Shown here: positions 1 to 64,000 of the stretch, one piece after another
How the letters are laid out: each line of letters starts with the position of its first letter
How positions within the stretch are numbered: the first letter of the stretch is position 1
Source: a virus
Reading direction: 5' to 3' (one strand)
Virus record (IMG/VR): IMGVR_UViG_3300044970_001297
Location: 28,789 to 92,788 of that record
DNA: 64,000 nt
Program-made: the position numbers and the translations under genes
The notes under the pieces: generated by a model
Told to the model about the DNA's origin: nothing
What the model saw: the letters and a program-made list of their open reading frames with translations, nothing else
Databases searched by the model: none

Positions 1-370
1 CAAGCCTCTCGCCTGTTCCCTTGGCAATCTCTCTGGTTGCCAACTTGCGAATCTGAGACAAAGTACCGACACGCGCATTCACGGGTGTCTTTGCATATGC
101 AAGGCACATCTTTCCAGCGCAACGAGACATGAACTTGCCGACACGCCCAGCGAAGTCCATTACGCCCTCGCTGAGTTCCTTTGGACCACCGACGATCTCT
201 GCGCTTGGTATGGTCGCGAGTGCCGTCCTCTTGGCATCTGATTGGTTCAAAGCCTGAATCACGACCTTGCGTGGGCTTCTGCCCTTTTCACCAGGCAACC
301 TGTACCGAACAAGGTAGTTCTTCTCGTTGCTGTCCTTCTCGTCCTTGCTTGTTTCTTTCTTTTCAGCCAT
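1..370 (-). CDS. unknown protein, cut by the left edge
   Basis: An open frame on the minus strand starts at an ATG at 370 and runs off the window, giving 123 visible codons. The N-terminus is Lys/Glu-rich (MAEKKETSKDEKDSNEKN) and is followed by a more structured part containing LVRYRLPGEKG and KVVIQALNQSDA. It is co-directional with the next upstream gene, whose stop is at 376, only 5 bases away. I do not recognise a family. The position next to the putative head-cargo genes suggests a virion or assembly role, but that is inference. Confidence 0.7.
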   Translation of the reverse strand, partial: MAEKKETSKDEKDSNEKNYLVRYRLPGEKGRSPRKVVIQALNQSDAKRTALATIPSAEIVGGPKELSEGVMDFAGRVGKFMSRCAGKMCLAYAKTPVNARVGTLSQIRKLATREIAKGTGERL

Positions 371-375
371 GTGTC

Positions 376-936
376 TTATCCTAGCATTGGCCTGTCGCCA
401 TTGTTGAGTTTTGATAGGTCGATCTTTTGATTCGTTGCGGGGCGGAAGGAGTTGATTGTAGGCTCCGTCCTCTCTGGCTGTGTCGTGGGCATCCCCTGCA
501 TTGGTTGGTTTCTGAATCTTTCTCTGCCGTTCAGGACACCCTCCAGAACAGAGCCAGCCTTGGGTGTCTTCTGCTGTGGCTTCGAAGCCCTTGGCATTTC
601 ATTCACAACCTGTCTGTGCTGTGGTTCCTCTCGTCGTGCTGGTTCGTGTGTCCGAACTGAGATTGTTTCCTTCGGCACATTGAACTTGCGCTCTATTGAT
701 TCTGAAAGTTTCTTGAAAGTCGTGTTCTCTGGTAGTTTCGATGCGCCAAGACGCTTGATGCCGTCGTTTGATGTAAACTTGTATTTCATGGCTTCAAAGG
801 TTTCCCTATCCTCAAAGATGTGCAATACAGAAGTGTTGTCTGAATAAAGAGTGAACAATGTATACTTCCCCGATAGATCGGGGTCATTGCTTTCCAAAAG
901 AACGCGAGTGATGCTTGATGTTAAAGAATCGGCCAT
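376..936 (-). CDS. unknown protein with LLE motif near the N-terminus
   Basis: The 186-residue product starts at ATG 936. This start is chosen because a GGAGGA ribosome-binding site lies just upstream and a late-promoter-like CATAAATA lies at 957-964, giving a leader of about 15 bases. The N-terminus MADSLTSSITRVLLES carries an L-L-E tripeptide that fits the prohead-protease consensus. The middle (FTLYSDNTSVLHIFEDRETFEAMKYKF) looks like a small alpha/beta domain. The C-terminal half is basic, rich in Gln, Pro and Arg, and probably disordered. No family is recognised. Confidence 0.75.
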   Translation of the reverse strand: MADSLTSSITRVLLESNDPDLSGKYTLFTLYSDNTSVLHIFEDRETFEAMKYKFTSNDGIKRLGASKLPENTTFKKLSESIERKFNVPKETISVRTHEPARREEPQHRQVVNEMPRASKPQQKTPKAGSVLEGVLNGRERFRNQPMQGMPTTQPERTEPTINSFRPATNQKIDLSKLNNGDRPMLG

Positions 937-956
937 CTCAGATGAATCCTCCGATT

Positions 957-964
957 TATTTATG
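957..964 (-). promoter_or_regulatory. T4-like late promoter octamer CATAAATA
   Basis: The minus strand reads CATAAATA. If it is used as in T4 (positions -13 to -6), transcription would start near 951, about 15 bases before the ATG at 936. A hairpin at 973-994 lies directly upstream. Confidence 0.6.
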
Positions 965-972
965 AAACAACA

Positions 973-994
973 AAGGAGAGGTTTCCCTCTCCTT
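973..994 (-). terminator. Rho-independent terminator
   Basis: Nine-base arms AAGGAGAGG and CCTCTCCTT close a 4-base loop. On the minus strand they are followed by TTGTTGTTT. The hairpin sits between the stop at 1024 and the late promoter of the next gene, so it would end transcription of the 1024-1977 unit. Confidence 0.7.
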
Positions 995-1023
995 CGTGTG
1001 CATACCACCTTGTAGCCTAAGGT

Positions 1024-1977
1024 TTATTCGTCGCTGAGAAGAAGTGCGAGTTCGTCTGAAACCTCGCCAGTCTCTGCGAAATCAGCAAGGATCTCTGCAA
1101 GACCTTCTTCGCCATATAGTTCGATTCCCTCTGCGAGGATCGCGTCGAGGATGTCAAAATCCTCTTCCTCTGCAACCTCTTGACGAGTTGCACTGGTTCC
1201 TGTGGTTCCATAGGTTGCGCTGGAGCCAGTTGGACGACCAGAGCCTAGGTTTGTCTTGCGACTCTTTGGAGCCTTTGAGGTTGTAGTACCACCAGAACCA
1301 AATGTTCCGCTGCCCAATGCTCTTGCTAGGTCGTATCCACTCTTCATGCCAGAGAATCTACCTTGATTCCAATACTCAGCACCAGCCTCTGCAACCTCTT
1401 GACGAGTTGCATTGGTTCCTGTGGTTCCATAGGTTGCACTGGAGCCAGTTGGACGACCAGAGCCTAGGTTTGTCTTGCGACCACCCTTTGGACCCTTTCC
1501 AAGGGTGTTGCTTCCACTGAATGTCTTTCCAGCATTCAATGCCTTTGCTATGTCATATCCACTCTTCATGCCAGAGAACTCACCTGTATTCCATGATGCT
1601 TCGTCGAGGATTGCCAACGCTTCCTCAATGTCGGCTTCTGTGATCGCACCCCTCTTGGCTGCTGTTCCGACAGATGCCTTAGCAGAAGACGATCCCTTGC
1701 CACCCTTGACGCTTGTTCTGTTGGATGAGGCAAAGTTGCCGCGACCACCGCTCTTGGCAGCAGTAGTGAATGCGTTTGGACTTGGCTTTCCACCACCCAT
1801 CTGAGATGCAAGCCATTGAGCCAACTGCATGGCATTCATTGCACCACCGATTGATGAATGTCCCCATTGAATTCCAGATGTGCCAGAACCATCTGTTGCG
1901 GTTCCTGCTGTTGATGTGGAAACTGCCTCTTGGACAGATTCGATTAGTGATGCGTAGCCGTCGCGGTTGATTGCCAT
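1024..1977 (-). CDS. repeat-containing Gly/Ser/Thr-rich protein, probable virion-internal
   Basis: This 317-residue protein has two tandem copies of a module of about 73 residues. Each copy contains FSGMKSGYD, then GRPTGSSATYGTTGT, then ATRQEVAE. The copies are nearly identical at the DNA level (about 1167-1261 and 1386-1480). The N-terminus holds LIESVQEA, and the C-terminus is acidic and helical (ILDAILAEGIELYGEEGLAEIL). Several (I/L)xE tripeptides could be prohead-protease sites. The composition resembles linker or scaffold proteins. I do not recognise a family, and a head-core role is inferred from the neighbours. Confidence 0.75.
   Translation of the reverse strand: MAINRDGYASLIESVQEAVSTSTAGTATDGSGTSGIQWGHSSIGGAMNAMQLAQWLASQMGGGKPSPNAFTTAAKSGGRGNFASSNRTSVKGGKGSSSAKASVGTAAKRGAITEADIEEALAILDEASWNTGEFSGMKSGYDIAKALNAGKTFSGSNTLGKGPKGGRKTNLGSGRPTGSSATYGTTGTNATRQEVAEAGAEYWNQGRFSGMKSGYDLARALGSGTFGSGGTTTSKAPKSRKTNLGSGRPTGSSATYGTTGTSATRQEVAEEEDFDILDAILAEGIELYGEEGLAEILADFAETGEVSDELALLLSDE
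1167..1480. repeat. two direct repeat copies of about 95 bp inside a gene
   Basis: Copy A (about 1167-1261) and copy B (about 1386-1480) differ at only a few bases and are offset by 219 bases. They encode the ATRQEVAE to SGRPTG part of the protein module, so a recent tandem duplication of a 219-base (73-codon) unit is likely. Confidence 0.8.
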
Positions 1978-2033
1978 GTTCTTACCTTTCGTAGTTTCGA
2001 AACTTTATGAATGTGCTGATAGGTTCTAGAATA

Positions 2034-2168
2034 TCAACACTTGTTTGAATATTTAGCATTTCTTGAATTGCAACCCTCAAGGTTCTTCTTTCGGTTCAGA
2101 CTCTTCACGAAGATCTGATGCTTGAGGTCACGGATTCTTGGTCTTGCTGGTGTCTTCACTTTTGCCAT
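2034..2168 (-). CDS. small basic protein, 44 residues
   Basis: The frame starts at ATG 2168 with an AAGGGG ribosome-binding site eight bases before it, and ends at 2034. The product (MAKVKTPARPRIRDLKHQIF and so on) is strongly basic with one hydrophobic-helix-like patch. It lies 14 bases after the stop of the 2183-3394 gene, so it is probably co-transcribed. Its 3' end contains the GCTAAATA octamer that may drive the next gene. Function unknown. Confidence 0.6.
   Translation of the reverse strand: MAKVKTPARPRIRDLKHQIFVKSLNRKKNLEGCNSRNAKYSNKC
2050..2057 (-). promoter_or_regulatory. late-promoter-like octamer GCTAAATA
   Basis: The minus strand reads GCTAAATA about 70 bases before the start at 1977. 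It differs from the T4 consensus TATAAATA only in its first two bases and matches the variants seen before other genes here. Confidence 0.4.
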
Positions 2169-2182
2169 GATATAGTCCCCTT

Positions 2183-3394
2183 TTACTTGGTCTTGAGTTT
2201 ACCAGTTCTCTTTAGATAGTTATAGAGTGGACGCATACCCTCTTGGTTGTTCTGTCCGAAGTCGCCGCTACGAGCGCGGTTTCTGAAATCACGCATTGCT
2301 GCCTGAGCCTCGCGCTTCTTGGAAATCTGGCTCTTTGTCATCTTTGGCTTCTTGCCCTGCAAGCGATTTGCCATTGCCTCGACCGAACCAGAACCTGTGT
2401 CTCTTGCCACTCCCCTATCGATATTCAGGTTGCGGAATGATGCGATGGCTTTGCTGCGCTGATTGGCAAGGTTTCCTGCCTTCTGAGTGTACTTTCCACT
2501 CTTGCCTATGAGACTTCCGCCACCCTTGACTGCCTCGGCAGATGCTCCACCCTTCATTGCCATTCTTGCAGCAACCTTGGATTGGAGTTCCGCTGCTGCT
2601 CTTGCGACCTTTGGATTTCCTGTGTCATATGCCTTACCTCTGAGGCGCATCAACTTCTTGTAGCCAGCCTCATCCAACTGCTCGGCTTCAGCAAGACCCT
2701 TTGCCTTCATAGCAGAGTGCTTGAGTGCGGCTCTTCCAAGAACTGCCGATGTTGCTCCACCAAACTTTTCCTTGTCCTTGTAGAACTTCTTCTTGAAGGA
2801 ACGCTGCATGAAGTCTGCGACTTCGCCTTTGATGGGCTTCCCTGAAACATTGTGCTTGCGAATGATTCGCATACGCTTTGCACTGACTCCCTCTGCAAGC
2901 CCAACATCTTCTTTGGTTAGAATAGCGGTAGCACGCTTGACTCCGCGCTTTCTATTTTTCATCTTTCGTTCTGCTTCATCTGAAAGGCCCGATCCCACCA
3001 TCTGGTTGTAAGCAGACAACTCACCATAATCTTTCATTGACTTGTTGATGTAGGAACCAAGAGTCTTCTTGTTCAACTCGTCCAGTTCTTCAACTTCCTC
3101 ATTCACACCCAACTCCTTCTCCTTCTTGGCAAGGTTCCAGGATCGTGCATACATGACTTCCTTCCACCTCTTGCCGTATTGCTTCTTGAAGGATGCCTTG
3201 ACCTTGGGATCGGATGCCCAATCCTCCATGCCAGGTGCTGCCTTCTCTTCGATTGTCTCCTCGCAGATCTGACGAGCCTTCTCTGTGAGGGAGTTGAGGT
3301 AGCCCTCTTGGAGAGCCTTTGCGCGGTCAGCATCCACTGGATCGACCACAGATGCGATTGTCTCGTTGAGTGCCTTGATATCTCTTGTACGCAT
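2183..3394 (-). CDS. basic modular protein, probable prohead-protease substrate
   Basis: The 403-residue product starts MRTRDIKALNETIASVV. The L-N-E tripeptide there fits the T4 prohead-protease rule (I/L)xE. Further such sites follow at VEELDELNKK, VGLAEGVSA and AEQLDEAGY. Residues about 60-95 hold FKKQYGKRWKEVMYARSWNLAKKEKE, a motif I associate with virion proteins of T4-like marine phages. Segments between the sites are rich in Lys, Arg, Ala and Gly, as expected for DNA-contacting internal peptides. A related module (EGVxxKRMRxxRxxxVSGK) recurs in the 3668-4882 protein. A cleaved internal head protein is my inference. Confidence 0.75.
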   Translation of the reverse strand: MRTRDIKALNETIASVVDPVDADRAKALQEGYLNSLTEKARQICEETIEEKAAPGMEDWASDPKVKASFKKQYGKRWKEVMYARSWNLAKKEKELGVNEEVEELDELNKKTLGSYINKSMKDYGELSAYNQMVGSGLSDEAERKMKNRKRGVKRATAILTKEDVGLAEGVSAKRMRIIRKHNVSGKPIKGEVADFMQRSFKKKFYKDKEKFGGATSAVLGRAALKHSAMKAKGLAEAEQLDEAGYKKLMRLRGKAYDTGNPKVARAAAELQSKVAARMAMKGGASAEAVKGGGSLIGKSGKYTQKAGNLANQRSKAIASFRNLNIDRGVARDTGSGSVEAMANRLQGKKPKMTKSQISKKREAQAAMRDFRNRARSGDFGQNNQEGMRPLYNYLKRTGKLKTK

Positions 3395-3406
3395 TTGTAT
3401 TTCCTT

Positions 3407-3655
3407 TTAGAACTTTCTACCTGTGATCATGTAATCGGTGTTGTCTTGTGGAGTGCCAAGTGTGTTCACGACGCCGCCAACCACGCGCTTCACGGCACGG
3501 CCAGCCTTCTTCAACTTGCGAAGCAACTTCTTTGCATCCTTTTCGTTTGGCTTTCTTACTTCCTGAATGTCCTCGGCGGGAACAAAGATGTTTGTATCCT
3601 TTGCCCTGCCCTGTGGAGTGATGGAGTTGAGGTGTTGTAGGAACTGATTGTTCAT
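3407..3655 (-). CDS. small basic protein with SITPQGRAKDT leader
   Basis: This 82-residue protein shares its first ~33 residues with the 446-residue protein at 8609-9949: (N/S)NQFLxHLNSITPQGRAKDT, then IFVPAxDIxE. The shared part ends in D-I-Q-E, an (I/L)xE prohead-protease-like site. The rest is Lys/Arg-rich (KKLLRKLKKAGRAVKRVV). This looks like a leader peptide attached to two different cargos. It starts 12 bases after the stop of the 3668-4882 gene. The function of the basic remainder is unknown. Confidence 0.75.
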   Translation of the reverse strand: MNNQFLQHLNSITPQGRAKDTNIFVPAEDIQEVRKPNEKDAKKLLRKLKKAGRAVKRVVGGVVNTLGTPQDNTDYMITGRKF

Positions 3656-3667
3656 GTTGGTTCTTTC

Positions 3668-4882
3668 TTAGTTTCGTGGAGACTTTATGCCTTGATCTCG
3701 CTTTCGCATTCCGCGAGCCATGAAATTCTGTCTTGCAGTCGTGATCTCTGCCTTGTCGTGATAACCGCCTCGCGCATGGATCGCAGGGTAACTTTTGAGT
3801 ATTTCATTGGAAGCACCACCACGGCGAAGGGTAGCGACTTTTCTTTTCAAGTCTGCTAGATCGTATTCTGGTCCGTGTCCAAACTTACGATAGGCTTTTC
3901 CTACCTTGGAGCGAGTTGCTTCATTGACTTTACGAGGAGACTTCTTGCCATCCTCCCTGCTTCTCGTTGCCTTTCTTGCAAAGCGATATGTTGCCATTGA
4001 AGCATCATGTGGATTATATGTTGGATCGCGCGGCTCATTGCGATTGAATCGCCCTTGGGCAGCAGCGGCTTTCTTCATCGTCTCTGCATCGGCACCACCG
4101 CGCTGAAGCATAGCCACCTCCCGCTTGAGTCTTGCCAAGTTCAATGCTTTGCTCTCATCAGAGCCGACCTTGTGCTTGCCATATACCTTGAGATACTTGG
4201 AGCGAGTTGCTTCCTTGAGTTGCTCCTCTGCATCCTTCTTGTTCTGCATCCAGAACTTTGCTTCTTCCTTGTCGCCCTTCTTTACTGCCTTGACGATCTC
4301 GCGTTTCGATCCCTTGATTGCCTTCTTGAGTTCACCCTTTGAGTGGACATAGGAACCCTCATCAAGATCCACATCTTCGAAGATCTTCTTGCCCTTGGCA
4401 TTTGCCTTATCCATGGCACCCTTGCTGAATCTTTCATATGCCTTGTCTGCTGCTGGTGTGGTGGGCTTGTCGGTGAAGAAGCCACGAATTGTCTGCTTTC
4501 TTGCTCCACCACGACGAAGACGGCTTGCAGACAACTTGGAAAGTTCCTTGTCATATGCATCGGCGGTTTCGCGAGAAGCCTTTCCACTCACATGTGCGCG
4601 GCGAAGCCTACGCATTCTCTTCACGCCTTCAGAGATGGACTCTTCGTTCGTCTCTTCCTGCTTCTTTTCGGCGTTCTTGTCTAAAGGAGCCTTTTTGCCC
4701 TTCTTTGCAAGCCAAGCCTTTCCAGCAGCCATGTTTTCTCTTCTAAGTTGTGCTTCTGTCTTGGAGAAAGGCACTCCTCTACGACGAGCCTCGTTCATCT
4801 CAGGATGATCGAAAAGTGTATCGGTATTCTCGTTGAGTGCCTTGGCGAGATAGAGCCTCTGCTGTAGATTTGGTGAGTTCAT
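3668..4882 (-). CDS. basic modular polyprotein, probable prohead-protease substrate
   Basis: The 404-residue protein starts at ATG 4882, with an AAGGAAG ribosome-binding site and a CATAAATA octamer upstream. It has at least three related modules. Each has a basic helix and ends near LRRGGA, LQRGGA or LRRGGA. Two of the modules begin with EATRSK. Modules are preceded by (I/L)xE-type or similar sites (ISEGV, LDEGS, LKEATRSK). The very high Lys/Arg content and repeat architecture suggest a precursor cut into DNA-binding internal peptides in the prohead. No enzyme motif is visible. Confidence 0.75.
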   Translation of the reverse strand: MNSPNLQQRLYLAKALNENTDTLFDHPEMNEARRRGVPFSKTEAQLRRENMAAGKAWLAKKGKKAPLDKNAEKKQEETNEESISEGVKRMRRLRRAHVSGKASRETADAYDKELSKLSASRLRRGGARKQTIRGFFTDKPTTPAADKAYERFSKGAMDKANAKGKKIFEDVDLDEGSYVHSKGELKKAIKGSKREIVKAVKKGDKEEAKFWMQNKKDAEEQLKEATRSKYLKVYGKHKVGSDESKALNLARLKREVAMLQRGGADAETMKKAAAAQGRFNRNEPRDPTYNPHDASMATYRFARKATRSREDGKKSPRKVNEATRSKVGKAYRKFGHGPEYDLADLKRKVATLRRGGASNEILKSYPAIHARGGYHDKAEITTARQNFMARGMRKRDQGIKSPRN

Positions 4883-4919
4883 GCTTCTTCCTTATTTGCC
4901 TATTTTAGAACGCTTCTAT

Positions 4920-4927
4920 TATTTATG
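4920..4927 (-). promoter_or_regulatory. T4-like late promoter octamer CATAAATA
   Basis: The minus strand reads CATAAATA, with a predicted start near 4914, 32 bases upstream of the ATG at 4882. The octamer overlaps the stop region of the 4923-6317 gene. Confidence 0.6.
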
Positions 4928-6317
4928 ATTTCCGCAAAGGTCGGATGACGAGCCGTGAACCAAGAACCCGCCTATGTTCAGGATCACTTTCTCTGGTCGT
5001 GGGTAAAAATGATGGAGTTCCCTTGCTCTTTGCGACTTTCGGTTCGTGTGGCAATGTATCGCTTGCCCATATGCGCTTTTCGGGAACATCATGTGCGGGA
5101 ACTTCCCCCTTCGCGGTGTGGTGGAAGACTCTACCCTTCATCTTTGGATCCTTGCGGAGCCTGTTCCACACGGATGCGCCACCAGGGCTTTGCAATCCAC
5201 TGCTCCAAAGGTTTCCCTTCTTCTTGGCAATGTGCTTGTATGCGAGTGCCGCAAGGGACTTACCGATTTTCTTTCTTGTGTGCAATCCATGAACTTCCGT
5301 ATGAATGACTTGATGCTCGTCTCCATGGGACACCGTGGACACCTCACCCGCGACATGACCAGTCTGATCATGGACGATGTAGTGAGTCTGAACCTTTGGA
5401 TCGTCCTTGTGTGTGCTTGTATGGAGTGTGTATCCCTTGGCTACTCTTCCCGATCTCTTCGTGGGATTGCCTGTTCTCTCCACGGTCTTTGCGAAGTTTC
5501 TTGCACTGAGCAATCCACCTCTCGGCTTTTCAAGGACATTTGCAATCTCAATGTCCTCCCCAATGAAATCAAGGAACGACATGTATCCTTCCTTGACGAG
5601 TGCCTTCTTCTTTGGCTTTGCTACCCGTGCCTGTTGCTTCTGTATCAGGCTAAAGTACTTCGGCTTGTTGATGTGCTTTGGCATGAGTTCATGGGCGAGT
5701 TCTGTGTCGCCAGATGCAACTGCCTTGCGAAGCCTTCCTGCCTTTGCCACGCTCATGTCTCCCTTGCGAAGCCTTGCAAGGACTTCGTGCCTTCGCATAT
5801 CTCCTTCATGCCTCTCTGCACCCATCTGATGGAAACTCACCGTTGCCTTGTGAACCTTGCCATCCTTGTCCAATATTCCACCGTACTTCTTCACATGCCC
5901 CTCTATTGCGGTCTTGACACCACCTTTTTTCATCTGATCCGATCCAAGACCGATGGTGATGTGCTTGTGTCCCTGTCTTGCGAGATGCGCCAGTTGATGG
6001 AATGGACTCACATGTTCCTTTTCGGTTGTGCGAAACTGCATTCCCTTGTGTTCCTTGGCAATGTTCCTGTGACCAGAACGAATGACGGAACGCTTTTGTC
6101 CATGCGTCAACGGATCATCTGCCGATTGCTTCGATGCGGCACCGATGCCATGGTAGAAGTGCGTATGACCCGTCGAGGCAGCATGTGCAGCGGCTTGCCT
6201 TGCCATCTCATGGTGTCCAACGGTGTATGGGCTGTAGGAGCCAGGAAGGAGGAATGCCTTGCCAGATGGCTTGGGCTTGCTTGCTTCATCAATGGGAACT
6301 ATGTGTATTGTTTTCAT
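4923..6317 (-). CDS. nucleotidyltransferase-GNAT fusion with capsid-targeting-like leader
   Basis: The 464-residue protein begins MKTIHIVPIDEA, resembling a T4-type capsid-targeting leader ending in I-D-E. Residues about 20-40 hold LLPGSYSPYTVGHHEMA, which matches the phosphate-binding T/HxGH signature of cytidylyl/nicotinamide-nucleotide adenylyltransferases. The C-terminal part (about 270-410) is GNAT-like: a beta strand, then TRKKIGKSLA (the acetyl-CoA loop) and SPGGASVWNRL, a motif shared with the 7609-8295 protein. An FLDFIGED segment joins the two domains. Start 6317 is chosen because of the leader. It has no ribosome-binding site, and a late octamer lies only six bases upstream, so the message may be leaderless. 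The substrate is unknown. Confidence 0.75.
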   Translation of the reverse strand: MKTIHIVPIDEASKPKPSGKAFLLPGSYSPYTVGHHEMARQAAAHAASTGHTHFYHGIGAASKQSADDPLTHGQKRSVIRSGHRNIAKEHKGMQFRTTEKEHVSPFHQLAHLARQGHKHITIGLGSDQMKKGGVKTAIEGHVKKYGGILDKDGKVHKATVSFHQMGAERHEGDMRRHEVLARLRKGDMSVAKAGRLRKAVASGDTELAHELMPKHINKPKYFSLIQKQQARVAKPKKKALVKEGYMSFLDFIGEDIEIANVLEKPRGGLLSARNFAKTVERTGNPTKRSGRVAKGYTLHTSTHKDDPKVQTHYIVHDQTGHVAGEVSTVSHGDEHQVIHTEVHGLHTRKKIGKSLAALAYKHIAKKKGNLWSSGLQSPGGASVWNRLRKDPKMKGRVFHHTAKGEVPAHDVPEKRIWASDTLPHEPKVAKSKGTPSFLPTTRESDPEHRRVLGSRLVIRPLRKS

Positions 6318-6322
6318 AATGA

Positions 6323-6330
6323 TATTTAGA
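6323..6330 (-). promoter_or_regulatory. late promoter octamer TCTAAATA abutting a start codon
   Basis: The minus strand reads TCTAAATA. With T4 geometry (-13 to -6) the +1 would be 6317, the A of the ATG. A terminator hairpin lies immediately upstream at 6339-6361, as at other unit boundaries here. Confidence 0.55.
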
Positions 6331-6338
6331 AAAAACAA

Positions 6339-6361
6339 GGTGGGGGATCGTGTCCCCCACC
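6339..6361 (-). terminator. Rho-independent terminator
   Basis: Perfect nine-base arms GGTGGGGGA and TCCCCCACC close a 5-base loop. On the minus strand they are followed by TTGTTTTTT. The hairpin would end the transcript of the 6434-7240 gene. Confidence 0.85.
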
Positions 6362-6433
6362 TGTGCGTCTGACTGGGTTAGTCTTCTTCGTGTTCCGACA
6401 TATACCACCATTCGGCAGTATCGAATCCACCTA

Positions 6434-7240
6434 TCAAACCGTCCACGGTTTGATTTCGATTGGTTCCATCTTTGAATGACTTGATCGGTTTGCATTTGAC
6501 CATGCTTTTGCTTCCTTGGCAGTCTTGGCAACATGAAGTTCCTTGCTTCTCTGCCAATCATAGACTGTCCAACCTCGTTTGCCTTGCTTTTCAATGGAAT
6601 GATTTCCCTTCACCCATCTGCGATGACCTAGTCCACGGCTATGAATCCACCCATCCTTGGCTTTGCTACCGTATGCTTCTTGAATCTTCTTTCGAACCTT
6701 GAATGCGGATGGTGCTTCATGCGTCGAGGGATCTATGATCGGATCACGGGCATAGTCGCTGTGCTTTCGCGAGTCCTTGGTTCCAAGATCGTCAGACTTG
6801 AACTTTCTTCGTGCGGACTTGCTGAGATTTGCGATTGGGAACTTCACAACATGAATGTTTTCGTAGTCGCGCTCACCAACCTCATGCTTGCGGCGATTGA
6901 CTGCATGGGCTGTCTGATCCACCCAATACCCTACGCCATGATGGTTGGTCACGAATGCGTGTCCCTGCGTGTGTTCCTTCTGGCTTGGGTAGTTGGTGCG
7001 TCCCTTTGGACTTCGTGGCTTGAGTCCACCCTTGACGATCTTCGCGGCTCTTGCGGCTGTGGTCGCATGGTAGACATACTTCTGCTTTTCTGAGTTAGGC
7101 ATCTCATGGAAGTCATGTGCATACGACCAGTTCTCATTGAGTTCGTTTCCATGTCCATCATGAATGAAGTGCTTTGGATATGCACGGGCAATCATCCTGA
7201 CTGCCGTTGCCTCGACTATGAACTCCCTGTAAGTCTTCAT
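6434..7240 (-). CDS. ADP-ribosyltransferase-like protein with capsid-targeting leader
   Basis: The 268-residue protein begins MKTYREFIVEATAV, almost the T4 internal-protein leader, with I-V-E before Ala as a probable prohead-protease site. Residues 56-75 (VYHATTAARAAKIVKGGLKPR) resemble the first strand and helix of ADP-ribosyltransferases and KptA-like folds, where a His/Arg binds NAD. YWVDQTAHAV and YENIHVVKFPI may supply the following core strands. A second protease-like site, I-Q-E before Ala (186-188), separates a C-terminal basic domain with tryptophan-rich pairs (RRWVKGNHSI, RGWTVYDW). In T4 the packaged Alt enzyme is an ADP-ribosyltransferase, which fits. The catalytic Glu is not certain, so the family call is tentative. 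Confidence 0.6.
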   Translation of the reverse strand: MKTYREFIVEATAVRMIARAYPKHFIHDGHGNELNENWSYAHDFHEMPNSEKQKYVYHATTAARAAKIVKGGLKPRSPKGRTNYPSQKEHTQGHAFVTNHHGVGYWVDQTAHAVNRRKHEVGERDYENIHVVKFPIANLSKSARRKFKSDDLGTKDSRKHSDYARDPIIDPSTHEAPSAFKVRKKIQEAYGSKAKDGWIHSRGLGHRRWVKGNHSIEKQGKRGWTVYDWQRSKELHVAKTAKEAKAWSNANRSSHSKMEPIEIKPWTV

Positions 7241-7243
7241 GTA

Positions 7244-7612
7244 TTATTCCTCGTAGAAGCCTTCGTTGCTTCCGCCATACAACCGAATAAGACGACCAGC
7301 GAGTGCATTGGCTTCGTCCTCGCATGGTGATCCCGTGTCTCCGTCGAGTTCATCACCACATTCATCCTGCATCTGATGGACGAGTTCGTGTGCAATGGAA
7401 CGGCAGATGTCGAATGTGGCTCTGTTGCCACTCACAACACGAATGCTCTTGTCTGCTGGACAATACGATGCCGTGGTCATGCCATTCTCACGCACCTGAA
7501 CCAAACGAACATTCGGTGTGTTTGCAAGACCAAGTTCCTGTGCGGCAAAGTCAACGAAGTTTTGAATCGTCTGCTCGTTTGCCTCTGCGATGAAACGATT
7601 GAATGACTTCAT
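7244..7612 (-). CDS. zinc metallopeptidase-like protein with capsid-targeting leader
   Basis: The 122-residue protein begins MKSFNRFIAEANEQ, a T4-like capsid-targeting leader with cleavage expected after I-A-E. Residues 75-79 are HELVH (the HExxH zinc site). A downstream Glu in CEDEANALAGRLIR (97-110) is placed like the third ligand of minimal metallopeptidases. It is little more than one catalytic domain. Its stop is three bases from the start of the 7240 gene, and its start overlaps the stop of the 7609-8295 gene, so it is translationally coupled. An injected protease is the inferred role. The target is unknown. Confidence 0.7.
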   Translation of the reverse strand: MKSFNRFIAEANEQTIQNFVDFAAQELGLANTPNVRLVQVRENGMTTASYCPADKSIRVVSGNRATFDICRSIAHELVHQMQDECGDELDGDTGSPCEDEANALAGRLIRLYGGSNEGFYEE

Positions 7613-8295
7613 TTCTTCTTTGCCTTGAGTATGAGTTGAGTTCCAAATGCCCTGGTTGCCTTGGGCGACGAATAATCGTGCATTCGGATTCCCTTGGATG
7701 CTGCCTTGCGTCTGACTCCCCCACTACCAGAAGTCCATATGTCAGCGGGATTCATCTTGGATGCCTGTCCGATGTCCTTTATGTCTCCATCCCCTTTTCT
7801 ACTAACGACCGCACGGACATGCTTCTTGGTCTTGGGATCCTTCATCAGGTGCTGCCATACTGATGCACCACCCATACTCTGTTGAATGCCGCTATGAATG
7901 GTATAGCCGTGCTTTCCATGAAGATGCTTGTATGCTGCCACGGCAAGCGAATGCCCTATCTTCTTCTTCGAATGATGCGGGTGGATGGCTAGAAATCCTA
8001 CCCGCAAGTGCTTACTCGTTTCCGGATTATCACTCACATGATCATTTTCTATGTGTCCAACCACTTTCTTGCTTTTATCGTGGGTTATGAAGAAGTCATT
8101 ACCATTGTGGTTTCGATGGATAGAATATTCTTTATGAATCTTACCAAGTTTATGCATACGAAGCGAAGGAAGGCTTCGCGCGGCTTCAATATCCGAATGG
8201 AACTCATCATGAATACCTTTCCAGTCTTTGCGGTTTAATCTACTAATATTTGGTTCTAGTTGTATGTCCTCAAGTAGTTGGCGATAGGTCTTCAT
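7609..8295 (-). CDS. GNAT acetyltransferase-like protein with capsid-targeting-like leader
   Basis: The 228-residue protein begins MKTYRQLLEDIQLEP, containing L-L-E and L-x-E type sites. Residues about 60-165 look like a GNAT fold: SKKVVGHIEND, LRVGFLAIHPHHSKKKIGHSLAVAAY (acetyl-CoA binding loop KKKIGHSLA), and SGIQQSMGGASVWQHLMKDPK. The GGASVW motif is shared with the fusion at 4923-6317, and a similar GGRHIW occurs at 9954-10535. The Lys-rich C-terminus may bind nucleic acid. The gene overlaps both neighbours by four bases. The acceptor substrate is unknown. Confidence 0.65.
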   Translation of the reverse strand: MKTYRQLLEDIQLEPNISRLNRKDWKGIHDEFHSDIEAARSLPSLRMHKLGKIHKEYSIHRNHNGNDFFITHDKSKKVVGHIENDHVSDNPETSKHLRVGFLAIHPHHSKKKIGHSLAVAAYKHLHGKHGYTIHSGIQQSMGGASVWQHLMKDPKTKKHVRAVVSRKGDGDIKDIGQASKMNPADIWTSGSGGVRRKAASKGIRMHDYSSPKATRAFGTQLILKAKKK

Positions 8296-8606
8296 TTATT
8301 TCCCTTTGCCATGTGGTGTGCAGTATGCATATATGCATTATGAATGGCATCATTCATCGTCTTATGAGTTCCATGTATGGTATTTAGACCAATGTCCTTA
8401 CCATTCACACGAATGTTCCCTGCCTGATATCCCCAACCACCCATGCGACTCCATCCCTTGACCACATGACCGACGATGCCACGATGCGAGAACATGGATG
8501 TGGTGTCATTGATCTTGCGAATGTTCGCACCATGACCAGATTGCTTGATCTTCACATATCTTTCATTGGAAGATGCTTCAGTGAGAAACTGACTGAATGA
8601 CTTCAT
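8292..8606 (-). CDS. small protein with capsid-targeting leader
   Basis: The 104-residue protein begins MKSFSQFLTEASSNE, with L-T-E before Ala. It continues as a His/Gly/Asn-rich basic domain (GHGANIRKIND, GWSRMGGWGYQAGNIRVNGKDIG). ATG 8606 is the start: an in-frame TTG two codons earlier exists, but ATG AAG fits the leader family and follows the upstream stop by three bases. The domain is not recognised. The leader argues that it is packaged. Confidence 0.7.
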   Translation of the reverse strand: MKSFSQFLTEASSNERYVKIKQSGHGANIRKINDTTSMFSHRGIVGHVVKGWSRMGGWGYQAGNIRVNGKDIGLNTIHGTHKTMNDAIHNAYMHTAHHMAKGNK

Positions 8607-8608
8607 GT

Positions 8609-9949
8609 TCAATCGTCCTCGTAATCGTCCTTCTCGTTCTTGTGTTCCTTCTCAATGTCACGAAGGACATTCTTTGGAACTGCCATGCCAATCCTCTTGT
8701 GGCGACGGGCAACCAAACGGGCAATCATGCTCTTGGTCGATTCTCTCTTTTCCTCTTCCTTTTCCTCTTCTTCGGATATCGAATTTGGAGTATTGGAAAG
8801 GTAGTCTTTCACCGAAGAAATGTAATCTGCTGATTTCGTGATCTTGGACTGAACCCATCCCTCAAGTTGGGAATCAGACTTGAGCATCGACATGATGTCG
8901 TTGGCATTTGCAATGATGGACTTGAGTTCACCCATTGCCATTCCACCCTCATCATCGACTTCCTTCTGCTCATGAAGATTGCCGTGGTATGTGTGGAAAG
9001 ACATCTGAATGGCATTGGAACCTTCCGCATGTGAACCCATCAGTTTAGGAACATTATGCTTTTGAAGAATACCCTGAATGCTTTGATGAAGTTTCGCTGA
9101 ATTCTTCGCCCCGATTCCCCCGATTCCCTTAGCATGTCCACCAGTACGGGCAAGTATCTTGCCGTGCTTTGCCTTGAGTTCACGGATTGCACCCTTTGGA
9201 AGATCATACAACCAATCTTCCATGGATGCCTTCACTGCACCTTCATATACTGGTATTGGATTCTTCCTACCCTTACCGACGAACTTCTTCAACCCATCAG
9301 CATCTCGCTTGTGCTTGTTGCTATAGGTGAGCATGAGAAGTTCAGGAACTGCGGGAATGGCATACTGTGCATACTTGGGGGCTTCCGTCATTGGAAACAA
9401 ACGCCCAGTCTTGCCAGCGCGTGATGCGGCACGGGAACGCATTCCAACCTCGCGATAGTACCTTTGTCTGCCCTCTGGACTCAAGCCACGAAGTCTCTTC
9501 TGTAGTTTGCCAGAGAAACTCTTGATCTCACCCTTGGTGTACTTGTCGTATGGATCCTGTCCTGGTGGAAGTATGGGCTTTGCTCTCCCCGAACGACCAC
9601 GATTTGGATCATTGGTCGAGACTGCTTCCTTGAGTGGAATGCCTGTCCTTGCGGAGAAGTCTCCAAGTGCGCGGTCGAGTTTCTTTCCATACCGCTTGGC
9701 ATTGCTGCTCATCTTCTTGCCCCAACGCTCCCTTGCGGCTTCATAGTCCTTGAGGCTTCCGCTACCCTCTCTCCAGTTGCGGGATGCATGTGCAAGTTTT
9801 CTTGCTGCCTTCCTTGGCATCCCCTTGAGGTTCTGTCCGACATCGGGAACGGCTTCGCTGATGTCCTTCGCGGGAACAAAGATGGATGTATCCTTGGCTC
9901 TACCCTGAGGTGTGATTGAGTTTAGGTGGTTTAGGAATTGGTTGCTCAT
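8609..9949 (-). CDS. virion-associated protein with SITPQGRAKDT leader
   Basis: The 446-residue protein starts at ATG 9949. Its first ~33 residues match the 3407-3655 protein and end D-I-S-E before Ala, an (I/L)xE site. The middle is basic (KRLRGLSPEGRQRYYREVGMRSRAASRAGK). Residues about 345-400 (MGELKSIIANANDIMSMLKS, then LEGWVQSKITKSADYISSVKDYL) form a motif I know from virion proteins of T4-like marine phages. The tail is Glu/Lys-rich. Modules separated by protease-like sites suggest a head-internal precursor. Confidence 0.7.
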   Translation of the reverse strand: MSNQFLNHLNSITPQGRAKDTSIFVPAKDISEAVPDVGQNLKGMPRKAARKLAHASRNWREGSGSLKDYEAARERWGKKMSSNAKRYGKKLDRALGDFSARTGIPLKEAVSTNDPNRGRSGRAKPILPPGQDPYDKYTKGEIKSFSGKLQKRLRGLSPEGRQRYYREVGMRSRAASRAGKTGRLFPMTEAPKYAQYAIPAVPELLMLTYSNKHKRDADGLKKFVGKGRKNPIPVYEGAVKASMEDWLYDLPKGAIRELKAKHGKILARTGGHAKGIGGIGAKNSAKLHQSIQGILQKHNVPKLMGSHAEGSNAIQMSFHTYHGNLHEQKEVDDEGGMAMGELKSIIANANDIMSMLKSDSQLEGWVQSKITKSADYISSVKDYLSNTPNSISEEEEKEEEKRESTKSMIARLVARRHKRIGMAVPKNVLRDIEKEHKNEKDDYEDD

Positions 9950-9953
9950 GTCT

Positions 9954-10535
9954 CTATGCCTTTGCTGTTGTTTTCCTTGGGTGCAAGTACAGGTGGTGCT
10001 TGTATCCTGTCCTTCGACCATATGCCAGTTTCTCATGCTGTTCGGGATCGTATTGCTGCATCTTGGGCTTCTTGCCCCATTGCTCCTCTGCAAACTTCAC
10101 CCTCTTCTTTGCCGCGAGTTGCCGCCAGATGTGGCGACCACCCTTTGTCTGTGCGTCATCGCTTCTTATCGTGTGTCCCGTCTTGTCTGCCAACATCATG
10201 TATGTCTTTGCCATCAGCCCTCGCACCAATGCCTTCTTTCCCCTGTGGCTTGGATGCAAGGAAGGACCACGCGGGATGATTTGCTTCTTGTGCTTGTTGT
10301 ATGGAACATGACCAACCGATTCGCCATTGTGCATGATGTGGACTATTCCATAACCACTCTTGGCCCCTCGGTGTCGTATCTCGTATGGACCGACCTTGCC
10401 CATGCGCTTGGTTCCATGAGCAGACTCTGGATAATGCTTAGAATCCCCGTAGTCAAGGACGGGTTCTTCGTTCAATAGACCAAGTTCACGAAGTGCTGCC
10501 TCTGCCAAGATCTTTCGTGCTTCTGTGTATCTCAT
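9954..10535 (-). CDS. GNAT-like protein with RYxEARxILAEA leader
   Basis: The 193-residue protein begins MRYTEARKILAEAALRELGLLNEE. This leader is shared with the 10617-10913 protein and contains L-A-E and L-N-E sites. The remainder resembles the GNAT-like proteins nearby: VGPYEIRHRGAKSGYGIVHIMHNGESVGHVPY, SLHPSHRGKKALVRGLMAKTYMML and TKGGRHIWRQLAAKKRVKF. The acetyl-CoA loop would be HRGKKALVRG. The gene sits between a hairpin at 10569-10598 and the next gene, whose start is at 9949. A packaged acetyltransferase is a tentative reading. Confidence 0.6.
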   Translation of the reverse strand: MRYTEARKILAEAALRELGLLNEEPVLDYGDSKHYPESAHGTKRMGKVGPYEIRHRGAKSGYGIVHIMHNGESVGHVPYNKHKKQIIPRGPSLHPSHRGKKALVRGLMAKTYMMLADKTGHTIRSDDAQTKGGRHIWRQLAAKKRVKFAEEQWGKKPKMQQYDPEQHEKLAYGRRTGYKHHLYLHPRKTTAKA

Positions 10536-10568
10536 TGTCCTAGTTCCCTTAAAGTGTTGAAAGTGAAA

Positions 10569-10598
10569 GTTCCATTTGATGTTCCCACCAAATGGAAC
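10569..10598 (-). terminator. hairpin between genes, possible terminator
   Basis: Perfect ten-base arms GTTCCATTTG and CAAATGGAAC surround a 10-base loop, between the stop at 10617 and the start at 10535. The downstream minus-strand sequence (ACTTTCACTTTC) is only moderately T-rich, so it may be a weak terminator or an mRNA-stability element. Confidence 0.5.
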
Positions 10599-10616
10599 GG
10601 TGAGTTTCTTCTTTTC

Positions 10617-10913
10617 TTAGTTCTTTGGTTTGAGAACCCTTTTCGTCTCTTGACCAGCAACATTGATGTTCCTGTATGCCACACCCTTTCGCAACTTCAC
10701 CTTCTTGCCACCCTTGCCAATGAGGTTGGGTGATGCTCGCTCCCTATCGTCTCGCATCAATTCGCGATCAGCGTTCTGACGCCTTGCAAATGCGGTGTTG
10801 ATTGCCCTGCGGTTCTCTAAATCTCGTCCTGGTGTGGTATAGTCTTCATCCAATAGACCAAGTTCAAGAAGTGCTGCCTCTGCCAAGATCTGTCGTGCTT
10901 CTGAGTATCTCAT
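10617..10913 (-). CDS. small basic protein with RYxEARxILAEA leader
   Basis: The 98-residue protein shares its first 20 or so residues with the 9954-10535 protein (MRYSEARQILAEAALLELGLL), including L-A-E and L-D-E sites. The rest is basic and looks disordered (KGGKKVKLRKGVAYRNINV). An AAGGAGATGG ribosome-binding site precedes ATG 10913. The shared leader on an unrelated body suggests a targeting peptide. The function of the body is unknown. Confidence 0.7.
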   Translation of the reverse strand: MRYSEARQILAEAALLELGLLDEDYTTPGRDLENRRAINTAFARRQNADRELMRDDRERASPNLIGKGGKKVKLRKGVAYRNINVAGQETKRVLKPKN

Positions 10914-11008
10914 TTTTCCATCTCCTTATGAAAGTTTAGGTAGTTGATGTGGGTTTATAGGTTTACAAATACCTTTATATGTAGAAAAAATATGGGTTGA
11001 CCGTGAAA

Positions 11009-11299
11009 TCAGCCATTACCCCATACGGTGCCACGACGAGATGCGGCTTGGTCGAGGTTCTCTCTGAATCGTTTGGGAACGCCCTTGGAGACCTTCTTCA
11101 TGACCTCTTTGAAATCTGCACCGGGGGTCAGGTTCATATCCACTGCTGCTGCGGGTGATCCGATCCAATCCCTTTGAATGGATTCAGAGACACCACAATG
11201 GGGACATGGATGGGAGCATGGGGTATCACGATTCGAAATGGATTGGAAAAGTTCGAATGAGTGATCGCAACGGGAACATCGGTAGTCATAGGTTGGCAT
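11009..11299 (-). CDS. FmdB-type zinc ribbon protein
   Basis: The 96-residue protein begins MPTYDYRCSRCDHSFELFQS and has a second pair CPHC at about 33-36, the N-terminal four-cysteine zinc ribbon of the FmdB family. The C-terminal half (FKEVMKKVSKGVPKRFRENL) is helical and basic. Such proteins occur in T4-like phages of marine bacteria. The role is unknown, possibly regulatory. Its ribosome-binding site AGGAGG lies inside the hairpin at 11311-11347. Confidence 0.75.
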   Translation of the reverse strand: MPTYDYRCSRCDHSFELFQSISNRDTPCSHPCPHCGVSESIQRDWIGSPAAAVDMNLTPGADFKEVMKKVSKGVPKRFRENLDQAASRRGTVWGNG

Positions 11300-11310
11300 G
11301 ATGAAAAAAT

Positions 11311-11347
11311 CCTCCTGTCAGGTATCTATTTCGATTCCTGACGGAGG
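11311..11347 (-). terminator. terminator hairpin that contains the next gene's ribosome-binding site
   Basis: Arms CCTCCGTCAGG and CCTGACAGGAGG (one bulge) are followed by ATTTTTTC on the minus strand. The 5' arm overlaps the last codons of the 11326-11781 gene. The 3' arm contains the AGGAGG of the gene starting at 11299. The structure could act as a terminator, as an RBS-hiding hairpin, or both. Confidence 0.6.
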
Positions 11348-11781
11348 TATGCGATGTATGCACGGGATCTTTTACGAATGGCAGAATGATTGACGGGTAG
11401 GTGCCACTCTCGTATGAGTCTGAGGGAATCCCGTTCGGTGTGTTCCTCTAGGGTGACATAGGATTCCCCTTCGATGGATTCGCCGTCATGGAGTTTCTTC
11501 CAAATCGAATCCCCGTTCTTCCATTGAAGGAAATGGCAATACTCATGTATGAGATTCGTCAGAACATTGATGGGTTTTCTATTACCCGTTCCTACTCTGA
11601 TGATGCCCCATTGGGATCCTCTCGGTTCTTCGAAGTACCCCGCTGCGGAGTGTACATTGTTGAACCTGACGGATCTACCCTTGGAGAACTTGAGATGCAC
11701 TCTATGAGTTTGGAGGTCGTGACGAATGAACTTTAGGAAGTTCTTCGCTTCGGGGCTTGAGTTGCTGAGTGTACGAATCAT
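11326..11781 (-). CDS. HExxH metallopeptidase-like protein
   Basis: The 151-residue protein has HEYCHFLQW at residues 79-87, an HExxH zinc site in a helix. Acidic residues follow in VTLEEHTERDSLRLI (about 109-123), where a third ligand could lie. Strands such as WGIIRVGTG precede the site. The small size recalls SprT-like or ImmA/IrrE-like minimal peptidases, but I cannot assign a family. Unlike the peptidase-like protein at 7244-7612 it has no capsid-targeting leader, so it probably acts inside the infected cell. Confidence 0.6.
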   Translation of the reverse strand: MIRTLSNSSPEAKNFLKFIRHDLQTHRVHLKFSKGRSVRFNNVHSAAGYFEEPRGSQWGIIRVGTGNRKPINVLTNLIHEYCHFLQWKNGDSIWKKLHDGESIEGESYVTLEEHTERDSLRLIREWHLPVNHSAIRKRSRAYIAYLRQESK

Positions 11782-11814
11782 GGCGTATTCCTCATCTCAT
11801 TTCCCCTCCTAGTT

Positions 11815-12132
11815 CTATCTAGGAATCTTTGCCCATTCCTCTTCGTACTTCCATCCATCCGAAAGGAAGAGTCGCCACATCACCCTTGCCTGTTCCAGAT
11901 TCCATCTGGTGCTTAGACCAGTGGTCACCATGCGGTTTCCTAGAAGTCGGACTTGCTTCGGCCCATCGTATGAATAGCCATCTTCGTACTTCGTATACGC
12001 GGCCATCATGATGAGAGGGGTTTCGTAATCCTTGTTTTCGATGATCAGGAAGAGCAGCCCCTGATCCCCCTTGGTGAGCCAGTGGGATTCGATTGCCTGT
12101 TCGTCTTCGGTGAGGTGGGTTGCGATGGTCAT
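11815..12132 (-). CDS. unknown protein, 105 residues
   Basis: The product (MTIATHLTEDEQAIESHWLTKGDQGLLFLIIENKDYETPLIMMAAYTK...) looks like a single small mixed alpha/beta domain. The aromatic C-terminal helix (LEQARVMWRLFLSDGWKYEEEW) includes a W-rich stretch. It is 20 bases downstream of the CobT-like gene and co-directional. No family recognised. Confidence 0.65.
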   Translation of the reverse strand: MTIATHLTEDEQAIESHWLTKGDQGLLFLIIENKDYETPLIMMAAYTKYEDGYSYDGPKQVRLLGNRMVTTGLSTRWNLEQARVMWRLFLSDGWKYEEEWAKIPR

Positions 12133-12152
12133 TGTGGGTTTCCTCCTTTGGT

Positions 12153-14648
12153 TCAGGCGACGATGTCCATGAGGCGGTTGATGAACATGCGGTTCGTCTC
12201 GTCGCGCTTCATGGCAGCGATGAAGGCACGGGTCGCAGCGACCTTCCTGTTCTTCAACTTCTCAAACTTCGCATCCTCGTTCTTCGCGATCTCCTCGGCG
12301 CGACGGCGATCCTGCACCTGGACGAAGAAGTAGGAAGCGTATCCCGAATTCGGGTTGTTGATCGCGACGAACTTCTCGGCATCGAACTTCTCACGGAGGA
12401 CCTTCGTCTTCTCCAAGCGGGTGGTGTAATCGTCCTTGTCGGCAGTCGCGAGACGATCAAAGGTCGAGCAGTACGAGAGGCTCTGCATCATCATGATGCC
12501 GACCACATCGCATCCCGTGGCATCCTTGAACATGTTGACCACCGCGGTGTTGCCGTGACCCGTATGACGGCGACCGTTGGCGGCATCGATCATCACCTTG
12601 GAGACATGGCGGTAGTGACCACCGGTGTTCTTGCTCTTGCTGAGATCCTCAGGAGTGTTGACGCGGTTGATGACGCTCATGCCTTCGCCATCGGTGAGGG
12701 TGATGAAGGTCACCTTGGTGTTGCTGGACTTTCGGAAGTTGTTGACGATGTCACGCATGGCAAGGATCGACTCGTCAAGCGGGGTCGTGCCAAGCATCAG
12801 CGAGTCAACGCACTCGACCTGAGAGTAGCGACCGCTGACCATCTTGGCGAGGAGCGAGAGGCGACCCATCACCCGCGCGAACTTCTTGTTGTCCATGTTC
12901 TGGTTGTAGACCTGAACAAGGCTGAACGCCTCAAAGGTTGCCGTGTATCCCTTCGCAACGGTGCCAGCGGGGAGGTTGCAGACATGCTCGGTGAAGAGGC
13001 GACGCTCGTCAAGCGCACACCAATTCACGCGGGACGATCCACCGTAGCGAAGCGCGTCGGCGCGGGTCGGCTTCTTGCCGTCCTGATCCGCAGGGAAATG
13101 CTTGTTGTTCTTCGCGAAGAGGTCATCCGCGAACTTGCTGTACATGCTGTTGAAGAAGTAGACCTCGGCAGGGATTCCGACGCGACGGCAGAACATCAGG
13201 AGAGCCGCGAGTTGGCTCACGGTGTCGTTGAGCATGACGCTCATCGAACCCGACCAGTCGAGGAGGATCACGATGCCGTGGTTCTTCTCGTCGCGCTTGA
13301 TGGTCATGCGCTCAAAGATGTCCTCGCTGAACTTGTACTTGGCAAGGTTGCGGCAGGAGATGCGACCCGTCTTCGCGCTCGACTCGCGAGCGTAGTTGCG
13401 AGCCGCACGACGCACTTCGAAGCGACGGCACATCTGGTCGACCGCACGACGGTTCTCCGCGACGAGTTCCTTGAAGGCTTCCGCTGCCGCCTTGTCGAGG
13501 TGTTCCGACACGCTGCCCGTGATCTTGTGGTACTTCGACGGAACGCTCTGGTTCATCAGGTCGATGAACTCGTCGCTGCTCACGACGATCTTCGAAGTGT
13601 CGATCTGCGGGACGCGGATGGCGTGTTCGACAACCTGGTTGTTGACGAACTTCTTCATGGCCTTCTCCATCTCGCCAACGGTCGAAGCCGCATCGGGAGC
13701 GTACTGCTGCGCCTCGACCTCTTCCTTGCCGCCATCGGTCTCGTCTGAGGCTTCGGCAGTCGAGCCATCGTCCTGAGCCGATTCGTCGCCGTCGTTGCCA
13801 CTGGACGAATCCTCGCGCTCGCCGTTGCCCTGCTCGTCGCTACGCTCGCTCTTGTCCTCGGCACCCGCTTCGCGAGTCTCGGACGAATCGGTCTTGTCGT
13901 TGCCGTCCTCGCGGGAAGCAGCACCTTCGCGCTTCTCCTCGCCGTTGTCGCCGTCCTGCTCGGACGAAGCCGAACCGCTCTGCTGCTTGCCGTCGCTCTT
14001 GGTCTGGTTGGTGCGGCTTCCCTCGCCCTGCTCCTCCTCGCGCTCGCGCTTCTGGTTCTTCGCGAACTCGTAGACCTCGGCAGCGATGGCGGTGACATCA
14101 TCGAAGGTACGCGCCGCGTTGATCGCGTCCACGAACTTCATCTCCTCCGCGCTGAAGGGAACCTGAACGCCAAGGTGGATGCCCATCTTGAAGTGGATGT
14201 TCAGGCGGTCGATGGTCGAGAGGGAAGCGAGGTCGCGACCCTTGAGGTTGAAGGCATCCATGGTGCTGAGGGCCTGGTAGCCGTTGATGAAGTCGCGGCG
14301 AAGACCAGGAAACTCGCGCTTGATCATGCGCTCAATGCGAGCGTCTTCGATCACATTGATGTAGTCCTTCGCGACCATGGCATTCTTGGTGCCGCCGATG
14401 CGGATGCTGGCTTCCTTCCACGCATCGGCAGGAGTGTACTTGGCATGGCCGACCTCATGGCCGACAAGGAAGTCATAGACGCTCTGGTCCTTGTTGTCCC
14501 ACTGCGGCAGAACAAGCCGACGCGAGTCGAGTTCGAAGTAGGCAGTCTCGCACTCATGCGAGTGTTCGACGGTGAGGTTCTCCGACGCGAGCAGACGCGC
14601 CATGATGGAATTGCGAGCGGTGTTTGCGGTGTTCATGGTAGTAGCCAT
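12153..14648 (-). CDS. CobT-like protein: HExxH metallopeptidase plus VWA domain
   Basis: The 831-residue protein has HEVGH at 64-68, followed by INVIEDARIERMIKREFPG, the zinc-ligand helix pattern of CobT/VWA-type peptidases. A long acidic, Ser/Glu-rich linker spans about 210-345. A C-terminal VWA domain carries the MIDAS motif DWSGSMS near 465 and TDGEG near 645. Family knowledge: CobT-like VWA proteins work with a CobS/MoxR AAA+ ATPase as a chelatase- or remodelling-type pair. The matching ATPase is at 20255-21526. Start 14648 is preferred, with ATG 14636 as an alternative. The gene is visibly more GC-rich than the tail module. The actual substrate in a phage is unknown. Confidence 0.8.
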   Translation of the reverse strand: MATTMNTANTARNSIMARLLASENLTVEHSHECETAYFELDSRRLVLPQWDNKDQSVYDFLVGHEVGHAKYTPADAWKEASIRIGGTKNAMVAKDYINVIEDARIERMIKREFPGLRRDFINGYQALSTMDAFNLKGRDLASLSTIDRLNIHFKMGIHLGVQVPFSAEEMKFVDAINAARTFDDVTAIAAEVYEFAKNQKREREEEQGEGSRTNQTKSDGKQQSGSASSEQDGDNGEEKREGAASREDGNDKTDSSETREAGAEDKSERSDEQGNGEREDSSSGNDGDESAQDDGSTAEASDETDGGKEEVEAQQYAPDAASTVGEMEKAMKKFVNNQVVEHAIRVPQIDTSKIVVSSDEFIDLMNQSVPSKYHKITGSVSEHLDKAAAEAFKELVAENRRAVDQMCRRFEVRRAARNYARESSAKTGRISCRNLAKYKFSEDIFERMTIKRDEKNHGIVILLDWSGSMSVMLNDTVSQLAALLMFCRRVGIPAEVYFFNSMYSKFADDLFAKNNKHFPADQDGKKPTRADALRYGGSSRVNWCALDERRLFTEHVCNLPAGTVAKGYTATFEAFSLVQVYNQNMDNKKFARVMGRLSLLAKMVSGRYSQVECVDSLMLGTTPLDESILAMRDIVNNFRKSSNTKVTFITLTDGEGMSVINRVNTPEDLSKSKNTGGHYRHVSKVMIDAANGRRHTGHGNTAVVNMFKDATGCDVVGIMMMQSLSYCSTFDRLATADKDDYTTRLEKTKVLREKFDAEKFVAINNPNSGYASYFFVQVQDRRRAEEIAKNEDAKFEKLKNRKVAATRAFIAAMKRDETNRMFINRLMDIVA

Positions 14649-14719
14649 ATGCTGTAAGTATACATTACATCGGCACTTAGGACAACCCACTTGAGCGTAG
14701 GGAATGAAATACGGGCAAG

Positions 14720-14752
14720 ATTGTAAGTCTTGGGAATATCAGGACTTACGCA
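14720..14752 (-). promoter_or_regulatory. inverted repeat upstream of the CobT-like gene
   Basis: GTAAGTCTTG and CAGGACTTAC face each other at about 14723-14749, centred about 90 bases before the ATG. The same arms occur at about the same distance before the CobS-like gene. A shared ATACTTA-containing stretch lies just before both starts. It is a likely common operator or promoter element. Confidence 0.6.
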
Positions 14753-15055
14753 GAATGGCTGAAATCGGGCTGATTCGGGGGCATTATTCGGACGCGGGAC
14801 GGGGCAAGAATCTTTGGAAATCTTGCTGGGAACAGTGTTTTCGGGCTTGACGGCGGGTCTGGAATTTGGCATTGCCGTCTTCCCCATTTCCCACTCCCAG
14901 ACATTTCCCAAACTCCCCATCTCTTCCTATCGCATTCACTCAGACACCCCCCTACCCCCTCCCCCCACTTTTATTTTGCCCTATGTTGAAAATGCAAAAT
15001 CGGCTTGGCAATTTTTTCTCACCAAACCGATTTCCCAAAGTTCCCATTCCTGTTC
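14753..15055. other. intergenic stretch without a gene
   Basis: I see no convincing gene here. It contains C-rich tracts near 14946-14970 and the terminator hairpin at 14998-15032, which belongs to the unit to its right. Confidence 0.5.
14998..15032 (-). terminator. Rho-independent terminator
   Basis: Eleven-base arms AATCGGTTTGG and CCAAGCCGATT (one G-U pair on RNA) are followed on the minus strand by TTTTGCATTTTC. It lies after the stop at 15056 and would end the operon that runs from about 17 kb. Confidence 0.7.
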
Positions 15056-15232
15056 CTACTTGCCTCTGCGGAGTGCGGCTACCTTTCCAAACAGGTACTC
15101 CACCGCATCATAGACGAACAGAGCCACATTCACCACAACGACTGAGGCTAGGAGCATCGTGTACATCGGAATGTACAGAAGCGCATCCTCGGTCTTCCAC
15201 TTCAGCAGTTGCCATCTTGTCGGTGTTTGCAT
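15056..15232 (-). CDS. small membrane protein, 58 residues
   Basis: The frame starts at ATG 15232 within the end of the phosphoesterase gene (31-base overlap). It encodes MQTPTRWQLLKWKTEDALLY, then a hydrophobic segment (about 21-41: IPMYTMLLASVVVVNVALFV), then a basic tail ending RRGK. One transmembrane helix is expected. A ribosome-binding site AAGGGG lies 11 bases upstream. Function unknown. Confidence 0.6.
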   Translation of the reverse strand: MQTPTRWQLLKWKTEDALLYIPMYTMLLASVVVVNVALFVYDAVEYLFGKVAALRRGK

Positions 15233-15966
15233 AGTTCCAATCCCCTTCCGATGTCACGAATGTATGTGAGGTTCTCCTCATCCGTCCAACACCCGCAGTT
15301 CATGTAGTGGATCTTTCCGATCATCTTGTCCGCTGGCTCATGGATGTGTCCGCAGATCACTCCATCGTACCCATGCTTCTCTGCGTACTCGGCAAGATGC
15401 CTTTCGAAACTTCCTATGAACATCGTTGCCTTCTTGAACTTGACCTTTATGAACTTTGACAATGACCAGTATCGAAATCCAAGTTTCCGCCTCACCCAAT
15501 TGTACCAGTCGTTCACCTCTATCAGGAGTTCATACCCGATGTCCCCGATCTTGGAGACGAATGTCCCGATCTTGTACTTGCACACCAGATCGAACTGGTG
15601 TCCGTGCAGGACAAGGTAGCGGCGACCGTCTGATGCCGTGTAGTCGCACCGCTCATGCAGATGGATTCCACCGAACGACCTCGACTCTGAGAACCGATGC
15701 ATGAACTCGTCATGGTTTCCCCAGATGTAGTGGACTTCACCAGACTTCCCCTTCTTCAGCAACTTCCGTATGCAATCGACATGGTCTGTCTGTGTCTTTG
15801 CATCCATTCGAAATGCCTGTTGGAATCGCCAGATGTCGAGGATGTCGCCCACAAGGAAGACATTGTTCGATTCGTCCTCCTTGAGGAACTCCTTCAGTCT
15901 TGCGGCTTTGCACTTGTTCGATGCGAGGTGGAGGTCTGAGATGAAGAGAGCGGTCTTTGTGGGCAT
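15202..15966 (-). CDS. LpxH-like metallophosphoesterase
   Basis: The 254-residue protein has all the calcineurin-type metal motifs: DLHL (11-14), GDILDIW (40-46), GNHDEF (83-88), HGHQF (121-125) and GHIHEP near 205. The order and WRFQQAFR/YNWVRRKLG segments resemble UDP-2,3-diacylglucosamine pyrophosphatases (LpxH) and their relatives. Start 15966 is chosen because it precedes the first strand directly (MPTKTALFISDLHL). Whether it acts on lipid A precursors or another phosphoester cannot be told from sequence. Confidence 0.8.
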   Translation of the reverse strand: MPTKTALFISDLHLASNKCKAARLKEFLKEDESNNVFLVGDILDIWRFQQAFRMDAKTQTDHVDCIRKLLKKGKSGEVHYIWGNHDEFMHRFSESRSFGGIHLHERCDYTASDGRRYLVLHGHQFDLVCKYKIGTFVSKIGDIGYELLIEVNDWYNWVRRKLGFRYWSLSKFIKVKFKKATMFIGSFERHLAEYAEKHGYDGVICGHIHEPADKMIGKIHYMNCGCWTDEENLTYIRDIGRGLELCKHRQDGNC

Positions 15967-15977
15967 GTTGCAGATAT

Positions 15978-16103
15978 CTATCGCCTCAACATGTTGTCCA
16001 TGTCCTTGCGGATCTCCTGCACGATCATGTGGATCTTTCCAGCGTACCACCCCGCACCGAATGAACAGATTGCGAGTCCGATTGTGAGAATCATCTCTGT
16101 CAT
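15978..16103 (-). CDS. tiny membrane protein, 41 residues
   Basis: The ATG at 16103 overlaps the stop of the previous gene (ATGA), and the frame ends at 15978. The product MTEMILTIGLAICSFGAGWY continues AGKIHMIVQEIRKDMDNMLRR: an N-terminal transmembrane helix and an amphipathic charged tail. It starts 12 bases before the phosphoesterase gene's territory, so it is part of the same operon. Function unknown. Confidence 0.6.
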   Translation of the reverse strand: MTEMILTIGLAICSFGAGWYAGKIHMIVQEIRKDMDNMLRR

Positions 16104-16330
16104 GGCTGTTCGCCTCCGTAGTTAGTGAACCGTCTCCAACTCCTGCCCTGCAACACCTTGTATGCGTCTTCTACGAGTTTCGCAAGTTCCACGGTGTTGC
16201 CCGTTCGCGTCTCTGGGTTGTAGTAGCCGTCCCAATCCACAAGCAGGATCGAAGCGTTCGTGATCCGCTCCTCAAGGTCCTTGACCCGATTCTGAAGATT
16301 GGTGATTTCGGCATCAGGCATTGATTGCAT
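16100..16330 (-). CDS. small coiled-coil protein, 76 residues
   Basis: Start 16330 is chosen for its AAGGA ribosome-binding site eight bases upstream. The product begins MQSMPDAEITNLQNRVKDLEERITNA, a clear heptad-type coiled coil, followed by LVDWDGYYNPETRTGNTVELAKLVEDAYKVLQG. It overlaps both neighbours. No family recognised. Confidence 0.65.
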   Translation of the reverse strand: MQSMPDAEITNLQNRVKDLEERITNASILLVDWDGYYNPETRTGNTVELAKLVEDAYKVLQGRSWRRFTNYGGEQP

Positions 16331-16685
16331 AGTTGTATCCTTGGCTGGAGTTCGCATCGTCTCGCGCACAGAACTCATCCTGCACCATCTCAATGTGTGG
16401 GCTGTAGTCTGTCTTCGCAAAGCCTTGCTCCAGCAGGGCAGTGTAGATCTCCCGTGCCACATCGATGTGCATCTTTCGCACTTCTCCCGAATGCCGAAAG
16501 ACGAACTTGCAGTACGAGTATTCGCCCTTGATGAATATCTGATATCCCGTCACGGGGTCGAAGAAGATCTGGTTTCCATCCACTCGGACCTGGTAGTGAT
16601 CTCCCCAATCCTGAAACGAGAAGACGAGATTGGGGCGACCTTGCGAATCGTTTAGCAGCAGGGTGTGTGTCTTTACTTCCTTCAT
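16314..16685 (-). CDS. unknown protein, 123 residues
   Basis: The product begins MKEVKTHTLLLNDSQGRPNLVFSFQDWGDHYQVRVDG and looks beta-rich in its first half, with an aromatic strand pattern (NQIFFDPVTGYQIFIKGEYSYCKFVF). A helix with Cys near the C-terminus follows. It overlaps the next gene upstream by four bases (stop of 16682-17035). No family recognised. Confidence 0.65.
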   Translation of the reverse strand: MKEVKTHTLLLNDSQGRPNLVFSFQDWGDHYQVRVDGNQIFFDPVTGYQIFIKGEYSYCKFVFRHSGEVRKMHIDVAREIYTALLEQGFAKTDYSPHIEMVQDEFCARDDANSSQGYNYAINA

Positions 16686-17035
16686 TGCTTCGAAACCTCA
16701 TACTTCTTTCCGTTGAATCCTTCGTGGGCAACCATCGACTTCCAGAGTTTCCTCAACACTTCGATGTCGTAGTACTTGTTCCCGATGAAGTCCTTGTTCT
16801 CCTCCTGCACATCGGTCAGGCATGACCATGAGAACACCATGGTCGGTTCGCCAGGCTCTTGTCCGCAGTACTGCACGACCTTTCCGCAGTACGGAGTTCC
16901 ATGATAGTCATTGTAGATCGTGAACACCATCATGCTTCGCGGACGAGAGTACTGTCCATTCTCAAGCACCTCCTCGCGGACAAGGATATGAATCGAATCG
17001 GCAGGAGCGAGGTCGTGAAGATCGTACTTGCTCAT
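16682..17035 (-). CDS. unknown protein, 117 residues
   Basis: Start ATG 17035 (MSKYDLHDLAPADSIHILVREEV) has a GAGGAGAATCC ribosome-binding site upstream. The protein is acidic to neutral, with two Cys (YCGKVVQYCG) and a C-terminal helix (YDIEVLRKLWKSMVAHEG). It overlaps the following gene by four bases, suggesting coupled translation. No family recognised. Confidence 0.65.
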   Translation of the reverse strand: MSKYDLHDLAPADSIHILVREEVLENGQYSRPRSMMVFTIYNDYHGTPYCGKVVQYCGQEPGEPTMVFSWSCLTDVQEENKDFIGNKYYDIEVLRKLWKSMVAHEGFNGKKYEVSKQ

Positions 17036-17048
17036 TGTTGGATTCTCC

Positions 17049-17360
17049 TCAGGCGTTGGAGCGGATCGCGGAGGGCATGGTCGATGCCGCATGGATGAAC
17101 TTCGCGACCTCGTTCGTTGTGAGATGCCCAAGGACATTATCGCTGTTGTAGTCGAAGCCCGTGACATGCACCCACTCATGCGTATCGGCATCCCATGCCG
17201 CGACCTCTGCGGTGGTCTTGCCATCGGAGTAGTTGTGGTTTCCCCAACGGATGGAAACGGTGATGCGGTTCGCGAAGGTCATCGTGAAGCCGCGATTGTA
17301 ATCGGTGGTGACAAGGTTCAGACGGTTGAGGGAATCGGAGATGGAATTCTTGTTCGTCAT
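17049..17360 (-). CDS. unknown protein, 103 residues
   Basis: Start ATG 17360 is set by the repeated leader AGGAAACACACAATG. The product (MTNKNSISDSLNRLNLVTTDYNRGFTMTFANRITVSIRWGNHNYSDG...) has a beta-rich centre with the RWGNHNYSDG motif and a helical C-terminus. RWGNxxYSDGK with TAEVAAWD recalls small proteins found in several phages. No function is known to me. Confidence 0.65.
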   Translation of the reverse strand: MTNKNSISDSLNRLNLVTTDYNRGFTMTFANRITVSIRWGNHNYSDGKTTAEVAAWDADTHEWVHVTGFDYNSDNVLGHLTTNEVAKFIHAASTMPSAIRSNA

Positions 17361-17382
17361 TGTGTGTTTCCTTCTGTGAGTT

Positions 17383-17595
17383 TCACCGACCACGCGCATA
17401 CTCGCGCTCAAGCCTCTCTGCTCCCCGCGATGTCCGTGCCACGAAGAGTTCACCCGCGGTCTTGTGCGAGTAGATGATTCTCGCATGGTACTTGAATGTG
17501 TGCTTGTCGCTGCACTTCACGCAGTGCTTCGTCTCTGGCAGGAACTCAAGTCGGGCATTCGGGATCTCGTTTCCGCAGTCTTCGCAATCACGCAT
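17383..17595 (-). CDS. DksA/TraR-type zinc finger protein
   Basis: The 70-residue protein begins MRDCEDCGNEIPNARLEFLP and continues ETKHCVKCSDKH. The CxxCGxxIPxARLxxxP...CxxC spacing is the signature of the DksA/TraR C4 zinc finger. Unlike full DksA there is no long N-terminal coiled coil. The C-terminal part (YHARIIYSHKTAGELFVARTSRGAERLEREY) is basic. Phage TraR-like proteins can bind host RNA polymerase through the secondary channel. Whether this short form does so is uncertain. Confidence 0.65.
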   Translation of the reverse strand: MRDCEDCGNEIPNARLEFLPETKHCVKCSDKHTFKYHARIIYSHKTAGELFVARTSRGAERLEREYARGR

Positions 17596-17788
17596 ATGCG
17601 ATCCTTTCGAATGAGAACTTCACGGTCTTGCGTTCGATCCGCGCCTCTGCATCGTCGTGCATCTTGCGCTGCTTGATGATGCCCTTGCCGTTTCCGAACG
17701 GCTTGCAGATCGTGCGGTTGTGCTTCGTCACCGCTGTACCTTCGCGCTCCGCTTCCAAGTCGAACCTGTCGATGACTCGCTTCGGCAT
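17588..17788 (-). CDS. small basic protein, 66 residues
   Basis: The product MPKRVIDRFDLEAEREGTAV and following (KHNRTICKPFGNGKGIIKQRK) is basic and has a strong AGGAGG ribosome-binding site before ATG 17788. It overlaps the zinc finger gene by eight bases. No family recognised. Confidence 0.6.
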   Translation of the reverse strand: MPKRVIDRFDLEAEREGTAVTKHNRTICKPFGNGKGIIKQRKMHDDAEARIERKTVKFSFERIAYA

Positions 17789-17811
17789 TGCGAACCTCCT
17801 GTACGACCATC

Positions 17812-17883
17812 TTACCTCGGGGCGAAATCCATGTCAAGCCCCAAGACGAAACCAAGAAAGCACACGAAAAGATTCAGAACCAT
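17812..17883 (-). CDS. possible micropeptide, 23 residues, hydrophobic
   Basis: An ATG at 17883 carries the same AGGAAACACAC leader as confirmed neighbours and opens a 23-codon frame, MVLNLFVCFLGFVLGLDMDF and APR. It is a single hydrophobic helix. It sits between tRNA-Arg and the 17788 gene. The good leader argues for translation. The short length leaves doubt. Confidence 0.4.
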   Translation of the reverse strand: MVLNLFVCFLGFVLGLDMDFAPR

Positions 17884-17913
17884 TGTGTGTTTCCTTCTGT
17901 GAGTTTTCTCAAA

Positions 17914-17986
17914 CGCTCCCGATAGGATTCGAACCTATGACCTGGTCTTTAGGAAAGACCCGCGCTATCCTCTACGCTACGGGAGC
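17914..17986 (-). tRNA. tRNA-Arg (CCT)
   Basis: Acceptor arms GCTCCCG/CGGGAGC, a T-arm with GTTCGAATC, and anticodon stem GGTCT/AGACC with loop TTCCTAA give anticodon CCT. The CCA end is not encoded. Confidence 0.9.
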
Positions 17987-17993
17987 AGTCCAT

Positions 17994-18359
17994 TCACGCG
18001 CCCTTGACGAGCATCGAAGGCAACTTCCACTCTTCGATGTTCTTGCTGTCCCGCACCCAATAGAACACGGAGTCGTTGTCATCCACCATGAGGGTGCCGT
18101 GGCATTCGCGCAGCATCTCGTCGCACTCGCTGAGGATCGCGGTCCTCGTATCCTTCGGGAGGTCGAGGATCTCGTCCTCCGTGATGATGATGTTCGCGAA
18201 GGAACCAGGCGGAAGCCATGCAATCGGATCCTCTGAGAAACACGCATTCCCCCGAATGCCCTCAAGCCATGCGACGAGATCGCAGACCTGTTCGAAGGGC
18301 GTGGTCACGATGTACGAAATCAGATTCTCCGCGACGAGAAGGAACTTCACCTTATCCAT
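17994..18359 (-). CDS. unknown protein, 121 residues
   Basis: Start ATG 18359 (MDKVKFLLVAENLISYIVTTPFEQVCDLVAWLEG) overlaps the stop of the preceding gene. A helical N-terminus is followed by an acidic middle with IIITEDEILDLPKDTR and ILSECDEMLRECHG. No motif is recognised. It lies eight bases from tRNA-Arg. Confidence 0.6.
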   Translation of the reverse strand: MDKVKFLLVAENLISYIVTTPFEQVCDLVAWLEGIRGNACFSEDPIAWLPPGSFANIIITEDEILDLPKDTRTAILSECDEMLRECHGTLMVDDNDSVFYWVRDSKNIEEWKLPSMLVKGA

Positions 18360-18756
18360 TCGCAGCACCTTCCTTTCCGATCAGTTCACGAAGCAGGAGA
18401 TCGTCGCCATCGGTGTCGTTGAGGATGCCCTCGACACGGAGCATCATCGTCTCACCGAAGTTCTCCTTCATGAAGTTGGTGAGTTGGAGGTTGAGAGACT
18501 TCGACTTCGGATCCATCGGAATGTTTGCATTCTGATAGACGATGTAGTTGTTTTCGATGATCTTCGAAAGGATCTTCGAAATCTCGTTGAGAGAGAACAC
18601 AGAGATTCGCGCCTCGTTGTACTTGTTCTTGAGACGGCGATTCTCATCATTGAGCGCGAGGATCTTGGAGACGATGATCTTCTTGCCCACCTCGCTCTCC
18701 ATGCACTTGAGGATGGCAGTTTCGGCAACGGTCTTTGCGGTGGAGTTGCTGCTCAT
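18352..18756 (-). CDS. unknown protein, 134 residues, coiled coil
   Basis: Start ATG 18756 (MSSNSTAKTVAETAILKCMESEVGKKIIVSKI) is preceded by AGGAAACTCGCA, a variant of the repeated leader. ALNDENRRLKNKYNEARISVFSLNEISKILSKI predicts a coiled coil. The C-terminus is acidic (ILNDTDGDDLLLRELIGKEG). Function unknown. Confidence 0.65.
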   Translation of the reverse strand: MSSNSTAKTVAETAILKCMESEVGKKIIVSKILALNDENRRLKNKYNEARISVFSLNEISKILSKIIENNYIVYQNANIPMDPKSKSLNLQLTNFMKENFGETMMLRVEGILNDTDGDDLLLRELIGKEGAANG

Positions 18757-18811
18757 TGCGAGTTTCCTTTGTTTGTTTTCGTGTTCTCGGAAAGACAGAC
18801 TACGCACTCAC

Positions 18812-19108
18812 TCACTCGTCATCGTCAAAGTACTCATCTTCGTCCTCGCCCTCCCACTCTTCCTCTTCGTCATCTTCGAACTCGTCTTCCTCTTCCTCGC
18901 AGTCGAGGTCTTCCCACTCGTTCTCCTCTTCCTCGTCTTCGAAGTCATCATCGTCATCGAACTCGTCATCGTCTTCGAAGTCTTCGCCGTCCTCGTCTTC
19001 GTCCTCCTCCTCGTCCCACTCGCTCTCGTCATCGTCGTAGTCCTCCTCAAGCGCAATGAGGGTGCGGTCGAGGTGGTCGCGGTAGAAAGTATCTTCGTCG
19101 TTGCTCAT
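18812..19108 (-). CDS. hyperacidic protein, 98 residues
   Basis: After MSNDEDTFYRDHLDRTLIALEEDY the sequence is almost only Asp and Glu, punctuated by Phe, Trp and Tyr at intervals (EFDD, FEDE, EWEDL, EFEDD, EWEGE, EYFDDDE). It has the repeated ribosome-binding leader (AGAAACACACAATG). The charge and aromatic spacing recall DNA-mimic inhibitors and histone-chaperone tails. No family can be named. The length of the acidic run makes a sequence artefact unlikely because the frame stays open with a good start. Confidence 0.7.
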   Translation of the reverse strand: MSNDEDTFYRDHLDRTLIALEEDYDDDESEWDEEEDEDEDGEDFEDDDEFDDDDDFEDEEEENEWEDLDCEEEEDEFEDDEEEEWEGEDEDEYFDDDE

Positions 19109-19132
19109 TGTGTGTTTCTCTCTTTCTCAGTT

Positions 19133-19420
19133 TCAGGAGGTGACGGTTGCAAGTTCGCGAAGCATGTCGGCAATCTGCTGCCAGTTGATCGTCGGGTCAT
19201 CGACCTTGACTCCATCGGGAGTCTCTTGCTTGCGGTAGTGGTCATCGAACGCGATGCTGACGAACGCCTTTGCCCATGCCGCAGTAGGAAGATTACCACG
19301 GGCATGGAGCCTGTCAACAGCCTTCACGGAAGTCTTGTAAAGATTCTCGTCGTTCGAAAGCCAGAGCGAAATGTTCCATGTGCTGTGGTTCGACCAACCA
19401 TTGTAAGTTTCAGAACTCAT
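19133..19420 (-). CDS. small phage protein of the NWSNHxTWNxxLW type
   Basis: Start ATG 19420 is set by the AGGGAAACACACAATG leader. The 95-residue product begins [20 protein letters not shown] followed by LSNDENLYK. The WSNHxTWNxxLWL motif defines a small family (DUF7249-like) common in phages and plasmids. The C-terminus [14 protein letters not shown] resembles the same family. The function is unknown. Confidence 0.7.
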
Positions 19421-19440
19421 TGTGTGTTTCCCTCTGTGTT

Positions 19441-19731
19441 TCAGGAGTTGGTGTTCTCGTTGCTGCCGTTGCCGTCCTGTTCCGTCGTGTTCTGCGGAGC
19501 GACGGGTGCGGGTGACGGAATCGGGTTGTTGTTCCACACGATGCCACCGACCGCACGACCGCGCTTGAGCGTGATGCGGGTTCCATAGCGCGAGAGCATC
19601 AGGCGACGGATGGTGGACGCGGAAACGCCAGTCAACTTGCCAAGGGTCTTGAAGTTCGTCTTGCCGTTGTTGAGGGTGTTCTCGACGGTGTTCCAATCAA
19701 TGATGTTCGGGTTGATGGGCTTACGAGCCAT
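19441..19731 (-). CDS. helix-turn-helix DNA-binding protein
   Basis: The 96-residue protein has [20 protein letters not shown] followed by [17 protein letters not shown] at about residues 18-52. This is a plausible helix-turn-helix with the recognition helix [10 protein letters not shown]. The tail is Asn/Pro-rich and disordered. The RBS GGAGAAACTCACA is close to the regional leader. It could regulate this region, but no operator is linked to it. Confidence 0.6.
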
Positions 19732-19810
19732 TGTGAGTTTCTCCTGCTGAAGTTTGAAATTTGAAAAACAGAAAACGAATTTTGAGTTTGCGGTCGCTTA
19801 CAAGTTCAGT

Positions 19811-20185
19811 TCATGCGAGATCTCCGTACTGAACTCCCGTCTGCGGATCGCTGTCTGAGGGAGTGTTGCAGCACGATGCACTGCGTCGAGCCTGTGCTGC
19901 GATTCGGACATTCTGTCGTTCGATCACGCGCTGAAGAGCCGCGTTCCGCTCGCTGAGATTGCGAACTTCTTCCTGAAGATCACGGATCTTCTTCTCGTCG
20001 CCCTCACACGCCTCGACTTCGTTCTTCCACCCAGTTGCCTTGCGAACCGCATCGGCGGCAACACGCTCAAGACGCGCATTGTCCTCGCGCAGTTGAATGA
20101 TGATCTTCTCGCGGTTCTGAATCGTCTCCGCGAGGGACTCGACCACGGTGCCGCACACATCGCTGAAAGAGGGAATGTTGCTCAT
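19811..20185 (-). CDS. coiled-coil protein, 124 residues
   Basis: Start ATG 20185 (MSNIPSFSDVCGTVVESLAETIQNREK). Residues about 20-95 form a long coiled coil (IIQLREDNARLERVAADAV, EKKIRDLQEEVRNLSERNAALQRVIERQNVRI). The C-terminus has a CC pair and is disordered. The function is unknown. It lies just downstream of the CobS-like ATPase. Confidence 0.65.
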   Translation of the reverse strand: MSNIPSFSDVCGTVVESLAETIQNREKIIIQLREDNARLERVAADAVRKATGWKNEVEACEGDEKKIRDLQEEVRNLSERNAALQRVIERQNVRIAAQARRSASCCNTPSDSDPQTGVQYGDLA

Positions 20186-20254
20186 GATGAAAACTCCGAA
20201 TGTGAAATTTAGAACTGCGAAATGGGCGGTCGCATCGCCCACCGATGGCGTAGG

Positions 20255-21526
20255 TCAGAACGGGACAGTCTGATCCGACTTCTCGTCCGACTTCGCGCCC
20301 TTCTGCGCGTCGGTCGAGGTGTCCGCGATCTTGTTGTAGAACGAGTAGAACGACTCGCGGGTGTTCTCATCGAACCGCGCAAGCGCGAGGTTCATCGCCG
20401 TCTTGAGATCACCGAAGATCACATAGCCTTCGGCAATCGCGACGAGACGGCGAGTCGAGACGAGATCCTCGACCGCACCCGCCTCATACGCCTTGCGGAC
20501 GGAGTCCGACCAACGCGAGAGGTTCTCCGACAGAGTGGTAGCGACCGCAGCATCGACACCAAGCGCGTCGAACGCCTTGCTGAGGATCGCGATTTCCGTC
20601 GCGACGGGCGGGTACGGCTGATCGACGGTGATCTTGAACCGCTCAAGCAGGGCCTCGTTCTGCACACGGGTGCCGACGAAGCGACCATCGTCGCTACCCT
20701 TGCCCTTGGTGTTCGCGGTCGCGAACACGGTGAAGCCGCGCTCGGGCTTGATGAAGCGACCGACCTTCTTGAGGAAGACGCCCTTGCCCTCAAGCACGGG
20801 CTGAAGGCACATCGTCTTGAACGACCCAAGGTCGAGTTCGTCAAGCAGGAGAACCGCACCGCGCTTCATGGCTTCGACCACGGGACCATCGACCCACACG
20901 GTGTTGCCGTTGATGAGACGGAAACCGCCAAGGAGATCGTCCTCATCCGTCTCTTCGGTGATGTTGACGCGGAAGAACTCGCGACCCTCCTTCGCGCAAA
21001 TCTGCTCGACCATCAGGGTCTTGCCGTTGCCCGAAAGGCCGTTGATCCACGCGGGGAAGAACACCTTCGACTTGACGATGGAGCGCAGGGTCGAGAAGTG
21101 ACCCCACGGCACATAGATCGGATTCGTCGCGGGGACGAACTTCTCGACCTCGGTGACGAGAGCCGCGACCGAAGTGGGCGCGGGTGCCGACTCGACAACC
21201 GCAGCGACCGCCTTGGCGCGGACCTGAGGTGCGACGGGCGCAGACGCAGCGCAAGCAGCGACGGCTTCGGGGATGCTGTAGAGGCCGCGACCCGCACGAC
21301 GCTTCGCGTCGTTCGTGACCCACACGGGCGCACCGCTCATGCCGCACTTCTCAGCAGCAGCGAGAACCTGAGTACGAGTGTAGTTGTGTTCGCCGTCGCC
21401 GTTCCCGTAGAGCGAGACGATGGTGTCCACGAAACGACGCTGACGAGTCTGAAGGTTGCCGTACATGGTGACTCCGTTGTTGGTGTTGCGGATGGGCTTG
21501 GTGCTGTTGGTGATCTTCATCGACAT
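20255..21526 (-). CDS. CobS/MoxR-like AAA+ ATPase
   Basis: The 423-residue protein has Walker A GLSGNGKT near residue 164, Walker B VLLLDELD near 225 and sensor-1 motif FATANTKG near 270, followed by FVGTRVQNEALLERF, typical of CobS/MoxR ATPases. The first ~120 residues are an extra N-terminal region with YGNGDGEHNYTRTQVLAAAEKCG and GRGLYSIPEA, possibly a winged helix. Family knowledge: such ATPases pair with VWA proteins. The CobT-like partner is at 12153-14648. A CobS-like gene is common in T4-like cyanophages. The GC-rich codon use matches the partner. Confidence 0.85.
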   Translation of the reverse strand: MSMKITNSTKPIRNTNNGVTMYGNLQTRQRRFVDTIVSLYGNGDGEHNYTRTQVLAAAEKCGMSGAPVWVTNDAKRRAGRGLYSIPEAVAACAASAPVAPQVRAKAVAAVVESAPAPTSVAALVTEVEKFVPATNPIYVPWGHFSTLRSIVKSKVFFPAWINGLSGNGKTLMVEQICAKEGREFFRVNITEETDEDDLLGGFRLINGNTVWVDGPVVEAMKRGAVLLLDELDLGSFKTMCLQPVLEGKGVFLKKVGRFIKPERGFTVFATANTKGKGSDDGRFVGTRVQNEALLERFKITVDQPYPPVATEIAILSKAFDALGVDAAVATTLSENLSRWSDSVRKAYEAGAVEDLVSTRRLVAIAEGYVIFGDLKTAMNLALARFDENTRESFYSFYNKIADTSTDAQKGAKSDEKSDQTVPF

Positions 21527-21599
21527 GCCATAAGTATCTGATACTTTGATTCGTCTGTCTACGGGGTCGGACGAAAATCCGCGAAAAAAGTCCAGATTT

Positions 21600-21634
21600 C
21601 TGTAAGTCTTGGTCTGGTAAGGACTTACGGAGAA
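21600..21634 (-). promoter_or_regulatory. inverted repeat upstream of the CobS-like gene
   Basis: GTAAGTCTTG and AAGGACTTAC face each other at about 21604-21631, centred about 92 bases before ATG 21526. This matches the element before the CobT-like gene in sequence, arm spacing and distance. Confidence 0.6.
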
Positions 21635-21647
21635 ACAATCCGTGGTT

Positions 21648-22073
21648 TTAGTCGAGGTTTTCGCGCACCTTGCGCCAATAACTCAGAGTTGAGGGCTTTT
21701 TCCAACCTTTTGGACCGCCATTGTGTACGCGGGAGAGGGTTTCGAATGACCAATTCGGTGCGTAGCGAGTCCAGTACGCGATGACGATCTTCCTCGCGTA
21801 GGCTTCGTTCTTGCAGTCTGAGTACTTGCCACCGATGGAAGTATCGAAATCAACCGCGTCCTTCCAATACGAATAGTGAATTTGCAGAGGACCGATTGCC
21901 TTGCCGCCGTCACCGACAGCGTTTGCGGGATCCTTCGATCCGCCCGTCTCAACTTTCTGAACCGCGTCGAGGATGTTGTCGAAGTCGAAGTTTGCGGGAG
22001 GAGGAACCGCGACTGCCGATGCGGTCACGATGAAGGCGAGGATGGTGGGGAGAGTGAAGTTCGTATTCTTCAT
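21648..22073 (-). CDS. secreted lysozyme-like protein, candidate endolysin
   Basis: The 141-residue protein has an N-terminal signal-like segment (MKNTNFTLPTILAFIVTASAVA) and a domain with VETGGSKDPANAVGDGGKAIGPLQI and HYSYWKDAVDF. The Glu of VETGG followed by GxxxGPLQIHYSYW fits lysozyme/transglycosylase folds, close to destabilase (i-type) lysozymes. FETLSRVHNGGPKG resembles the conserved C-terminal loop. A signal-bearing muralytic enzyme would suit host lysis. No holin is adjacent. Confidence 0.7.
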   Translation of the reverse strand: MKNTNFTLPTILAFIVTASAVAVPPPANFDFDNILDAVQKVETGGSKDPANAVGDGGKAIGPLQIHYSYWKDAVDFDTSIGGKYSDCKNEAYARKIVIAYWTRYAPNWSFETLSRVHNGGPKGWKKPSTLSYWRKVRENLD

Positions 22074-22084
22074 TGTGAGTTTCC

Positions 22085-22396
22085 TCAGAGGTTGATGCCG
22101 CTCTTGCGAAGATCAGCGATGATGGAGTCCGCGACATCCGAAATGCTGTCCTCCTCCTGCTTGGTCACGATGTCGATTCCCTTCTTGATGAACTCGGTGC
22201 CTTCGTCCTTGAGGATCTCGCCGTCGCGGATGGTCGAGTAGACGCGGCACTCAGCGATCAGGAGCGCGAGCAGCGATGCCGTCGAGGGGTCGATGCTCTG
22301 TCCCTTCGTGACATACGACACGATGGTCTTGCCGATCAGGTCGATGTTGGTGATGTTCTGCTGCGCGGTGATGATGTCGTTGTTCTTGTCGTTCAT
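22085..22396 (-). CDS. unknown protein, 103 residues
   Basis: The product (MNDKNNDIITAQQNITNIDLIGKTIVSYVTKGQSIDPSTASLLALLIAECR...) is mainly helical. It begins 11 bases after the next gene's territory and carries the AGGAAACACACAATG leader. No motif is recognised. Confidence 0.6.
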   Translation of the reverse strand: MNDKNNDIITAQQNITNIDLIGKTIVSYVTKGQSIDPSTASLLALLIAECRVYSTIRDGEILKDEGTEFIKKGIDIVTKQEEDSISDVADSIIADLRKSGINL

Positions 22397-22413
22397 TGTG
22401 TGTTTCCTTTGTC

Positions 22414-22728
22414 TCAGGACATGTCGGTCGAACGGAACAGATTGTTGTTGGCGTTGGCTTCGCGCTCCTCGCGGAGTCGAGCAATCTCCTTCCGAAGCGA
22501 ATCATTGTCCGCTTCGACTCCTTCTGCCCATGCGGTGAGGTCATTCACCGCTTCACGAAGATCGCGAATCTCCTGTGCTGCCTCACAGAGATCAGTGTTC
22601 GTGAGGATGTGTAGTGGAGGCTTGGTCAGAAGCCTATCAACGATGTCTCGCTTCGTTCCGCCATTCGCAGCGAGTTCGTGGAAGAGCATATGCGAAGCGG
22701 TCTTGGGCGTGTTGTTCTCGTTGTTCAT
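22414..22728 (-). CDS. unknown protein, 104 residues, C-terminal coiled coil
   Basis: The product begins MNNENNTPKTASHMLFHELAANGGTKRDIVDRL. Residues about 48-92 form a coiled coil (EIRDLREAVNDLTAWAEGVEADNDSLRKEIARLREEREAN). It carries the regional leader (AGAAACACACAATG). A predicted small helical protein of unknown role. Confidence 0.6.
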   Translation of the reverse strand: MNNENNTPKTASHMLFHELAANGGTKRDIVDRLLTKPPLHILTNTDLCEAAQEIRDLREAVNDLTAWAEGVEADNDSLRKEIARLREEREANANNNLFRSTDMS

Positions 22729-22749
22729 TGTGTGTTTCTCCTTGTTTGT

Positions 22750-23064
22750 TCAGAGAGTCGAATCGCAGTTGTCGCAGATCTCGACCGCACGGTCGAAGCA
22801 TCCGCACGACTTGTAGTAGGTCGCGTTGTCGAGGTGCGTGAGCGGCACCATCATTGCCATCGAATTCTTGAACTTGCCATCGGAGTACAACTTGCCGACC
22901 TTCGCACGGAGTTCGCGAATCCGCGCCTCTGCCTGTTCGCGGGTGTGGTTCTGCGGTCCAGGCTTGTCGAAGATCAGCGACGGCTCTGCGGTCTTCGTCA
23001 CCTTGACGGAAACCTTGGTGCGGACGGGCTTCGCGGACTTCTTTGCAGTCTTGGTCTTGCTCAT
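22750..23064 (-). CDS. unknown protein with C-terminal Cys cluster, 104 residues
   Basis: Start ATG 23064 (MSKTKTAKKSAKPVRTKVSVKVTKTAEP) gives a Lys-rich N-terminus, a helical middle (REQAEARIRELRAKVGKLYSDGKF) and a C-terminus with CGCFDRAVEICDNC, which could bind zinc. The gene is preceded by AGGAGTTTTCATC. Function unknown. Confidence 0.6.
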   Translation of the reverse strand: MSKTKTAKKSAKPVRTKVSVKVTKTAEPSLIFDKPGPQNHTREQAEARIRELRAKVGKLYSDGKFKNSMAMMVPLTHLDNATYYKSCGCFDRAVEICDNCDSTL

Positions 23065-23083
23065 GATGAAAACTCCTAGTTGT

Positions 23084-23455
23084 TCAGTGCTTGCGAACGA
23101 TCTTGCCAGAGAGTTGCCGATCCCTGCGATTGGAACGATAGTCATGCCGTCCCTCGGAGTCGCCCCAACTACTAGAACGCACAGCCCCAAGGGTCATGGG
23201 TGCGAGTTCCACCCGATCCCCGACGCGCACATCGGGAAGCCCCTCCTGCGTCTGAGACTTGCCGATGTATCCCATGAGTACCCATCCCTCATCGGTGCGA
23301 ATGCGGACCCACATACGCCACACCTTCGGACCAGTGCCGAACGGAACGGTGGTGCCATACACCGCCTTCTTCGCGACGATCTTCCCGCTGAAGGCGTGAG
23401 GAGTCTTGAAGTACTCCATCTTTGGCATTGGTTGGGGTGAATTGCTCTCGTTCAT
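23084..23455 (-). CDS. unknown protein, 123 residues, beta-rich
   Basis: Start ATG 23455 (MNESNSPQPMPKMEYFKTPH). The middle (FSGKIVAKKAVYGTTVPFGTGPKVWRMWVRIRTDEGWVLMGYIG) followed by LPDVRVGDRVELAPMTLGAV reads like an OB- or SH3-type barrel. The tail is Arg/Ser-rich. Binding to nucleic acid is possible, but there is no diagnostic motif. Confidence 0.55.
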   Translation of the reverse strand: MNESNSPQPMPKMEYFKTPHAFSGKIVAKKAVYGTTVPFGTGPKVWRMWVRIRTDEGWVLMGYIGKSQTQEGLPDVRVGDRVELAPMTLGAVRSSSWGDSEGRHDYRSNRRDRQLSGKIVRKH

Positions 23456-23465
23456 CGTCGTGTTC

Positions 23466-23663
23466 TCAGAAAGGAAGGTCGAAGAGGTCGCCAAGGTCGA
23501 GTTCGCCGCCCTTGAGGTGTGCGCGTTCGCGGTCGCGGCGGTCGCACTCCTCATTGTAGGCATTCCACTCTTCGCGCGACTTGAACCTTTCGGGGTATTC
23601 GCGCTGCATTGCGTCGTTGGTGAGCCGTTCGAAGGCGCATGGGTTGTTGGTGTCGCTGCTCAT
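23466..23663 (-). CDS. small charged protein, 65 residues
   Basis: The product (MSSDTNNPCAFERLTNDAMQREYPERFKSREEWNAYNEECDRRDRER...) is helical and highly charged, ending GELDLGDLFDLPF. It is the first gene of its run. The next gene upstream is 157 bases away. No family recognised. Confidence 0.6.
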   Translation of the reverse strand: MSSDTNNPCAFERLTNDAMQREYPERFKSREEWNAYNEECDRRDRERAHLKGGELDLGDLFDLPF

Positions 23664-23820
23664 GATGTCCCACTATGACAGAAAATCGTCCGAATGCAAG
23701 CCCCAAATGAGTCTGAGGCACGAAAAAAACGAAAAAAGGTGAAAATTGTCTCCGAATAGTTCGGAATTTTGACCGATAATGTGATTTTTGCCCCAAATTA
23801 GCATTTTCACACTTCGAAAT
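23664..23820. other. AT-rich intergenic region
   Basis: No gene is visible. A-rich tracts and a small palindrome TCCGAATAGTTCGGA (23751-23765) are present. It probably contains the promoter for the minus-strand run that starts at 23663. No late octamer is seen, which suggests early or middle expression. Confidence 0.45.
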
Positions 23821-24057
23821 TCACATTTTGTCATCTTTGTGGCATGGGCAAGGGTACTTCGCTTCGTCCTTGATGCCCTGCAAGACTATGAAGTTGGATG
23901 GGATGTCCTCGGGATTGCGTAATGCTCTCGCAACTCCGTTGTCGAACTCGCTCTTGGTGAGCAAAAGTTCAAACTGATAGCCTTCGGAGTTCACATGTGT
24001 GCATAGAAAGTACTCGTCTGCCTCTCTCGCGGACTTCTTGTTGAGATTCTTTGCCAT
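23821..24057 (-). CDS. unknown protein, 78 residues
   Basis: The product (MAKNLNKKSAREADEYFLCTHVNSEGYQFELLLTKSEFDNGVARALRNPEDIPS...) has a CPCH near its C-terminus that, with the upstream CTH, could bind a metal. AGGAGG precedes ATG 24057, and a late octamer at 24077-24084 predicts a 14-base leader. Function unknown. Confidence 0.65.
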   Translation of the reverse strand: MAKNLNKKSAREADEYFLCTHVNSEGYQFELLLTKSEFDNGVARALRNPEDIPSNFIVLQGIKDEAKYPCPCHKDDKM

Positions 24058-24076
24058 GTTTCAATCCTCCTATGAC

Positions 24077-24084
24077 TATTTAGA
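24077..24084 (-). promoter_or_regulatory. late promoter octamer TCTAAATA
   Basis: The minus strand reads TCTAAATA, with a predicted start near 24071, 14 bases before the ATG at 24057. The terminator at 24099-24122 is immediately upstream. Confidence 0.6.
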
Positions 24085-24098
24085 GTTCTGAAACAAAA

Positions 24099-24122
24099 CA
24101 AGAGGCTTTTGCAAGCCTCTTG
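24099..24122 (-). terminator. Rho-independent terminator
   Basis: Ten-base arms CAAGAGGCTT and AAGCCTCTTG close a 4-base loop. On the minus strand they are followed by TTTTGTTT. The hairpin separates the tRNA-region transcript from the 24057 gene. Confidence 0.8.
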
Positions 24123-24273
24123 TGGTCGATTTACTCGACCTATGAATGATGACACTATGATGGATTACACCATCTTTTCTTGCTTTGTCGGTCGATTGAC
24201 TAGTATAGACCGTTTTACGCAAGAGCATCTCTTGTCAAGACCGCGTTTTCGTCAGAACGCCACTAGTGTCGAA

Positions 24274-24327
24274 TGGAGTCGGGGGGATTCGCACCCCCGT
24301 GCATTGGGATTGTTTGCAAAGATCAAC
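24274..24327 (-). other. tRNA-like 3' half (T-arm plus acceptor strand), no complete tRNA
   Basis: On the minus strand GGGGG-TGCGAAT-CCCCC forms a perfect T-arm and is followed by CGACTCC and A, like a tRNA or tmRNA 3' end. A GCA triplet sits in a loop-like context upstream (CTTTGCAAAC), but its stem has mismatches. No 5' acceptor strand GGAGTCG is found within tRNA distance. A decayed tRNA-Cys or a tRNA-end remnant are both possible. Confidence 0.4.
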
Positions 24328-24349
24328 GATGTCGAGTCTATGTATCGCG

Positions 24350-24607
24350 TCACTCGACTTCGACGCGAATCTTGAAATGTCCTTCCTTGTGCGGTTCGAT
24401 TCGAATCGACTTGATGACACCGAAGCCGTAGTCCGATCCAACGGTAATGAATGGACCACCTTCGGGGTCGAAATACGCAATCTCTGTGTTGTCCTCGTTC
24501 ATGCCAGCCCGACCGAAGCGAGACTCACCTTCGATTGTGAAGATGTTGTGTCCGTTGTCGGTGATGTTGCGAGGTTGTCCGTAACGAGACTTCAACTTGG
24601 TAAGCAT
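24350..24607 (-). CDS. unknown protein, 85 residues
   Basis: The product (MLTKLKSRYGQPRNITDNGHNIFTIEGESRFGRAGMNEDNTEIAYFDPEGGPF...) is beta-rich and ends with IKSIRIEPHKEGHFKIRVEVE. An AGGAG ribosome-binding site precedes ATG 24607. It lies between tRNA-Arg (TCT) and the tRNA-like fragment. No family recognised. Confidence 0.6.
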   Translation of the reverse strand: MLTKLKSRYGQPRNITDNGHNIFTIEGESRFGRAGMNEDNTEIAYFDPEGGPFITVGSDYGFGVIKSIRIEPHKEGHFKIRVEVE

Positions 24608-24642
24608 CTGCTTTCTCCTGCTTGAGTTCTCTCTGTCAGAAG

Positions 24643-24716
24643 CACACCTGGCTGGATTCGAACCAGCGACAAACGGATTAGAAATCCGTTACTCTATCCT
24701 GCTGAGTTACAGGTGT
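24643..24716 (-). tRNA. tRNA-Arg (TCT)
   Basis: Acceptor ACACCTG/CAGGTGT, D-stem ACTC/GAGT, anticodon stem ACGGA/TCCGT with loop TTTCTAA (TCT), and T-arm GCTGG-TTCGAAT-CCAGC. The CCA is not encoded. Confidence 0.93.
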
Positions 24717-24727
24717 GTGTAAGGATT

Positions 24728-24865
24728 CTACTTCGGCTTCTTGGGGGAGGTCTTTCTCTTTGGCTTCTTCTTGCCAAAGATTCTATCCCAATTCTCTGCC
24801 CACTTCTTCTGGTCTACGGGGCGATACGAATCACCTTTTCCTGCGCTGTGCCGTCTGTTTTCCAT
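24728..24865 (-). CDS. small phage protein, 45 residues
   Basis: ATG 24865 has GGAGAGA upstream. The product MENRRHSAGKGDSYRPVDQK and KWAENWDRIFGKKKPKRKTS carries the GDSYRPVxxxxWxxNWDxIFG pattern that I know as a small conserved open frame in T4-like marine phages. The C-terminus is Lys-rich. Function unknown. Confidence 0.65.
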   Translation of the reverse strand: MENRRHSAGKGDSYRPVDQKKWAENWDRIFGKKKPKRKTSPKKPK

Positions 24866-24887
24866 GCAGTCTCTCCATAAAAAGGGA

Positions 24888-24914
24888 ACGGCAGGGGGAG
24901 TTACCCCCTGCCGT
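24888..24914 (-). terminator. strong Rho-independent terminator
   Basis: Perfect 11-base GC-rich arms (ACGGCAGGGGG/CCCCCTGCCGT) with a 5-base loop are followed on the minus strand by TCCCTTTTTAT, just upstream of the small gene at 24728-24865. Confidence 0.85.
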
Positions 24915-24920
24915 CGTTCT

Positions 24921-24936
24921 AGTCTAGATCTAGACT
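24921..24936. repeat. 16-base perfect palindrome
   Basis: AGTCTAGATCTAGACT reads the same on both strands and sits seven bases from the terminator at 24888-24914, in the gap before the 25005-25298 gene ends. It could be a protein-binding operator. No second copy was noticed. Confidence 0.7.
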
Positions 24937-25004
24937 TCTAGTATCGGAGCATCCGCTGACCCCGACTGCCGTTCCCACGCGGACAATAATTATATTCTGT
25001 CAGT

Positions 25005-25298
25005 TCAAAGCAGGAAGCGATTGCCCTGGGCATCGAAGCCGTAGGTGCGGGTGCCGGGGTGCGTGTCGATCATGCTGTAGACCGTCTCGCCACGGCTGTT
25101 GGTGTTCGACTCCACGATCCAGTTGCCGTGCGTCTCGACGCGCTCACGGATGCTGGAGATCATCGCACGGAAGTTCTTCACGCCGAACTTGCTGTTGGCC
25201 TGAGCCGAAGTGAGCGACTTGCCCGAAGCGAGGTAGTTGATGACCTGACGGGTCTTGGTGAGCGAACGGGTCGAACGGGTCTTGGTGGCAGTAGCCAT
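25005..25298 (-). CDS. winged-helix-like DNA-binding protein, 97 residues
   Basis: The product (MATATKTRSTRSLTKTRQVINYLASGKSLTSAQANSKFGVKNFRAMISSIRERVETHGNWIVES...) shows a helix-turn-helix pattern (SLTSAQANSKFGVKNFRAMISSIRE) followed by a beta wing (NWIVESNTNSRGETVYSMI). The type is common in phages. It is probably a regulator or DNA-architecture protein. The target is unknown. Confidence 0.6.
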   Translation of the reverse strand: MATATKTRSTRSLTKTRQVINYLASGKSLTSAQANSKFGVKNFRAMISSIRERVETHGNWIVESNTNSRGETVYSMIDTHPGTRTYGFDAQGNRFLL

Positions 25299-25469
25299 AC
25301 TCTACACTCCTAAACATTGACTGCTTCACTTTGAAAGAGGAGTTCGCACCGCAGTCCCGTGCGTTCCTCAACTGTTGTGCTACAAGTATATCTCTGAATC
25401 GTCTGCTGTCAATATCTGTCGAACGCGAATCGAAAAGAATCTTACTTTGCTTCTATTTGATTCTGAATC
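25299..25469. other. intergenic stretch with a possible tRNA-like remnant
   Basis: No gene is seen. On the minus strand about 25322-25385 contains GTAGCACAACAG, an anticodon-arm-like CGCAC...GTGCG and AACTCCTC, reminiscent of a shortened tRNA. The arms do not close properly, so I do not call a tRNA. Confidence 0.3.
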
Positions 25470-25679
25470 TTACGCGCTCTTGGCAGGAGAGAGATATTGT
25501 TCAAAATCCTCTCCGTAGATCTCGACTCGCTTTGCTGGACTCAGAGATTGAAGTTCAGCAACCTTGTCGATTCCATATTTCGCAACCCGCTCATCGGCAG
25601 TCATGCGAAACAGGTTCTTGTCAAACACATGCTTTCCTTGAAAGCAACTCTGCACCCATCGTCTAAAAAACTCACTCAT
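25470..25679 (-). CDS. unknown protein, 69 residues
   Basis: Start ATG 25679 has a GGAGGT ribosome-binding site formed in the end of the upstream gene. The product (MSEFFRRWVQSCFQGKHVFDKNLFRMTADERVAKYGIDKVAELQSLSPAKRVEIYG...) is helical. It is coupled to the capsid-targeting-leader gene at 25681-26214. No motif is recognised. Confidence 0.6.
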   Translation of the reverse strand: MSEFFRRWVQSCFQGKHVFDKNLFRMTADERVAKYGIDKVAELQSLSPAKRVEIYGEDFEQYLSPAKSA

Positions 25680-25680
25680 C

Positions 25681-26214
25681 TCATGCACCTCCACCTACTA
25701 TGAACTTCTTGCCCTTCAACCGCGTGTTGAAGTCGCCAACATTGGTGCTGATGCCAGCACCACCGATACGCGCTCTCTTTCCCTTCGGAACCCAATCCGA
25801 CTTGCCAGTTCCGTGGAACACGCTGCCGTGCTTCTTGGAAACAGAGAGAACGGTGTCTTGACCAAACTGCTCCCCATGCTTCTTGAGATCCCTAAGAAGA
25901 GTAGCATGATCTCCTACGCTACCCCGTTTGGGTGCGGGAAGTTGACCAGAATGAACCATGAAGGTCTTCTCCTTCACCTTCTTCTTCTCTCCATTGTGGT
26001 CTTCGATGTACTCGCCCTTGACTGGAACAGGAGTGTATCCATGCTGCTTGAGGCTTGCCCTGAGTGCCTTCGTCCTCTTGTTGTTCTCAGCGGGAGAAAG
26101 ATTCCCACGGCTTGCTGATATGAAACCCACCATGTGACCACCTTCGATGTGACCATGTAGACGGGAAAGGGAACGCCTTGCTGCCTCTGAAATGAACTCT
26201 CTATATGACTTCAT
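25681..26214 (-). CDS. capsid-targeting-leader protein, DUF3293-like body
   Basis: The 177-residue protein begins MKSYREFISEAARRSLSRL, the same leader type as the 6.4-8.6 kb genes, with I-S-E before Ala. The body (GFISASRGNLSPAENNKRTKALRASLKQHGYTPVPVKGEYIEDHNGE and EKTFMVHSGQ, then GQDTVLSVSKKHGSVFHGTG) has the SxxRGNxSxxENxxRxxxL...GY...VxGxYxE layout of DUF3293-like phage and bacterial proteins. AGGAGG and a canonical TATAAATA late promoter lie upstream. It is therefore probably made late and packaged. The biochemical role is unknown. Confidence 0.65.
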   Translation of the reverse strand: MKSYREFISEAARRSLSRLHGHIEGGHMVGFISASRGNLSPAENNKRTKALRASLKQHGYTPVPVKGEYIEDHNGEKKKVKEKTFMVHSGQLPAPKRGSVGDHATLLRDLKKHGEQFGQDTVLSVSKKHGSVFHGTGKSDWVPKGKRARIGGAGISTNVGDFNTRLKGKKFIVGGGA

Positions 26215-26237
26215 GGAAAAGTCCTCCTGTATGGAGA

Positions 26238-26245
26238 TATTTATA
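26238..26245 (-). promoter_or_regulatory. canonical T4 late promoter TATAAATA
   Basis: The minus strand reads TATAAATA, the exact T4 late -10 octamer. The start would be near 26232, giving an 18-base leader with AGGAGGAC before ATG 26214. Confidence 0.75.
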
Positions 26246-26456
26246 CTAGCCCGTTTTCCTCATCAAACTTAGCAATCCTGTCCATGGCGCAATTGCTGAG
26301 TTCTTTTTGAGTTTCCTTGAGTTTCCTCTGAAGTTCCATGATCTCCCCATATGCGTCCCCAATCAGAATGAGGACATCCTTGGGAAGGTCCGTGCGCTTG
26401 GTGGCAACGCGAAGGCGGTAGTCGATATGCAGATGATCGTCATCTTGCCACATCAT
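26241..26456 (-). CDS. unknown protein, 71 residues
   Basis: The product (MMWQDDDHLHIDYRLRVATKRTDLPKDVLILIGDAYGEIMELQRKLKETQKEL...) ends in a coiled coil. It overlaps the preceding gene by four bases. Its stop overlaps the late promoter of the 26214 gene. Function unknown. Confidence 0.6.
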   Translation of the reverse strand: MMWQDDDHLHIDYRLRVATKRTDLPKDVLILIGDAYGEIMELQRKLKETQKELSNCAMDRIAKFDEENGLV

Positions 26457-26833
26457 GCATCCTTGCCCTTGATCTTCTCCTGCTCTGCCTTGAGATCTTC
26501 CTTACGAGCCTCCTGCAAGATCTTCTCGCGGTCTTCGTCTAATTGAGCGTCGATCCTGTCAAAGATCTTGCCAAGATGCTTTGCCTCAATCGTAGCACCG
26601 TCCTCTGCCTTTCGTGCAGTGAAATATAGTGCTTCGCGCATCATCTGGTACTTCCAGCGAATATGCTCAAGTTGCAGGACAACATTGCAATCCTGCACGG
26701 TTATCTCATCGGCATCCTGCATGTGTTTTGCCAATGTCTGCATCTTTTCATCGCTGATCTCCGTGAACGGGAGAATCGGCGGTTCTGGTACGAATGCTAC
26801 GGATGCTGCTGTTAGAATTGCTGCGAGTTTCAT
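26453..26833 (-). CDS. secreted or membrane-anchored coiled-coil protein
   Basis: The 126-residue protein begins with a signal-like segment (MKLAAILTAASVAFVPEPP), followed by long charged helices (EDGATIEAKHLGKIFDRIDAQLDEDREKILQEARKEDLKAEQEKIKG). It directly follows a 39-residue membrane protein with overlapping stop/start. A signal or anchor plus coiled coil is the layout of spanins, which is one possibility. Nothing more specific is visible. Confidence 0.55.
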   Translation of the reverse strand: MKLAAILTAASVAFVPEPPILPFTEISDEKMQTLAKHMQDADEITVQDCNVVLQLEHIRWKYQMMREALYFTARKAEDGATIEAKHLGKIFDRIDAQLDEDREKILQEARKEDLKAEQEKIKGKDA

Positions 26834-26949
26834 GATTTACTTCCTCCGTCGATTGGTTGAAATGTTAGCAATTGCGAGTAGAGCAGTGACACCACGACGA
26901 ATCCGACTGTGGAAAGCCCAAGCAAGATGTTGAGAGTGTGTGGGGTCAC
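26830..26949 (-). CDS. tiny membrane protein, 39 residues, GTG start
   Basis: A GTG at 26949 overlaps the upstream stop (GTGA) and has AAGGAG nine bases before it. The stop overlaps the next ATG (ATGA). The product MTPHTLNILLGLSTVGFVVV and SLLYSQLLTFQPIDGGSKS is one transmembrane helix with a short tail. Tight coupling on both sides supports a real gene. It could belong to a lysis or membrane function with the following signal-bearing protein. Confidence 0.6.
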   Translation of the reverse strand: MTPHTLNILLGLSTVGFVVVSLLYSQLLTFQPIDGGSKS

Positions 26950-27230
26950 TTGCTTTTCTCCTTGTAGCAGTCCCAACCCAAAGCGTGTGCAATATCTTCC
27001 TTTGATGAATTTTCCGATCCCCGTTCATTGTACTCCGCAAAACCACAATACATCCGTCTTGCCTCATTCCGTTCATCTGTTCTTTTTGCGAGTTCGGCAC
27101 GAAGAGACTCAATCTCTTTGGCACAACTTGTCAGACATTCAGTTGGCATACCATCCATCATTTCCACCATCCACTTGCGATTTGCTACTATCTCGTCAAG
27201 TATCCAAGGATTTGGGGTGTAATCAGCCAT
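26946..27230 (-). CDS. unknown protein, 94 residues
   Basis: The product (MADYTPNPWILDEIVANRKWMVEMMDGMPTECLTSCAKEIESLRAELAKRTDERNEARRMYCGF...) has a central coiled coil and a C-terminal helix (SSKEDIAHALGWDCYKEKSK). It overlaps both neighbours and is in the same operon. No family recognised. Confidence 0.6.
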   Translation of the reverse strand: MADYTPNPWILDEIVANRKWMVEMMDGMPTECLTSCAKEIESLRAELAKRTDERNEARRMYCGFAEYNERGSENSSKEDIAHALGWDCYKEKSK

Positions 27231-27489
27231 TGCCGTCCTCCATCAAGAAGTTTTTCTCGGTGAGTTTTTCAAATCGCTCGTCAAGAGCCTTTTGCATCTT
27301 TTTTCCATCTTCCGATTTCTTCCATGTTTCGATGGCAGGATGGCTACAAGAACAGACAAGTGCTTCGTCAGTGTTGGGACCGACAAGCATTCCATCCCAC
27401 TCTCCGCACCAATGCCAGCCCTCCTCCCACTCTTCCTTGGTGAGTCCTGTTCCTGATCGGTCAAGTTCGATGTAGCGTTCTCTGTTCAT
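27223..27489 (-). CDS. unknown protein, 88 residues
   Basis: Start ATG 27489 lies three bases from the 3' end of tRNA-Leu. The product (MNRERYIELDRSGTGLTKEEWEEGWHWCGEWDGMLVGPNTDEALVCSC...) begins like small phage proteins with LTxEExxxGWHWCxEWDGxLV, here with several Trp and Cys, possibly metal-binding. The tail is a Lys/Glu helix. Function unknown. Confidence 0.65.
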   Translation of the reverse strand: MNRERYIELDRSGTGLTKEEWEEGWHWCGEWDGMLVGPNTDEALVCSCSHPAIETWKKSEDGKKMQKALDERFEKLTEKNFLMEDGNG

Positions 27490-27491
27490 AA

Positions 27492-27576
27492 TACCAGCGA
27501 CAGGATTCGAACCTGCATGATCAATTACGATCAGCGCATTTTGAGTGCGCCGTGTATACCGTTCCACCACGCTGGC
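27492..27576 (-). tRNA. tRNA-Leu (CAA)
   Basis: Acceptor GCCAGCG/CGCTGGT, anticodon stem GCGCA/TGCGC with loop CTCAAAA (CAA), a long variable arm TGATCGTAATTGATCA, and a T-arm with GGTTCGAATCC. 85 bases. Confidence 0.93.
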
Positions 27577-27586
27577 GTAAATATCA

Positions 27587-27943
27587 TTAAGAGGAGTAGT
27601 GTTCTTCTCTATGACAATTAGCACATAAAATTACACATTTACTCATTTCTTCTTTTAGAGTATCTAAAGAGAAGCAGGATTTGGCTAGTTTTGCAACATT
27701 TTTAGTTTTTGCTTCAACATGATGAAAGTCTAATGCACAAGCATGTTTTTTGTAACCACATTTGGTACAGCCAGTTTGGACTTTGTATTCATTTATGAAT
27801 TTGGTATTTCGTTTTCTTGCAGTTCTGTTCCTATCACGAAACTTGTCCTTGTTATCAAGGTAGTATTCATGTGCTTGCTCTTTTGTCCGTTCGTAGTATG
27901 CTTTTCTATATCTCTTCTTTTCTTCTGGATCTTTATATGGCAT
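27587..27943 (-). CDS. HNH endonuclease
   Basis: The 118-residue protein has CTKCGYKKHACALDFHH (about 58-74) and CVILCANCHREEH (about 101-113). The CxxC, DFHH and CxxCHxxxH pattern is the zinc-stabilised HNH/McrA-type nuclease fold. The N-terminus is a basic helix (EEKKRYRKAYYERTKEQAHEYY). It lies between tRNA-Leu and tRNA-Lys, a usual place for free-standing homing nucleases. The DNA is visibly more AT-rich than its neighbours, which suggests separate origin. A late octamer CCTAAATA is at 27963-27970. Confidence 0.85.
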   Translation of the reverse strand: MPYKDPEEKKRYRKAYYERTKEQAHEYYLDNKDKFRDRNRTARKRNTKFINEYKVQTGCTKCGYKKHACALDFHHVEAKTKNVAKLAKSCFSLDTLKEEMSKCVILCANCHREEHYSS

Positions 27944-27962
27944 GGATTCAAACCTCCATGCT

Positions 27963-27970
27963 TATTTAGG
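27963..27970 (-). promoter_or_regulatory. late promoter octamer CCTAAATA
   Basis: The minus strand reads CCTAAATA, and the predicted start is near 27957, 14 bases before the HNH ATG at 27943, with GGAGG in the leader. Confidence 0.5.
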
Positions 27971-28008
27971 AATCCGAGAAAGTTCACCGCGCCACATTCA
28001 CACATCAA

Positions 28009-28082
28009 TGCCCCCCCTGGGACTTGAACCCAGACAATGCGGTTTAAAAGACCGCTACTCTAGCCAATTGAGTTAGAGGGGC
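28009..28082 (-). tRNA. tRNA-Lys (TTT)
   Basis: Acceptor GCCCCTC/GGGGGGC, anticodon stem GCGGT/ACCGC with loop CTTTTAA (TTT), and T-arm CTGGG-TTCAAGT-CCCAG. Confidence 0.93.
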
Positions 28083-28093
28083 AGTATTTTCAC

Positions 28094-28462
28094 TCAGCCA
28101 TTCAAAGTAGTTCCAACCTTGCGGAACGACTTGATGGTATTCACATTGAACGACCGCCATTGTGCGGCATCCATGTCCCACACGGGAATGACATCTGGAC
28201 CGCTGCCATCCTCCGTGAGTAGTGTCTTCGGATTCGCAATCGGTGCAATGCTTGTCGAGCGAGTGCAGCGAAGTGTCCGTTCGCTTCCGTCTGCCTTGGT
28301 GAAGACCACCTCACAGACACCTTGATGAAGCGATTCAACGATTTGAGTCTTCTCTAGCATTTGCTTGTTCCTTCCTGTCCATTGCTTCTTCTTGGGTGTT
28401 CCATTCTCCTCCACGGGAGACGGAGTTCGATTGTACGATCCGTAGAGTGTACGCAAGATCAT
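28094..28462 (-). CDS. SH3-barrel-like small protein (DUF2693 type)
   Basis: The 122-residue reading starts at ATG 28462, which overlaps the upstream stop (ATGA). A second start at 28360 with GGAAGGA upstream would give the 88 residues usual for the family. The core CEVVFTKADGSERTLRCTRS and IPVWDMDAAQWRSFNVNTIKSF matches the DUF2693 pattern: GVCEVTFTKxDGxxRxMxCT, then PVWDxxxxxWRSFxxxxI. It is a common small phage protein, probably a DNA- or protein-binding barrel. The start is uncertain. Confidence 0.7.
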   Translation of the reverse strand: MILRTLYGSYNRTPSPVEENGTPKKKQWTGRNKQMLEKTQIVESLHQGVCEVVFTKADGSERTLRCTRSTSIAPIANPKTLLTEDGSGPDVIPVWDMDAAQWRSFNVNTIKSFRKVGTTLNG

Positions 28463-28677
28463 GCACCCCCGATTGCGGGGATCCCCCCTGACGGGTTAGA
28501 TACGGCTGACGGGGAAGCCCCCGTCAGGGGGGATGTTGGTCGATCAAAGATGGACTTCTTCTTCTTTGGAGGTGCCTTGACCTTAGCCTTGGCTCGACTC
28601 TCTTGAACCTTTGTCTTCCATCTGTTCTTTGCCTTGCGGTGCTTCTTTGCTACACTTCTTGCCTTGCTGTTTGGCAT
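28459..28677 (-). CDS. small basic protein, 72 residues
   Basis: The product begins MPNSKARSVAKKHRKAKNRW and is very rich in Lys, Arg and Ala up to residue 45. The C-terminus is Ser/Pro/Gly-rich (FDRPTSPLTGASPSAVSNPSGG). The DNA for this tail contains the 15-base inverted repeat at 28481-28534. It is co-directional and coupled to both neighbours. Possibly a nucleic-acid-binding protein. Confidence 0.65.
   Translation of the reverse strand: MPNSKARSVAKKHRKAKNRWKTKVQESRAKAKVKAPPKKKKSIFDRPTSPLTGASPSAVSNPSGGIPAIGGA
28481..28534. repeat. long perfect inverted repeat inside a coding region
   Basis: Arms ATCCCCCCTGACGGG (28481-28495) and CCCGTCAGGGGGGAT (28520-28534) are exact complements, with a 24-base spacer that holds a third CTGACGGGG. 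The hairpin would form near the 3' end of the 28459-28677 gene. No T-run follows. Confidence 0.85.
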
Positions 28678-28678
28678 C

Positions 28679-29002
28679 TCATTGGCTCCTTGAGTTTTGA
28701 ATCACTTCAACGATGCCGTTGCCGACATCGCCAACCTTCTTGTTCACTATGGTAAGTTCTCCACGGATGGAGTCAAGACGCTTCATGCACTCATTGAGAA
28801 GAATGTTTGGATCGTTGTCCTTGAGGGAGTGAATCTTTTCCAACTCCGCAATGTCGTACTCAGATGGGAAGTGCTTGAGTCGATCCCTCGCTCGCTTTCT
28901 TATTTCTCTTGGAACCTTTGGAGTTTCCTTCGGATCCATCAACGCCAGCATGAAGTGCCGTGCGTTTCGTATAGCCTGAAACATCTCGCTTGGTAGCGTC
29001 AT
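28679..29002 (-). CDS. unknown protein, 107 residues, BPSL0761-like pattern
   Basis: The product (MTLPSEMFQAIRNARHFMLALMDPKETPKVPREIRKRARDRLKHFPSEYDIAELE...) has the ARxFLxxLxxx...P...RxxARxxLKHFPSxxDI layout seen in a small family of phage and bacterial proteins. AGGAG precedes ATG 29002. Its first 143 bases overlap the end of the upstream gene in another frame. Confidence 0.65.
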   Translation of the reverse strand: MTLPSEMFQAIRNARHFMLALMDPKETPKVPREIRKRARDRLKHFPSEYDIAELEKIHSLKDNDPNILLNECMKRLDSIRGELTIVNKKVGDVGNGIVEVIQNSRSQ

Positions 29003-29222
29003 CTTCGTACTCCTGATCGTAGATCACTGAAAAAGATTTCCAGTCCTTCTCATCTATCTTGCAGACTGAATACACTTGTTCCAGTTTCATGGATTTTCGG
29101 AGTGCATTCATTGAATCGCACATTTGGATTGCGAGATTCTTTTTCTTGAAGAACAAGAAACCACCCCCATCTCTCAGGAGGTGTTCCTTGTCTTCGCGGA
29201 TTGAGATTGCATAACATGGCAT
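28860..29222 (-). CDS. unknown protein, 120 residues, long overlap with the next gene
   Basis: The product begins MPCYAISIREDKEHLLRDGG followed by GFLFFKKKNLAIQMCDSMNALRK and KDWKSFSVIYDQEYEDDATK, which looks like a real folded domain. The last ~48 residues, inside the overlap with the 28679-29002 gene, are low-complexity (GNSKGSKRNKKASEGSTQ). Either the two genes overlap strongly or a sequence or true frameshift has extended this frame. It starts nine bases from tRNA-Glu. Confidence 0.55.
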   Translation of the reverse strand: MPCYAISIREDKEHLLRDGGGFLFFKKKNLAIQMCDSMNALRKSMKLEQVYSVCKIDEKDWKSFSVIYDQEYEDDATKRDVSGYTKRTALHAGVDGSEGNSKGSKRNKKASEGSTQALPI

Positions 29223-29230
29223 GGAAGAAT

Positions 29231-29303
29231 GATCCTGTGGGGATTCGAACCCCAGTTGGGAGATTGAAAGTCTCCAGTCCTAGACCAGACTAGACGACAG
29301 GAC
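29231..29303 (-). tRNA. tRNA-Glu (TTC)
   Basis: Acceptor GTCCTGT/ACAGGAT, anticodon stem GGAGA/TCTCC with loop CTTTCAA (TTC), and T-arm TGGGG-TTCGAAT-CCCCA. Confidence 0.93.
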
Positions 29304-29306
29304 CGA

Positions 29307-29380
29307 AAGCCACTTGTGAGATTCGAACTCACGACATTCACATTACAAATATGACGCACTACCTCTGTGCTAAAGTGGCT
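29307..29380 (-). tRNA. tRNA-Thr (TGT)
   Basis: Acceptor AGCCACT/AGTGGCT, anticodon stem TCATA/TGTGA with loop TTTGTAA (TGT), and T-arm GTGAG-TTCGAAT-CTCAC. Confidence 0.92.
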
Positions 29381-29384
29381 TGAG

Positions 29385-29466
29385 TGGTTGCGGAGGGATT
29401 CGAACCCCCGAAGACTATGTCAGGAGTTTTACAGACTCCCCTCGTTGACCACTTGAGTACACAACC
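29385..29466 (-). tRNA. tRNA-Tyr (GTA)
   Basis: Acceptor GGTTGTG/CGCAACC, anticodon stem GGAGT/ACTCC with loop CTGTAAA (GTA), and a long variable region as in bacterial tRNA-Tyr. Confidence 0.92.
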
Positions 29467-29469
29467 GAA

Positions 29470-29540
29470 TTGTCCGACCTAGATTCGAACTAGGACAAAG
29501 AGAACCAGAATCTCTTGTGCTACCGTTACACAATCGGACA
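29470..29540 (-). tRNA. tRNA-Gln (CTG)
   Basis: Acceptor TGTCCGA/TCGGACA, anticodon stem AGAGA/TCTCT with loop TTCTGGT (CTG), and T-arm CCTAG-TTCGAAT-CTAGG. Confidence 0.9.
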
Positions 29541-29541
29541 A

Positions 29542-29628
29542 CGGAAGATGTGGGATTCGAACCCACGGTACACTTACGCGCACACAGCATTTCCAATGCT
29601 GCTCCTTCAACCACTCGGACAACCTTCC
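29542..29628 (-). tRNA. tRNA-Ser (GGA)
   Basis: Acceptor GGAAGGT/ATCTTCC, anticodon stem CAGCA/TGCTG with loop TTGGAAA (GGA), and a long variable arm. 87 bases. Confidence 0.92.
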
Positions 29629-29634
29629 ACGAAA

Positions 29635-29705
29635 AGCGGGTAACGGGATTCGAACCCGTGAGGAAAGTTTGGAAAACTCACATGTTGCCGCTACATCATA
29701 CCCGC
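29635..29705 (-). tRNA. tRNA-Gly (TCC)
   Basis: Acceptor GCGGGTA/TACCCGC, T-arm ACGGG-TTCGAAT-CCCGT and loop TTTCCAA (TCC). The anticodon stem has one mismatch and one G-U pair. Confidence 0.85.
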
Positions 29706-29777
29706 AACGAAATCGCGTTATTCGCAGAATGCGCGAACCCTCTGCCGCCACTTATGGTAGACGGACACCATCAGTCA

Positions 29778-30101
29778 TCAGCGACTGCGCTTGCACGAAT
29801 CAGCGCACTTGCTGTCGATGGTGTCGTGAAGATCGCGCTCGACATCGTCAATGCGCCGACCGATCTCGCTCTGCACATCATCGATGCGACGATGCATCGC
29901 GTCGTTCTCACAGAAAGAACGCTCCTGCTTGAACTGCGAGTAGTAGTACAGGGCGAGTGACGCGAAGAGGGTGATCAGCCCGTAGTTTGCCTTCTGCGCT
30001 GCGTTTGCGCTCTCGGGGGAGAGGAAGGTGAACCACACGAAGACGAGAGCGGAGAGAACACCGACATACTTGAACACGCTGTTGTTGCTAAATCCAAACA
30101 T
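29778..30101 (-). CDS. membrane protein with two transmembrane helices and a coiled coil
   Basis: The 107-residue product (MFGFSNNSVFKYVGVLSALVFVWFTFL...) has two hydrophobic segments: about residues 11-28, and 40-55 with ANYGLITLFASLALYYYSQF. A repeated helix follows (HRRIDDVQSEIGRRIDDVERDLHDTID). AGGAG precedes ATG 30101. The two-TM plus charged tail layout would suit a small holin or membrane-remodelling protein, but nothing diagnostic is present. Confidence 0.65.
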   Translation of the reverse strand: MFGFSNNSVFKYVGVLSALVFVWFTFLSPESANAAQKANYGLITLFASLALYYYSQFKQERSFCENDAMHRRIDDVQSEIGRRIDDVERDLHDTIDSKCADSCKRSR

Positions 30102-30177
30102 TGCAAAAATCTCCTGTGAGTCGCGAAGGTTCGGCTTCTGTCGCAGCGACTCATGTGCGACAAGCCTGTTTGAGAAA

Positions 30178-30252
30178 TACGCCGTGTTGGATTCGAACCA
30201 ACTCTTATTCGGTTATAAATCGAACTGAGGATGCCAAGACCTCCCACGGCGC
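30178..30252 (-). tRNA. tRNA-Ile (TAT)
   Basis: Acceptor GCGCCGT/ACGGCGT, D-stem GAGG/CCTC, T-arm GTTGG-TTCGAAT-CCAAC, and anticodon region TTCGA-TTTATAA-CCGAA (TAT) with one stem mismatch. TAT reads the rare ATA codon, a typical phage-supplied tRNA. Confidence 0.85.
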
Positions 30253-30261
30253 GTTGTTCAC

Positions 30262-30531
30262 TTACTCTATCGTGTCTTCGGCTGCTGTCAACTCCCTCTT
30301 CAGAAGAATCTTTGACTTCTTGTTGCTGACATGTCCGTTCTCATTCTTGTCGAGATAGTTAGACTTCTGACGATCATCGTCGTGACCAAGGCGATAGTTG
30401 ATGGTATCGGCTTCGGTCTTCACACCCGACATCAGAATGTTTTCGATGGCAGACATGATCGCAAGGCTGTTCTTGAGCGCATTATCTTCGGTGAGGTTCA
30501 GCGGAATGTCAATGTGTAGTCTGTAGCCCAT
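30262..30531 (-). CDS. unknown protein, 89 residues
   Basis: The product (MGYRLHIDIPLNLTEDNALKNSLAIMSAIENILMSGVKTEADTINYRLGHDDDRQKSNYLDKNENGH...) is compact and charged, and starts at the base where the upstream gene stops. Patterns such as MGYRLHIDIPL and INYRLGHDDDRQKSNYL look conserved-phage-like, but I cannot name a family. Confidence 0.6.
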   Translation of the reverse strand: MGYRLHIDIPLNLTEDNALKNSLAIMSAIENILMSGVKTEADTINYRLGHDDDRQKSNYLDKNENGHVSNKKSKILLKRELTAAEDTIE

Positions 30532-30950
30532 TAGACTCCTCCTTCGGGAGCGGGTTGAGCCGTGACTGCCTCCTTCTTGGATTCATTGATTGCCCATATG
30601 TACGCAGGACCTGTCCAATGGCAGTGCTTCAGACCATTGTCCTCGTCGTAGAGGTTCCCGCGAATATGGTTGAGGCAGGGAGCCTTCCAACTCGCGGCAC
30701 GGAAGATGTCTCCGCTGCGCTTGTCAATGAAGCCCCATGCAGTCTTCTGCTTCACCCCGTTGTAGTCACTGGTGAGAACGATGCGGATGTACTTGTATCC
30801 CTCCTCATAGGAGGTGGTCCAAGAGTAGGGATTTCCGCTTGGGTGCAATTGGGTATTCGTCTCCGTGGTCTTTTCGCGAACAATGTCCGCCAACTTGTCC
30901 ATGAATGTTCCGAATACCGCCACGAAACGATGATCTAGTTCCATCTTCAT
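30531..30950 (-). CDS. conserved phage protein with FRAASWKAP motif, 139 residues
   Basis: Start ATG 30950 has GAGG eight bases upstream. The core YIRIVLTSDYNGVKQKTAWGFIDKRSGDIFRAASWKAP followed by CLNHIRGNLYDEDNG is a motif I know from phage and bacterial small proteins (GDIFKPASWKAPAKHARGNI). The family has no known function to me. It overlaps the next gene by one base. Confidence 0.7.
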   Translation of the reverse strand: MKMELDHRFVAVFGTFMDKLADIVREKTTETNTQLHPSGNPYSWTTSYEEGYKYIRIVLTSDYNGVKQKTAWGFIDKRSGDIFRAASWKAPCLNHIRGNLYDEDNGLKHCHWTGPAYIWAINESKKEAVTAQPAPEGGV

Positions 30951-30960
30951 GCTGAAGCCC

Positions 30961-31143
30961 TCATTTTGTATTTTGTTCAACCACTCTTCGAATCTGCTTT
31001 TCAGTGGATGCAAGTATGTCGCACCACATCTGATCTCTTGAGTTCACCTTTGTCATTGCCGACTTCACCACTAGGATGAGATCGTGGATTAGTGCTTCTC
31101 GACGGGAGTCGCTGACTCCTTCGAACATGTCCTTCTCCTCCAT
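30961..31143 (-). CDS. unknown protein, 60 residues
   Basis: ATG 31143 is chosen for its AAAGGAG ribosome-binding site. A GTG at 31227 that overlaps an upstream stop would add 28 residues. The product (MEEKDMFEGVSDSRREALIHDLILVVKSAMTKVNSRDQMWCDILASTEKQIRRVV...) is helical. No family recognised. Confidence 0.5.
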   Translation of the reverse strand: MEEKDMFEGVSDSRREALIHDLILVVKSAMTKVNSRDQMWCDILASTEKQIRRVVEQNTK

Positions 31144-31223
31144 TATACTCTTCTCCTTTCCTTTGACAATGGGGACATCGTCATCTGGGTTGGAGTCAGT
31201 ATCTATGAGCATTCGGAACAACT

Positions 31224-31421
31224 TCACAAAGCCACCAATCTTCCTATATCTATGCGTCGAGGAGTCCCTCCCTCAACAAGTGCGGTCTGAAAGGCCACCA
31301 CGACCTTCATCGACACAAGAGTATCGTCTACTTTAGGGAAGTCAAGGAAATGAGAGAAAGAATGTTTTGCTCCCGTTGCAATCGATTCTGAATCAAACGA
31401 TCCAAAGATTTGATTCACCAT
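31224..31421 (-). CDS. possible small protein, 65 residues
   Basis: The frame MVNQIFGSFDSESIATGAKH with SFSHFLDFPKVDDTLVSMKVVVAFQTALVEGG looks protein-like, and its stop overlaps a GTG start (GTGA). The ATG at 31421 lacks a clear ribosome-binding site, and ATG 31442 is an alternative. It lies in the divergent gap before the plus-strand gene at 31457, so support is moderate at best. Confidence 0.4.
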   Translation of the reverse strand: MVNQIFGSFDSESIATGAKHSFSHFLDFPKVDDTLVSMKVVVAFQTALVEGGTPRRIDIGRLVAL

Positions 31422-31456
31422 GCTGCTTGACCCATACATTATATGAGGGTATGGTG

Positions 31457-31591
31457 ATGAGCATGGCAGACGATGACAAGGACGATGAGACGGAGATGGT
31501 GGCGATGGGCTTCGCAAAGACAATCGTGTTCTTCCTGTTCACGATGGTGTTGCTCTCCGCAATCGCAAAGGCATCAATAACATTCTTTTGA
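31457..31591 (+). CDS. small membrane protein, 44 residues
   Basis: The frame begins MSMADDDKDDETEMVAMGFA and then KTIVFFLFTMVLLSAIAKASITFF: an acidic N-terminus and a single transmembrane helix at the C-terminus. GAGGG lies seven bases before ATG 31457. It is the first plus-strand gene after 31 kb of minus-strand genes. The role is unknown. Confidence 0.55.
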   Translation: MSMADDDKDDETEMVAMGFAKTIVFFLFTMVLLSAIAKASITFF

Positions 31592-31630
31592 ATTCGAATA
31601 GAATGTTTTCAGAGTGGTTCCCGATAGCCT

Positions 31631-31638
31631 ACTAAATA
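31631..31638 (+). promoter_or_regulatory. late-promoter-like octamer ACTAAATA
   Basis: ACTAAATA lies with a predicted start near 31644, 26 bases before the deaminase-like ATG at 31670. Confidence 0.45.
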
Positions 31639-31669
31639 GGAGTGTCGGGATTGGACAAGAATCTTTATC

Positions 31670-32062
31670 ATGGTTGATCCCGAAAAACACCGCAAGTTGA
31701 TTGACTTCGCCTATGCGAAGTGCCTTGAGATTCCTCGCAGGAAGAAGCATTGCAGCATCATCCTGCACAAGAACCGAATCCTTGCCGTTGGCGTAAATCG
31801 TTTCAAGACGCATCCGCTTGCCGTCAAGCACGGCTACCTCTTCGGTGAGGTGCATTCCGAACTTGATGCTTTCCTGAAGTGCAACAGGCGCGAGGGGCTT
31901 GAACTATGGAACTTTCGTTTCAATAGCCATGGACAGATGCGTATCTCGCGTCCTTGCCCCAAGTGTATGCCATGGTGCGTGAAGTGCTTCGACAAGATCT
32001 ACTACACGATGGACGATGGCATCCATGAGTTTGAGATTGACCTTGCAGACCTCAGGTCTTAG
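31670..32062 (+). CDS. cytidine/deoxycytidylate deaminase-like zinc protein
   Basis: The 130-residue product carries the deaminase zinc motifs: HSELDAFLKC near 63-72 (HxE, with the Glu as proton shuttle) and PCPKCMPWC near 95-104 (PCxxC). The N-terminal AVGVNRFKTHP fits the fold's substrate strand. The fold deaminates free nucleotides or nucleic-acid bases. The exact substrate is not evident. It is shorter than T4 dCMP deaminase and lacks its insert. Its stop overlaps the stop of the converging tape-measure gene. Confidence 0.8.
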   Translation: MVDPEKHRKLIDFAYAKCLEIPRRKKHCSIILHKNRILAVGVNRFKTHPLAVKHGYLFGEVHSELDAFLKCNRREGLELWNFRFNSHGQMRISRPCPKCMPWCVKCFDKIYYTMDDGIHEFEIDLADLRS

Positions 32063-33978
32063 TACGCAAGTCCCATCCTGAAAGCCCTCTCGTCAATGTC
32101 AACACCCGTTCGTGTGGTTGTCAGCGAAGACATCCACGATGTGGTGTTGTTGTTCGTCACGACGGCGTTGTTCGTTGGGGCTACCACTGTTGCTGGCGGT
32201 GGAGTGGACTTGAGATAGGCATAGTCAGACTGAAGACTCGACAGCGTTGCCGACGATGACGGTGTGGTCGCTGGCACAAGCGCACTCGCACCTCCCTCCA
32301 TTCCGACAGGAATCCTTCCGCCTTCCACTCCAGTCGGTATTCCACCACCCTCCATGCCTGTTGGTATTCCGCCACCTTCCATTGGAGTTGGCGGTGTTGC
32401 TACCGTTTCGCCTGGCTTTGGAACCATTGGTTCAGATGGTTGTGCGGTCGCGGTTGTTGGCGGTCCAACAACCGATGAAGTTGGCGATGTTACAGATACC
32501 GAGTTTACTTCACTCTCTGTTCTTTTTGGGACTTCCAAGAAAGATCCCAACCCAGGAATTTGTGTCGCAAGGTCATAGATCTTTTCTCCACCAATCATCG
32601 ATGCAAGGAATTCTCCCAATGCACCAGGACCATATCCCAAAGCATCAAGTGCGCCTACAATGGCATTTCCTGGACCAGGAGCGAGTAGGAGAGCAGCAAT
32701 TTGCGATCCGATGGAAGTCAAGGCACCAGCAAATTTGAGTCCTATCTGTTCTTTCTTTTCTTGATCGGATAAGTTTGGATTTTCTTTAATATCCGAGATA
32801 GCCATGTAGCCCTGTACTGCGGAAAGTACTGGTCCCAAGACTGAGAATATCGTCTTAGCCAGTGGTCCTACCCCGAGTTTGACCAATCCAGCACCAGCAT
32901 TCTTCACAGCACCCAAGGCTTTCCCGCCATAGTTCAATGCACTGCTACCGACAGATTTAATGCTTGCACCAATTCGCGAGAATAACCCTCCCCCACTTGC
33001 TGCACTTCCCGCTGCACTAGACGCACTTCCTGCTGCTTGAGATCCAGCACCCGCTATACTCCGAATTCTCGCTGGCGCATCGGCTCCTTCAAGTACCGCC
33101 GTACTTAAGGGAACGGCGGGAACCATCCGTGTCGCCGCACCCGCTGCACGGGCCGTACCCGCTGCACCAGCAGTAGCCGCACCACCCGCCCCAAACATTC
33201 CTGCCACTCTACCCAATCCAGGAATTTTACCCAGAAGCCTTCCTGCACCAAGGGACTTGGCATCGCTGAGGAAGTCGAATGTGTTTGCTATTTTGCCGAA
33301 CAGCCCTTCGCCCTTTGCAGCAACAGCAAGTTGCTCTTGGTCGTTCTTTCCATTGCCAAAATACTTCTCAAACAAGTCTTTGAAGAAAGTCTCTTCCTTT
33401 TCCTGCTTCTCTTCCTGAATCTCCCTATCTTTTTGCTGCTGTTCCAGCAACTTCTCTTCTTGTGCAAGGCTATCTGGTGGTGGAGGAACCTCGTCAGCAA
33501 GTGCATATGCACCCTCGCCATCCGCAGATGGAGTCAGTCCCTTTGCTTTATCCTTCTTCGTTGTTCGTTCTGTCTCTTGGCTTGATGGTCCAAAAGTCCT
33601 TGTCAATATGTCGAGGATTTCGTAGACCGAGTCTCTAATGTCGCCCATGGCACCCATGGACTTCTTTCTCAATTCCTTCTCCTCAAGTTCTCCCTTGGTG
33701 AGTTTCTTTCCCGTGAGGGGATCGCGACCCTGTTCTTCGAACATCTCGCGCTTCTTGAGGTCGATCTTGTCTGCAAGACCCTTGCCGACCAGCGGTATCT
33801 TCTCCAGAAACTTCATCTGCATGGTCATGACGCTTGACTTGAGGCTTGTGGTCACAGCCTCCTTGAATGTCAAGTTGACTTTCCTGAATCCCTCTTCCAT
33901 GGATTCTACTATAGCGTCTCCCGCATTCATTGCGGGTGCATTTTGGGGAATATTTCCTGATGGGCTTGGTAGTGGCAT
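32059..33978 (-). CDS. tail tape-measure protein (gp29-like)
   Basis: The 639-residue protein has a helical N-terminal half with charged coiled coils (LEEKELRKKSM, EKLLEQQQKDREIQEEKQEKEETFFKDLFEKYF). A long Ala/Gly-rich hydrophobic region follows (about 245-470, including VLGPVLSAVQGYMAISDI and IAALLLAPGPGNAIVGAL). The C-terminus is Pro/Gly-rich with GGGIPTGMEG-type repeats. The length is close to T4 gp29 (590 residues), and it follows the gp26/gp51-like genes, where T4-like phages keep the tape measure. Identity rests on position and architecture. Confidence 0.65.
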   Translation of the reverse strand: MPLPSPSGNIPQNAPAMNAGDAIVESMEEGFRKVNLTFKEAVTTSLKSSVMTMQMKFLEKIPLVGKGLADKIDLKKREMFEEQGRDPLTGKKLTKGELEEKELRKKSMGAMGDIRDSVYEILDILTRTFGPSSQETERTTKKDKAKGLTPSADGEGAYALADEVPPPPDSLAQEEKLLEQQQKDREIQEEKQEKEETFFKDLFEKYFGNGKNDQEQLAVAAKGEGLFGKIANTFDFLSDAKSLGAGRLLGKIPGLGRVAGMFGAGGAATAGAAGTARAAGAATRMVPAVPLSTAVLEGADAPARIRSIAGAGSQAAGSASSAAGSAASGGGLFSRIGASIKSVGSSALNYGGKALGAVKNAGAGLVKLGVGPLAKTIFSVLGPVLSAVQGYMAISDIKENPNLSDQEKKEQIGLKFAGALTSIGSQIAALLLAPGPGNAIVGALDALGYGPGALGEFLASMIGGEKIYDLATQIPGLGSFLEVPKRTESEVNSVSVTSPTSSVVGPPTTATAQPSEPMVPKPGETVATPPTPMEGGGIPTGMEGGGIPTGVEGGRIPVGMEGGASALVPATTPSSSATLSSLQSDYAYLKSTPPPATVVAPTNNAVVTNNNTTSWMSSLTTTRTGVDIDERAFRMGLAY

Positions 33979-33979
33979 C

Positions 33980-34174
33980 TTATCTACTTCTTTGCTGCAA
34001 CTGCTGCTGCTTCAGTCGCTCGTTTTCTTCCTTTATGTGATTCACCAGCAGATTTACATAAACTTCTCTTTCCCAAGGCATCATATATTCCAACTCTGTC
34101 AGCGAGTACTTATGGTGCTGTAGCAATGCGAAGTTCGTGTTGTACAGATTCGCAAGGCTATCGTGACAGAGCAT
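33980..34174 (-). CDS. gp51-like baseplate hub assembly protein
   Basis: The 64-residue protein (MLCHDSLANLYNTNFALLQHHKYSLTELEYMMPWEREVYVNLLVNHIKEENERLKQ) has the SLTELExMxPxEREIYxxLLxxxxxEExxR pattern of the short gp51-type proteins in T4-like marine phages. It overlaps the gp26 gene by one base and is one base from the tape-measure start. T4 gp51 catalyses hub assembly. Confidence 0.65.
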   Translation of the reverse strand: MLCHDSLANLYNTNFALLQHHKYSLTELEYMMPWEREVYVNLLVNHIKEENERLKQQQLQQRSR

Positions 34175-34875
34175 TATGTAAAAAAATCCTGCAACCCGCT
34201 GAAGAATGCCTTGAACTCATGTCCGCACGAAAGGCATTTGCAATCCGCTTCCTTCCTCACGGTTGGCATATTGAGGTAGAACTTTCCCACCAACTCAAAT
34301 TGACTGTTTGTCATCGACTCAATGAACTTCTGTATCTCTTCCTTTGTGAAGTCTTTCTTTGTGTAGACATTGTTCTCATCAAACACGGTTTCAATGGAGT
34401 CTGTCACGAATTCCAAAACTTCATCGACGGACATGTCGCTCATGTTTGGTCGTGCATCGGTCATGCATGGATACCTTATGATGATGCCGACCTTGTCATT
34501 CAACATTATCCTGTTTGATGTGTTCTCTGGAAACTTGACCTCTATTTCGTCAAGGTTGACGGTGATATCATTCGGCTTTTCGCACTTTGGGCATTTTGTT
34601 CTCAGTTCAAGCATTTCGCCAACTGACTTTGCCCGTATCTTCATGAACAGATATTCGATGTCGAACATCGCCATCTTTTCTGGTTGATCCACCCCATCGA
34701 CGCAACCCTTTATGAGGTCGCACATCGCACTAAGTATCTGCTTCTCGTCCTGACTTTCCAGTGCCATGTACAGCACCTTCTGCTCCTTGACCAGAAATGG
34801 CCTGAAGGTTGTCTCCTTCTTGGTCGAAGGTATTGTGATTCTGTATTTTGGTATTCCAAGTGACGGTAATGACAT
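34174..34875 (-). CDS. 26: baseplate hub protein gp26-like with zinc-finger pairs
   Basis: The 233-residue protein begins MSLPSLGIPKYRITIPSTKKETTFRPFLVKEQKVLYMALES, the typical gp26 start (YxxxIPSTxxxxxFRPFLVKEEKxLLxAxES). It has two Cys pairs, CPKCEKPND near 130 and CKCLSCGHEF near 215, that could bind zinc. It ends AFFSGLQDFFT. In T4 gp26 belongs to the baseplate hub. Confidence 0.8.
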   Translation of the reverse strand: MSLPSLGIPKYRITIPSTKKETTFRPFLVKEQKVLYMALESQDEKQILSAMCDLIKGCVDGVDQPEKMAMFDIEYLFMKIRAKSVGEMLELRTKCPKCEKPNDITVNLDEIEVKFPENTSNRIMLNDKVGIIIRYPCMTDARPNMSDMSVDEVLEFVTDSIETVFDENNVYTKKDFTKEEIQKFIESMTNSQFELVGKFYLNMPTVRKEADCKCLSCGHEFKAFFSGLQDFFT

Positions 34876-34901
34876 AATTTACTCCATGTGTTAAAGTTGC
34901 T

Positions 34902-35828
34902 TCATCTTCCACCCAACAGTTCTTGTCTCAGGTCTCCGATTCTCTGTGCGGCCCTGTCCTCGCGTACCCTGTGAATCTCTCTTGCATTTGCCACAGATGT
35001 ATTTACTATAGACTTGGCTGTGGTTGATTCTTCGGTTTCACCGCGGTCGAACCTTGTGTTGTATGGGAAGGTTCTCTTACCTATCACCTGGTATTCCGAA
35101 TATGCCAGCGTCACATTGATGGTGACTATCTGATCGGTGGAATCGGTGGACAATTCTATGTCTGCAATGCTCTTGCAGAATACATTGTACAACTCGGTGC
35201 AGTAGATCTTCAGGTCTTGTCGGTCGAGTTGGTATATCCGCAGATTGGTCATGTAGGAATCTGGATACAGCAAGTCTGCTGTCATGGGCGAATAGACAGA
35301 ACCCATCCAGCCTTCGAAGAAATCTCGTTCGAAGTAGTCTTCACCCACCCTGAAGGTCATCTGAATCTCATTGGCATAGTTTGATTCGTATGCGAGTTCC
35401 ATAGGAGGACCATAAATCTTCAGGGGCTGTGTCTGCAATGCCCTTCCTGGCAAACTCATGCTTTGGCAGTTCCTCACCAAACGCTCGTTCTGAGGCCACC
35501 CAAGACCCTCTATCTCAAAATAGTATCTCGTAGGTCTGGCATAGTAGTTCATCCCAACGATATGGGCCATCTGCTTGCTGACGCTGCTTGTATTGGGATC
35601 CTTGTACTTTATGCCACCCGTCTCGTTGATCAAATCATCGTAGAACTTGGCTATTCTCGCATCTTGTTGCGCTCTATACGACTCTATGGAATCGAAAAAC
35701 GGATTGATTGGTTCCGTGGAACCACCGCGCAACCCAAGATCCTGTAGTGCCTGTTGCGTATTCTTTGCGGCAAGATCCCTTGGTATGTTGTATGGGCTTG
35801 GATTGTTTGTTCCTTGAAACTGCGTCAT
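34902..35828 (-). CDS. 54: baseplate tail tube initiator gp54-like
   Basis: The 308-residue protein contains YYARPTRYYFEIEGLGWPQNERLVRNCQSMSLPGRALQTQPLKIYGPPMELAYE, NEIQMTFRVGEDYFERDFFEGWMGSVYSP and NVTLAYSEYQVIGK. These are the beta-barrel strands of tail-tube-like T4 proteins. The length matches T4 gp54 (320), and the position next to gp26 fits. The N-terminal ~60 residues are an added Gly/Pro-rich arm. It would nucleate tube polymerisation on the baseplate. Confidence 0.75.
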   Translation of the reverse strand: MTQFQGTNNPSPYNIPRDLAAKNTQQALQDLGLRGGSTEPINPFFDSIESYRAQQDARIAKFYDDLINETGGIKYKDPNTSSVSKQMAHIVGMNYYARPTRYYFEIEGLGWPQNERLVRNCQSMSLPGRALQTQPLKIYGPPMELAYESNYANEIQMTFRVGEDYFERDFFEGWMGSVYSPMTADLLYPDSYMTNLRIYQLDRQDLKIYCTELYNVFCKSIADIELSTDSTDQIVTINVTLAYSEYQVIGKRTFPYNTRFDRGETEESTTAKSIVNTSVANAREIHRVREDRAAQRIGDLRQELLGGR

Positions 35829-35831
35829 CTG

Positions 35832-36527
35832 TTACCTTTGTGTTAGTCCCATTTTCTTCATCAACGCATAGGTCTTGCCCCAAACCTTTGTCGGTCTTGC
35901 TCCTACGAAATGATATGTCGGAAGATAAATTGCCTTTAGCCAATGCTCTGGTGGTATTCTGATCGGCTTTCTCCTGATGTTGTCATACTTGTATCTACGA
36001 ATACACGCTTTTCCATATTTATTAGGAAATGAAAAAAGTCTTCTCATGTTCATCCCAAGAATTCTGGCGTTTTCGTTCGACACATCCCCATTCAACTTGG
36101 TCATCAGGCTCAATAGCAGGATTTTTCTATACCTTGGGTAGAGGTAGTGTAGGTTGATTCCCATGAAAGTCTTGGGATCATCCTTGTTGTCTATCATTCG
36201 AATGACAAGTGGGAGCCTGTCCCAATAAGGAATCCTATCGCTTTCCGCCTCGTATACGAACGACCACATGGTTCCTTCCCTGCGGAGAGGGGTGTAGTAC
36301 TCTGGTATGCTGTTGCCAAGTATCATTTTCTTGGCACGAAGGTCGCGTTCGTTGGTTTCCGTTATCTCCCGATAAGCCTGAACGGCAAACTGCTCGTACC
36401 AACGAAGAGCGGCCACTTCATTGTCTTCCGTGGGTTCCTCCAAGTCCTCGTCCTTCATCATCGACATCTCTTCGAAGATTCTCTTGAAGGTCATTGGATC
36501 GTCTTCGTCTTGGTCTTTCTTTTCCAT
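35832..36527 (-). CDS. conserved T4-like protein beside gp4 (possibly DNA end protector)
   Basis: The 231-residue protein has IPYWDRLPLVIRMIDNKDDPKTFMGINLHYLYPRYRKILLLSL and ACIRRYKYDNIRRKPIRIPPEHWLKAIYLP. This is the strongly conserved LPYWDxFPL...GxNLHYLxPxxR...IxPxEWxxAxxLP pattern of a T4-like marine phage protein usually placed near head-completion genes. The acidic N-terminus (about 30 residues) is not conserved in my memory. A gp2-like DNA end protector is a possible identity, but I cannot confirm it. Confidence 0.6.
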   Translation of the reverse strand: MEKKDQDEDDPMTFKRIFEEMSMMKDEDLEEPTEDNEVAALRWYEQFAVQAYREITETNERDLRAKKMILGNSIPEYYTPLRREGTMWSFVYEAESDRIPYWDRLPLVIRMIDNKDDPKTFMGINLHYLYPRYRKILLLSLMTKLNGDVSNENARILGMNMRRLFSFPNKYGKACIRRYKYDNIRRKPIRIPPEHWLKAIYLPTYHFVGARPTKVWGKTYALMKKMGLTQR

Positions 36528-36528
36528 G

Positions 36529-36987
36529 CTACCCCTTTATCCCAAGGTCTGATTCGGTAAGCACGATGAATTTCCACCCACGAGCCGCAGCATAGTTTTT
36601 GGCGGCTTCCCACTTGTTCTGATTCTTGATGTACTGAAAGGATTCGTACATGTATGTCTTGGTCTTTCTCTTCGGTTGCTTTGGTGGCTGTGTCTGCTTC
36701 TTTGGCTTTATCTCAACTAGGTAGGTCTGCAATTCGTTGTTCTTTTCCTTCACTGTGATTCTGAAGTCTATGAAGTACCTGTGTGTCTTTCCATCCATGT
36801 CGTATCTGTAGGGAACCACGGTTGATTCGCTCGACCACTCGACTATCGACTCCTTCATGTCGCAGTAGTTCATGAATTTTCTTTCCCAAGAACTCCTATA
36901 AATAATCTTGGTTGGATCCCCTTTGTACTTCTTGGGGTTTTTTGGGCTGAACACACCCTGTAGGAATCTGTTTTCTCGGTTAACCAT
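36529..36987 (-). CDS. 4: head completion nuclease gp4-like
   Basis: The 152-residue protein has IYRSSWERKFMNYCDMKESIVEWSSESTVVPY, then KTHRYFIDFRITV and YLVEIKPKKQTQPPK. The SSWExxF...VxxWSSE...Y...HRYxxDF...EIKPxxQ pattern is that of T4 gp4 and related VSR-like nucleases, with DF and ExK as probable catalytic residues. gp4 acts on DNA-filled heads before tail joining. Its start codon abuts the gp48 start on the other strand. Confidence 0.85.
   Translation of the reverse strand: MVNRENRFLQGVFSPKNPKKYKGDPTKIIYRSSWERKFMNYCDMKESIVEWSSESTVVPYRYDMDGKTHRYFIDFRITVKEKNNELQTYLVEIKPKKQTQPPKQPKRKTKTYMYESFQYIKNQNKWEAAKNYAAARGWKFIVLTESDLGIKG
36897..36904 (+). promoter_or_regulatory. canonical late promoter TATAAATA for the plus-strand tail operon
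   Basis: TATAAATA lies inside the gp4 gene on the plus strand. The predicted start near 36910 gives a 78-base leader to gp48 at 36988. Confidence 0.65.
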
Positions 36988-38634
36988 ATGTCACAATACG
37001 CTCCAAACAACAAGTTATACACAGAAAACCAAACTATACCGAACCAACTTGAATACCCAATTCTTGGTGCTGCTGGTGCTGGCACTAGGAGAAGGGACAA
37101 GACTTCATTCTATAGATCGGGCGACGGTTCTCTTGAAGAACTCATAAACGCGACTTCGGTTGCTGGCAATCCAGGAATCGAAAGTGGCGCGGGTGATGTG
37201 CGAACCACTTCCATAGATCCAGATCAGAAAAACGAAATACTAGGAATACCGTCATTCTTATCGTATCCGTCTGATCTTGGAAAGAACAGAAGATTTCACC
37301 ACTTCGTGGTCTTCAATATTTATCAAGGATCGTCCGACACGGTCAGAACGAATTCGCGCAAGGCAAATCAGATAACGAGTTCTCTACTTGCGAAGGGTGG
37401 AATACAGTTCAACAATCAAGGTGGTCAAGGTGGGGCCTCTCCCGAAAATCAAACTGACATCTACAATAACCTCATAAAGGCAGGATATTCCCCATCACAG
37501 GCAAATCAGTTTTCCAAGGCTCTTTTCAGTGGTATAACAGGTCTTGAGGGAATTGGACTGAAATCGGACGAAAACATTGGCGCATTGGACAACCTTGCAC
37601 AAGGAGCATATTCAAATCCATTTGGCGTTGATCCAGAGACACAACAAGCATTGGATACCGCGTCGTTAATGTATGCTGTTCCTGTCGGAGCAGCAGTCAA
37701 TGTTGCTGGTGGTGTGGTACAAGGTGCTAAGGCTTTTGGTGATGGTGTTGTGAACACTTACGAATTTGCTTCTTCGTTTTTTGCCACAACCAACAGGGAC
37801 AAATTGGAGGACGCCAACAAAAACCCCAAGAACTTCAACCAACGCGGCGCAAGCGGAAGACTCGTAAACAGACCTAAGGAAGAGCAGAACATACTTCTGG
37901 CCAATCAGAGGTTCAACAATGCGAATATCAAGTCGAAGGATACAATCGCCCTTTATATGCCGCAGAAATTTGCAATAAACGATCAGATGGTATATTCCGA
38001 AGAAGATATGGGTACATCCAAAATGCTTCTTGATGCGTTGTCTGGCAAGCGAGGTGCTGTATCGGCTTTGCTTGAAAAAACAGGAAGAAAGGGTATTTCT
38101 GATGCTGTGGGTTTGATAGGGCAGATGGCTCAGAATTCTAATCAAATAATAGGCGGTGCGGTCAATGAAATAGCGGCAGAGGCAAATCTTGCCGCTGTGA
38201 GAGCCGCTGCGACCAGAACTGTACAGAATCCACGAAAAGAAATGATGTTCCGCGATGTGAACATCAGAACACATGCATTCTCATTCGATTTCATGCCAAG
38301 GAACGAACAGGAAGCGGAAACGGTACTCAACATAATAAGAATGTTCAGATACCATGCCCATCCTGGCTTGCAGGGTGGTGGTGGACACTTCTACACATTC
38401 CCCGCAGAGTTTGAGATGACATTCTACACGATACAGGAACCAAGTGGGATGGTGGTGGTAAACGACAACTTGCCAAAGATGCCAAGACTTGCATTGCAAT
38501 CGGTGTCGGTTGACTTTTCTGCGGCAGGAGATTTCAAGACATTCACGGATGCGAAGCCAGCATTCATTCGCTTAGAGTTGGGGTTCCAAGAGATGGAACA
38601 ACTTACAAACGAACACATCGTTCACGGATACTGA
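36988..38634 (+). CDS. 48: baseplate tail tube cap gp48-like, enlarged
   Basis: The 548-residue protein shows the tube-like strands of T4 gp48: RFHHFVVFNIYQ near 109-120, KDTIALYMPQKFAINDQMVYSEEDMG near 310, AFSFDFMPRNEQEAETVLNIIRMFRYHAHP near 430 and FYTFPAEFEMTFYTIQE. It is clearly longer than T4 gp48 (364 residues), mainly because of an Ala/Asn/Gly-rich insert between about 125 and 300. It caps the baseplate end of the tail tube together with gp54. Confidence 0.8.
   Translation: MSQYAPNNKLYTENQTIPNQLEYPILGAAGAGTRRRDKTSFYRSGDGSLEELINATSVAGNPGIESGAGDVRTTSIDPDQKNEILGIPSFLSYPSDLGKNRRFHHFVVFNIYQGSSDTVRTNSRKANQITSSLLAKGGIQFNNQGGQGGASPENQTDIYNNLIKAGYSPSQANQFSKALFSGITGLEGIGLKSDENIGALDNLAQGAYSNPFGVDPETQQALDTASLMYAVPVGAAVNVAGGVVQGAKAFGDGVVNTYEFASSFFATTNRDKLEDANKNPKNFNQRGASGRLVNRPKEEQNILLANQRFNNANIKSKDTIALYMPQKFAINDQMVYSEEDMGTSKMLLDALSGKRGAVSALLEKTGRKGISDAVGLIGQMAQNSNQIIGGAVNEIAAEANLAAVRAAATRTVQNPRKEMMFRDVNIRTHAFSFDFMPRNEQEAETVLNIIRMFRYHAHPGLQGGGGHFYTFPAEFEMTFYTIQEPSGMVVVNDNLPKMPRLALQSVSVDFSAAGDFKTFTDAKPAFIRLELGFQEMEQLTNEHIVHGY
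37317..37324 (-). promoter_or_regulatory. late-promoter-like octamer GATAAATA for the minus-strand unit
   Basis: The minus strand reads GATAAATA inside the gp48 gene. Used as a promoter it would start transcripts near 37311, running into gp4 and the rest of the minus-strand tail unit (leader about 324 bases). A coding-region coincidence is possible. Confidence 0.4.
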
Positions 38635-38637
38635 TAC

Positions 38638-39507
38638 ATGTACGACAAATTACCAACAGTAAACTATGTCACGCCACAAGGCTACAGGCAGATGTCCGAC
38701 ATCACCGTCAGGTTCAAGGTCGAGCAGACGGTCATAGACGAAGGCGCATATCCGCTTAATATCACGATCAACGATACAGATAGGCCAGAGATTCTCGCAC
38801 ACAGGGTATACAAGGACTCATATCTGAATTGGATGGTTCTGAACCTAAACAACATGGTGAATCCATATTACGATTGGGTTCTATCCTCCGTTGCAATGGA
38901 CAACTACATCACCGAAAAGTATCCTGGCTACACGGTCTTTCTGACAAGCGTGGGTGGATCAACGGCATTTGAAGGTTCCTTCCGCACAAACGACATCGTG
39001 TATGCCACTGGCGTGAGCAGTGCCGATGCACAACCATCCATATTGGATTCGCTAAAGAACGCAAGGGTTGTTGAGTACGACCCGCAGTATTGCAGACTTG
39101 TCATAGACTTGACGCAGAAGACAGCATGGATACCCGCAGAGGGAGACCTCATTTCTGGTGCAAATACAAATGTCCTTGGAGAGGCCACCTACTATGTCGC
39201 AAGGATCGGAAAGGTGGCGCAGAGTCCATATGCAGTGCATCATTTTCAGAACTCCGATGGCGAGATATTGAATCCACGGATTCCAAAGTCACTGCACGGC
39301 GAGTTCCTATCAACCTCAAGTTTCGGGTTCACATTCGGAGCAACTCCGATTGGAAGGTACATACTTGAGGATCATGTGGACGATGTGGTGACGAATCGCG
39401 AATACGAAACAAAGATCAACGATGACAAGAGAAACATCGTCCTTGTCGATCCAGTCTATATTGCCAACATAAACCGAGATGTGGACTCGTTCTTGAACAA
39501 TGTCTAA
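38638..39507 (+). CDS. 53: baseplate wedge gp53-like
   Basis: The 289-residue protein has INDTDRPEILAHRVYKDSYLNWMVLNLNNMVNPYYDWVLS (about 45-85), which is the gp53 signature RPExLAxxxYxDxxLxWxxLxxNxxxxPYYDW. The C-terminal half (NREYETKINDDKRNIVLVDPVYI) is longer than in T4 gp53 (196 residues). It starts three bases after the gp48 stop and overlaps the gp27 start by eight bases. Confidence 0.88.
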   Translation: MYDKLPTVNYVTPQGYRQMSDITVRFKVEQTVIDEGAYPLNITINDTDRPEILAHRVYKDSYLNWMVLNLNNMVNPYYDWVLSSVAMDNYITEKYPGYTVFLTSVGGSTAFEGSFRTNDIVYATGVSSADAQPSILDSLKNARVVEYDPQYCRLVIDLTQKTAWIPAEGDLISGANTNVLGEATYYVARIGKVAQSPYAVHHFQNSDGEILNPRIPKSLHGEFLSTSSFGFTFGATPIGRYILEDHVDDVVTNREYETKINDDKRNIVLVDPVYIANINRDVDSFLNNV

Positions 39508-40813
39508 TACACCAGCAAGCACAACATCATACTCGCAGCAGAACGACTACCAGATTCTGAAGTTGCAGATAGTGTCGAACAACGGTGGAACACCCGTTGA
39601 TCTATTGCCGCAGTTCATCGAACTCATGACATTCGAAACAATATACGACACCAAGATGATCGGTGAACTGCTCCTGTTGGACGCACTGAACTATTCAGAG
39701 GCGATTCCAATAGTGGGAAACGAGACCGTGTTCATATCCTTCAAGACACCAGGTGCAGCGGATCCGATTGAAATAGTTGGCAAGGTCTTTGCTGTTTTGG
39801 GAAAGTCGCGTCGAAGCAACGAGAAGTCGGAAACATACAAGTTGCAGTTCATCAGCGAAACGCAGTTCGAAAACAACAAGGCCAAGATATCTTGTTCCAA
39901 GAAGGGAACGATAGCGAAGATAGCGGAAAAAATCTTCACTGAAAACTTCAAGCGCGCGAAGCCTCTTACGATAGATCCAGTGAACAGCAAGGAGTTTCAG
40001 TTCCTGTTTCCATACTGGTCTCCCCTCTATTCCATAAACTGGTTGGCACAGAGGGCATTCTCGCCTGGTCCATCGAACAGAACCACCCCATCATGCTTTT
40101 TCTTCTATGAGGATGTGGATGGCTTTCATCTTGCGGATATTGTTCACAGATCTCAGTTTCCCACGGTAATGACCTATAGACATGAGCCACACAATCCAAT
40201 GAACAGAACCGATGTGAATAGGTTCTTTGAGAAGGTTCAGGACTATCAGGTGGATGCATACTTCGACAGGGTTTCGGAATACAAGCGGGGAATGTACTCT
40301 GGCTATCTCATGACGCATGACATCACGAACAAGAAGATGGACTACTTCGAATACGATTACCATGATTCGTTCGGAAAGGTTCCACACCTGAATGCACAGA
40401 AACTCATCTCTCCGAACGACAGGAGTTTGGTCGATGCAAAGATGGGTTTCATGAACTACATGCCAGTGCAGACGAGCAGATTCGGTTCTGGAACTGAAAA
40501 CGATGTTCCCCAAAACTACTTGCCCAACAGGGCAAGCATAATCAACCAGTTCAATACAATGAAGATGACTTTGCTTGTGAATGGAAACTCAAGTCTTCGC
40601 CTTCTCGACATCATCAATTTTGAGATACCGAAGACAGCCTACATGAGTGCAACCGAGAAAGATTGGGAGGATGGTTATCTGAGTGGCAGATACATGATCG
40701 TATCTCTGAAGCACATGATAAATAGAGAGGTTGGTTACAACACCACCATAACAATGGCAAAGGACTCCTTGATCAGAGGAATACCCGATGCATACGAGAG
40801 GTCAACTTTTTAG
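39500..40813 (+). CDS. 27: baseplate hub gp27-like
   Basis: The 437-residue protein has the gp27 features: LKLQIVSNNGGTPVDLLPQFIELMTFETIYDTKMIGELLLLDALN and FLFPYWSPLYSINWLAQRAFSPG, with the PYWxPLxxINWLAxRA motif. The length is near T4 gp27 (391 residues). It forms the hub ring with gp5 at the tail tip. Confidence 0.88.
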   Translation: MSNTPASTTSYSQQNDYQILKLQIVSNNGGTPVDLLPQFIELMTFETIYDTKMIGELLLLDALNYSEAIPIVGNETVFISFKTPGAADPIEIVGKVFAVLGKSRRSNEKSETYKLQFISETQFENNKAKISCSKKGTIAKIAEKIFTENFKRAKPLTIDPVNSKEFQFLFPYWSPLYSINWLAQRAFSPGPSNRTTPSCFFFYEDVDGFHLADIVHRSQFPTVMTYRHEPHNPMNRTDVNRFFEKVQDYQVDAYFDRVSEYKRGMYSGYLMTHDITNKKMDYFEYDYHDSFGKVPHLNAQKLISPNDRSLVDAKMGFMNYMPVQTSRFGSGTENDVPQNYLPNRASIINQFNTMKMTLLVNGNSSLRLLDIINFEIPKTAYMSATEKDWEDGYLSGRYMIVSLKHMINREVGYNTTITMAKDSLIRGIPDAYERSTF

Positions 40814-40827
40814 AATGGAGCAATAGC

Positions 40828-40965
40828 ATGGAAGAAAGCGAAAAGAGAGTAATAACGCCAGCAGAAACCGAGAAGAAGTTGTGGAAGTTGCCATACACCA
40901 AGGAAGAGATGTTGGATTGGGAGAGATGGGGAAACGAAAACTTCGGCCACAACGAAAGGAACTGA
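40828..40965 (+). CDS. small charged protein between gp27 and gp5, 45 residues
   Basis: ATG 40828 has GGAG eight bases upstream. The frame encodes MEESEKRVITPAETEKKLWK and LPYTKEEMLDWERWGNENFG. A short charged helical protein in this gap is plausible as a chaperone or hub accessory. No family recognised. Confidence 0.6.
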   Translation: MEESEKRVITPAETEKKLWKLPYTKEEMLDWERWGNENFGHNERN

Positions 40966-40977
40966 TTTAGGATGATA

Positions 40978-42129
40978 ATGGGTCAAAACGGATTTGTGTG
41001 GTGGTTTGGTGTTGTCGAGGACACCAAAGATCCGTTGACTCTTGGCAGGGTTCGTGTTCGCATTTTCGGATACCACCCCGAGAACAAGAAGACCCTGCCT
41101 ACAGCCGATCTTCCCTGGGCACATCCTCTTCTCGACATAACTAGCGCATCCATAAGCGGTGTCGGAAAATCCCCCACAGGACTCATCGAAGGATCCCATG
41201 TGTTTGGATTCTTTCGCGATGGGGACAATGCACAGCAGCCCATAGTGATGTTCTCTGTGGGTGGAATACCGCAGGAGATTGCTAACAAGGATGTAGGATT
41301 CAATGATCCATCTGGCACATATCCAACTCAGGAATATGTGGACGCGAAGCACAGCGATGTGAATTTCCTGGCGACGGGAAAAAACACAGAGCAGACAATT
41401 GTGCAAAGCAAGAAGGACAATGTGGTGTCCGATGTTCCTGTGGCATGGGACACATTCGAAAAGGAAAAGTGGTCTGAACCAGAGACACCCTACAAGCCAG
41501 AGTATCCCAACAACAAGGTGTTCACCACCAAGTCTGGCATGGTCGAGGAGTGGGACGATACTCCAGGAAAGGAAAGACACCACACATATCATCCTGGTGG
41601 TTCCTATGAGGAGGTCTCAAGTGCGTTCCAAGGCAATCCTCCTGGAACAAGAGTCCACAAGATCAAGGGAAACAACTACGAACTGATAGCGGGTAGTGAC
41701 TTCGTGCAGATAGACGGTTCCGCAAAGATCACCATAAAGGGCGATGCGAGCGTCTACATTGGCTCACGACTTACTGGTGGAAACCTAAACCTACAGGTTG
41801 ACGGGAATGTGAATCTTCAGGCATTCCGAGATGTGCGAGCGGTTGTCTATGGAACATGGGATGTTGCTGTGCTTGGGGACTACAGAGAAACAGTCATGGG
41901 CAACAAGTACACGACCGTCTATGGAAACTGCGTCAGTGAGATATGGGGTCTTGGTGGATTCGTGGTCAACTCCAATGTCGGTGATGTGATTCTCAAGACA
42001 CGCATCGGCAGCGATCTTGCTCTCTCTGGAAAGATCCCGACGATCAAGTTGAACTGCCTCTCCAGAAAGGGAGAGGTGGATGCCATGATAATTCCTGGCC
42101 TGTACCCAAACCCGTTCCTTGGAGGCTGA
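40978..42129 (+). CDS. 5: baseplate spike gp5-like without lysozyme domain
   Basis: The 383-residue protein begins MGQNGFVWWFGVVEDTKDPLTLGRVRVRIFGYHPENK, the OB-fold of gp5 (WWxGVVEDxxDPxxxGRVRVRIFG), with PWAHPLLDITSASISGVG. A linker leads to a C-terminal beta-helix of short repeats (about 220-350: DGSAKITIKGDASVYIG, LQVDGNVNLQAFRDVRAVVYG, VAVLGDYRETVMGNK). T4's central lysozyme domain is absent, as in cyanophages. ATG 40978 is preferred for its AGGA spacing. ATG 40972 is in frame. Confidence 0.85.
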   Translation: MGQNGFVWWFGVVEDTKDPLTLGRVRVRIFGYHPENKKTLPTADLPWAHPLLDITSASISGVGKSPTGLIEGSHVFGFFRDGDNAQQPIVMFSVGGIPQEIANKDVGFNDPSGTYPTQEYVDAKHSDVNFLATGKNTEQTIVQSKKDNVVSDVPVAWDTFEKEKWSEPETPYKPEYPNNKVFTTKSGMVEEWDDTPGKERHHTYHPGGSYEEVSSAFQGNPPGTRVHKIKGNNYELIAGSDFVQIDGSAKITIKGDASVYIGSRLTGGNLNLQVDGNVNLQAFRDVRAVVYGTWDVAVLGDYRETVMGNKYTTVYGNCVSEIWGLGGFVVNSNVGDVILKTRIGSDLALSGKIPTIKLNCLSRKGEVDAMIIPGLYPNPFLGG

Positions 42130-42130
42130 C

Positions 42131-42328
42131 ATGGCATATCTCGCTTGGAAAGGGACATACTCTCTGTCTACCGCATATCAACCAGGCGATGTGGTCTATT
42201 ACACCGACGATAGCATCACCTATGTCTGTGTCAGTAAATCGCAAGGAATACCGCCATACATTATTGATTCTGGATTTGAACCGCTATTTGATTTCAACAT
42301 ATCATTGTTAGATGGAGGAGAGTTCTGA
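42131..42328 (+). CDS. small carbohydrate-binding-like module, 65 residues
   Basis: The product MAYLAWKGTYSLSTAYQPGDVVYYTDDSITYVCVSKSQG has the WxxxxxYxxGDxVxYxxxxYxCxxxxxG layout of type-3 chitin/cellulose-binding modules. It starts one base after the gp5 stop and overlaps the PAAR gene by one base. It may decorate the spike or baseplate. Confidence 0.7.
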   Translation: MAYLAWKGTYSLSTAYQPGDVVYYTDDSITYVCVSKSQGIPPYIIDSGFEPLFDFNISLLDGGEF

Positions 42329-42585
42329 TGCTCATGGTTGGAAAACTTGGAGACTATGCTGGTGGATTCGTCAGCACTGGTGCATTCAGCGTATTGGTTA
42401 ATGATCGTCCTGCTGCAAGGATCGGAAGTGTAATCACACCACATGACTCCAATCCAGTCCATGAGGCGGTAATGCTCACGGGACTTCCCAGTGTGCTTGT
42501 TGAGGACATTCCCGTGAGCAGATCCTTGGATTTTGCGACATGTGGACACCCTCTTGTTGCCATCAGCAATGTGGAGGCTGGCTAA
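42328..42585 (+). CDS. 5.4: PAAR-repeat spike tip protein (gp5.4-like)
   Basis: The 85-residue protein has GDYAGGFVSTGAFSVLVNDRPAARIGSVITPHD and ATCGHPLVAISNVEAG, typical of PAAR proteins. The His and Cys residues would bind the metal at the tip. It sharpens the gp5 spike in T4-like phages. Start and stop are shared with neighbours (TGATG, TAATG). Confidence 0.88.
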   Translation: MLMVGKLGDYAGGFVSTGAFSVLVNDRPAARIGSVITPHDSNPVHEAVMLTGLPSVLVEDIPVSRSLDFATCGHPLVAISNVEAG

Positions 42586-43574
42586 TGAGCAGTTATCCAA
42601 ACATCTTCGACGCTTCAAATTGCAGTCTGATATCTGGCTTGATCCCACCAGGAATCAAGAAGTTCATAAACGCATTCATGAATGGAAACCTACTTAGGAA
42701 TCCATTGGGGCAGATCACAGGGCTATTGGGTCAACAGATAGGTGATATGCTTGGAAGGCTTGATGTTCTGCAAGGCATTACCGAATTGGGCGACGATCTA
42801 CAGAAGTTGAATGACAATCTCACCAAATTGAATGCCGACTTGCAGAGATTCAAGCAACACACAGATATCTTGGCAGGAGTCATCAGAGATCCCGATGTTG
42901 GATATGCCACGCTTGATCAGATAATCGGCACCATGTCTGCATACAATTCCATGAAGGAAGTCCTTAAGGACCCTGGTGCTGTCCTTGAAGACAACTTTTC
43001 TAAGGCGTTTACCTCATTGAATCCAAGATTTGTCGGACCATTTTTCGAGAACTTCTCGGGAAACATGAATGAGGTCGAGAGACTCCTTGATGAGGTCAGT
43101 TATCAGATAACTTTGGGCGTAGATCCTGTAACTGGAGAGGAAACTTCCACCACTGGTATACTAGCCACGGCGGAAACATTGAGTGAGATAGGAAAACTCG
43201 CTGGAAACATAGGTCAACTTAGCGACACCATAGATGGTTTCATAAAAGGAGACAAGGCAACATATATCGCAGCAGCAGCGGCTCTTGCTGATTACGCGCT
43301 TGCCAACGGGTTGGTCGGAAGTATCCTATCGGATCCCTGCTTTGGTGGACAGGTTGTTATGAATCTCATAAGCACTGTTCAGGGAAGAGATGCACTTTCT
43401 GCTATTGCGCTTGAAAATGGAATCAATGTGAAAAACGACGCGGTGGATTTTGCTGGACTGGTGGCAAGTGCTGAGTACGATAGAGAACCATTGACAGAAC
43501 TAACTCCCACCACGGTGAATAATAGACCCCAACCCGAACCTGGTATTCCTGGTCTTCCTGGCTCTGGTGGATAG
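42585..43574 (+). CDS. tail-associated protein of unknown function, 329 residues
   Basis: Start ATG 42585 overlaps the PAAR stop. The product begins MSSYPNIFDASNCSLISGLI. A coiled coil lies at about 55-100 (GLLGQQIGDMLGRLDVLQGITELGDDLQKLNDNLTKLNADLQRF), with many helices after it. The tail is Pro/Gly-rich (PQPEPGIPGLPGSGG) and recalls collagen-like ends. It sits between the PAAR protein and the TM/GAF-like protein. A structural baseplate role is inferred from context. Confidence 0.6.
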   Translation: MSSYPNIFDASNCSLISGLIPPGIKKFINAFMNGNLLRNPLGQITGLLGQQIGDMLGRLDVLQGITELGDDLQKLNDNLTKLNADLQRFKQHTDILAGVIRDPDVGYATLDQIIGTMSAYNSMKEVLKDPGAVLEDNFSKAFTSLNPRFVGPFFENFSGNMNEVERLLDEVSYQITLGVDPVTGEETSTTGILATAETLSEIGKLAGNIGQLSDTIDGFIKGDKATYIAAAAALADYALANGLVGSILSDPCFGGQVVMNLISTVQGRDALSAIALENGINVKNDAVDFAGLVASAEYDREPLTELTPTTVNNRPQPEPGIPGLPGSGG

Positions 43575-43627
43575 TGCTTTGGCACATTGAATATCCAAAG
43601 TGGAACATATTCATCATTTTGGTATAT

Positions 43628-43635
43628 GATAAATA
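43628..43635 (+). promoter_or_regulatory. late promoter octamer GATAAATA
   Basis: GATAAATA lies between stop 43574 and start 43657. The predicted start is near 43641, giving a 16-base leader that contains GGAG. It would drive the second half of the tail operon. Confidence 0.65.
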
Positions 43636-43656
43636 TTTCCCTACTTTGGAGAACTC

Positions 43657-44295
43657 ATGGATACAGAGACATTACAAGGATGGGGTGAGGTGCTTGCTGG
43701 TGTTTTGGGCATTCTGACCGCTGGTATCGGGCTACTTGTAGCAGCGAAGCCCCTGTTTAGATACTTTAAGAAAAAGACAGCACTTAGGAAGGAAGAAACC
43801 TTCAACCATGTCAACATGCGGATATCTGACATGGTTAGCGAACTTCGAATGAAGACCAAAGCATCTAGGGTTTCCTTGACTCAGTTTCACAATGGGGGAA
43901 AGTTCGCAGACGGATCGTCAATGCGAAAGATGAGCATATCGCATCAGTCATGCGAACCGAAGACACCATCGACAATGCAGTTTCGACAGGATGTGCTTGT
44001 CAGTAGATTTGTAGAGATCATTCAACACCTCAGGGACAACAATCCATCGATACGAATGACCGACTCTCTCTTTGAGTCCAATACGAAGAAGTTCTGCGAA
44101 CTGCACGACATCATGGCTTTTAGCATACTGCCGCTCTTTTGCAGCGACAGTTTGGTAGTTTATGGATACATAACAATTGAGTGGTGTGAACTCAATATTC
44201 TTGACCATTTGGATGAACCAAGCGTCAAATCTGAGTTTGAATACTCCAGGGATCAAATATCGTTCCTGCTCAATTCGGGAAAAGACTATAGATGA
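43657..44295 (+). CDS. membrane-anchored protein with a GAF-like domain, possible holin
   Basis: The 212-residue protein has one N-terminal transmembrane segment (about 12-32: VLAGVLGILTAGIGLLVAAK). A soluble domain follows with ASRVSLTQFHNGGKFADGSSMRKMSISHQSCEP and SILPLFCSDSLVVYGYITIEWCE, a GAF-like strand order. Size and topology are close to the T4 holin gpT (218 residues, N-terminal TM and C-terminal sensing domain). That assignment is inference. A signalling-domain protein of unknown role is the alternative. Confidence 0.55.
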   Translation: MDTETLQGWGEVLAGVLGILTAGIGLLVAAKPLFRYFKKKTALRKEETFNHVNMRISDMVSELRMKTKASRVSLTQFHNGGKFADGSSMRKMSISHQSCEPKTPSTMQFRQDVLVSRFVEIIQHLRDNNPSIRMTDSLFESNTKKFCELHDIMAFSILPLFCSDSLVVYGYITIEWCELNILDHLDEPSVKSEFEYSRDQISFLLNSGKDYR

Positions 44296-44687
44296 ACAAG
44301 ATACGAAAAAACCTGTTCAAGGATCTTGATCTTGACTTTTCCCCGCATCCGATGACGGGTGATGTCCCACAGAAAAAGGACGAGGAGGCGGTTAAGCGAT
44401 CCATAAGAAACCTTGTCCTCATGAACAAGTACGACAAGCCGTTCAAGCCAGAGATAGACTCGCGACTGACAAGGCTCCTGTTTGAGCCAGCAACTCCCAT
44501 CACAGCGGTGATGTTGCGATCCAACATCATCGATCTTCTCAACAGATACGAGCCAAGAGCCAAGATAAACGATGTCATTGTCGTATTCAACGATGTGAAG
44601 AACATGTTTGAGGTAAGCATATCGTTCATGCTTATGAATACGAGGCAATCATCAAGGATGTTCCTAACCATAGAAAGGCTGAGATAA
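44292..44687 (+). CDS. 25: baseplate wedge gp25-like
   Basis: The 131-residue protein has LLFEPATPITAVMLRSNIIDLLNRYEPRAKINDV, including the EPR motif of the gp25/TssE family. It overlaps the upstream stop by four bases and abuts gp6. gp25 sits at the sheath-baseplate junction and starts sheath assembly. Confidence 0.9.
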   Translation: MNKIRKNLFKDLDLDFSPHPMTGDVPQKKDEEAVKRSIRNLVLMNKYDKPFKPEIDSRLTRLLFEPATPITAVMLRSNIIDLLNRYEPRAKINDVIVVFNDVKNMFEVSISFMLMNTRQSSRMFLTIERLR

Positions 44688-46535
44688 ATGCCTAATCGCG
44701 CACTGACAACTCCAGTAACCAATCTGGATTTCGACTCCATAAAGAACAACCTCAAGACATATCTGTCTGATACGGAGGAGTTCAGCGATTTTGACTACGA
44801 GGGATCGGGAATCAATGTGCTTCTCGACCTACTTGCATACAACACCCATTACATGGCATTGTATACGAACATGCTTGCGTCCGAATCGTTCATCGATTCT
44901 GCTGTGCTGAGGAGATCTATTGTTTCCCTCGCCAAGAATCTTGGCTATGTCCCCAAGTCTAGGGTTTCTTCGACTGCAATCGTGGATGTTCAGTTTGGAA
45001 CCACGGCGGGTGTTCCATCCACGGTTCCACAAGGCACCAAGTTCTATGCCACGAAGGATGGCACGGACTTTACCTTCACGACAACCGAGGCATTCAGCAT
45101 AGACAAGAGCAGTGTTCCATACACGGCGACCGATGTAGAGATAAGGCAAGGTATCTACAAATCCGCTTCATTCATCTACAGCACCGATAGCAACTCCACG
45201 AAGTTTGAGATCCTTTCGGACAAGATAGATCGTTCACTCACAAAGATCTATGTGATGGCATCCCCATCGGATCTTACCAATGCGGACATTTCGTGGAAGG
45301 AAAACAGCAAGTTCATAGATCTGACTGCAACCAGCAAGGTCTATTTCATCAACGAGAACTATCGCGGAAACTATGAAGTTAGTTTTGGAGATGGCATCTT
45401 TGGAGCCAAGCCAGACGAGGGGAGTTTCATAACGATAGTCTACTTTGAGACAGACGGTCTGCTTGGAAACGACATCGGCAAGCGAGACACAGCGGATCTT
45501 CGCTCGTTTGAATTTGGCGGAATCGGTGGCGACGATTTCAATTCTGTAGTGACAACCACAACGCCTTCATATGGCGGTGGAGACAGGGATTCAAGCGAGA
45601 AGGTAAGATACACAGCCCCCAAGTTCTATCAGGCTCAGGATAGGGCTGTGACGGTCAACGACTTCGAATCAATAATCCTCAGCGAGTATTCCGCAGCGGA
45701 TGCTGTGCGAGTTTGGGGAGGAGAGGAGAACGATCCACCGATGCACGGCAAGGTGTTCGTCTCCATACTGCCAAAGAACACGGCATTGTTGAGTGACAAG
45801 CAAAAGGAAGCGGTCAAGCGGGACATACTCGACAAGAAGAAGATAGTTTCCGTCACTCCAGAGTTGGTAGACCCAGACTATACATTCATAAATGTGAATT
45901 GTCGGGTAACATATGATTCGGGCAGGGCATTCGTATCCGAGCCAGATATGCGTCAGATGGTGTCACTTGCCATCAGAAACTACTTCAATCTGTATCTTGG
46001 AAAGTTCAATGGGCCATTCAGATACTCTTCGTTGTCTAGATTGATTGACTTGTCGAGCAACAGCGTGGTTAGCAATAGAATAGACACTACGATTTACAAG
46101 AAGATAATCCCAACCCTTTCATCCGCAGGAAACTACACACTTGACTTCGGGATCCCGATCAACCACCCATATGATGGCTATGACCTGAGCATCGTCAAGA
46201 CATCCGTGTTCAAGCACAAGGACATCAAGGGAAACATCAAGAACTGCTTCATAGAGGACAATGGGCGAGGCAGACTCACGATGTACACATACAATGGATT
46301 GAAGAAGGTCATTGTCAAGGACAAGTTGGGAACAATCGACTATGCTACTGGAAAGGTTTCGATGGTTGGATTCAATCCCGTTGGAACAGGAGAACTTGCA
46401 TACATCGTGTTTGAGGTCACGCCAGATCAGAGGTTCGACATAATCCCAAAGAGAAATCAGGTTCTCACACTGGATCCAAATGCAGCGAACCCAATACGGG
46501 TGAACTTCATTGACACTGCCGTTGGAAACTACTGA
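44688..46535 (+). CDS. 6: baseplate wedge gp6-like
   Basis: The 615-residue protein contains FDYEGSGINVLLDLLAYNTHYMALYTNMLASESFIDSA and VTVNDFESIILSEYSAADAVRVWGGEENDPP, the core motifs of T4 gp6 (660 residues). gp6 rings join the six wedges. Its stop overlaps the start of the next gene (TGATG). Confidence 0.9.
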   Translation: MPNRALTTPVTNLDFDSIKNNLKTYLSDTEEFSDFDYEGSGINVLLDLLAYNTHYMALYTNMLASESFIDSAVLRRSIVSLAKNLGYVPKSRVSSTAIVDVQFGTTAGVPSTVPQGTKFYATKDGTDFTFTTTEAFSIDKSSVPYTATDVEIRQGIYKSASFIYSTDSNSTKFEILSDKIDRSLTKIYVMASPSDLTNADISWKENSKFIDLTATSKVYFINENYRGNYEVSFGDGIFGAKPDEGSFITIVYFETDGLLGNDIGKRDTADLRSFEFGGIGGDDFNSVVTTTTPSYGGGDRDSSEKVRYTAPKFYQAQDRAVTVNDFESIILSEYSAADAVRVWGGEENDPPMHGKVFVSILPKNTALLSDKQKEAVKRDILDKKKIVSVTPELVDPDYTFINVNCRVTYDSGRAFVSEPDMRQMVSLAIRNYFNLYLGKFNGPFRYSSLSRLIDLSSNSVVSNRIDTTIYKKIIPTLSSAGNYTLDFGIPINHPYDGYDLSIVKTSVFKHKDIKGNIKNCFIEDNGRGRLTMYTYNGLKKVIVKDKLGTIDYATGKVSMVGFNPVGTGELAYIVFEVTPDQRFDIIPKRNQVLTLDPNAANPIRVNFIDTAVGNY

Positions 46536-48532
46536 TGAATACCGTACCTCTTCTATTCAATGGCACAGCAGCCACTCCACCCGCAACGCTCGCGTTGTCG
46601 GAGGAATCACCAAGGATACTAAAGAGGTTTGGGCCAAGCAACCTGATAGTCGATCAGGTGCCAGATTTCATAAACAGGGATCATACCACATTCCGTGCAT
46701 TTGTCGAAGCGTACTACGAATGGATGGAACGAGTCGAGAACCCATTTGGAATAATCGATAGTTTCACCGAACTGACGGATGTTGATCGTTCCCTTGGAAT
46801 ATTCTTTCTGGATTTCAGGGAGACATATCTCAAGAACTTTCCATACCAACTCGCGCGCGATTCGAATGGGAACATCGTCAGCGAAGCGAACTTCATAAAG
46901 AACATTCGCGAGTTCTACAGGTCGAAGGGAACTGAGAAGGCATACAAGTTCCTGTTCAGACTCATATACAACGCCGTCGCGGAAGTCTACTATCCATCGA
47001 AGGACATACTGCGAACATCCGATGGCAAGTGGACGGAGCCTGTATCGATAAAGACCACAAGCAATGGCGGCACAGGAAACTATGCGATTGAGGGAAGTCA
47101 GGTTTATCAACTTGATCCCATCAGCGGAGAAGTGATAGGATCCGCCGTGGTTAAGCAAGTCGTTCAATATAGGAAGAACTACTACGACATAACCGAGATA
47201 TATCTCAGGGATCTCATCGGTGATTTCCTCCCAAACAGGGAAGTGAAGTCCACAACCCTTGGATTCAGCGAGACGATATATCCAGTCGTGACACAGGTGG
47301 ACATATTGTCAAGTGGTCGCAACTATTCAGCCACCGATTCACTTGTAGTCACCAATACGGGGAATGGAATCGGTCTGTCCGTCGCCATTGAAACCATAAA
47401 CGAACGCGGACAGATAACGGCAATAAAGGTCATAGACTCTGGAATAGGCTACGAGCAGAACAAGGTAAATGTCACTGCCTCGACAAACAGCGGCGATGGA
47501 AACCTAAGCACAAGGGTGATTGTCGGTGGAGTCAGTCGCTATCCAGGATTCTATTCTGGCAATGATGGAAGGTTGAGTTCCAACAAGAGGATATTCGACG
47601 GGACATACTATCAGGACTTCTCATATGTCCTCAGGTGCGAGGTCGCCTTCAAGGAATATGCGGAGACCTACAAGAAACTGATACACCCAGCGGGATTCAA
47701 GATGTTCGGTGAGGTCTTGATCAAGCGGAACATAATAGACTCCCTTCCATTCCATTCCGAGTTTCAGCGATACGAGATTCCGTACATCGGACACTACACC
47801 CCATATAGGATGGGTACTACAGCGGATCTGTACTATGTGTATCCAAATGGATTCAATCCAAGGGGAAACACATTCAGTTCGTATCAGAACTACGGGTCTA
47901 GTGGTGGTAAACTGATACTCACTCCTATTGGATTCACATTCTCTCCTGGCATGACATGGGCAAGCATAGCCGCGATTGGTTCCAGCGGAAATGCGATTGT
48001 CGCCAATCTATTTGAGTTTGCCTACATGGGAGCCACACAGGCTGCTTTCTACCTCAAAAGCATAGACTTCAATCTATTGGATCCAACATCCGTCACTGGT
48101 GGTGGATTTGTGGAGGGAAGCACTGTATCGCTTGTCGGGGGAAGTGGAAACACCGCCTCACTTCAAATGATACGCTTCGGACTTGGAATAGTTCCAGAAA
48201 CTGGCGGATACACCCACAACGCGCAGGGCGCACCGCTTGGCAGCAGCCTTGGATTTGAGGGATACATAGAAGCACAGGGATTTAGTTATTCATATTGGGA
48301 AGTGTATCATCACCCGAATGTCAGGGGAACCGTGGGATATTCAAGCATATGGAGCGGTGGAACTGGTCAAGGTGCTTCTTTTGGAGATGCCAACATCGGA
48401 AGATTCTTCAAGATGCCAATAGGATATCATTTCCATTCAAATCCTGCTGGAACTCCATACGCTGGAACAACAGGCGCAAACAACGAGTATGGTCTGATTG
48501 AATCAACATCACTAGCATCACCGAACTTCTAA
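46535..48532 (+). CDS. baseplate/structural protein with YYEWME motif (gp7 position)
   Basis: The 665-residue protein has FRAFVEAYYEWMERVENPFGIIDSFTELTDVDRSL, then FIKNIREFYRSKGTEKAYKFLFRLIYN and YYPSKDILRTSDGKW. It is widespread in T4-like marine phages between gp6 and gp8, in the place of gp7. The C-terminal half (from about 430) is Gly-rich and beta-like with NGFNPRG and GTVGYSSIWSGGTGQG. Exact equivalence to T4 gp7 (1032 residues) is not shown. Confidence 0.7.
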   Translation: MNTVPLLFNGTAATPPATLALSEESPRILKRFGPSNLIVDQVPDFINRDHTTFRAFVEAYYEWMERVENPFGIIDSFTELTDVDRSLGIFFLDFRETYLKNFPYQLARDSNGNIVSEANFIKNIREFYRSKGTEKAYKFLFRLIYNAVAEVYYPSKDILRTSDGKWTEPVSIKTTSNGGTGNYAIEGSQVYQLDPISGEVIGSAVVKQVVQYRKNYYDITEIYLRDLIGDFLPNREVKSTTLGFSETIYPVVTQVDILSSGRNYSATDSLVVTNTGNGIGLSVAIETINERGQITAIKVIDSGIGYEQNKVNVTASTNSGDGNLSTRVIVGGVSRYPGFYSGNDGRLSSNKRIFDGTYYQDFSYVLRCEVAFKEYAETYKKLIHPAGFKMFGEVLIKRNIIDSLPFHSEFQRYEIPYIGHYTPYRMGTTADLYYVYPNGFNPRGNTFSSYQNYGSSGGKLILTPIGFTFSPGMTWASIAAIGSSGNAIVANLFEFAYMGATQAAFYLKSIDFNLLDPTSVTGGGFVEGSTVSLVGGSGNTASLQMIRFGLGIVPETGGYTHNAQGAPLGSSLGFEGYIEAQGFSYSYWEVYHHPNVRGTVGYSSIWSGGTGQGASFGDANIGRFFKMPIGYHFHSNPAGTPYAGTTGANNEYGLIESTSLASPNF

Positions 48533-48533
48533 A

Positions 48534-50831
48534 ATGGCAAACAACGCTCTAAAAAACCTCCTGAAGACAGATCTCGTAGACAACATAAAGTCCGAGATAT
48601 CCAACAGCAACTACTACTATCTGTTTGTCGGAAGATCGACTCCATATAGCGATGACGCAGCAACTGCTACTGTGGAGAGCGACACCAATCCACCCTCCGT
48701 GGGCGAGTCGTCAAGAAATCAATACGACTGCTACCGCAACATGCTGCTTGCAAAGAGGATACGATCAGAGCATATACGGTTCATCGTCCCAAAGATAGAT
48801 TGGACATATGGAACCGCATACACTGCGTATTCCGAGACCACCGACATGTCTGGAGAGGATTTCTATGTCGTTACCACGGAATACAATGTCTACAAGTGCA
48901 TGGGTGCGAATGGACTCTCGACCATAATGCCAACGGGTCGATCCACGGACATCATAAGTTTGTCCGATGGATATCGTTGGAAGTACATCTACACGGTTCC
49001 TGAGAACGACATAGAATATATCACCCTTGAGTACATTCCCATATTCGTATCACTTGGCGAGTATCCCGAGCAGAGGGAGGTTCAGAATACCACCAAGGCT
49101 GGAACCATAGATACCGTTTCCATCAACGCGACACTAAGTCCAACCTTCTCCAAGATATTTGCAAACAACAGGGCAATAAGCAATATTTACAAGCCGACTA
49201 TCTCATCGGAACTTGGGATCACAGTAAATGCCGCTGGTTCTACATACATCTCATTCTCTCCAGTTGGCGAGGATGCCGATCCATCCAACGACTATTGGAA
49301 CAACTACGCGATCTATGTCAGCGAAGGACCAGGTGTCGGGCAATACTTCAGGATACTTGATTTCGTCAAGGGTGGTTCTGGAATAAGTTACTACTATGCG
49401 AATGTGTATCCTGCAATTGACCGTGAACTCACGGAAAGCAGCATATTCAAGATTGTTCCCAATGTGGTTGTAGATGGAGACGGTTCGGAGGCAATCGTCA
49501 TTCCAACCACCACTTTCGAGAAGAAGATATCTGCCCTGTCGATTGTCAATGGAGGAAAGAACTACACATACGCAAAGCCAAGGGTGACAACTGAAAGCGG
49601 AAGCGTCGATATTGGAGCGCAGATCACGCTTCTGAACAACTCTATATCAACAAGCCTCTCCACCCCGAAGGGTCATGGATACAACGCTGTCAAGGAACTT
49701 GGCGCATCCAACATAATGATCGTGGTCGAGATAGAGGGAACGCAGAACGACAAGATAACTACTCGCAACGAGTATCGTCAGTTTGGACTCATCAAGAATC
49801 CATTCCTTTACGGTGGCTCAACTCTTGCTGGCTACGATGGGGCGAACATTTCGGAAATGCTAATAAAGAAGCAGCCAGGAAAGGATCCATACACAGCCGA
49901 GTCGTTCATTGCGGGAAATTACATAGTTGGCAAGGAAACAAAGGCAACGGCAAAGGTTGTTGATTGGCAAACGACTCCAGGTTCAAAGTTCCACAAGTTG
50001 TTCGTGACCAATATAGTCGGTGACTTCAGGTTGTCCGAGGATGCATCGGATAGCGTCAGGGTCTACTACGCAAGTGGGTTCTCTGCTGCCTTTGCCACAG
50101 GGGATACAGTCAATCAATATGTCGGAACCATAGGCGTGACTCTTTCCGCATCGGGAACCATAACATCATATGACTATTACGACAAGAGCATATTGATAGA
50201 CACGACTTTGGGATCTTTTGCCAGTGGAAAGACCATGACCTTCTCTGGTGGCTATACCCTCAGTGGAGCGGACATCGTGGAGGTTGACGAGGAGTTCGGT
50301 GAGTACATAAGTCAGATTGAATTTGGATCAACTGGTGGAAGCGAAGTTCTCACCTTTGGTGGGGACGAAATATTCGGGCGAATCGCCTCAACAGCATTCT
50401 CTCCAAAGCAGACTGTTGATTTCGGTGAATATGACCTTACAACAAAACTTACCATTTCCGATACCAATCCACTGACAGATGGATCTATTGCAAGTTCTTC
50501 GGCGTTTGACGGAACCTTGTCGCAGACCGATTCGATCACCTTGAAGAAAGTCACTGCGGACATCATCGACTTCAAGGTGAATGGTGGCTTGGGGTTCACT
50601 GGCATTGCGACTCTTTCCAATGTCAAGGGAACATTCAACACAACTGATCGGCTGAAGTTCACCCCCTATGGTTCAACAGCCGAAACCACTCTGACAACAA
50701 CGACTGTGACCAGCATACAGCCACCAGAACTGACGATAGGATCGGGAGATTTGTTATACATAGAAAATGTACGCCCGATTGAAAGAAATTTGGAGCAACT
50801 GGAACAATTCAAGATTGTTATCGGTTTCTAG
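48534..50831 (+). CDS. 8: baseplate wedge gp8-like with extended C-terminus
   Basis: The 765-residue protein starts like T4 gp8: YYYLFVGRSTPYSDD, NMLLAKRIRSEHIRFIVPKIDWTYGTAYTAYSE and FYVVTTEYNVYKCMGANGLSTIMPTGRST, then DGYRWKYIYTVPENDIEYITLEYIPI. T4 gp8 has 334 residues. The remaining ~400 here are beta-rich, Thr/Ser/Gly-rich repeats (TFSGGYTLSGADIVEV, FDGTLSQTDSITL), perhaps an added surface domain. Confidence 0.8.
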   Translation: MANNALKNLLKTDLVDNIKSEISNSNYYYLFVGRSTPYSDDAATATVESDTNPPSVGESSRNQYDCYRNMLLAKRIRSEHIRFIVPKIDWTYGTAYTAYSETTDMSGEDFYVVTTEYNVYKCMGANGLSTIMPTGRSTDIISLSDGYRWKYIYTVPENDIEYITLEYIPIFVSLGEYPEQREVQNTTKAGTIDTVSINATLSPTFSKIFANNRAISNIYKPTISSELGITVNAAGSTYISFSPVGEDADPSNDYWNNYAIYVSEGPGVGQYFRILDFVKGGSGISYYYANVYPAIDRELTESSIFKIVPNVVVDGDGSEAIVIPTTTFEKKISALSIVNGGKNYTYAKPRVTTESGSVDIGAQITLLNNSISTSLSTPKGHGYNAVKELGASNIMIVVEIEGTQNDKITTRNEYRQFGLIKNPFLYGGSTLAGYDGANISEMLIKKQPGKDPYTAESFIAGNYIVGKETKATAKVVDWQTTPGSKFHKLFVTNIVGDFRLSEDASDSVRVYYASGFSAAFATGDTVNQYVGTIGVTLSASGTITSYDYYDKSILIDTTLGSFASGKTMTFSGGYTLSGADIVEVDEEFGEYISQIEFGSTGGSEVLTFGGDEIFGRIASTAFSPKQTVDFGEYDLTTKLTISDTNPLTDGSIASSSAFDGTLSQTDSITLKKVTADIIDFKVNGGLGFTGIATLSNVKGTFNTTDRLKFTPYGSTAETTLTTTTVTSIQPPELTIGSGDLLYIENVRPIERNLEQLEQFKIVIGF

Positions 50832-50842
50832 GAGCAAAGTAG

Positions 50843-53800
50843 ATGCCTTCTCACGATTTAGAACTTTTCAATGTAACTCCGTACTATGATGATTTCAATG
50901 AGGATAAGAGATTTCTACGGATGTTGTTCCGCCCAGGGTATGCTGTTCAGTCAAGAGAACTGACGCAACTACAGACACTGCTCCAAAATCAAATCGGGAT
51001 ATTTGGTGATCACATCTTCAAGGACGGAAGCGTCGTAATCGGTGGACAGATCACCACACAGACCCTCAATTTCGTTCGCCTCAGACCACAATCCCTGCAA
51101 ACTGCCACAACTCCGGTGGCAAAGACGCTGACATCGGATGAAGTTGTCGGTTACAACATCATTCAAAGGGATGTCGATGACAACATAATTGCTAAGGCGA
51201 AGGTGATAAGCCTTCTTCCTTCCTACAGTGCTGCCGATGACTATGCTGTGGCTATCGTCAGTTACATGTCTGGCAACGAGTTTACCGCTGGTGCAACCGT
51301 GGAGTTCGATACTCCAAATCTTCTATACGCTGCAATAGCCACAGATTCATCGACGGTTCCTTTCAAGGGTGATTGCCGAACAGTTGCAGTTGCCGAGGGT
51401 ATCTTCTACATCAATGGATTCTTTGTAAAGACAAACAACCAACTTCAGCCAGCATACGCGATAACGGATGAGATACGGCAGTTTGCCAATCCAACTGGTT
51501 CGATGGGACTGAATGTCAAGTCAACGATAGTCTCCGAGCGCGATGACTTTACGCTGCGGGATCCAGCCAACGGAAGTTACAACTACAATGCTCCTGGATC
51601 ACATCGTTATAGAATAGATCTTGAACTCATATTCACTGGCGTTTCCGATCAAACCAATTTCTTCGAACTAGTCAGATACGATGCTGGCGAAGTTGTGAAG
51701 AAGTTCGACAATTCTCAGTATCCAGAACTTGTCAAGATGTTTGCTCAGAAGAACTACGAGCAAACTGGAAATTACATTGTCAAGCCATTCTCCATCACCA
51801 TGAAGGAGAAGGACGCCACCACTCTGTATGCCGAGATCGGAACTGGAAAGGCTTATGTCTATGGACATGAGTACGAGTCTGCGTTCAAGGATCAGGTTGA
51901 GATTCCAAAAGCCAGGGAAGTTGGGGAATTCGAAGAGATTGAAGCACAAAATCGATTCGACAACTATGTCGTTGGAAAGTACAAGACACAACTTGGATTT
52001 GGTTACGCGGATAATCCTGGACGAGCGCAGTATCATACAGATCTATCGTTTTTATTCTATGGAATCGATGAGCAAGGAAATCCAGGAAATAGACCAATCC
52101 TTGTATACGGAACAACTGGCGCACCACTGACAACGACACATTATATTTCAAATGGATTTTCTGGTGCGGTATTCACGGCTTTAATGCACAAATTGGAACT
52201 TGGCTCCTCAGGAAATCAAGGAAATCATAGTCTGTTTCCCATAGGACAAAATGGTGCTGCTTATGGTCTGGAGATGAAGGCGTACCTTTCAAACATCAGT
52301 GTTTTAAGAGAGCCAACAACATCTGCACCAAATGCAAAACTAAATCTGTACAGTATAAATCAAAAAACTGGCGAATCAAGCAGAGTATTGTTTGATTTGG
52401 ACACTCTGCGGGATGTTGTCCCAGAGAGCAACAGCCTATTGCCGAAGTTCAATAATTTTGCAAATCAAAAGTTGTTGTTTCCGTTGAACGGAGATGTTCC
52501 GACCACTCTGATCAAAGACAACGACAAGATATCATATACACACACCGTCTATCGGTCATTTTCTGTAATCGATGGTGTGAATGAGCAACCAGCAATCGTA
52601 GTTGATCTTAATGATAGTTCATATAGTTGGTGTAATCAATATGGCAATGTGCCAGAAGCAAACAATGAGATAGTACTGACCAAGGGCGACGGGTACTATC
52701 TCATGTGGCAAGGCTCATCGAATGCATCTGCATCACAGGGAAATGCTTCTTATCCCCATCAAGGTGAAATACTGAGAATAGTTGAACCAGGAGTTCCAAA
52801 TGTCTCTGTAAATGCTGGCCCAAACAACAATTTCATTGTCGAATTCCCAACGGCAAAGATAACGGTGAACGGCAACGCCATTCAGTTCACCAAACCACTA
52901 TTTCCTGGTCAATGGGTTCTTGTTGGACGGGTTCGTGCCAAAAATCAAGTTCCAAGCAGCACTTCATATAACAAGATACGAATCAAGACTCTTCAGACGG
53001 GTGCTACGGAGACTATTTCCTCTGGATTGCAGACGAGTAAGCGGGTAATAAACGAATCACAATCATATGCCAACAATGTTGGAATATTCTCTTTGTATTT
53101 CCTTCTCGACAAGGCAGATGTCTTCAAAATCGACAGGGTCATTGACCTAACAGATGGTAATAGCGGAAATGACATCTCCTATAAGTTCGAATTTGATTCT
53201 GGTCAACGAGACAGCGTCTACGGATTGGGTAGGCTATATGTGAAGTCTAAGTATATCGGAGACTTCACAAGTTCTACTCCATTAGAAGAACCAACATACA
53301 ACTTCCGCGTTGAATATTCATATTTTACACACAGCGGATATGGTCCATTCGTGAAGGAATCCTATGCCAATTCTGGTGTATCATACGAAAACATCCCTGT
53401 GTTCAGCGATCCAAAAACTGGTGAGTCTATAAATCTAGTCAACGCAATCGATTTCCGTCCAGTTGAAACAATAATCGGATACAGACAACGCGGGGTGACG
53501 GGAAGTTTTTCCGCTGATGCATCAGCAGGATCGAACAATATCCCCGTTCTTGCATACGAAGGTGGATTCATTCCAGACAACTACTCCATCAAGAGCGATT
53601 ACACGGCATACTTGCCAAGAATCGACAAGATAGTGGTTTCCAAGAACATCTCTGCGGATGAAGAGAACACCACGATCAGGCGCATTCCTGGAATCGCCAG
53701 TGATTCTCCGCAGATACCAGAGGATCTAAACGAGTCGATGACTATTTCGATTCTCAGCATTCCTGCATATACTTACAATCCAGACGATGTGAAGACAAAC

Positions 53801-56566
53801 ATCATTGCAAACAGCCGACTTACAATGAAGGACATCATTGATGTCTCAAAAAGGGTTGACAATCTTGAGCAGCATGTTGTCGTAAGCGACATCGAATCAA
53901 ATGCTCTATACAGAGACATAAAGACATCCGATGGTCAAGATGCCATCATCAGGGCGGTTCTTGTGGATTCATTTGACGGACATTCCATTGGAGATGTTTT
54001 GAATCCAGATTACCGTTGTTCGGTGGATATCGAAAAGGGAGAACTAAAACCAGGCTTTGACTCTCATGCATTCAGCATGGAGTATACCGATTTAGATGCT
54101 GGAATAACACTGACGACAGACAATATACTCTGCGAGTCATTTACACGCTACGCAACTCCAGTAGTACAGCAAGACAAGGCAAGTTTCGTAACTGAAGTGA
54201 ATCCATTCGGTTTTCCGAATTGGGTTGGCGACATGACCGTTTCGCCGCATGGCGATTTCTGGTTTGACAGGGATTTCCGCCCATTGGTCAAGTACAACGA
54301 AGATGGCGTCAATGATGCTTGGGCTGCTGGAAATAACGATGGTTTGAATGGACACGGAACGCAGTGGAATGATTGGGAAAGCATCTGGTCTGGTCTATCA
54401 ATAGAATTGACGGAAGCAGAAAGCAAGAAGAATGCAGAGTTCTTTGCAAGAAGTCGCGAAAAGGCTGTTGCAGGATCACTGGATAAGAAGTTCTTCAACA
54501 AGGAAGGCATTCTTCGAAAGACCGAGACCATCGATTCGAACAAGAATGTGTATCAGGTTGATTTCAGAAAGAAAGACTACTATACGAATGTCTCCACAGA
54601 CACCGTGTTGAACAGCAGCGTCATTCCTTACATGCGAGACAACATATTGGTGTTCAATGCATACAACATGAAGCCTGGCACTCCAGTCTATGTCTTTGTT
54701 GACAATACAGACATGAGCGACATTTGCTATCAATACGACGATAGCGGGGCGACTCTTGATCTTGTCGCAAGAGGAACTGCATTTGGTACTCCGTTCCTGA
54801 CAGATCCTGCCGATGGATCTCTGCGAAATGTTGTTCTCCCAATACCACGCGGGCTTTTTGAAGTTGGCGAGAGGTTGATACGAGTCACGGATGATCCAAA
54901 CAACAATGTGCAGAATGCCACGACTGTTGCTGAAACCATATTCTTCTGCAATGGTATCAAGGGACAGAATGCATACGACATTCAATCTGTTCGTACACCT
55001 GAGATACGAAAGCAGACCCCAAACAGCAACAAGGTAGTGTCAACTCCTCTGTACAAGAGCAAAAACATCAACACCATCAAGTACAATAATTGGATAGATC
55101 CAATGTCTCAGACATTTGAGATCAAGAATGAAGTCTATCCAAATGGTCTCTATGCAGAAAGCGTGGATCTATTCATTGCCTCGGCAGATGATGAACTTCC
55201 GATCACAATCCGCATTTGCCCAGTCGTGGGCGGCATTCCCCACACATCAGTAGTGTTGCCGTTCAGCACGGTGGTCAAGAATCCAAGCGAACTCAATGTC
55301 GATTCATCGACTCCTGTGGCAACAACATTCAAGTTCTCCACACCAGTGTTCCTTGAACCAGGCGAGTATGCAATCACCATACACACGAACAGCAGACTCT
55401 ATTCCTTGTTCGCAGCCAAGATTGGAGAAAAGGATCTTCTCACTGATGAGAGGATATCATCCACATTCTCTGGTGGATCTCTGTTCAAGTCACAGAACAA
55501 TTCGCAAACAGTTGGTGAGAACAACACAGATCTAATGTTCAAGTTGCACAGATGCCAGTTCAACACAAACTCAAATGGTATTCGGACATTTGCTATAAAG
55601 ACGGTTTATGAAAATGACGACTATTCTGCTGATGACATCAAGAATATTGGGTTGCTTCAGCCAAATCTGTTTGTATTCACACCAGATAATGTCAGCATGG
55701 TTGGCTCTCTTGAGGCAAACGGCAGGACATATTTCTTCTCAAACAGCAGAAGCGTAAAACTCAATAACATATTGGATGAGATAAATGATGCATCGACGGT
55801 GGAGTTGAATCTCACCGCCACTAACACAAGCGATGGCATTAATACATTCATGATCGATATGGACAAGACAAATGTAATTGCCGTATCATATATCATCCGG
55901 GATCAACCAGAGATAATCACGGAAGCGACTCCATATGCATTCAGACCCAAGAGGAGAAGGCGCAGGAGGCTTGGAGTTGGATACTTTGGGACTCAGAGAT
56001 ACAAGCAACTTGCATCACAGATACAAAAACTTGGAGATAGACCAATCCCAAACAATTCAGATGGAATCGTCGGTGCTGGACTCAATAGAAGAGGAAGAAA
56101 GAAGTGGGTTTATAGTCCAAGAGGATTCGTGCCACAATACATCAGCAATCCGCTTGAAGATCTACCACTCGTAGGAATAAATGATGATGACAACTCAAGG
56201 TACATAACGAGATCCGCGACCATTTCAAATGGTCTAACTGCCAAGGAACTCAAGGTCTATTTCGATGCAAACCTTCCAAATGGGGCGTTCGTCAATGTCT
56301 ATGGCAAGACATACAACACCACCTTGTTTGCAAGAAGTCCAGACGAACAACCATATCGCGAAATGAGCGAAGAGCCATCAAGTGGATTCAGTTCCATATC
56401 TGGAACCAATCAGTTCTCGGTGGATGAAAACGACTATAGAGAGATGTCGTTCACACTAACAGCCCCGATTGACTTCAATACCTTCCTTGTGAAGATCTGC
56501 ATGTACACCTTGAACAAGGTCAATGTGCCGACCATCAAGAACTTGAGGGTGGTGGCAGTCGAATGA
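50843..56566 (+). CDS. giant DUF4815 baseplate/fibre-base protein
   Basis: This 1907-residue protein begins DLELFNVTPYYDDFNEDKRFLRMLFRPGYAVQSRELTQLQTLLQNQIGIFGDHIFKDGS, the clear DUF4815 signature. DUF4815 proteins in T4-like phages of aquatic bacteria are large baseplate-periphery proteins that carry fibres. Later parts include long beta-rich stretches, PKRRRRRRLGVGYF near 1705 (a striking Arg run) and a C-terminal domain with NGLTAKELKVYFDANLPNGAFVNVY. It is by far the largest gene here. Confidence 0.8.
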   Translation: MPSHDLELFNVTPYYDDFNEDKRFLRMLFRPGYAVQSRELTQLQTLLQNQIGIFGDHIFKDGSVVIGGQITTQTLNFVRLRPQSLQTATTPVAKTLTSDEVVGYNIIQRDVDDNIIAKAKVISLLPSYSAADDYAVAIVSYMSGNEFTAGATVEFDTPNLLYAAIATDSSTVPFKGDCRTVAVAEGIFYINGFFVKTNNQLQPAYAITDEIRQFANPTGSMGLNVKSTIVSERDDFTLRDPANGSYNYNAPGSHRYRIDLELIFTGVSDQTNFFELVRYDAGEVVKKFDNSQYPELVKMFAQKNYEQTGNYIVKPFSITMKEKDATTLYAEIGTGKAYVYGHEYESAFKDQVEIPKAREVGEFEEIEAQNRFDNYVVGKYKTQLGFGYADNPGRAQYHTDLSFLFYGIDEQGNPGNRPILVYGTTGAPLTTTHYISNGFSGAVFTALMHKLELGSSGNQGNHSLFPIGQNGAAYGLEMKAYLSNISVLREPTTSAPNAKLNLYSINQKTGESSRVLFDLDTLRDVVPESNSLLPKFNNFANQKLLFPLNGDVPTTLIKDNDKISYTHTVYRSFSVIDGVNEQPAIVVDLNDSSYSWCNQYGNVPEANNEIVLTKGDGYYLMWQGSSNASASQGNASYPHQGEILRIVEPGVPNVSVNAGPNNNFIVEFPTAKITVNGNAIQFTKPLFPGQWVLVGRVRAKNQVPSSTSYNKIRIKTLQTGATETISSGLQTSKRVINESQSYANNVGIFSLYFLLDKADVFKIDRVIDLTDGNSGNDISYKFEFDSGQRDSVYGLGRLYVKSKYIGDFTSSTPLEEPTYNFRVEYSYFTHSGYGPFVKESYANSGVSYENIPVFSDPKTGESINLVNAIDFRPVETIIGYRQRGVTGSFSADASAGSNNIPVLAYEGGFIPDNYSIKSDYTAYLPRIDKIVVSKNISADEENTTIRRIPGIASDSPQIPEDLNESMTISILSIPAYTYNPDDVKTNIIANSRLTMKDIIDVSKRVDNLEQHVVVSDIESNALYRDIKTSDGQDAIIRAVLVDSFDGHSIGDVLNPDYRCSVDIEKGELKPGFDSHAFSMEYTDLDAGITLTTDNILCESFTRYATPVVQQDKASFVTEVNPFGFPNWVGDMTVSPHGDFWFDRDFRPLVKYNEDGVNDAWAAGNNDGLNGHGTQWNDWESIWSGLSIELTEAESKKNAEFFARSREKAVAGSLDKKFFNKEGILRKTETIDSNKNVYQVDFRKKDYYTNVSTDTVLNSSVIPYMRDNILVFNAYNMKPGTPVYVFVDNTDMSDICYQYDDSGATLDLVARGTAFGTPFLTDPADGSLRNVVLPIPRGLFEVGERLIRVTDDPNNNVQNATTVAETIFFCNGIKGQNAYDIQSVRTPEIRKQTPNSNKVVSTPLYKSKNINTIKYNNWIDPMSQTFEIKNEVYPNGLYAESVDLFIASADDELPITIRICPVVGGIPHTSVVLPFSTVVKNPSELNVDSSTPVATTFKFSTPVFLEPGEYAITIHTNSRLYSLFAAKIGEKDLLTDERISSTFSGGSLFKSQNNSQTVGENNTDLMFKLHRCQFNTNSNGIRTFAIKTVYENDDYSADDIKNIGLLQPNLFVFTPDNVSMVGSLEANGRTYFFSNSRSVKLNNILDEINDASTVELNLTATNTSDGINTFMIDMDKTNVIAVSYIIRDQPEIITEATPYAFRPKRRRRRRLGVGYFGTQRYKQLASQIQKLGDRPIPNNSDGIVGAGLNRRGRKKWVYSPRGFVPQYISNPLEDLPLVGINDDDNSRYITRSATISNGLTAKELKVYFDANLPNGAFVNVYGKTYNTTLFARSPDEQPYREMSEEPSSGFSSISGTNQFSVDENDYREMSFTLTAPIDFNTFLVKICMYTLNKVNVPTIKNLRVVAVE

Positions 56567-56733
56567 GGCAGTATTACAGAGACAAGTCATCGAAAACCTT
56601 GACCATAACTGATCCCGAGAAGGAGAAGGAAATCCTTTTCAGAAGGAAAGTCGATAGAGAGATTACTGCTTTAAAGAACGAGATAAATACTCTTAAAGAG
56701 AAATTGGACGAACTACTAGCAAAGAGAAACTGA
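56563..56733 (+). CDS. small coiled-coil protein, 56 residues
   Basis: ATG 56563 overlaps the stop of the giant gene (ATGA). The frame encodes MRQYYRDKSSKTLTITDPEK, then EKEILFRRKVDREITALKNEINTLKEKLDELLAKRN, a coiled coil. Small proteins of this type follow the DUF4815 gene in related phages, as I recall. Perhaps a fibre adaptor or chaperone. Confidence 0.65.
   Translation: MRQYYRDKSSKTLTITDPEKEKEILFRRKVDREITALKNEINTLKEKLDELLAKRN
56682..56689 (+). promoter_or_regulatory. late-promoter-like octamer GATAAATA before the fibre genes
   Basis: GATAAATA inside the 56-residue gene would start transcripts near 56695, 40 bases before the fibre ATG at 56735. It may boost fibre expression, or be a coding coincidence. 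Confidence 0.4.
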
Positions 56734-56734
56734 G

Positions 56735-59341
56735 ATGCCAACAGGTCCAGCAAACAGCAACTACATACTCCCCACGCTTACGCTGTCGGATACATTCTAC
56801 GAGTGGTATACCCTTACCAACAATGAGATCATTGATAAACTCAATAGGCTCAAGGTGTATCAGATCTCTGGAGCATCTGGCATCTGTGCCAGTCAGGGAA
56901 GCGATGGAATCGTAACTGTTTCCTTCGACAATGTAGTTCCTGGCGACCACACCTTCACCGGAAACATCACATTCGATGGCACTGTTACAACGGTAAACAC
57001 CAATCTAGTCACCATAGATGACTACAATCTCGTCCTTGGTGCAGTCAATTCAAGTGGCGGAACGGGTGGAACTTCCGATGCCATCATCACCAATGCTGGC
57101 GGTGGTGGATTGGTGATCGCTGGTGCATGTGGTGACAAGTACTTCCTATGGAAGGCGTTCGACGGCGGAAAGACATACACGGCATGGCGCATCAGCGACA
57201 GCCTTGCATTCGCAGGAGATGCCAAACTATATTCGGCAAACAACAAGTTTGTCCTGAGCGAGGGATCTGACAACACACCAGCGTCCAAGTTGATGGTCAC
57301 TACTCACGGATCTGGTTCCACAATAGACATTGAAACATACTTCGATTCGCCAGGCAAGACCTATGGCGCAATCAGTTTCATGAGCGATGGCTCGTCAAGG
57401 ATGATCAACTCCTCCTTGATAAAGAGGTTTGAGGGAATAACCACGGCTGCGTCTGCTGGAATCACCTTCGGTGTTGTTGTCAGGCACAACATCAACACTG
57501 GTGGATTGACATTGGCTAAGGCTGATAGTGCTGCAAATGCGGAGTCTTTGGGCATTGTTGTCGGTGTGAATGGAACAGCCGAAACAGTCGATGTAAGCAC
57601 AATAGGATATGTGAGTGGAAACTTCGCTAACGCCATCGACACCAACGATTCCATGTCCAATCTTGGAACTGGCGAGTTCTACTTCCTTTCCACCAGCCAG
57701 GCAGGAAAGATAACCAAGACTGCTCCATCTGCAACTGGAACTATTCGCAAGCCGATTCTCTACGCTCTTGGTGGTGACAAGGCAATGGTCATGAACTATG
57801 TCGGCAACAAGAATGTCGATATAGACTCTCTGTATTCGAAGTTGAATGCATCAAATGTCGTGATAAAGCACGATGCAAACTTCTTTTCCATAGGAGATGC
57901 CGTTAGATTCGAAGAGGGCATCACATCCGCAACCTTCCCATATGGATCGTATGTCAAGGCTGCAAACAACAGCGTAGAGCAAGCAGAGGCACTTGGAATC
58001 ATATCAAAGGTGAACTACGGAGGAAACTCCGCTGCCTCATTGATGACAGTTTCAGGATACATCGATCTGTCTGGATCGGGTCAGACATTCAATCCAGGAG
58101 CAGTTTACTTCCTTGGGACAGAAGCGGGATCCTTGACGGAAAGCACACCAATAAGCGTTGGTTCAGTTCGAAAGCCAATGTTGGTTGCAGTTACTCCGAC
58201 TGCTGGTATAGTGCAGAACTATGTTGGTCTTGTACTCAACTCTGGATCTGGATCGGGAACCAACATTTCTGCAAGCGGATCTGCTGCCAAGAACAAGTTG
58301 ATAAATGGAAACTTCGACTTCTGGCAGAGAGGTTCGACATTCGGATATAGAAATCCATCAACGGAGTCAGACAGATACAATGCAGATAGATGGAAACTTG
58401 TAAACAGCGGATCAGTTGCTGGCGATAGGCTAGGCATACAGATCAATCGGTTGCCGCTAGGACTTGGAGATCTTGACGAGTCTTCTGCATATTCCAAGTA
58501 TGGTCTTGAGATGGCAATAGGAACTGGTGGATATACTGCTGGAAGTTACACATACCTTTTCCAAAGGGTCGAGGGAATAGAGCATCTTCCTCGCGGAACC
58601 GCGACTGTGTCTTTCTACGCAAAAGCATCCATAGGAAATGCAAAACTTGGAGTTTCATTTAGACGAGACTTCGGTGGTGGAACGGCACCAGACTATGCCA
58701 CTACTGGTGTGGAAAGAAACTCGCAGAAGGTTCCAGGTTTTGTGATGAATGTTCCCACAAACTGGACGAGATTTAGCCATACATTCTCTCTGCCAGATTG
58801 TGCTGGTGGAATACTGGGAACAGGTGGGAATGATGGACCAGAGATTCAGTTCTATCTCAGAGCAGGAAGCGACCTTGTCGGTGAGGATGTGACCGAGGCG
58901 ATAAACCCAAACATCGCTGGTACATCAAGTTATTCGATATCGATTGCACAAGTTCAACTTGAATCTGGTAGTGTATCTTCATTGTTCGAACCCAATGAGA
59001 AATCTGCCGAGTTTACTGCCTGTCAGAGGTACTATCAGACAAATGCAAATACCACATCACTAGAGATGCCATATAGAGACCATGTAGATGGCGGACCATT
59101 TTTTGACGCAACAATGCTTGATTTTGGCCCCAGCGGTCTGGGAACACCAGAAATCATCTTCTTGCAGAATAGGATGCGAAATGCAAACTATAATCTTGGA
59201 ATAAAGACTTCAAATCTTCCATCGAATAGTTTATTGTCTTTAGCAGCAACTACTAAAACAACCAATGGTTTCCGAGTTGTGAGGTTGGGTAGTGTGTCTC
59301 AGGGATTTACCATGTTCTATGAAGCAGAAGCGGAACTATAA
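56735..59341 (+). CDS. tail fibre protein with repeated domains and a C-terminal jelly-roll
   Basis: The 868-residue protein has an N-terminal attachment region (SNYILPTLTLSDTFYEWYTLTNNEIIDKLNRLKVYQISGA) and a GNITFDGTVTTVNT/TNAGGGG segment as in fibre shafts. Two copies of a ~110-residue domain follow (about 243-358 and 383-501). The C-terminal domain begins KNKLINGNFDFWQRGST, with VQLESGSVSSLFEPNEKSAEFTACQRYYQT, the INGNFDxWQRG type of carbohydrate-binding tail domain. A receptor-binding or fibre role is probable. Confidence 0.8.
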   Translation: MPTGPANSNYILPTLTLSDTFYEWYTLTNNEIIDKLNRLKVYQISGASGICASQGSDGIVTVSFDNVVPGDHTFTGNITFDGTVTTVNTNLVTIDDYNLVLGAVNSSGGTGGTSDAIITNAGGGGLVIAGACGDKYFLWKAFDGGKTYTAWRISDSLAFAGDAKLYSANNKFVLSEGSDNTPASKLMVTTHGSGSTIDIETYFDSPGKTYGAISFMSDGSSRMINSSLIKRFEGITTAASAGITFGVVVRHNINTGGLTLAKADSAANAESLGIVVGVNGTAETVDVSTIGYVSGNFANAIDTNDSMSNLGTGEFYFLSTSQAGKITKTAPSATGTIRKPILYALGGDKAMVMNYVGNKNVDIDSLYSKLNASNVVIKHDANFFSIGDAVRFEEGITSATFPYGSYVKAANNSVEQAEALGIISKVNYGGNSAASLMTVSGYIDLSGSGQTFNPGAVYFLGTEAGSLTESTPISVGSVRKPMLVAVTPTAGIVQNYVGLVLNSGSGSGTNISASGSAAKNKLINGNFDFWQRGSTFGYRNPSTESDRYNADRWKLVNSGSVAGDRLGIQINRLPLGLGDLDESSAYSKYGLEMAIGTGGYTAGSYTYLFQRVEGIEHLPRGTATVSFYAKASIGNAKLGVSFRRDFGGGTAPDYATTGVERNSQKVPGFVMNVPTNWTRFSHTFSLPDCAGGILGTGGNDGPEIQFYLRAGSDLVGEDVTEAINPNIAGTSSYSISIAQVQLESGSVSSLFEPNEKSAEFTACQRYYQTNANTTSLEMPYRDHVDGGPFFDATMLDFGPSGLGTPEIIFLQNRMRNANYNLGIKTSNLPSNSLLSLAATTKTTNGFRVVRLGSVSQGFTMFYEAEAEL

Positions 59342-59353
59342 AAGAGGAATACG

Positions 59354-61168
59354 ATGGGAACAAGTGCATTTGATCCAATAGCATTAGCAGATAGCAGATC
59401 TGTGAAGAGCAAGATTTCCGAGCCTGGAATAACTGGCGAGGTTCTTTCTGTGGGAGATGTCATTCGGTGGGATCCATCCACGGATCTCTATGTCTTGGCA
59501 AAGGCAAACAGCCAAAACAATGGAAACTTCGTTGGAGTTGTCGAGTCCATAGACTCCACTGGATTCACCATCGTATATTCAGGTGAGATATCGTTGCCAG
59601 ATTCCCTGATGTCAACCATCAGCGGAGCAACTGGTTCCTTCATTCTGTACCTATCGGATACAAACGCAGGAAAACTAACAACTACAGCACCATCTTCTCC
59701 AGGAAGCGTGATCAAGCCAGTCATAATCATATCAGGAACAACCGATGATGGCAGCGACATAGTCGATGGCGTTGTCGTAAACACCGCTGGAGATGTGATC
59801 ATTGGAGACTCATCGGTTGACATCAGCGAGATACAGCCAGTTGGATCTATTCTTGCCTTTGCTGGAACTACTCACGACATTCCAGTTGGATGGGACATCT
59901 GCGATGGTGGATTCCTATCCGTATCGACATACCCCGATCTCTATGCGGCACTTGACGATGGAAAGGTACATGGGTTCATCCAAGGCTGCACCCTCAGTGT
60001 GAGGAGCGAAGGAGGATCCGAAATCCTAACGGCAGCAAACATCATCGGACAAACGGTGTTTGTTGGAAAGGCTGGAACCGAATATACTCTCACAGGGACA
60101 ATTCTAGCAGGGACTCCGAATGCCAATGGCACTGTCACTGGTGTCAGCATCTATGTCGAACCTCTTGCAAATGGCGAGCGACACAATCTTGAATTGACCA
60201 ACAATGATGTTGCAACATTTGGTTCAAATTTCAGATATTACACCATACTTGCACCATCGAAGACTCACTTCAAGAAACCAGACTTGCGAGCAAGATTCAT
60301 CATTGGTGATTCGCGAGGCATTACTGGCGTACAGGTTTCTGGATTCGACACATACATCACGGGCTTCTATGGTGGCGAGGAGGACCATACCCTCACCACA
60401 GACGAGATGCCAATCCACTCCCACGGTGCGACCTTCAATGCCACTCTTGCTGGAAACATTGGTGCAACACTCTCAGCAACCATGAATGAGGTTGGAACCC
60501 ATACACACCCCAATGTTAGAATACTTACAAATAGGGTTTTGAGCGCGAATGGAAACCAAAATGTATTTGTAAGTAGTACAAATAACGATCTTACCGCTAT
60601 GCCAGCCGCCGGTACTCACACCCACAATATAACGGGAACCGTCACCATATCGGCAAACTCACTGACACCAACCATCACTGGAACATTAGCAAATAGCGGA
60701 GCAGGAAACGCCCACAACAATGTTCCACAGCATATGGTTGCCATATGGATCATCAAGACTCGCAAGGATTCCGTGGCAAAGTTGTTCAGACTCGGACCAT
60801 CTGGTGGTGGAGCAATCATTGCAAAGAACACCGCCAAGAGATGGGCAAGGGCATCGTCTGGTGCTGGATGCACGGTGGATATTTCCTATGGAAGTGGATC
60901 GTGGACGGTTTCCAGACTTGGTCTTGGAGACTATCGCTTCACACACGACATGTTGAGTGAACTTGGAACCGCGGATCAGGAAAAATACATAGTTGAAGCG
61001 ACCGTCACAAAGAATGGATCGGGTGCCACACAGATGTTCTTGGCAAACCCATACAGTCTTCAGGGTCTTACATTTGGCGTTAGGGTATATGATGTCATTG
61101 GTGCAACACACAGCGACAACTTCCAGTACCTAAATCTCACCATCTATGGTGGTGGCACAGCACTATAA
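59354..61168 (+). CDS. tail-collar-domain fibre protein
   Basis: The 604-residue protein starts with the same ~110-residue domain found twice in the preceding fibre (about 29-142). A tail-collar domain follows (PVGSILAFAGTTHDIPVGWDICDGGFLSVSTYPDLYAALDDG; PDLRARFIIGD). Histidine-rich loops TDEMPIHSHGA, GTHTHPN, GTHTHNI and GNAHNNVPQHMVAIWIIKT follow, as in metal-binding T4 gp12-type fibres. The last ~100 residues (SSGAGCTVDISYGSGSWTVSRLGLGDYRF) form an extra domain. Confidence 0.82.
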   Translation: MGTSAFDPIALADSRSVKSKISEPGITGEVLSVGDVIRWDPSTDLYVLAKANSQNNGNFVGVVESIDSTGFTIVYSGEISLPDSLMSTISGATGSFILYLSDTNAGKLTTTAPSSPGSVIKPVIIISGTTDDGSDIVDGVVVNTAGDVIIGDSSVDISEIQPVGSILAFAGTTHDIPVGWDICDGGFLSVSTYPDLYAALDDGKVHGFIQGCTLSVRSEGGSEILTAANIIGQTVFVGKAGTEYTLTGTILAGTPNANGTVTGVSIYVEPLANGERHNLELTNNDVATFGSNFRYYTILAPSKTHFKKPDLRARFIIGDSRGITGVQVSGFDTYITGFYGGEEDHTLTTDEMPIHSHGATFNATLAGNIGATLSATMNEVGTHTHPNVRILTNRVLSANGNQNVFVSSTNNDLTAMPAAGTHTHNITGTVTISANSLTPTITGTLANSGAGNAHNNVPQHMVAIWIIKTRKDSVAKLFRLGPSGGGAIIAKNTAKRWARASSGAGCTVDISYGSGSWTVSRLGLGDYRFTHDMLSELGTADQEKYIVEATVTKNGSGATQMFLANPYSLQGLTFGVRVYDVIGATHSDNFQYLNLTIYGGGTAL

Positions 61169-61178
61169 GGGAGCATAA

Positions 61179-63161
61179 ATGGGAGAGTTTTCAGCACATA
61201 GAGTAACCATAGAGGCGGGAGAGAAGGTAGTTATCTCCTTGAATTTGCAACTCTATGTCTCTCCGTTCGGGGACGACTTGGTCAACAGCGGACTTGAGGA
61301 GGATTCTCCATTCAGGACTCCAAATAGGGCTTTCGATTACCTACAGGACAAGATCATTGCCGAATCTGGATTCGTGACGATAAACTTTGCTACTGGAATA
61401 TACGATCTTGACGATATCATCGAAATAGATCATCCTCAAGGCGAAAGAATAGCACTTGTCGGTGCAGAGCCAGAAGTCCTTCGTCTCCATTCTGTGAACT
61501 ACTACAATTCATATGGATGGACTGCTGCTGGTGTCTCTGGCTACTACAGTGGAATGAACCATGGAATCACCATCAACTGCGTTCGTCCAAGCGACAGTAC
61601 CGTCTTTGAGAACATCAATTCCAATTCCGAAAATTCAATCATACTTGTAATAAATGGTTTTGGAGTAATAATCGAATTTGCTGATAAAATAAACGACTCC
61701 AACTACAATCCGACATATTTCTATGCATCATATCCCCGCGATCCAAGAAACAATCTTCTACGACAGGCTGCTCTACTTGGTTGCCACAAGTTGGAAGGAG
61801 TCTTTGACGGAGGATCTTCATTGGCAAATGGAACAACTGGCGGATTCATGAGCATCAACTCCACCATCAGGGATGAATGGTTCCTGGTTCCGATGGCTTC
61901 TGGAAACACATCGTGGGGACGATACTTCGGTAATGCAGTTCCTGGTGCTTATGTGGGTGGTTTACCAGAAAGAACAATAGGAGATCCTAACTGGGCACTT
62001 GTCAAGCATGTTGATTATGGAAGCAGTGCCAATGGACCAACTGATGCTAACTTTATTTTCTGGGATCTAAATACTTTTCCATCCACATCAAATCGAAAAG
62101 TCTATCATAGAACCATACCACTTGGTTTTTATGGTTCAACCGCCAGTACGGGGATATCCTCTGGCTACATGGCTAATTTGATTGGAACCACATACCCAAC
62201 AGGAAGTTTCGGTGGACAGACAGCAGCATATACTGGAATAAAGACATCGGCAGAAAATTCTACTTCACCACCATCGATTTCTATTTCCGATGAAACCACG
62301 CGCCACTATTCTTTCTTGGGTCCAGCAAATTCTCAGATGAACGACAGCATACGATTTGGAAATAACTATCATGTATATGATGATAGGATTGGGTATTATC
62401 GCGGCGGAAGAATAGGAAACTACTTGTATGAACAGGCAAATATCACCTCACCCACCAATTTGATAGGGCATGTGGTAAATAGCAACAAGGTTTCCGTCAC
62501 TATTCTTCCGACCGTGTTCAAGAAAATGGGACATGTCATATCGGTGAAGTCTGGTGGTCTTCGCAAGATCAAGAACATATTCTTCGATGGCGTAGCCATG
62601 CCATACTTCTATAGCCTGATCGGTGCTGGTAGAATGAATGATACGGGCTACAGCAACAAGTGCGCCGTCTATGCCACCTCAAGCAAATTGGGTGAATCGG
62701 TTGCAAACGAGCCAGATGGACTTGGTTCTGGATTGTTCAGCAATGTCGGAATACGAGATTTCCATGTCGGGGTTTATTGCGACAACAACACCAATGGAAA
62801 TCTCGGAACATTGTCCATCAGCAACTGCTCATATGGCATGATAGCAAACAAGGGATCTTCTATCAGGACATATGGAAGCACATCCACGGGCTGCATGTTT
62901 GGTTTCTCTGCATTGAATGCATCCTCCATGATGGCAGACAGGTGCTTCGCATCTTTCAGCGGACACTCGGTGGTTGAGTTGAAGTTGAAGGACAAGGCTG
63001 GTTCCACGCTTGACTTCAATCAGAATTCATTCTATCACGGACAGACATACGCATCATCCGATGGGAAGATTCGTGGAACGGTTTATGATTGGGATTCAAG
63101 CCAGAAGACTCTGACAATCGCAGTCAGACACGGAATTCTTGAAGGCAAGAGACTACCATAA
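61179..63161 (+). CDS. beta-helix tail spike-like protein
   Basis: The 660-residue protein begins MGEFSAHRVTIEAGEKVVIS followed by LYVSPFGDDLVNSGLEEDSPFRTPNRAFDYLQDKI. The LYVSPxGDDxxxxGxxxxxPFxTxxxAxDYL motif introduces pectate-lyase-type beta-helices in spikes. The C-terminal part has helix-rung patterns (IRDFHVGVYCDNNTNGNLGTLSISNCSYGMIANKGSSIRTYGSTSTGCMFGFSALNASSMMADRCFASF). A capsule- or LPS-degrading role is possible. The active site is not evident. Confidence 0.75.
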   Translation: MGEFSAHRVTIEAGEKVVISLNLQLYVSPFGDDLVNSGLEEDSPFRTPNRAFDYLQDKIIAESGFVTINFATGIYDLDDIIEIDHPQGERIALVGAEPEVLRLHSVNYYNSYGWTAAGVSGYYSGMNHGITINCVRPSDSTVFENINSNSENSIILVINGFGVIIEFADKINDSNYNPTYFYASYPRDPRNNLLRQAALLGCHKLEGVFDGGSSLANGTTGGFMSINSTIRDEWFLVPMASGNTSWGRYFGNAVPGAYVGGLPERTIGDPNWALVKHVDYGSSANGPTDANFIFWDLNTFPSTSNRKVYHRTIPLGFYGSTASTGISSGYMANLIGTTYPTGSFGGQTAAYTGIKTSAENSTSPPSISISDETTRHYSFLGPANSQMNDSIRFGNNYHVYDDRIGYYRGGRIGNYLYEQANITSPTNLIGHVVNSNKVSVTILPTVFKKMGHVISVKSGGLRKIKNIFFDGVAMPYFYSLIGAGRMNDTGYSNKCAVYATSSKLGESVANEPDGLGSGLFSNVGIRDFHVGVYCDNNTNGNLGTLSISNCSYGMIANKGSSIRTYGSTSTGCMFGFSALNASSMMADRCFASFSGHSVVELKLKDKAGSTLDFNQNSFYHGQTYASSDGKIRGTVYDWDSSQKTLTIAVRHGILEGKRLP

Positions 63162-63181
63162 CAAAGATGGATGGCTAAAAG

Positions 63182-64000
63182 ATGACGCAGATACTTCAAG
63201 GAAACGAACACGGATCGCAAACCCAGATAAACACCACTGGTGGTGGTGTTGGTGGGGCTGGTGGCAATGGCTCTTCCGATCCATCGGTTCCACAAGGAAG
63301 CGCACCATCAAATTACGACTACGACATCGTATCGGATGGATCTTCAACTGGAGCATCCTACTTCGTTTCAAATAGTTCATCCCTGACATCGAATCAATGT
63401 GTTGCAATAATGTCTAGGGTTTCCGCGTTCTCAACGAACAGGACATCCACGGCAACTTTGAACTCATGCGTTGCATCTGCTGGCAACTTCGGATTCGCAA
63501 CCATGCAGAACTCGTCCTTGAGAAGCAACTACTGCATCTCTTCGCTGCATAAGTTCAACTACTACGCAGCAATGGCGTCTTCCATAGATGCCAACTATTG
63601 CTGTGCGGTCTTTCCATTCGACTACAATGTTTATTGCAATGCAAACTCATCATTCAATCCAGTCGAGTTTGAAAGTGCCACCGTTTTCTGGTCCGACGAT
63701 TGGTCTTCATTTCCCATACATTTCGGGGCATTTGGAAACTGCATTGTGTACAACAACTCGGATGCAGTCTCGACAAGAACCACCCCAACGGGCTTCTCTG
63801 GTGGCATAGTCACAAGTTCGAACATACGATTCCTTTGGTCTGACATCAAGGTTGGTGGATTTGGCACCTCAAACACGGCAAATTCCATTGGTTCAACCAC
63901 AAAGGTGAGTTACAGGTATGTGCCGCTTCCACACTCTGTTGACTATACCAATTATGCAGAGCAAAATCCTTCTGGAAATTTTAATTCTCCCCTGTCTAAT
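63182..64000 (+). CDS. structural protein, cut by the right edge
   Basis: From ATG 63182 the frame stays open to the window end (273 codons). It encodes MTQILQGNEHGSQTQINTTG, then a Gly-rich stretch (GGGVGGAGGNGSSD) and a region with short Ser/Asn-rich repeats punctuated by Cys (LTSNQCVAIMSRVSAFS, TLNSCVASAGNFGFA, LRSNYCISSLHKFNYYAAMASSIDANYCC). The repeating pattern of about 18 residues suggests a beta-helix or fibre shaft. It belongs to the fibre/spike cluster. Confidence 0.75.
   Translation, partial: MTQILQGNEHGSQTQINTTGGGVGGAGGNGSSDPSVPQGSAPSNYDYDIVSDGSSTGASYFVSNSSSLTSNQCVAIMSRVSAFSTNRTSTATLNSCVASAGNFGFATMQNSSLRSNYCISSLHKFNYYAAMASSIDANYCCAVFPFDYNVYCNANSSFNPVEFESATVFWSDDWSSFPIHFGAFGNCIVYNNSDAVSTRTTPTGFSGGIVTSSNIRFLWSDIKVGGFGTSNTANSIGSTTKVSYRYVPLPHSVDYTNYAEQNPSGNFNSPLSN

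Follow-up and report, generated by a model that had tools for sequence, protein, structure and literature searches.

The window, i.e., the whole 64,000-nucleotide stretch analysed here, corresponds to positions 28789-92788 of a 92.8-kb viral record (G000). Two structural genes of this T4-like phage diverge within it from touching start codons:

36529..36987, minus strand: gp4, head completion/head closure, 152 aa; best PHROG 218 (head closure), E 3.3e-57
36985..36990: CATATG, the touching start codons, with 0 nt between the gp4 and gp48 starts
36988..38634, plus strand: gp48-like baseplate tail tube cap, 548 aa; PHROG 230, E 8.9e-44; relatives found

An earlier note on this DNA had placed the gp4 start at 36987 (minus strand) and the gp48 start at 36988 (plus strand), forming CATATG, and the sequence and the list of open reading frames (ORFs) agree with it exactly. 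As neither ORF has an in-frame ATG, GTG or TTG upstream of its ATG in the ORF list of the window, the lack of a gap is not a calling choice, and mis-called start codons were rejected as an explanation. According to PHROG profiles, the minus run (34174-36987) consists of the baseplate hub, tail tube, DNA end protector and gp4 genes, and the plus run (36988-42129) of gp48, a baseplate wedge, a tail protein and a gp5-like hub. The same note had called these “divergent tail operons”; the genes do diverge, but “tail” is a loose term for a minus run that includes head completion and DNA end protector genes. Homologues of gp4 were present in 2,475 phage records (40 of these listed). A search of bacterial and archaeal genomes for gp48 relatives found none, and the phage collection yielded no close DNA match.

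Several other features of the window were recorded. A 639-aa ORF beside the baseplate hub gene (32059-33978, minus strand) carries repeated GGGIPTG-like stretches and has no PHROG match. The GC content of 12001-24000 is 0.53-0.59, compared to 0.43-0.51 over most of the rest, and among the genes in this region are a peptidase-like one (12153-14690) and one for a porphyrin-biosynthesis-like ATPase (20255-21526). The ORF at 4923-6338 (minus strand) has a weak cytidyltransferase PHROG match (5.1e-8) and adjoins four large ORFs without a match.

Each of the two divergent genes carries, on its non-coding strand, an octamer resembling a late promoter of phage T4, both at the places given in the earlier note:

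36897..36904, plus strand: TATAAATA, putative gp48 late promoter, antisense in gp4 codons Ile28-Ile29-Tyr30-Arg31
37317..37324, minus strand: GATAAATA, putative gp4 late promoter, antisense in gp48 codons Asn110-Ile111-Tyr112-Gln113

In the latter, the core ATAAATA occupies 37323-37317 of the minus strand, with a G before it at 37324. The first base of the octamer is free in cyanophages, and both sequences conform to that pattern. Each is located upstream of a late structural gene, gp48 or gp4, and has the same direction as that gene.

ATAAATA occurs nine times in the window versus 3.19 expected (0 of 100 shuffles reach nine), and TATAAATA occurs twice versus 0.45 expected (7 of 100 shuffles reach two). 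Within the minus-coded block 32059-36987, [AC]TAAATA occurs on the plus strand only at 36897; within the plus-coded block 36988-63161, it occurs on the minus strand only at 37317. Only two of the 22 Ile-Tyr pairs in the 18 late-block genes of the window are coded TATTTAT, and these are exactly the two sites. For ten of the 16 [AC]TAAATA copies in the window, a called start in the same orientation follows within 100 nt, a count made without a control. Synonymous resampling yielded an antisense ATAAATA with P 0.026 in the first 60 codons of gp4 and P 0.049 in the first 130 codons of gp48, and the excess of the sense-strand motif in the plus block was not significant (4 vs 2.44 in shuffles, P 0.23). 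With such values, the octamer pair is only mildly improbable in this genome alone and is a hint, not proof. Two further late-promoter cores lie in the sense direction within coding sequence, one at 36016-36022 (minus strand), 187 nt upstream of the tail tube gene, and the other at 40718-40724 (plus strand), 247 nt upstream of the gp5-like gene. Sigma-70 promoters were considered as the real source and rejected, with two weak matches in 35800-38700, both at 37.9-38.4 kb, versus a shuffle mean of 4.1.

The T4-type late motif spans positions −13 to −6 relative to the transcription start, according to the accessible part of PMC1524935. With this spacing, the octamers would give the following transcripts:

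36910, plus strand: predicted start of the gp48 transcript, leader 78 nt
37311, minus strand: predicted start of the gp4 transcript, leader 324 nt
36910..37311: stretch common to both predicted transcripts, 402 nt, including both start codons and ribosome-binding regions

An antisense overlap of about 400 bases had been anticipated, and 402 nt is the length computed from the octamer positions and the T4 spacing. It follows from where the promoters lie, while the start sites and any duplex formation are predicted from that spacing. The picture of divergence applies to the genes; the promoters point towards each other. As for the divergent, overlapping transcripts of an excludon, the divergence is seen in the genes and the 402-nt overlap would result from the predicted starts.

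Comparison with relatives strengthened the case. The clade sharing this junction is represented by the window and 14 relatives among the matches listed in the viral-contig searches (the best 80 of 329 and the best 80 of at least 579 loci), and the gap between the gp4 and gp48 starts ranges from −2 to 13 nt across its 15 representatives. One of them, L101, has a partial gp4; it was included in the 15-lineage count and omitted from the gp4 tree. Nowhere in gp4 or gp48 of these lineages does an antisense [AC]TAAATA occur other than at the two homologous sites. The exact core is present at the gp4 site (gp48 promoter) in 12 of the 15 lineages versus 1.63 expected, at the gp48 site (gp4 promoter) in nine versus 2.10, and at both together in eight; the expected values were obtained by resampling synonymous codons at the usage of the lineage concerned, with shared descent ignored. 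In each exception a single base is changed, at position three of the middle Ile codon, which gives TATACATA, GATAGATA and GATATATA at the gp4 site (L009, L020 and L087) and GATAGATA at the gp48 site in six lineages. In the six lineages lacking the exact gp4 motif, no other exact motif was found within 800 nt upstream of gp4.

Ile28-Ile29-Tyr30 is the most synonymously constrained of the 134 three-codon windows of gp4 (observed/expected 0.20), and Asn110-Ile111-Tyr112 ranks fifth among the 225 of gp48, its Asn AAT and Tyr TAT being invariant in all 15 lineages. Such constraint is not unique to the sites. In gp4, Ser32 is just as invariant and Ile73 is as constrained, or nearly so; in gp48, constraint at the last codons exceeds that at the site. 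Taken together, codon constraint, recurrence at the site and resampling indicate that the motif, although within coding sequence, is kept beyond what the protein needs.

Embedded motifs were compared with motifs at the ordinary upstream position. We used 165 of 189 gp4 rows (nine with less than 300 nt upstream and 15 without a divergent ORF were omitted), grouped them into 59 lineages at a DNA identity of 85%, and scored as upstream any motif at least 12 nt before the neighbour's start and outside the embedded site. Fifteen lineages had the embedded motif only, 30 the upstream motif only, one (L161) both and 13 neither (Fisher p 1.4e-5); clustering at 75% gave 42 lineages, with 6, 27, 1 and 8, respectively (Fisher p 0.003), and shared descent inflates both the motif counts and these Fisher values. 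The divergent neighbour proved to be a baseplate tail tube cap in all ten cases compared with PHROGs, among them embedded lineages distant from the window's clade (L048, L159, L177, L135 and L182). On a gp4 tree built with the motif columns removed, the embedded state among the lineages with divergent gp48 requires seven changes, gains or losses, at least three of them forced by well-supported branches. A strict pairwise test on this tree (sign test p 1) was uninformative because only two independent pairs lie on well-supported branches. In L039, L062, L158, L044 and similar loci, the neighbour's TATAAATA overlaps the gp4 start codon (CATATAAATA); this arrangement may be intermediate between the spaced and the embedded state.

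The same alternation was seen in named phages. Twenty-eight were fetched and 26 scored, Syn1 (site not located) and BUCT-ZZ01 (no gp4 annotated in the stretch) being left out; six had the embedded motif only, 15 the upstream motif only, none both and five neither (p 0.002, from a non-random sample). HTVC008M, counted among the five, has a motif just 6 nt before the start. The six with the embedded motif and no usable upstream motif are S-T4, S-CAM1, Sf-CH5, P-RSM6, S-WAM1 and P-TIM40. The frequency of embedding among isolates cannot be read from these numbers, since the gp4/gp48 junction was the query of the DNA search that supplied P-RSM6, S-WAM1, P-TIM40, Sf-CH5, Sf-CH11 and WH25-B, and its matches cover approximately 36871-36952, around the motif. 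In the cultured cyanophages P-RSM6, S-WAM1 and P-TIM40, whose gp4 is 49-50% identical to that of the window, the two annotated start codons share 2 nt (CATG) and motifs are embedded both ways. The neighbour's motif lies 64 nt into gp4, and the gp4-sense motif lies within the divergent gene, 232 (P-RSM6), 79 (S-WAM1) and 200/196 (P-TIM40) nt before gp4. The divergent gene is annotated as tail tube cap in S-WAM1 and P-TIM40 and as hypothetical in P-RSM6. In S-T4, S-CAM1 and Sf-CH5 another gene diverges from gp4, and the embedded motif is present in a one-sided form. Phages with gp48 on the same strand as gp4 were dropped as a control that would need no divergent promoter, as another gene, often the tail tube gene, diverges from gp4 in them.

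The late sigma factor family phrog_234 (from T4 gp55) was found in four of nine related records; the 92.8-kb record to which the window belongs, a fragment, gave no match. PF16807 as the gp55 family proved to be a wrong identification. The record containing L020 (G005, 55,135 bases, also holding L216 and L217) is a GC-richer relative with no ATAAATA at all and, in keeping with the promoter reading, has neither exact embedded motif. ATAGATA was considered as its alternative promoter, two of the four copies in this record being at the homologous embedded sites, and was rejected for lack of enrichment; a search for enriched words upstream found none in this record. TATAA is very rare in its three pieces (L216, L217 and L020).

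Conservation of the sites, synonymous constraint, the near-exclusive alternation with upstream motifs, the sigma factor in four of nine related records and the layout in cultured phages all support the octamers as embedded late promoters. We therefore consider it likely that both are T4-type (gp55-dependent) late promoters that were caught in the coding sequence of the opposite gene as the gap closed. Taken singly, the gp48 promoter is very probably real and the gp4 promoter is, on balance, probably real. The earlier claim of promoters inside opposing genes is thus supported by the comparison, well for the putative gp48 promoter and moderately for the putative gp4 promoter, for which the exact motif is present in nine of the 15 lineages and a variant base in the other six. 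A possible course of events is that: the space between gp4 and gp48 shrank to nothing, so that the late promoters ended up within coding sequence; the octamers survived, or arose, at Ile-Tyr codons able to encode TATTTAT; and selection now holds those codons. The gp48 promoter would be carried antisense by Ile-Ile-Tyr-Arg of gp4 and the gp4 promoter by Asn-Ile-Tyr-Gln of gp48. As the octamers sit in conserved codons, selection would act on the same DNA for its protein code and for promoter function. The late RNA polymerase, if it recognises the octamers through gp55, would start the gp48 mRNA at 36910 and the gp4 mRNA at 37311, and the polymerases would run head-on, each through the opposite promoter. 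With about 400 bp between the facing promoters, the two late mRNAs would be complementary over their first 402 nt wherever both RNAs coexist. Most likely, this antisense overlap is tolerated rather than used, at the high template number of the late stage.

It is also conceivable, although unlikely, that the gp48 promoter alone is real and that gp48 carries its motif as a by-product of Asn-Ile-Tyr, with little or no antisense overlap; gp4 would then be transcribed from a weaker or unrecognised promoter. This would fit the absence of the exact gp4-sense motif in six of 15 lineages, the codon for Ile111, which is ATT in nine and ATC in six of them and changes at the expected rate, and the length of the implied gp4 leader (324 nt). 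However, the flanking AAT and TAT codons do not vary even in the six ATC lineages, the nine gp4-sense motifs stand against 2.1 expected, and the window has no other [AC]TAAATA within 800 nt upstream of gp4. P-TIM40, P-RSM6 and S-WAM1, too, have a gp4-sense motif within the divergent gene. The site-specific recurrence, the synonymous constraint and the near-exclusive alternation with upstream motifs make it very improbable that both octamers are coding coincidences devoid of promoter function, even though the resampling P values in the window genome (0.026 and 0.049) are modest, TATTTAT arises readily from Ile-Tyr pairs, and 13 of the 59 lineages carry neither motif. It follows from these 13 lineages that promoters without an exact motif must exist.

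A different question is whether the reciprocal overlap regulates, with collisions, or RNA duplexes that span both start regions, coupling the late output of gp4 and gp48 as in bacterial excludons. The layout is kept in 15 lineages despite varying gp48 length and start spacing, it is also found in cultured cyanophages, and both start codons fall inside the common 402 nt. Yet the exact motif pair is present in just eight of the 15 clade lineages, and the predicted overlap ranges from about 129 nt (S-WAM1) to 405 nt (L005), a variation that does not suggest a tuned duplex; we consider such regulation quite unlikely. Equally doubtful is the wider proposal that mutual embedding is a regulatory device by which the amounts of gp4 and gp48 restrain each other late in infection, through mRNAs complementary across their entire start regions, and that Ile-Ile-Tyr of gp4 is a recurrent docking place, settled several times, for the promoter of any gene diverging from gp4.

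If both octamers are indeed late promoters embedded by closure of the gap, T4-like phages could dispense with a spacer between divergent operons, each promoter being encoded antisense by conserved codons of the opposite gene, and one octamer would be under protein and promoter selection simultaneously. Overlapping sense mRNAs would be predicted in P-TIM40, S-WAM1 and P-RSM6, and the one-sided form in S-T4, S-CAM1 and Sf-CH5. Transcription-start maps have reportedly been published for phage Syn9. Annotation that accepts late promoters only between genes would miss embedded ones. In one published pipeline, as described in the accessible part of PMC3037559, late promoters were accepted only if intergenic or overlapping a gene end by at most 10 bp, and embedded late promoters would thus have been dropped. 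We recognised no description of mutually embedded promoters at gp4/gp48 in the open-access literature searched, which is weak evidence of novelty as subscription papers lie mostly outside it.

The closest known arrangement is that of T4 genes 4 and 53. There, too, gp4 and a baseplate gene are divergent, and each has a TATAAATA late promoter. In T4, however, both promoters are located in a 47-nt gap, back to back, 27 and 29 nt before the starts, and the Tyr-Arg site of gp4 is without the motif; unlike those of the window, the inferred gene 4 and 53 transcripts do not overlap. The late promoters of cyanophages S-PM2 and Syn9, NATAAATA, have the same motif as the octamers of the window. Such promoters in S-PM2, as well as homologues of gp55, gp33 and gp45 in cyanomyoviruses, are reported in the accessible part of PMC2984593. 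The same portion describes CfrI, an antisense RNA of S-PM2 (PMC2984593). Promoters of T4 gene 32 lie within the segG coding sequence, according to the accessible part of PMC2988022; they are likewise inside another gene, but have the same direction as segG, whereas the pair in the window is antisense and mutual.

An antisense RNA of T4 gene 32 was reportedly described by Belin in 1987. Like this RNA and CfrI, the transcripts predicted here would involve antisense RNA, but both partners would be mRNAs, with their 5′ ends covered. In the excludon of Listeria, one mRNA of two divergent genes is antisense to the other, and regulation has been shown. The genes in the window likewise diverge, and both of their predicted leaders would overlap.
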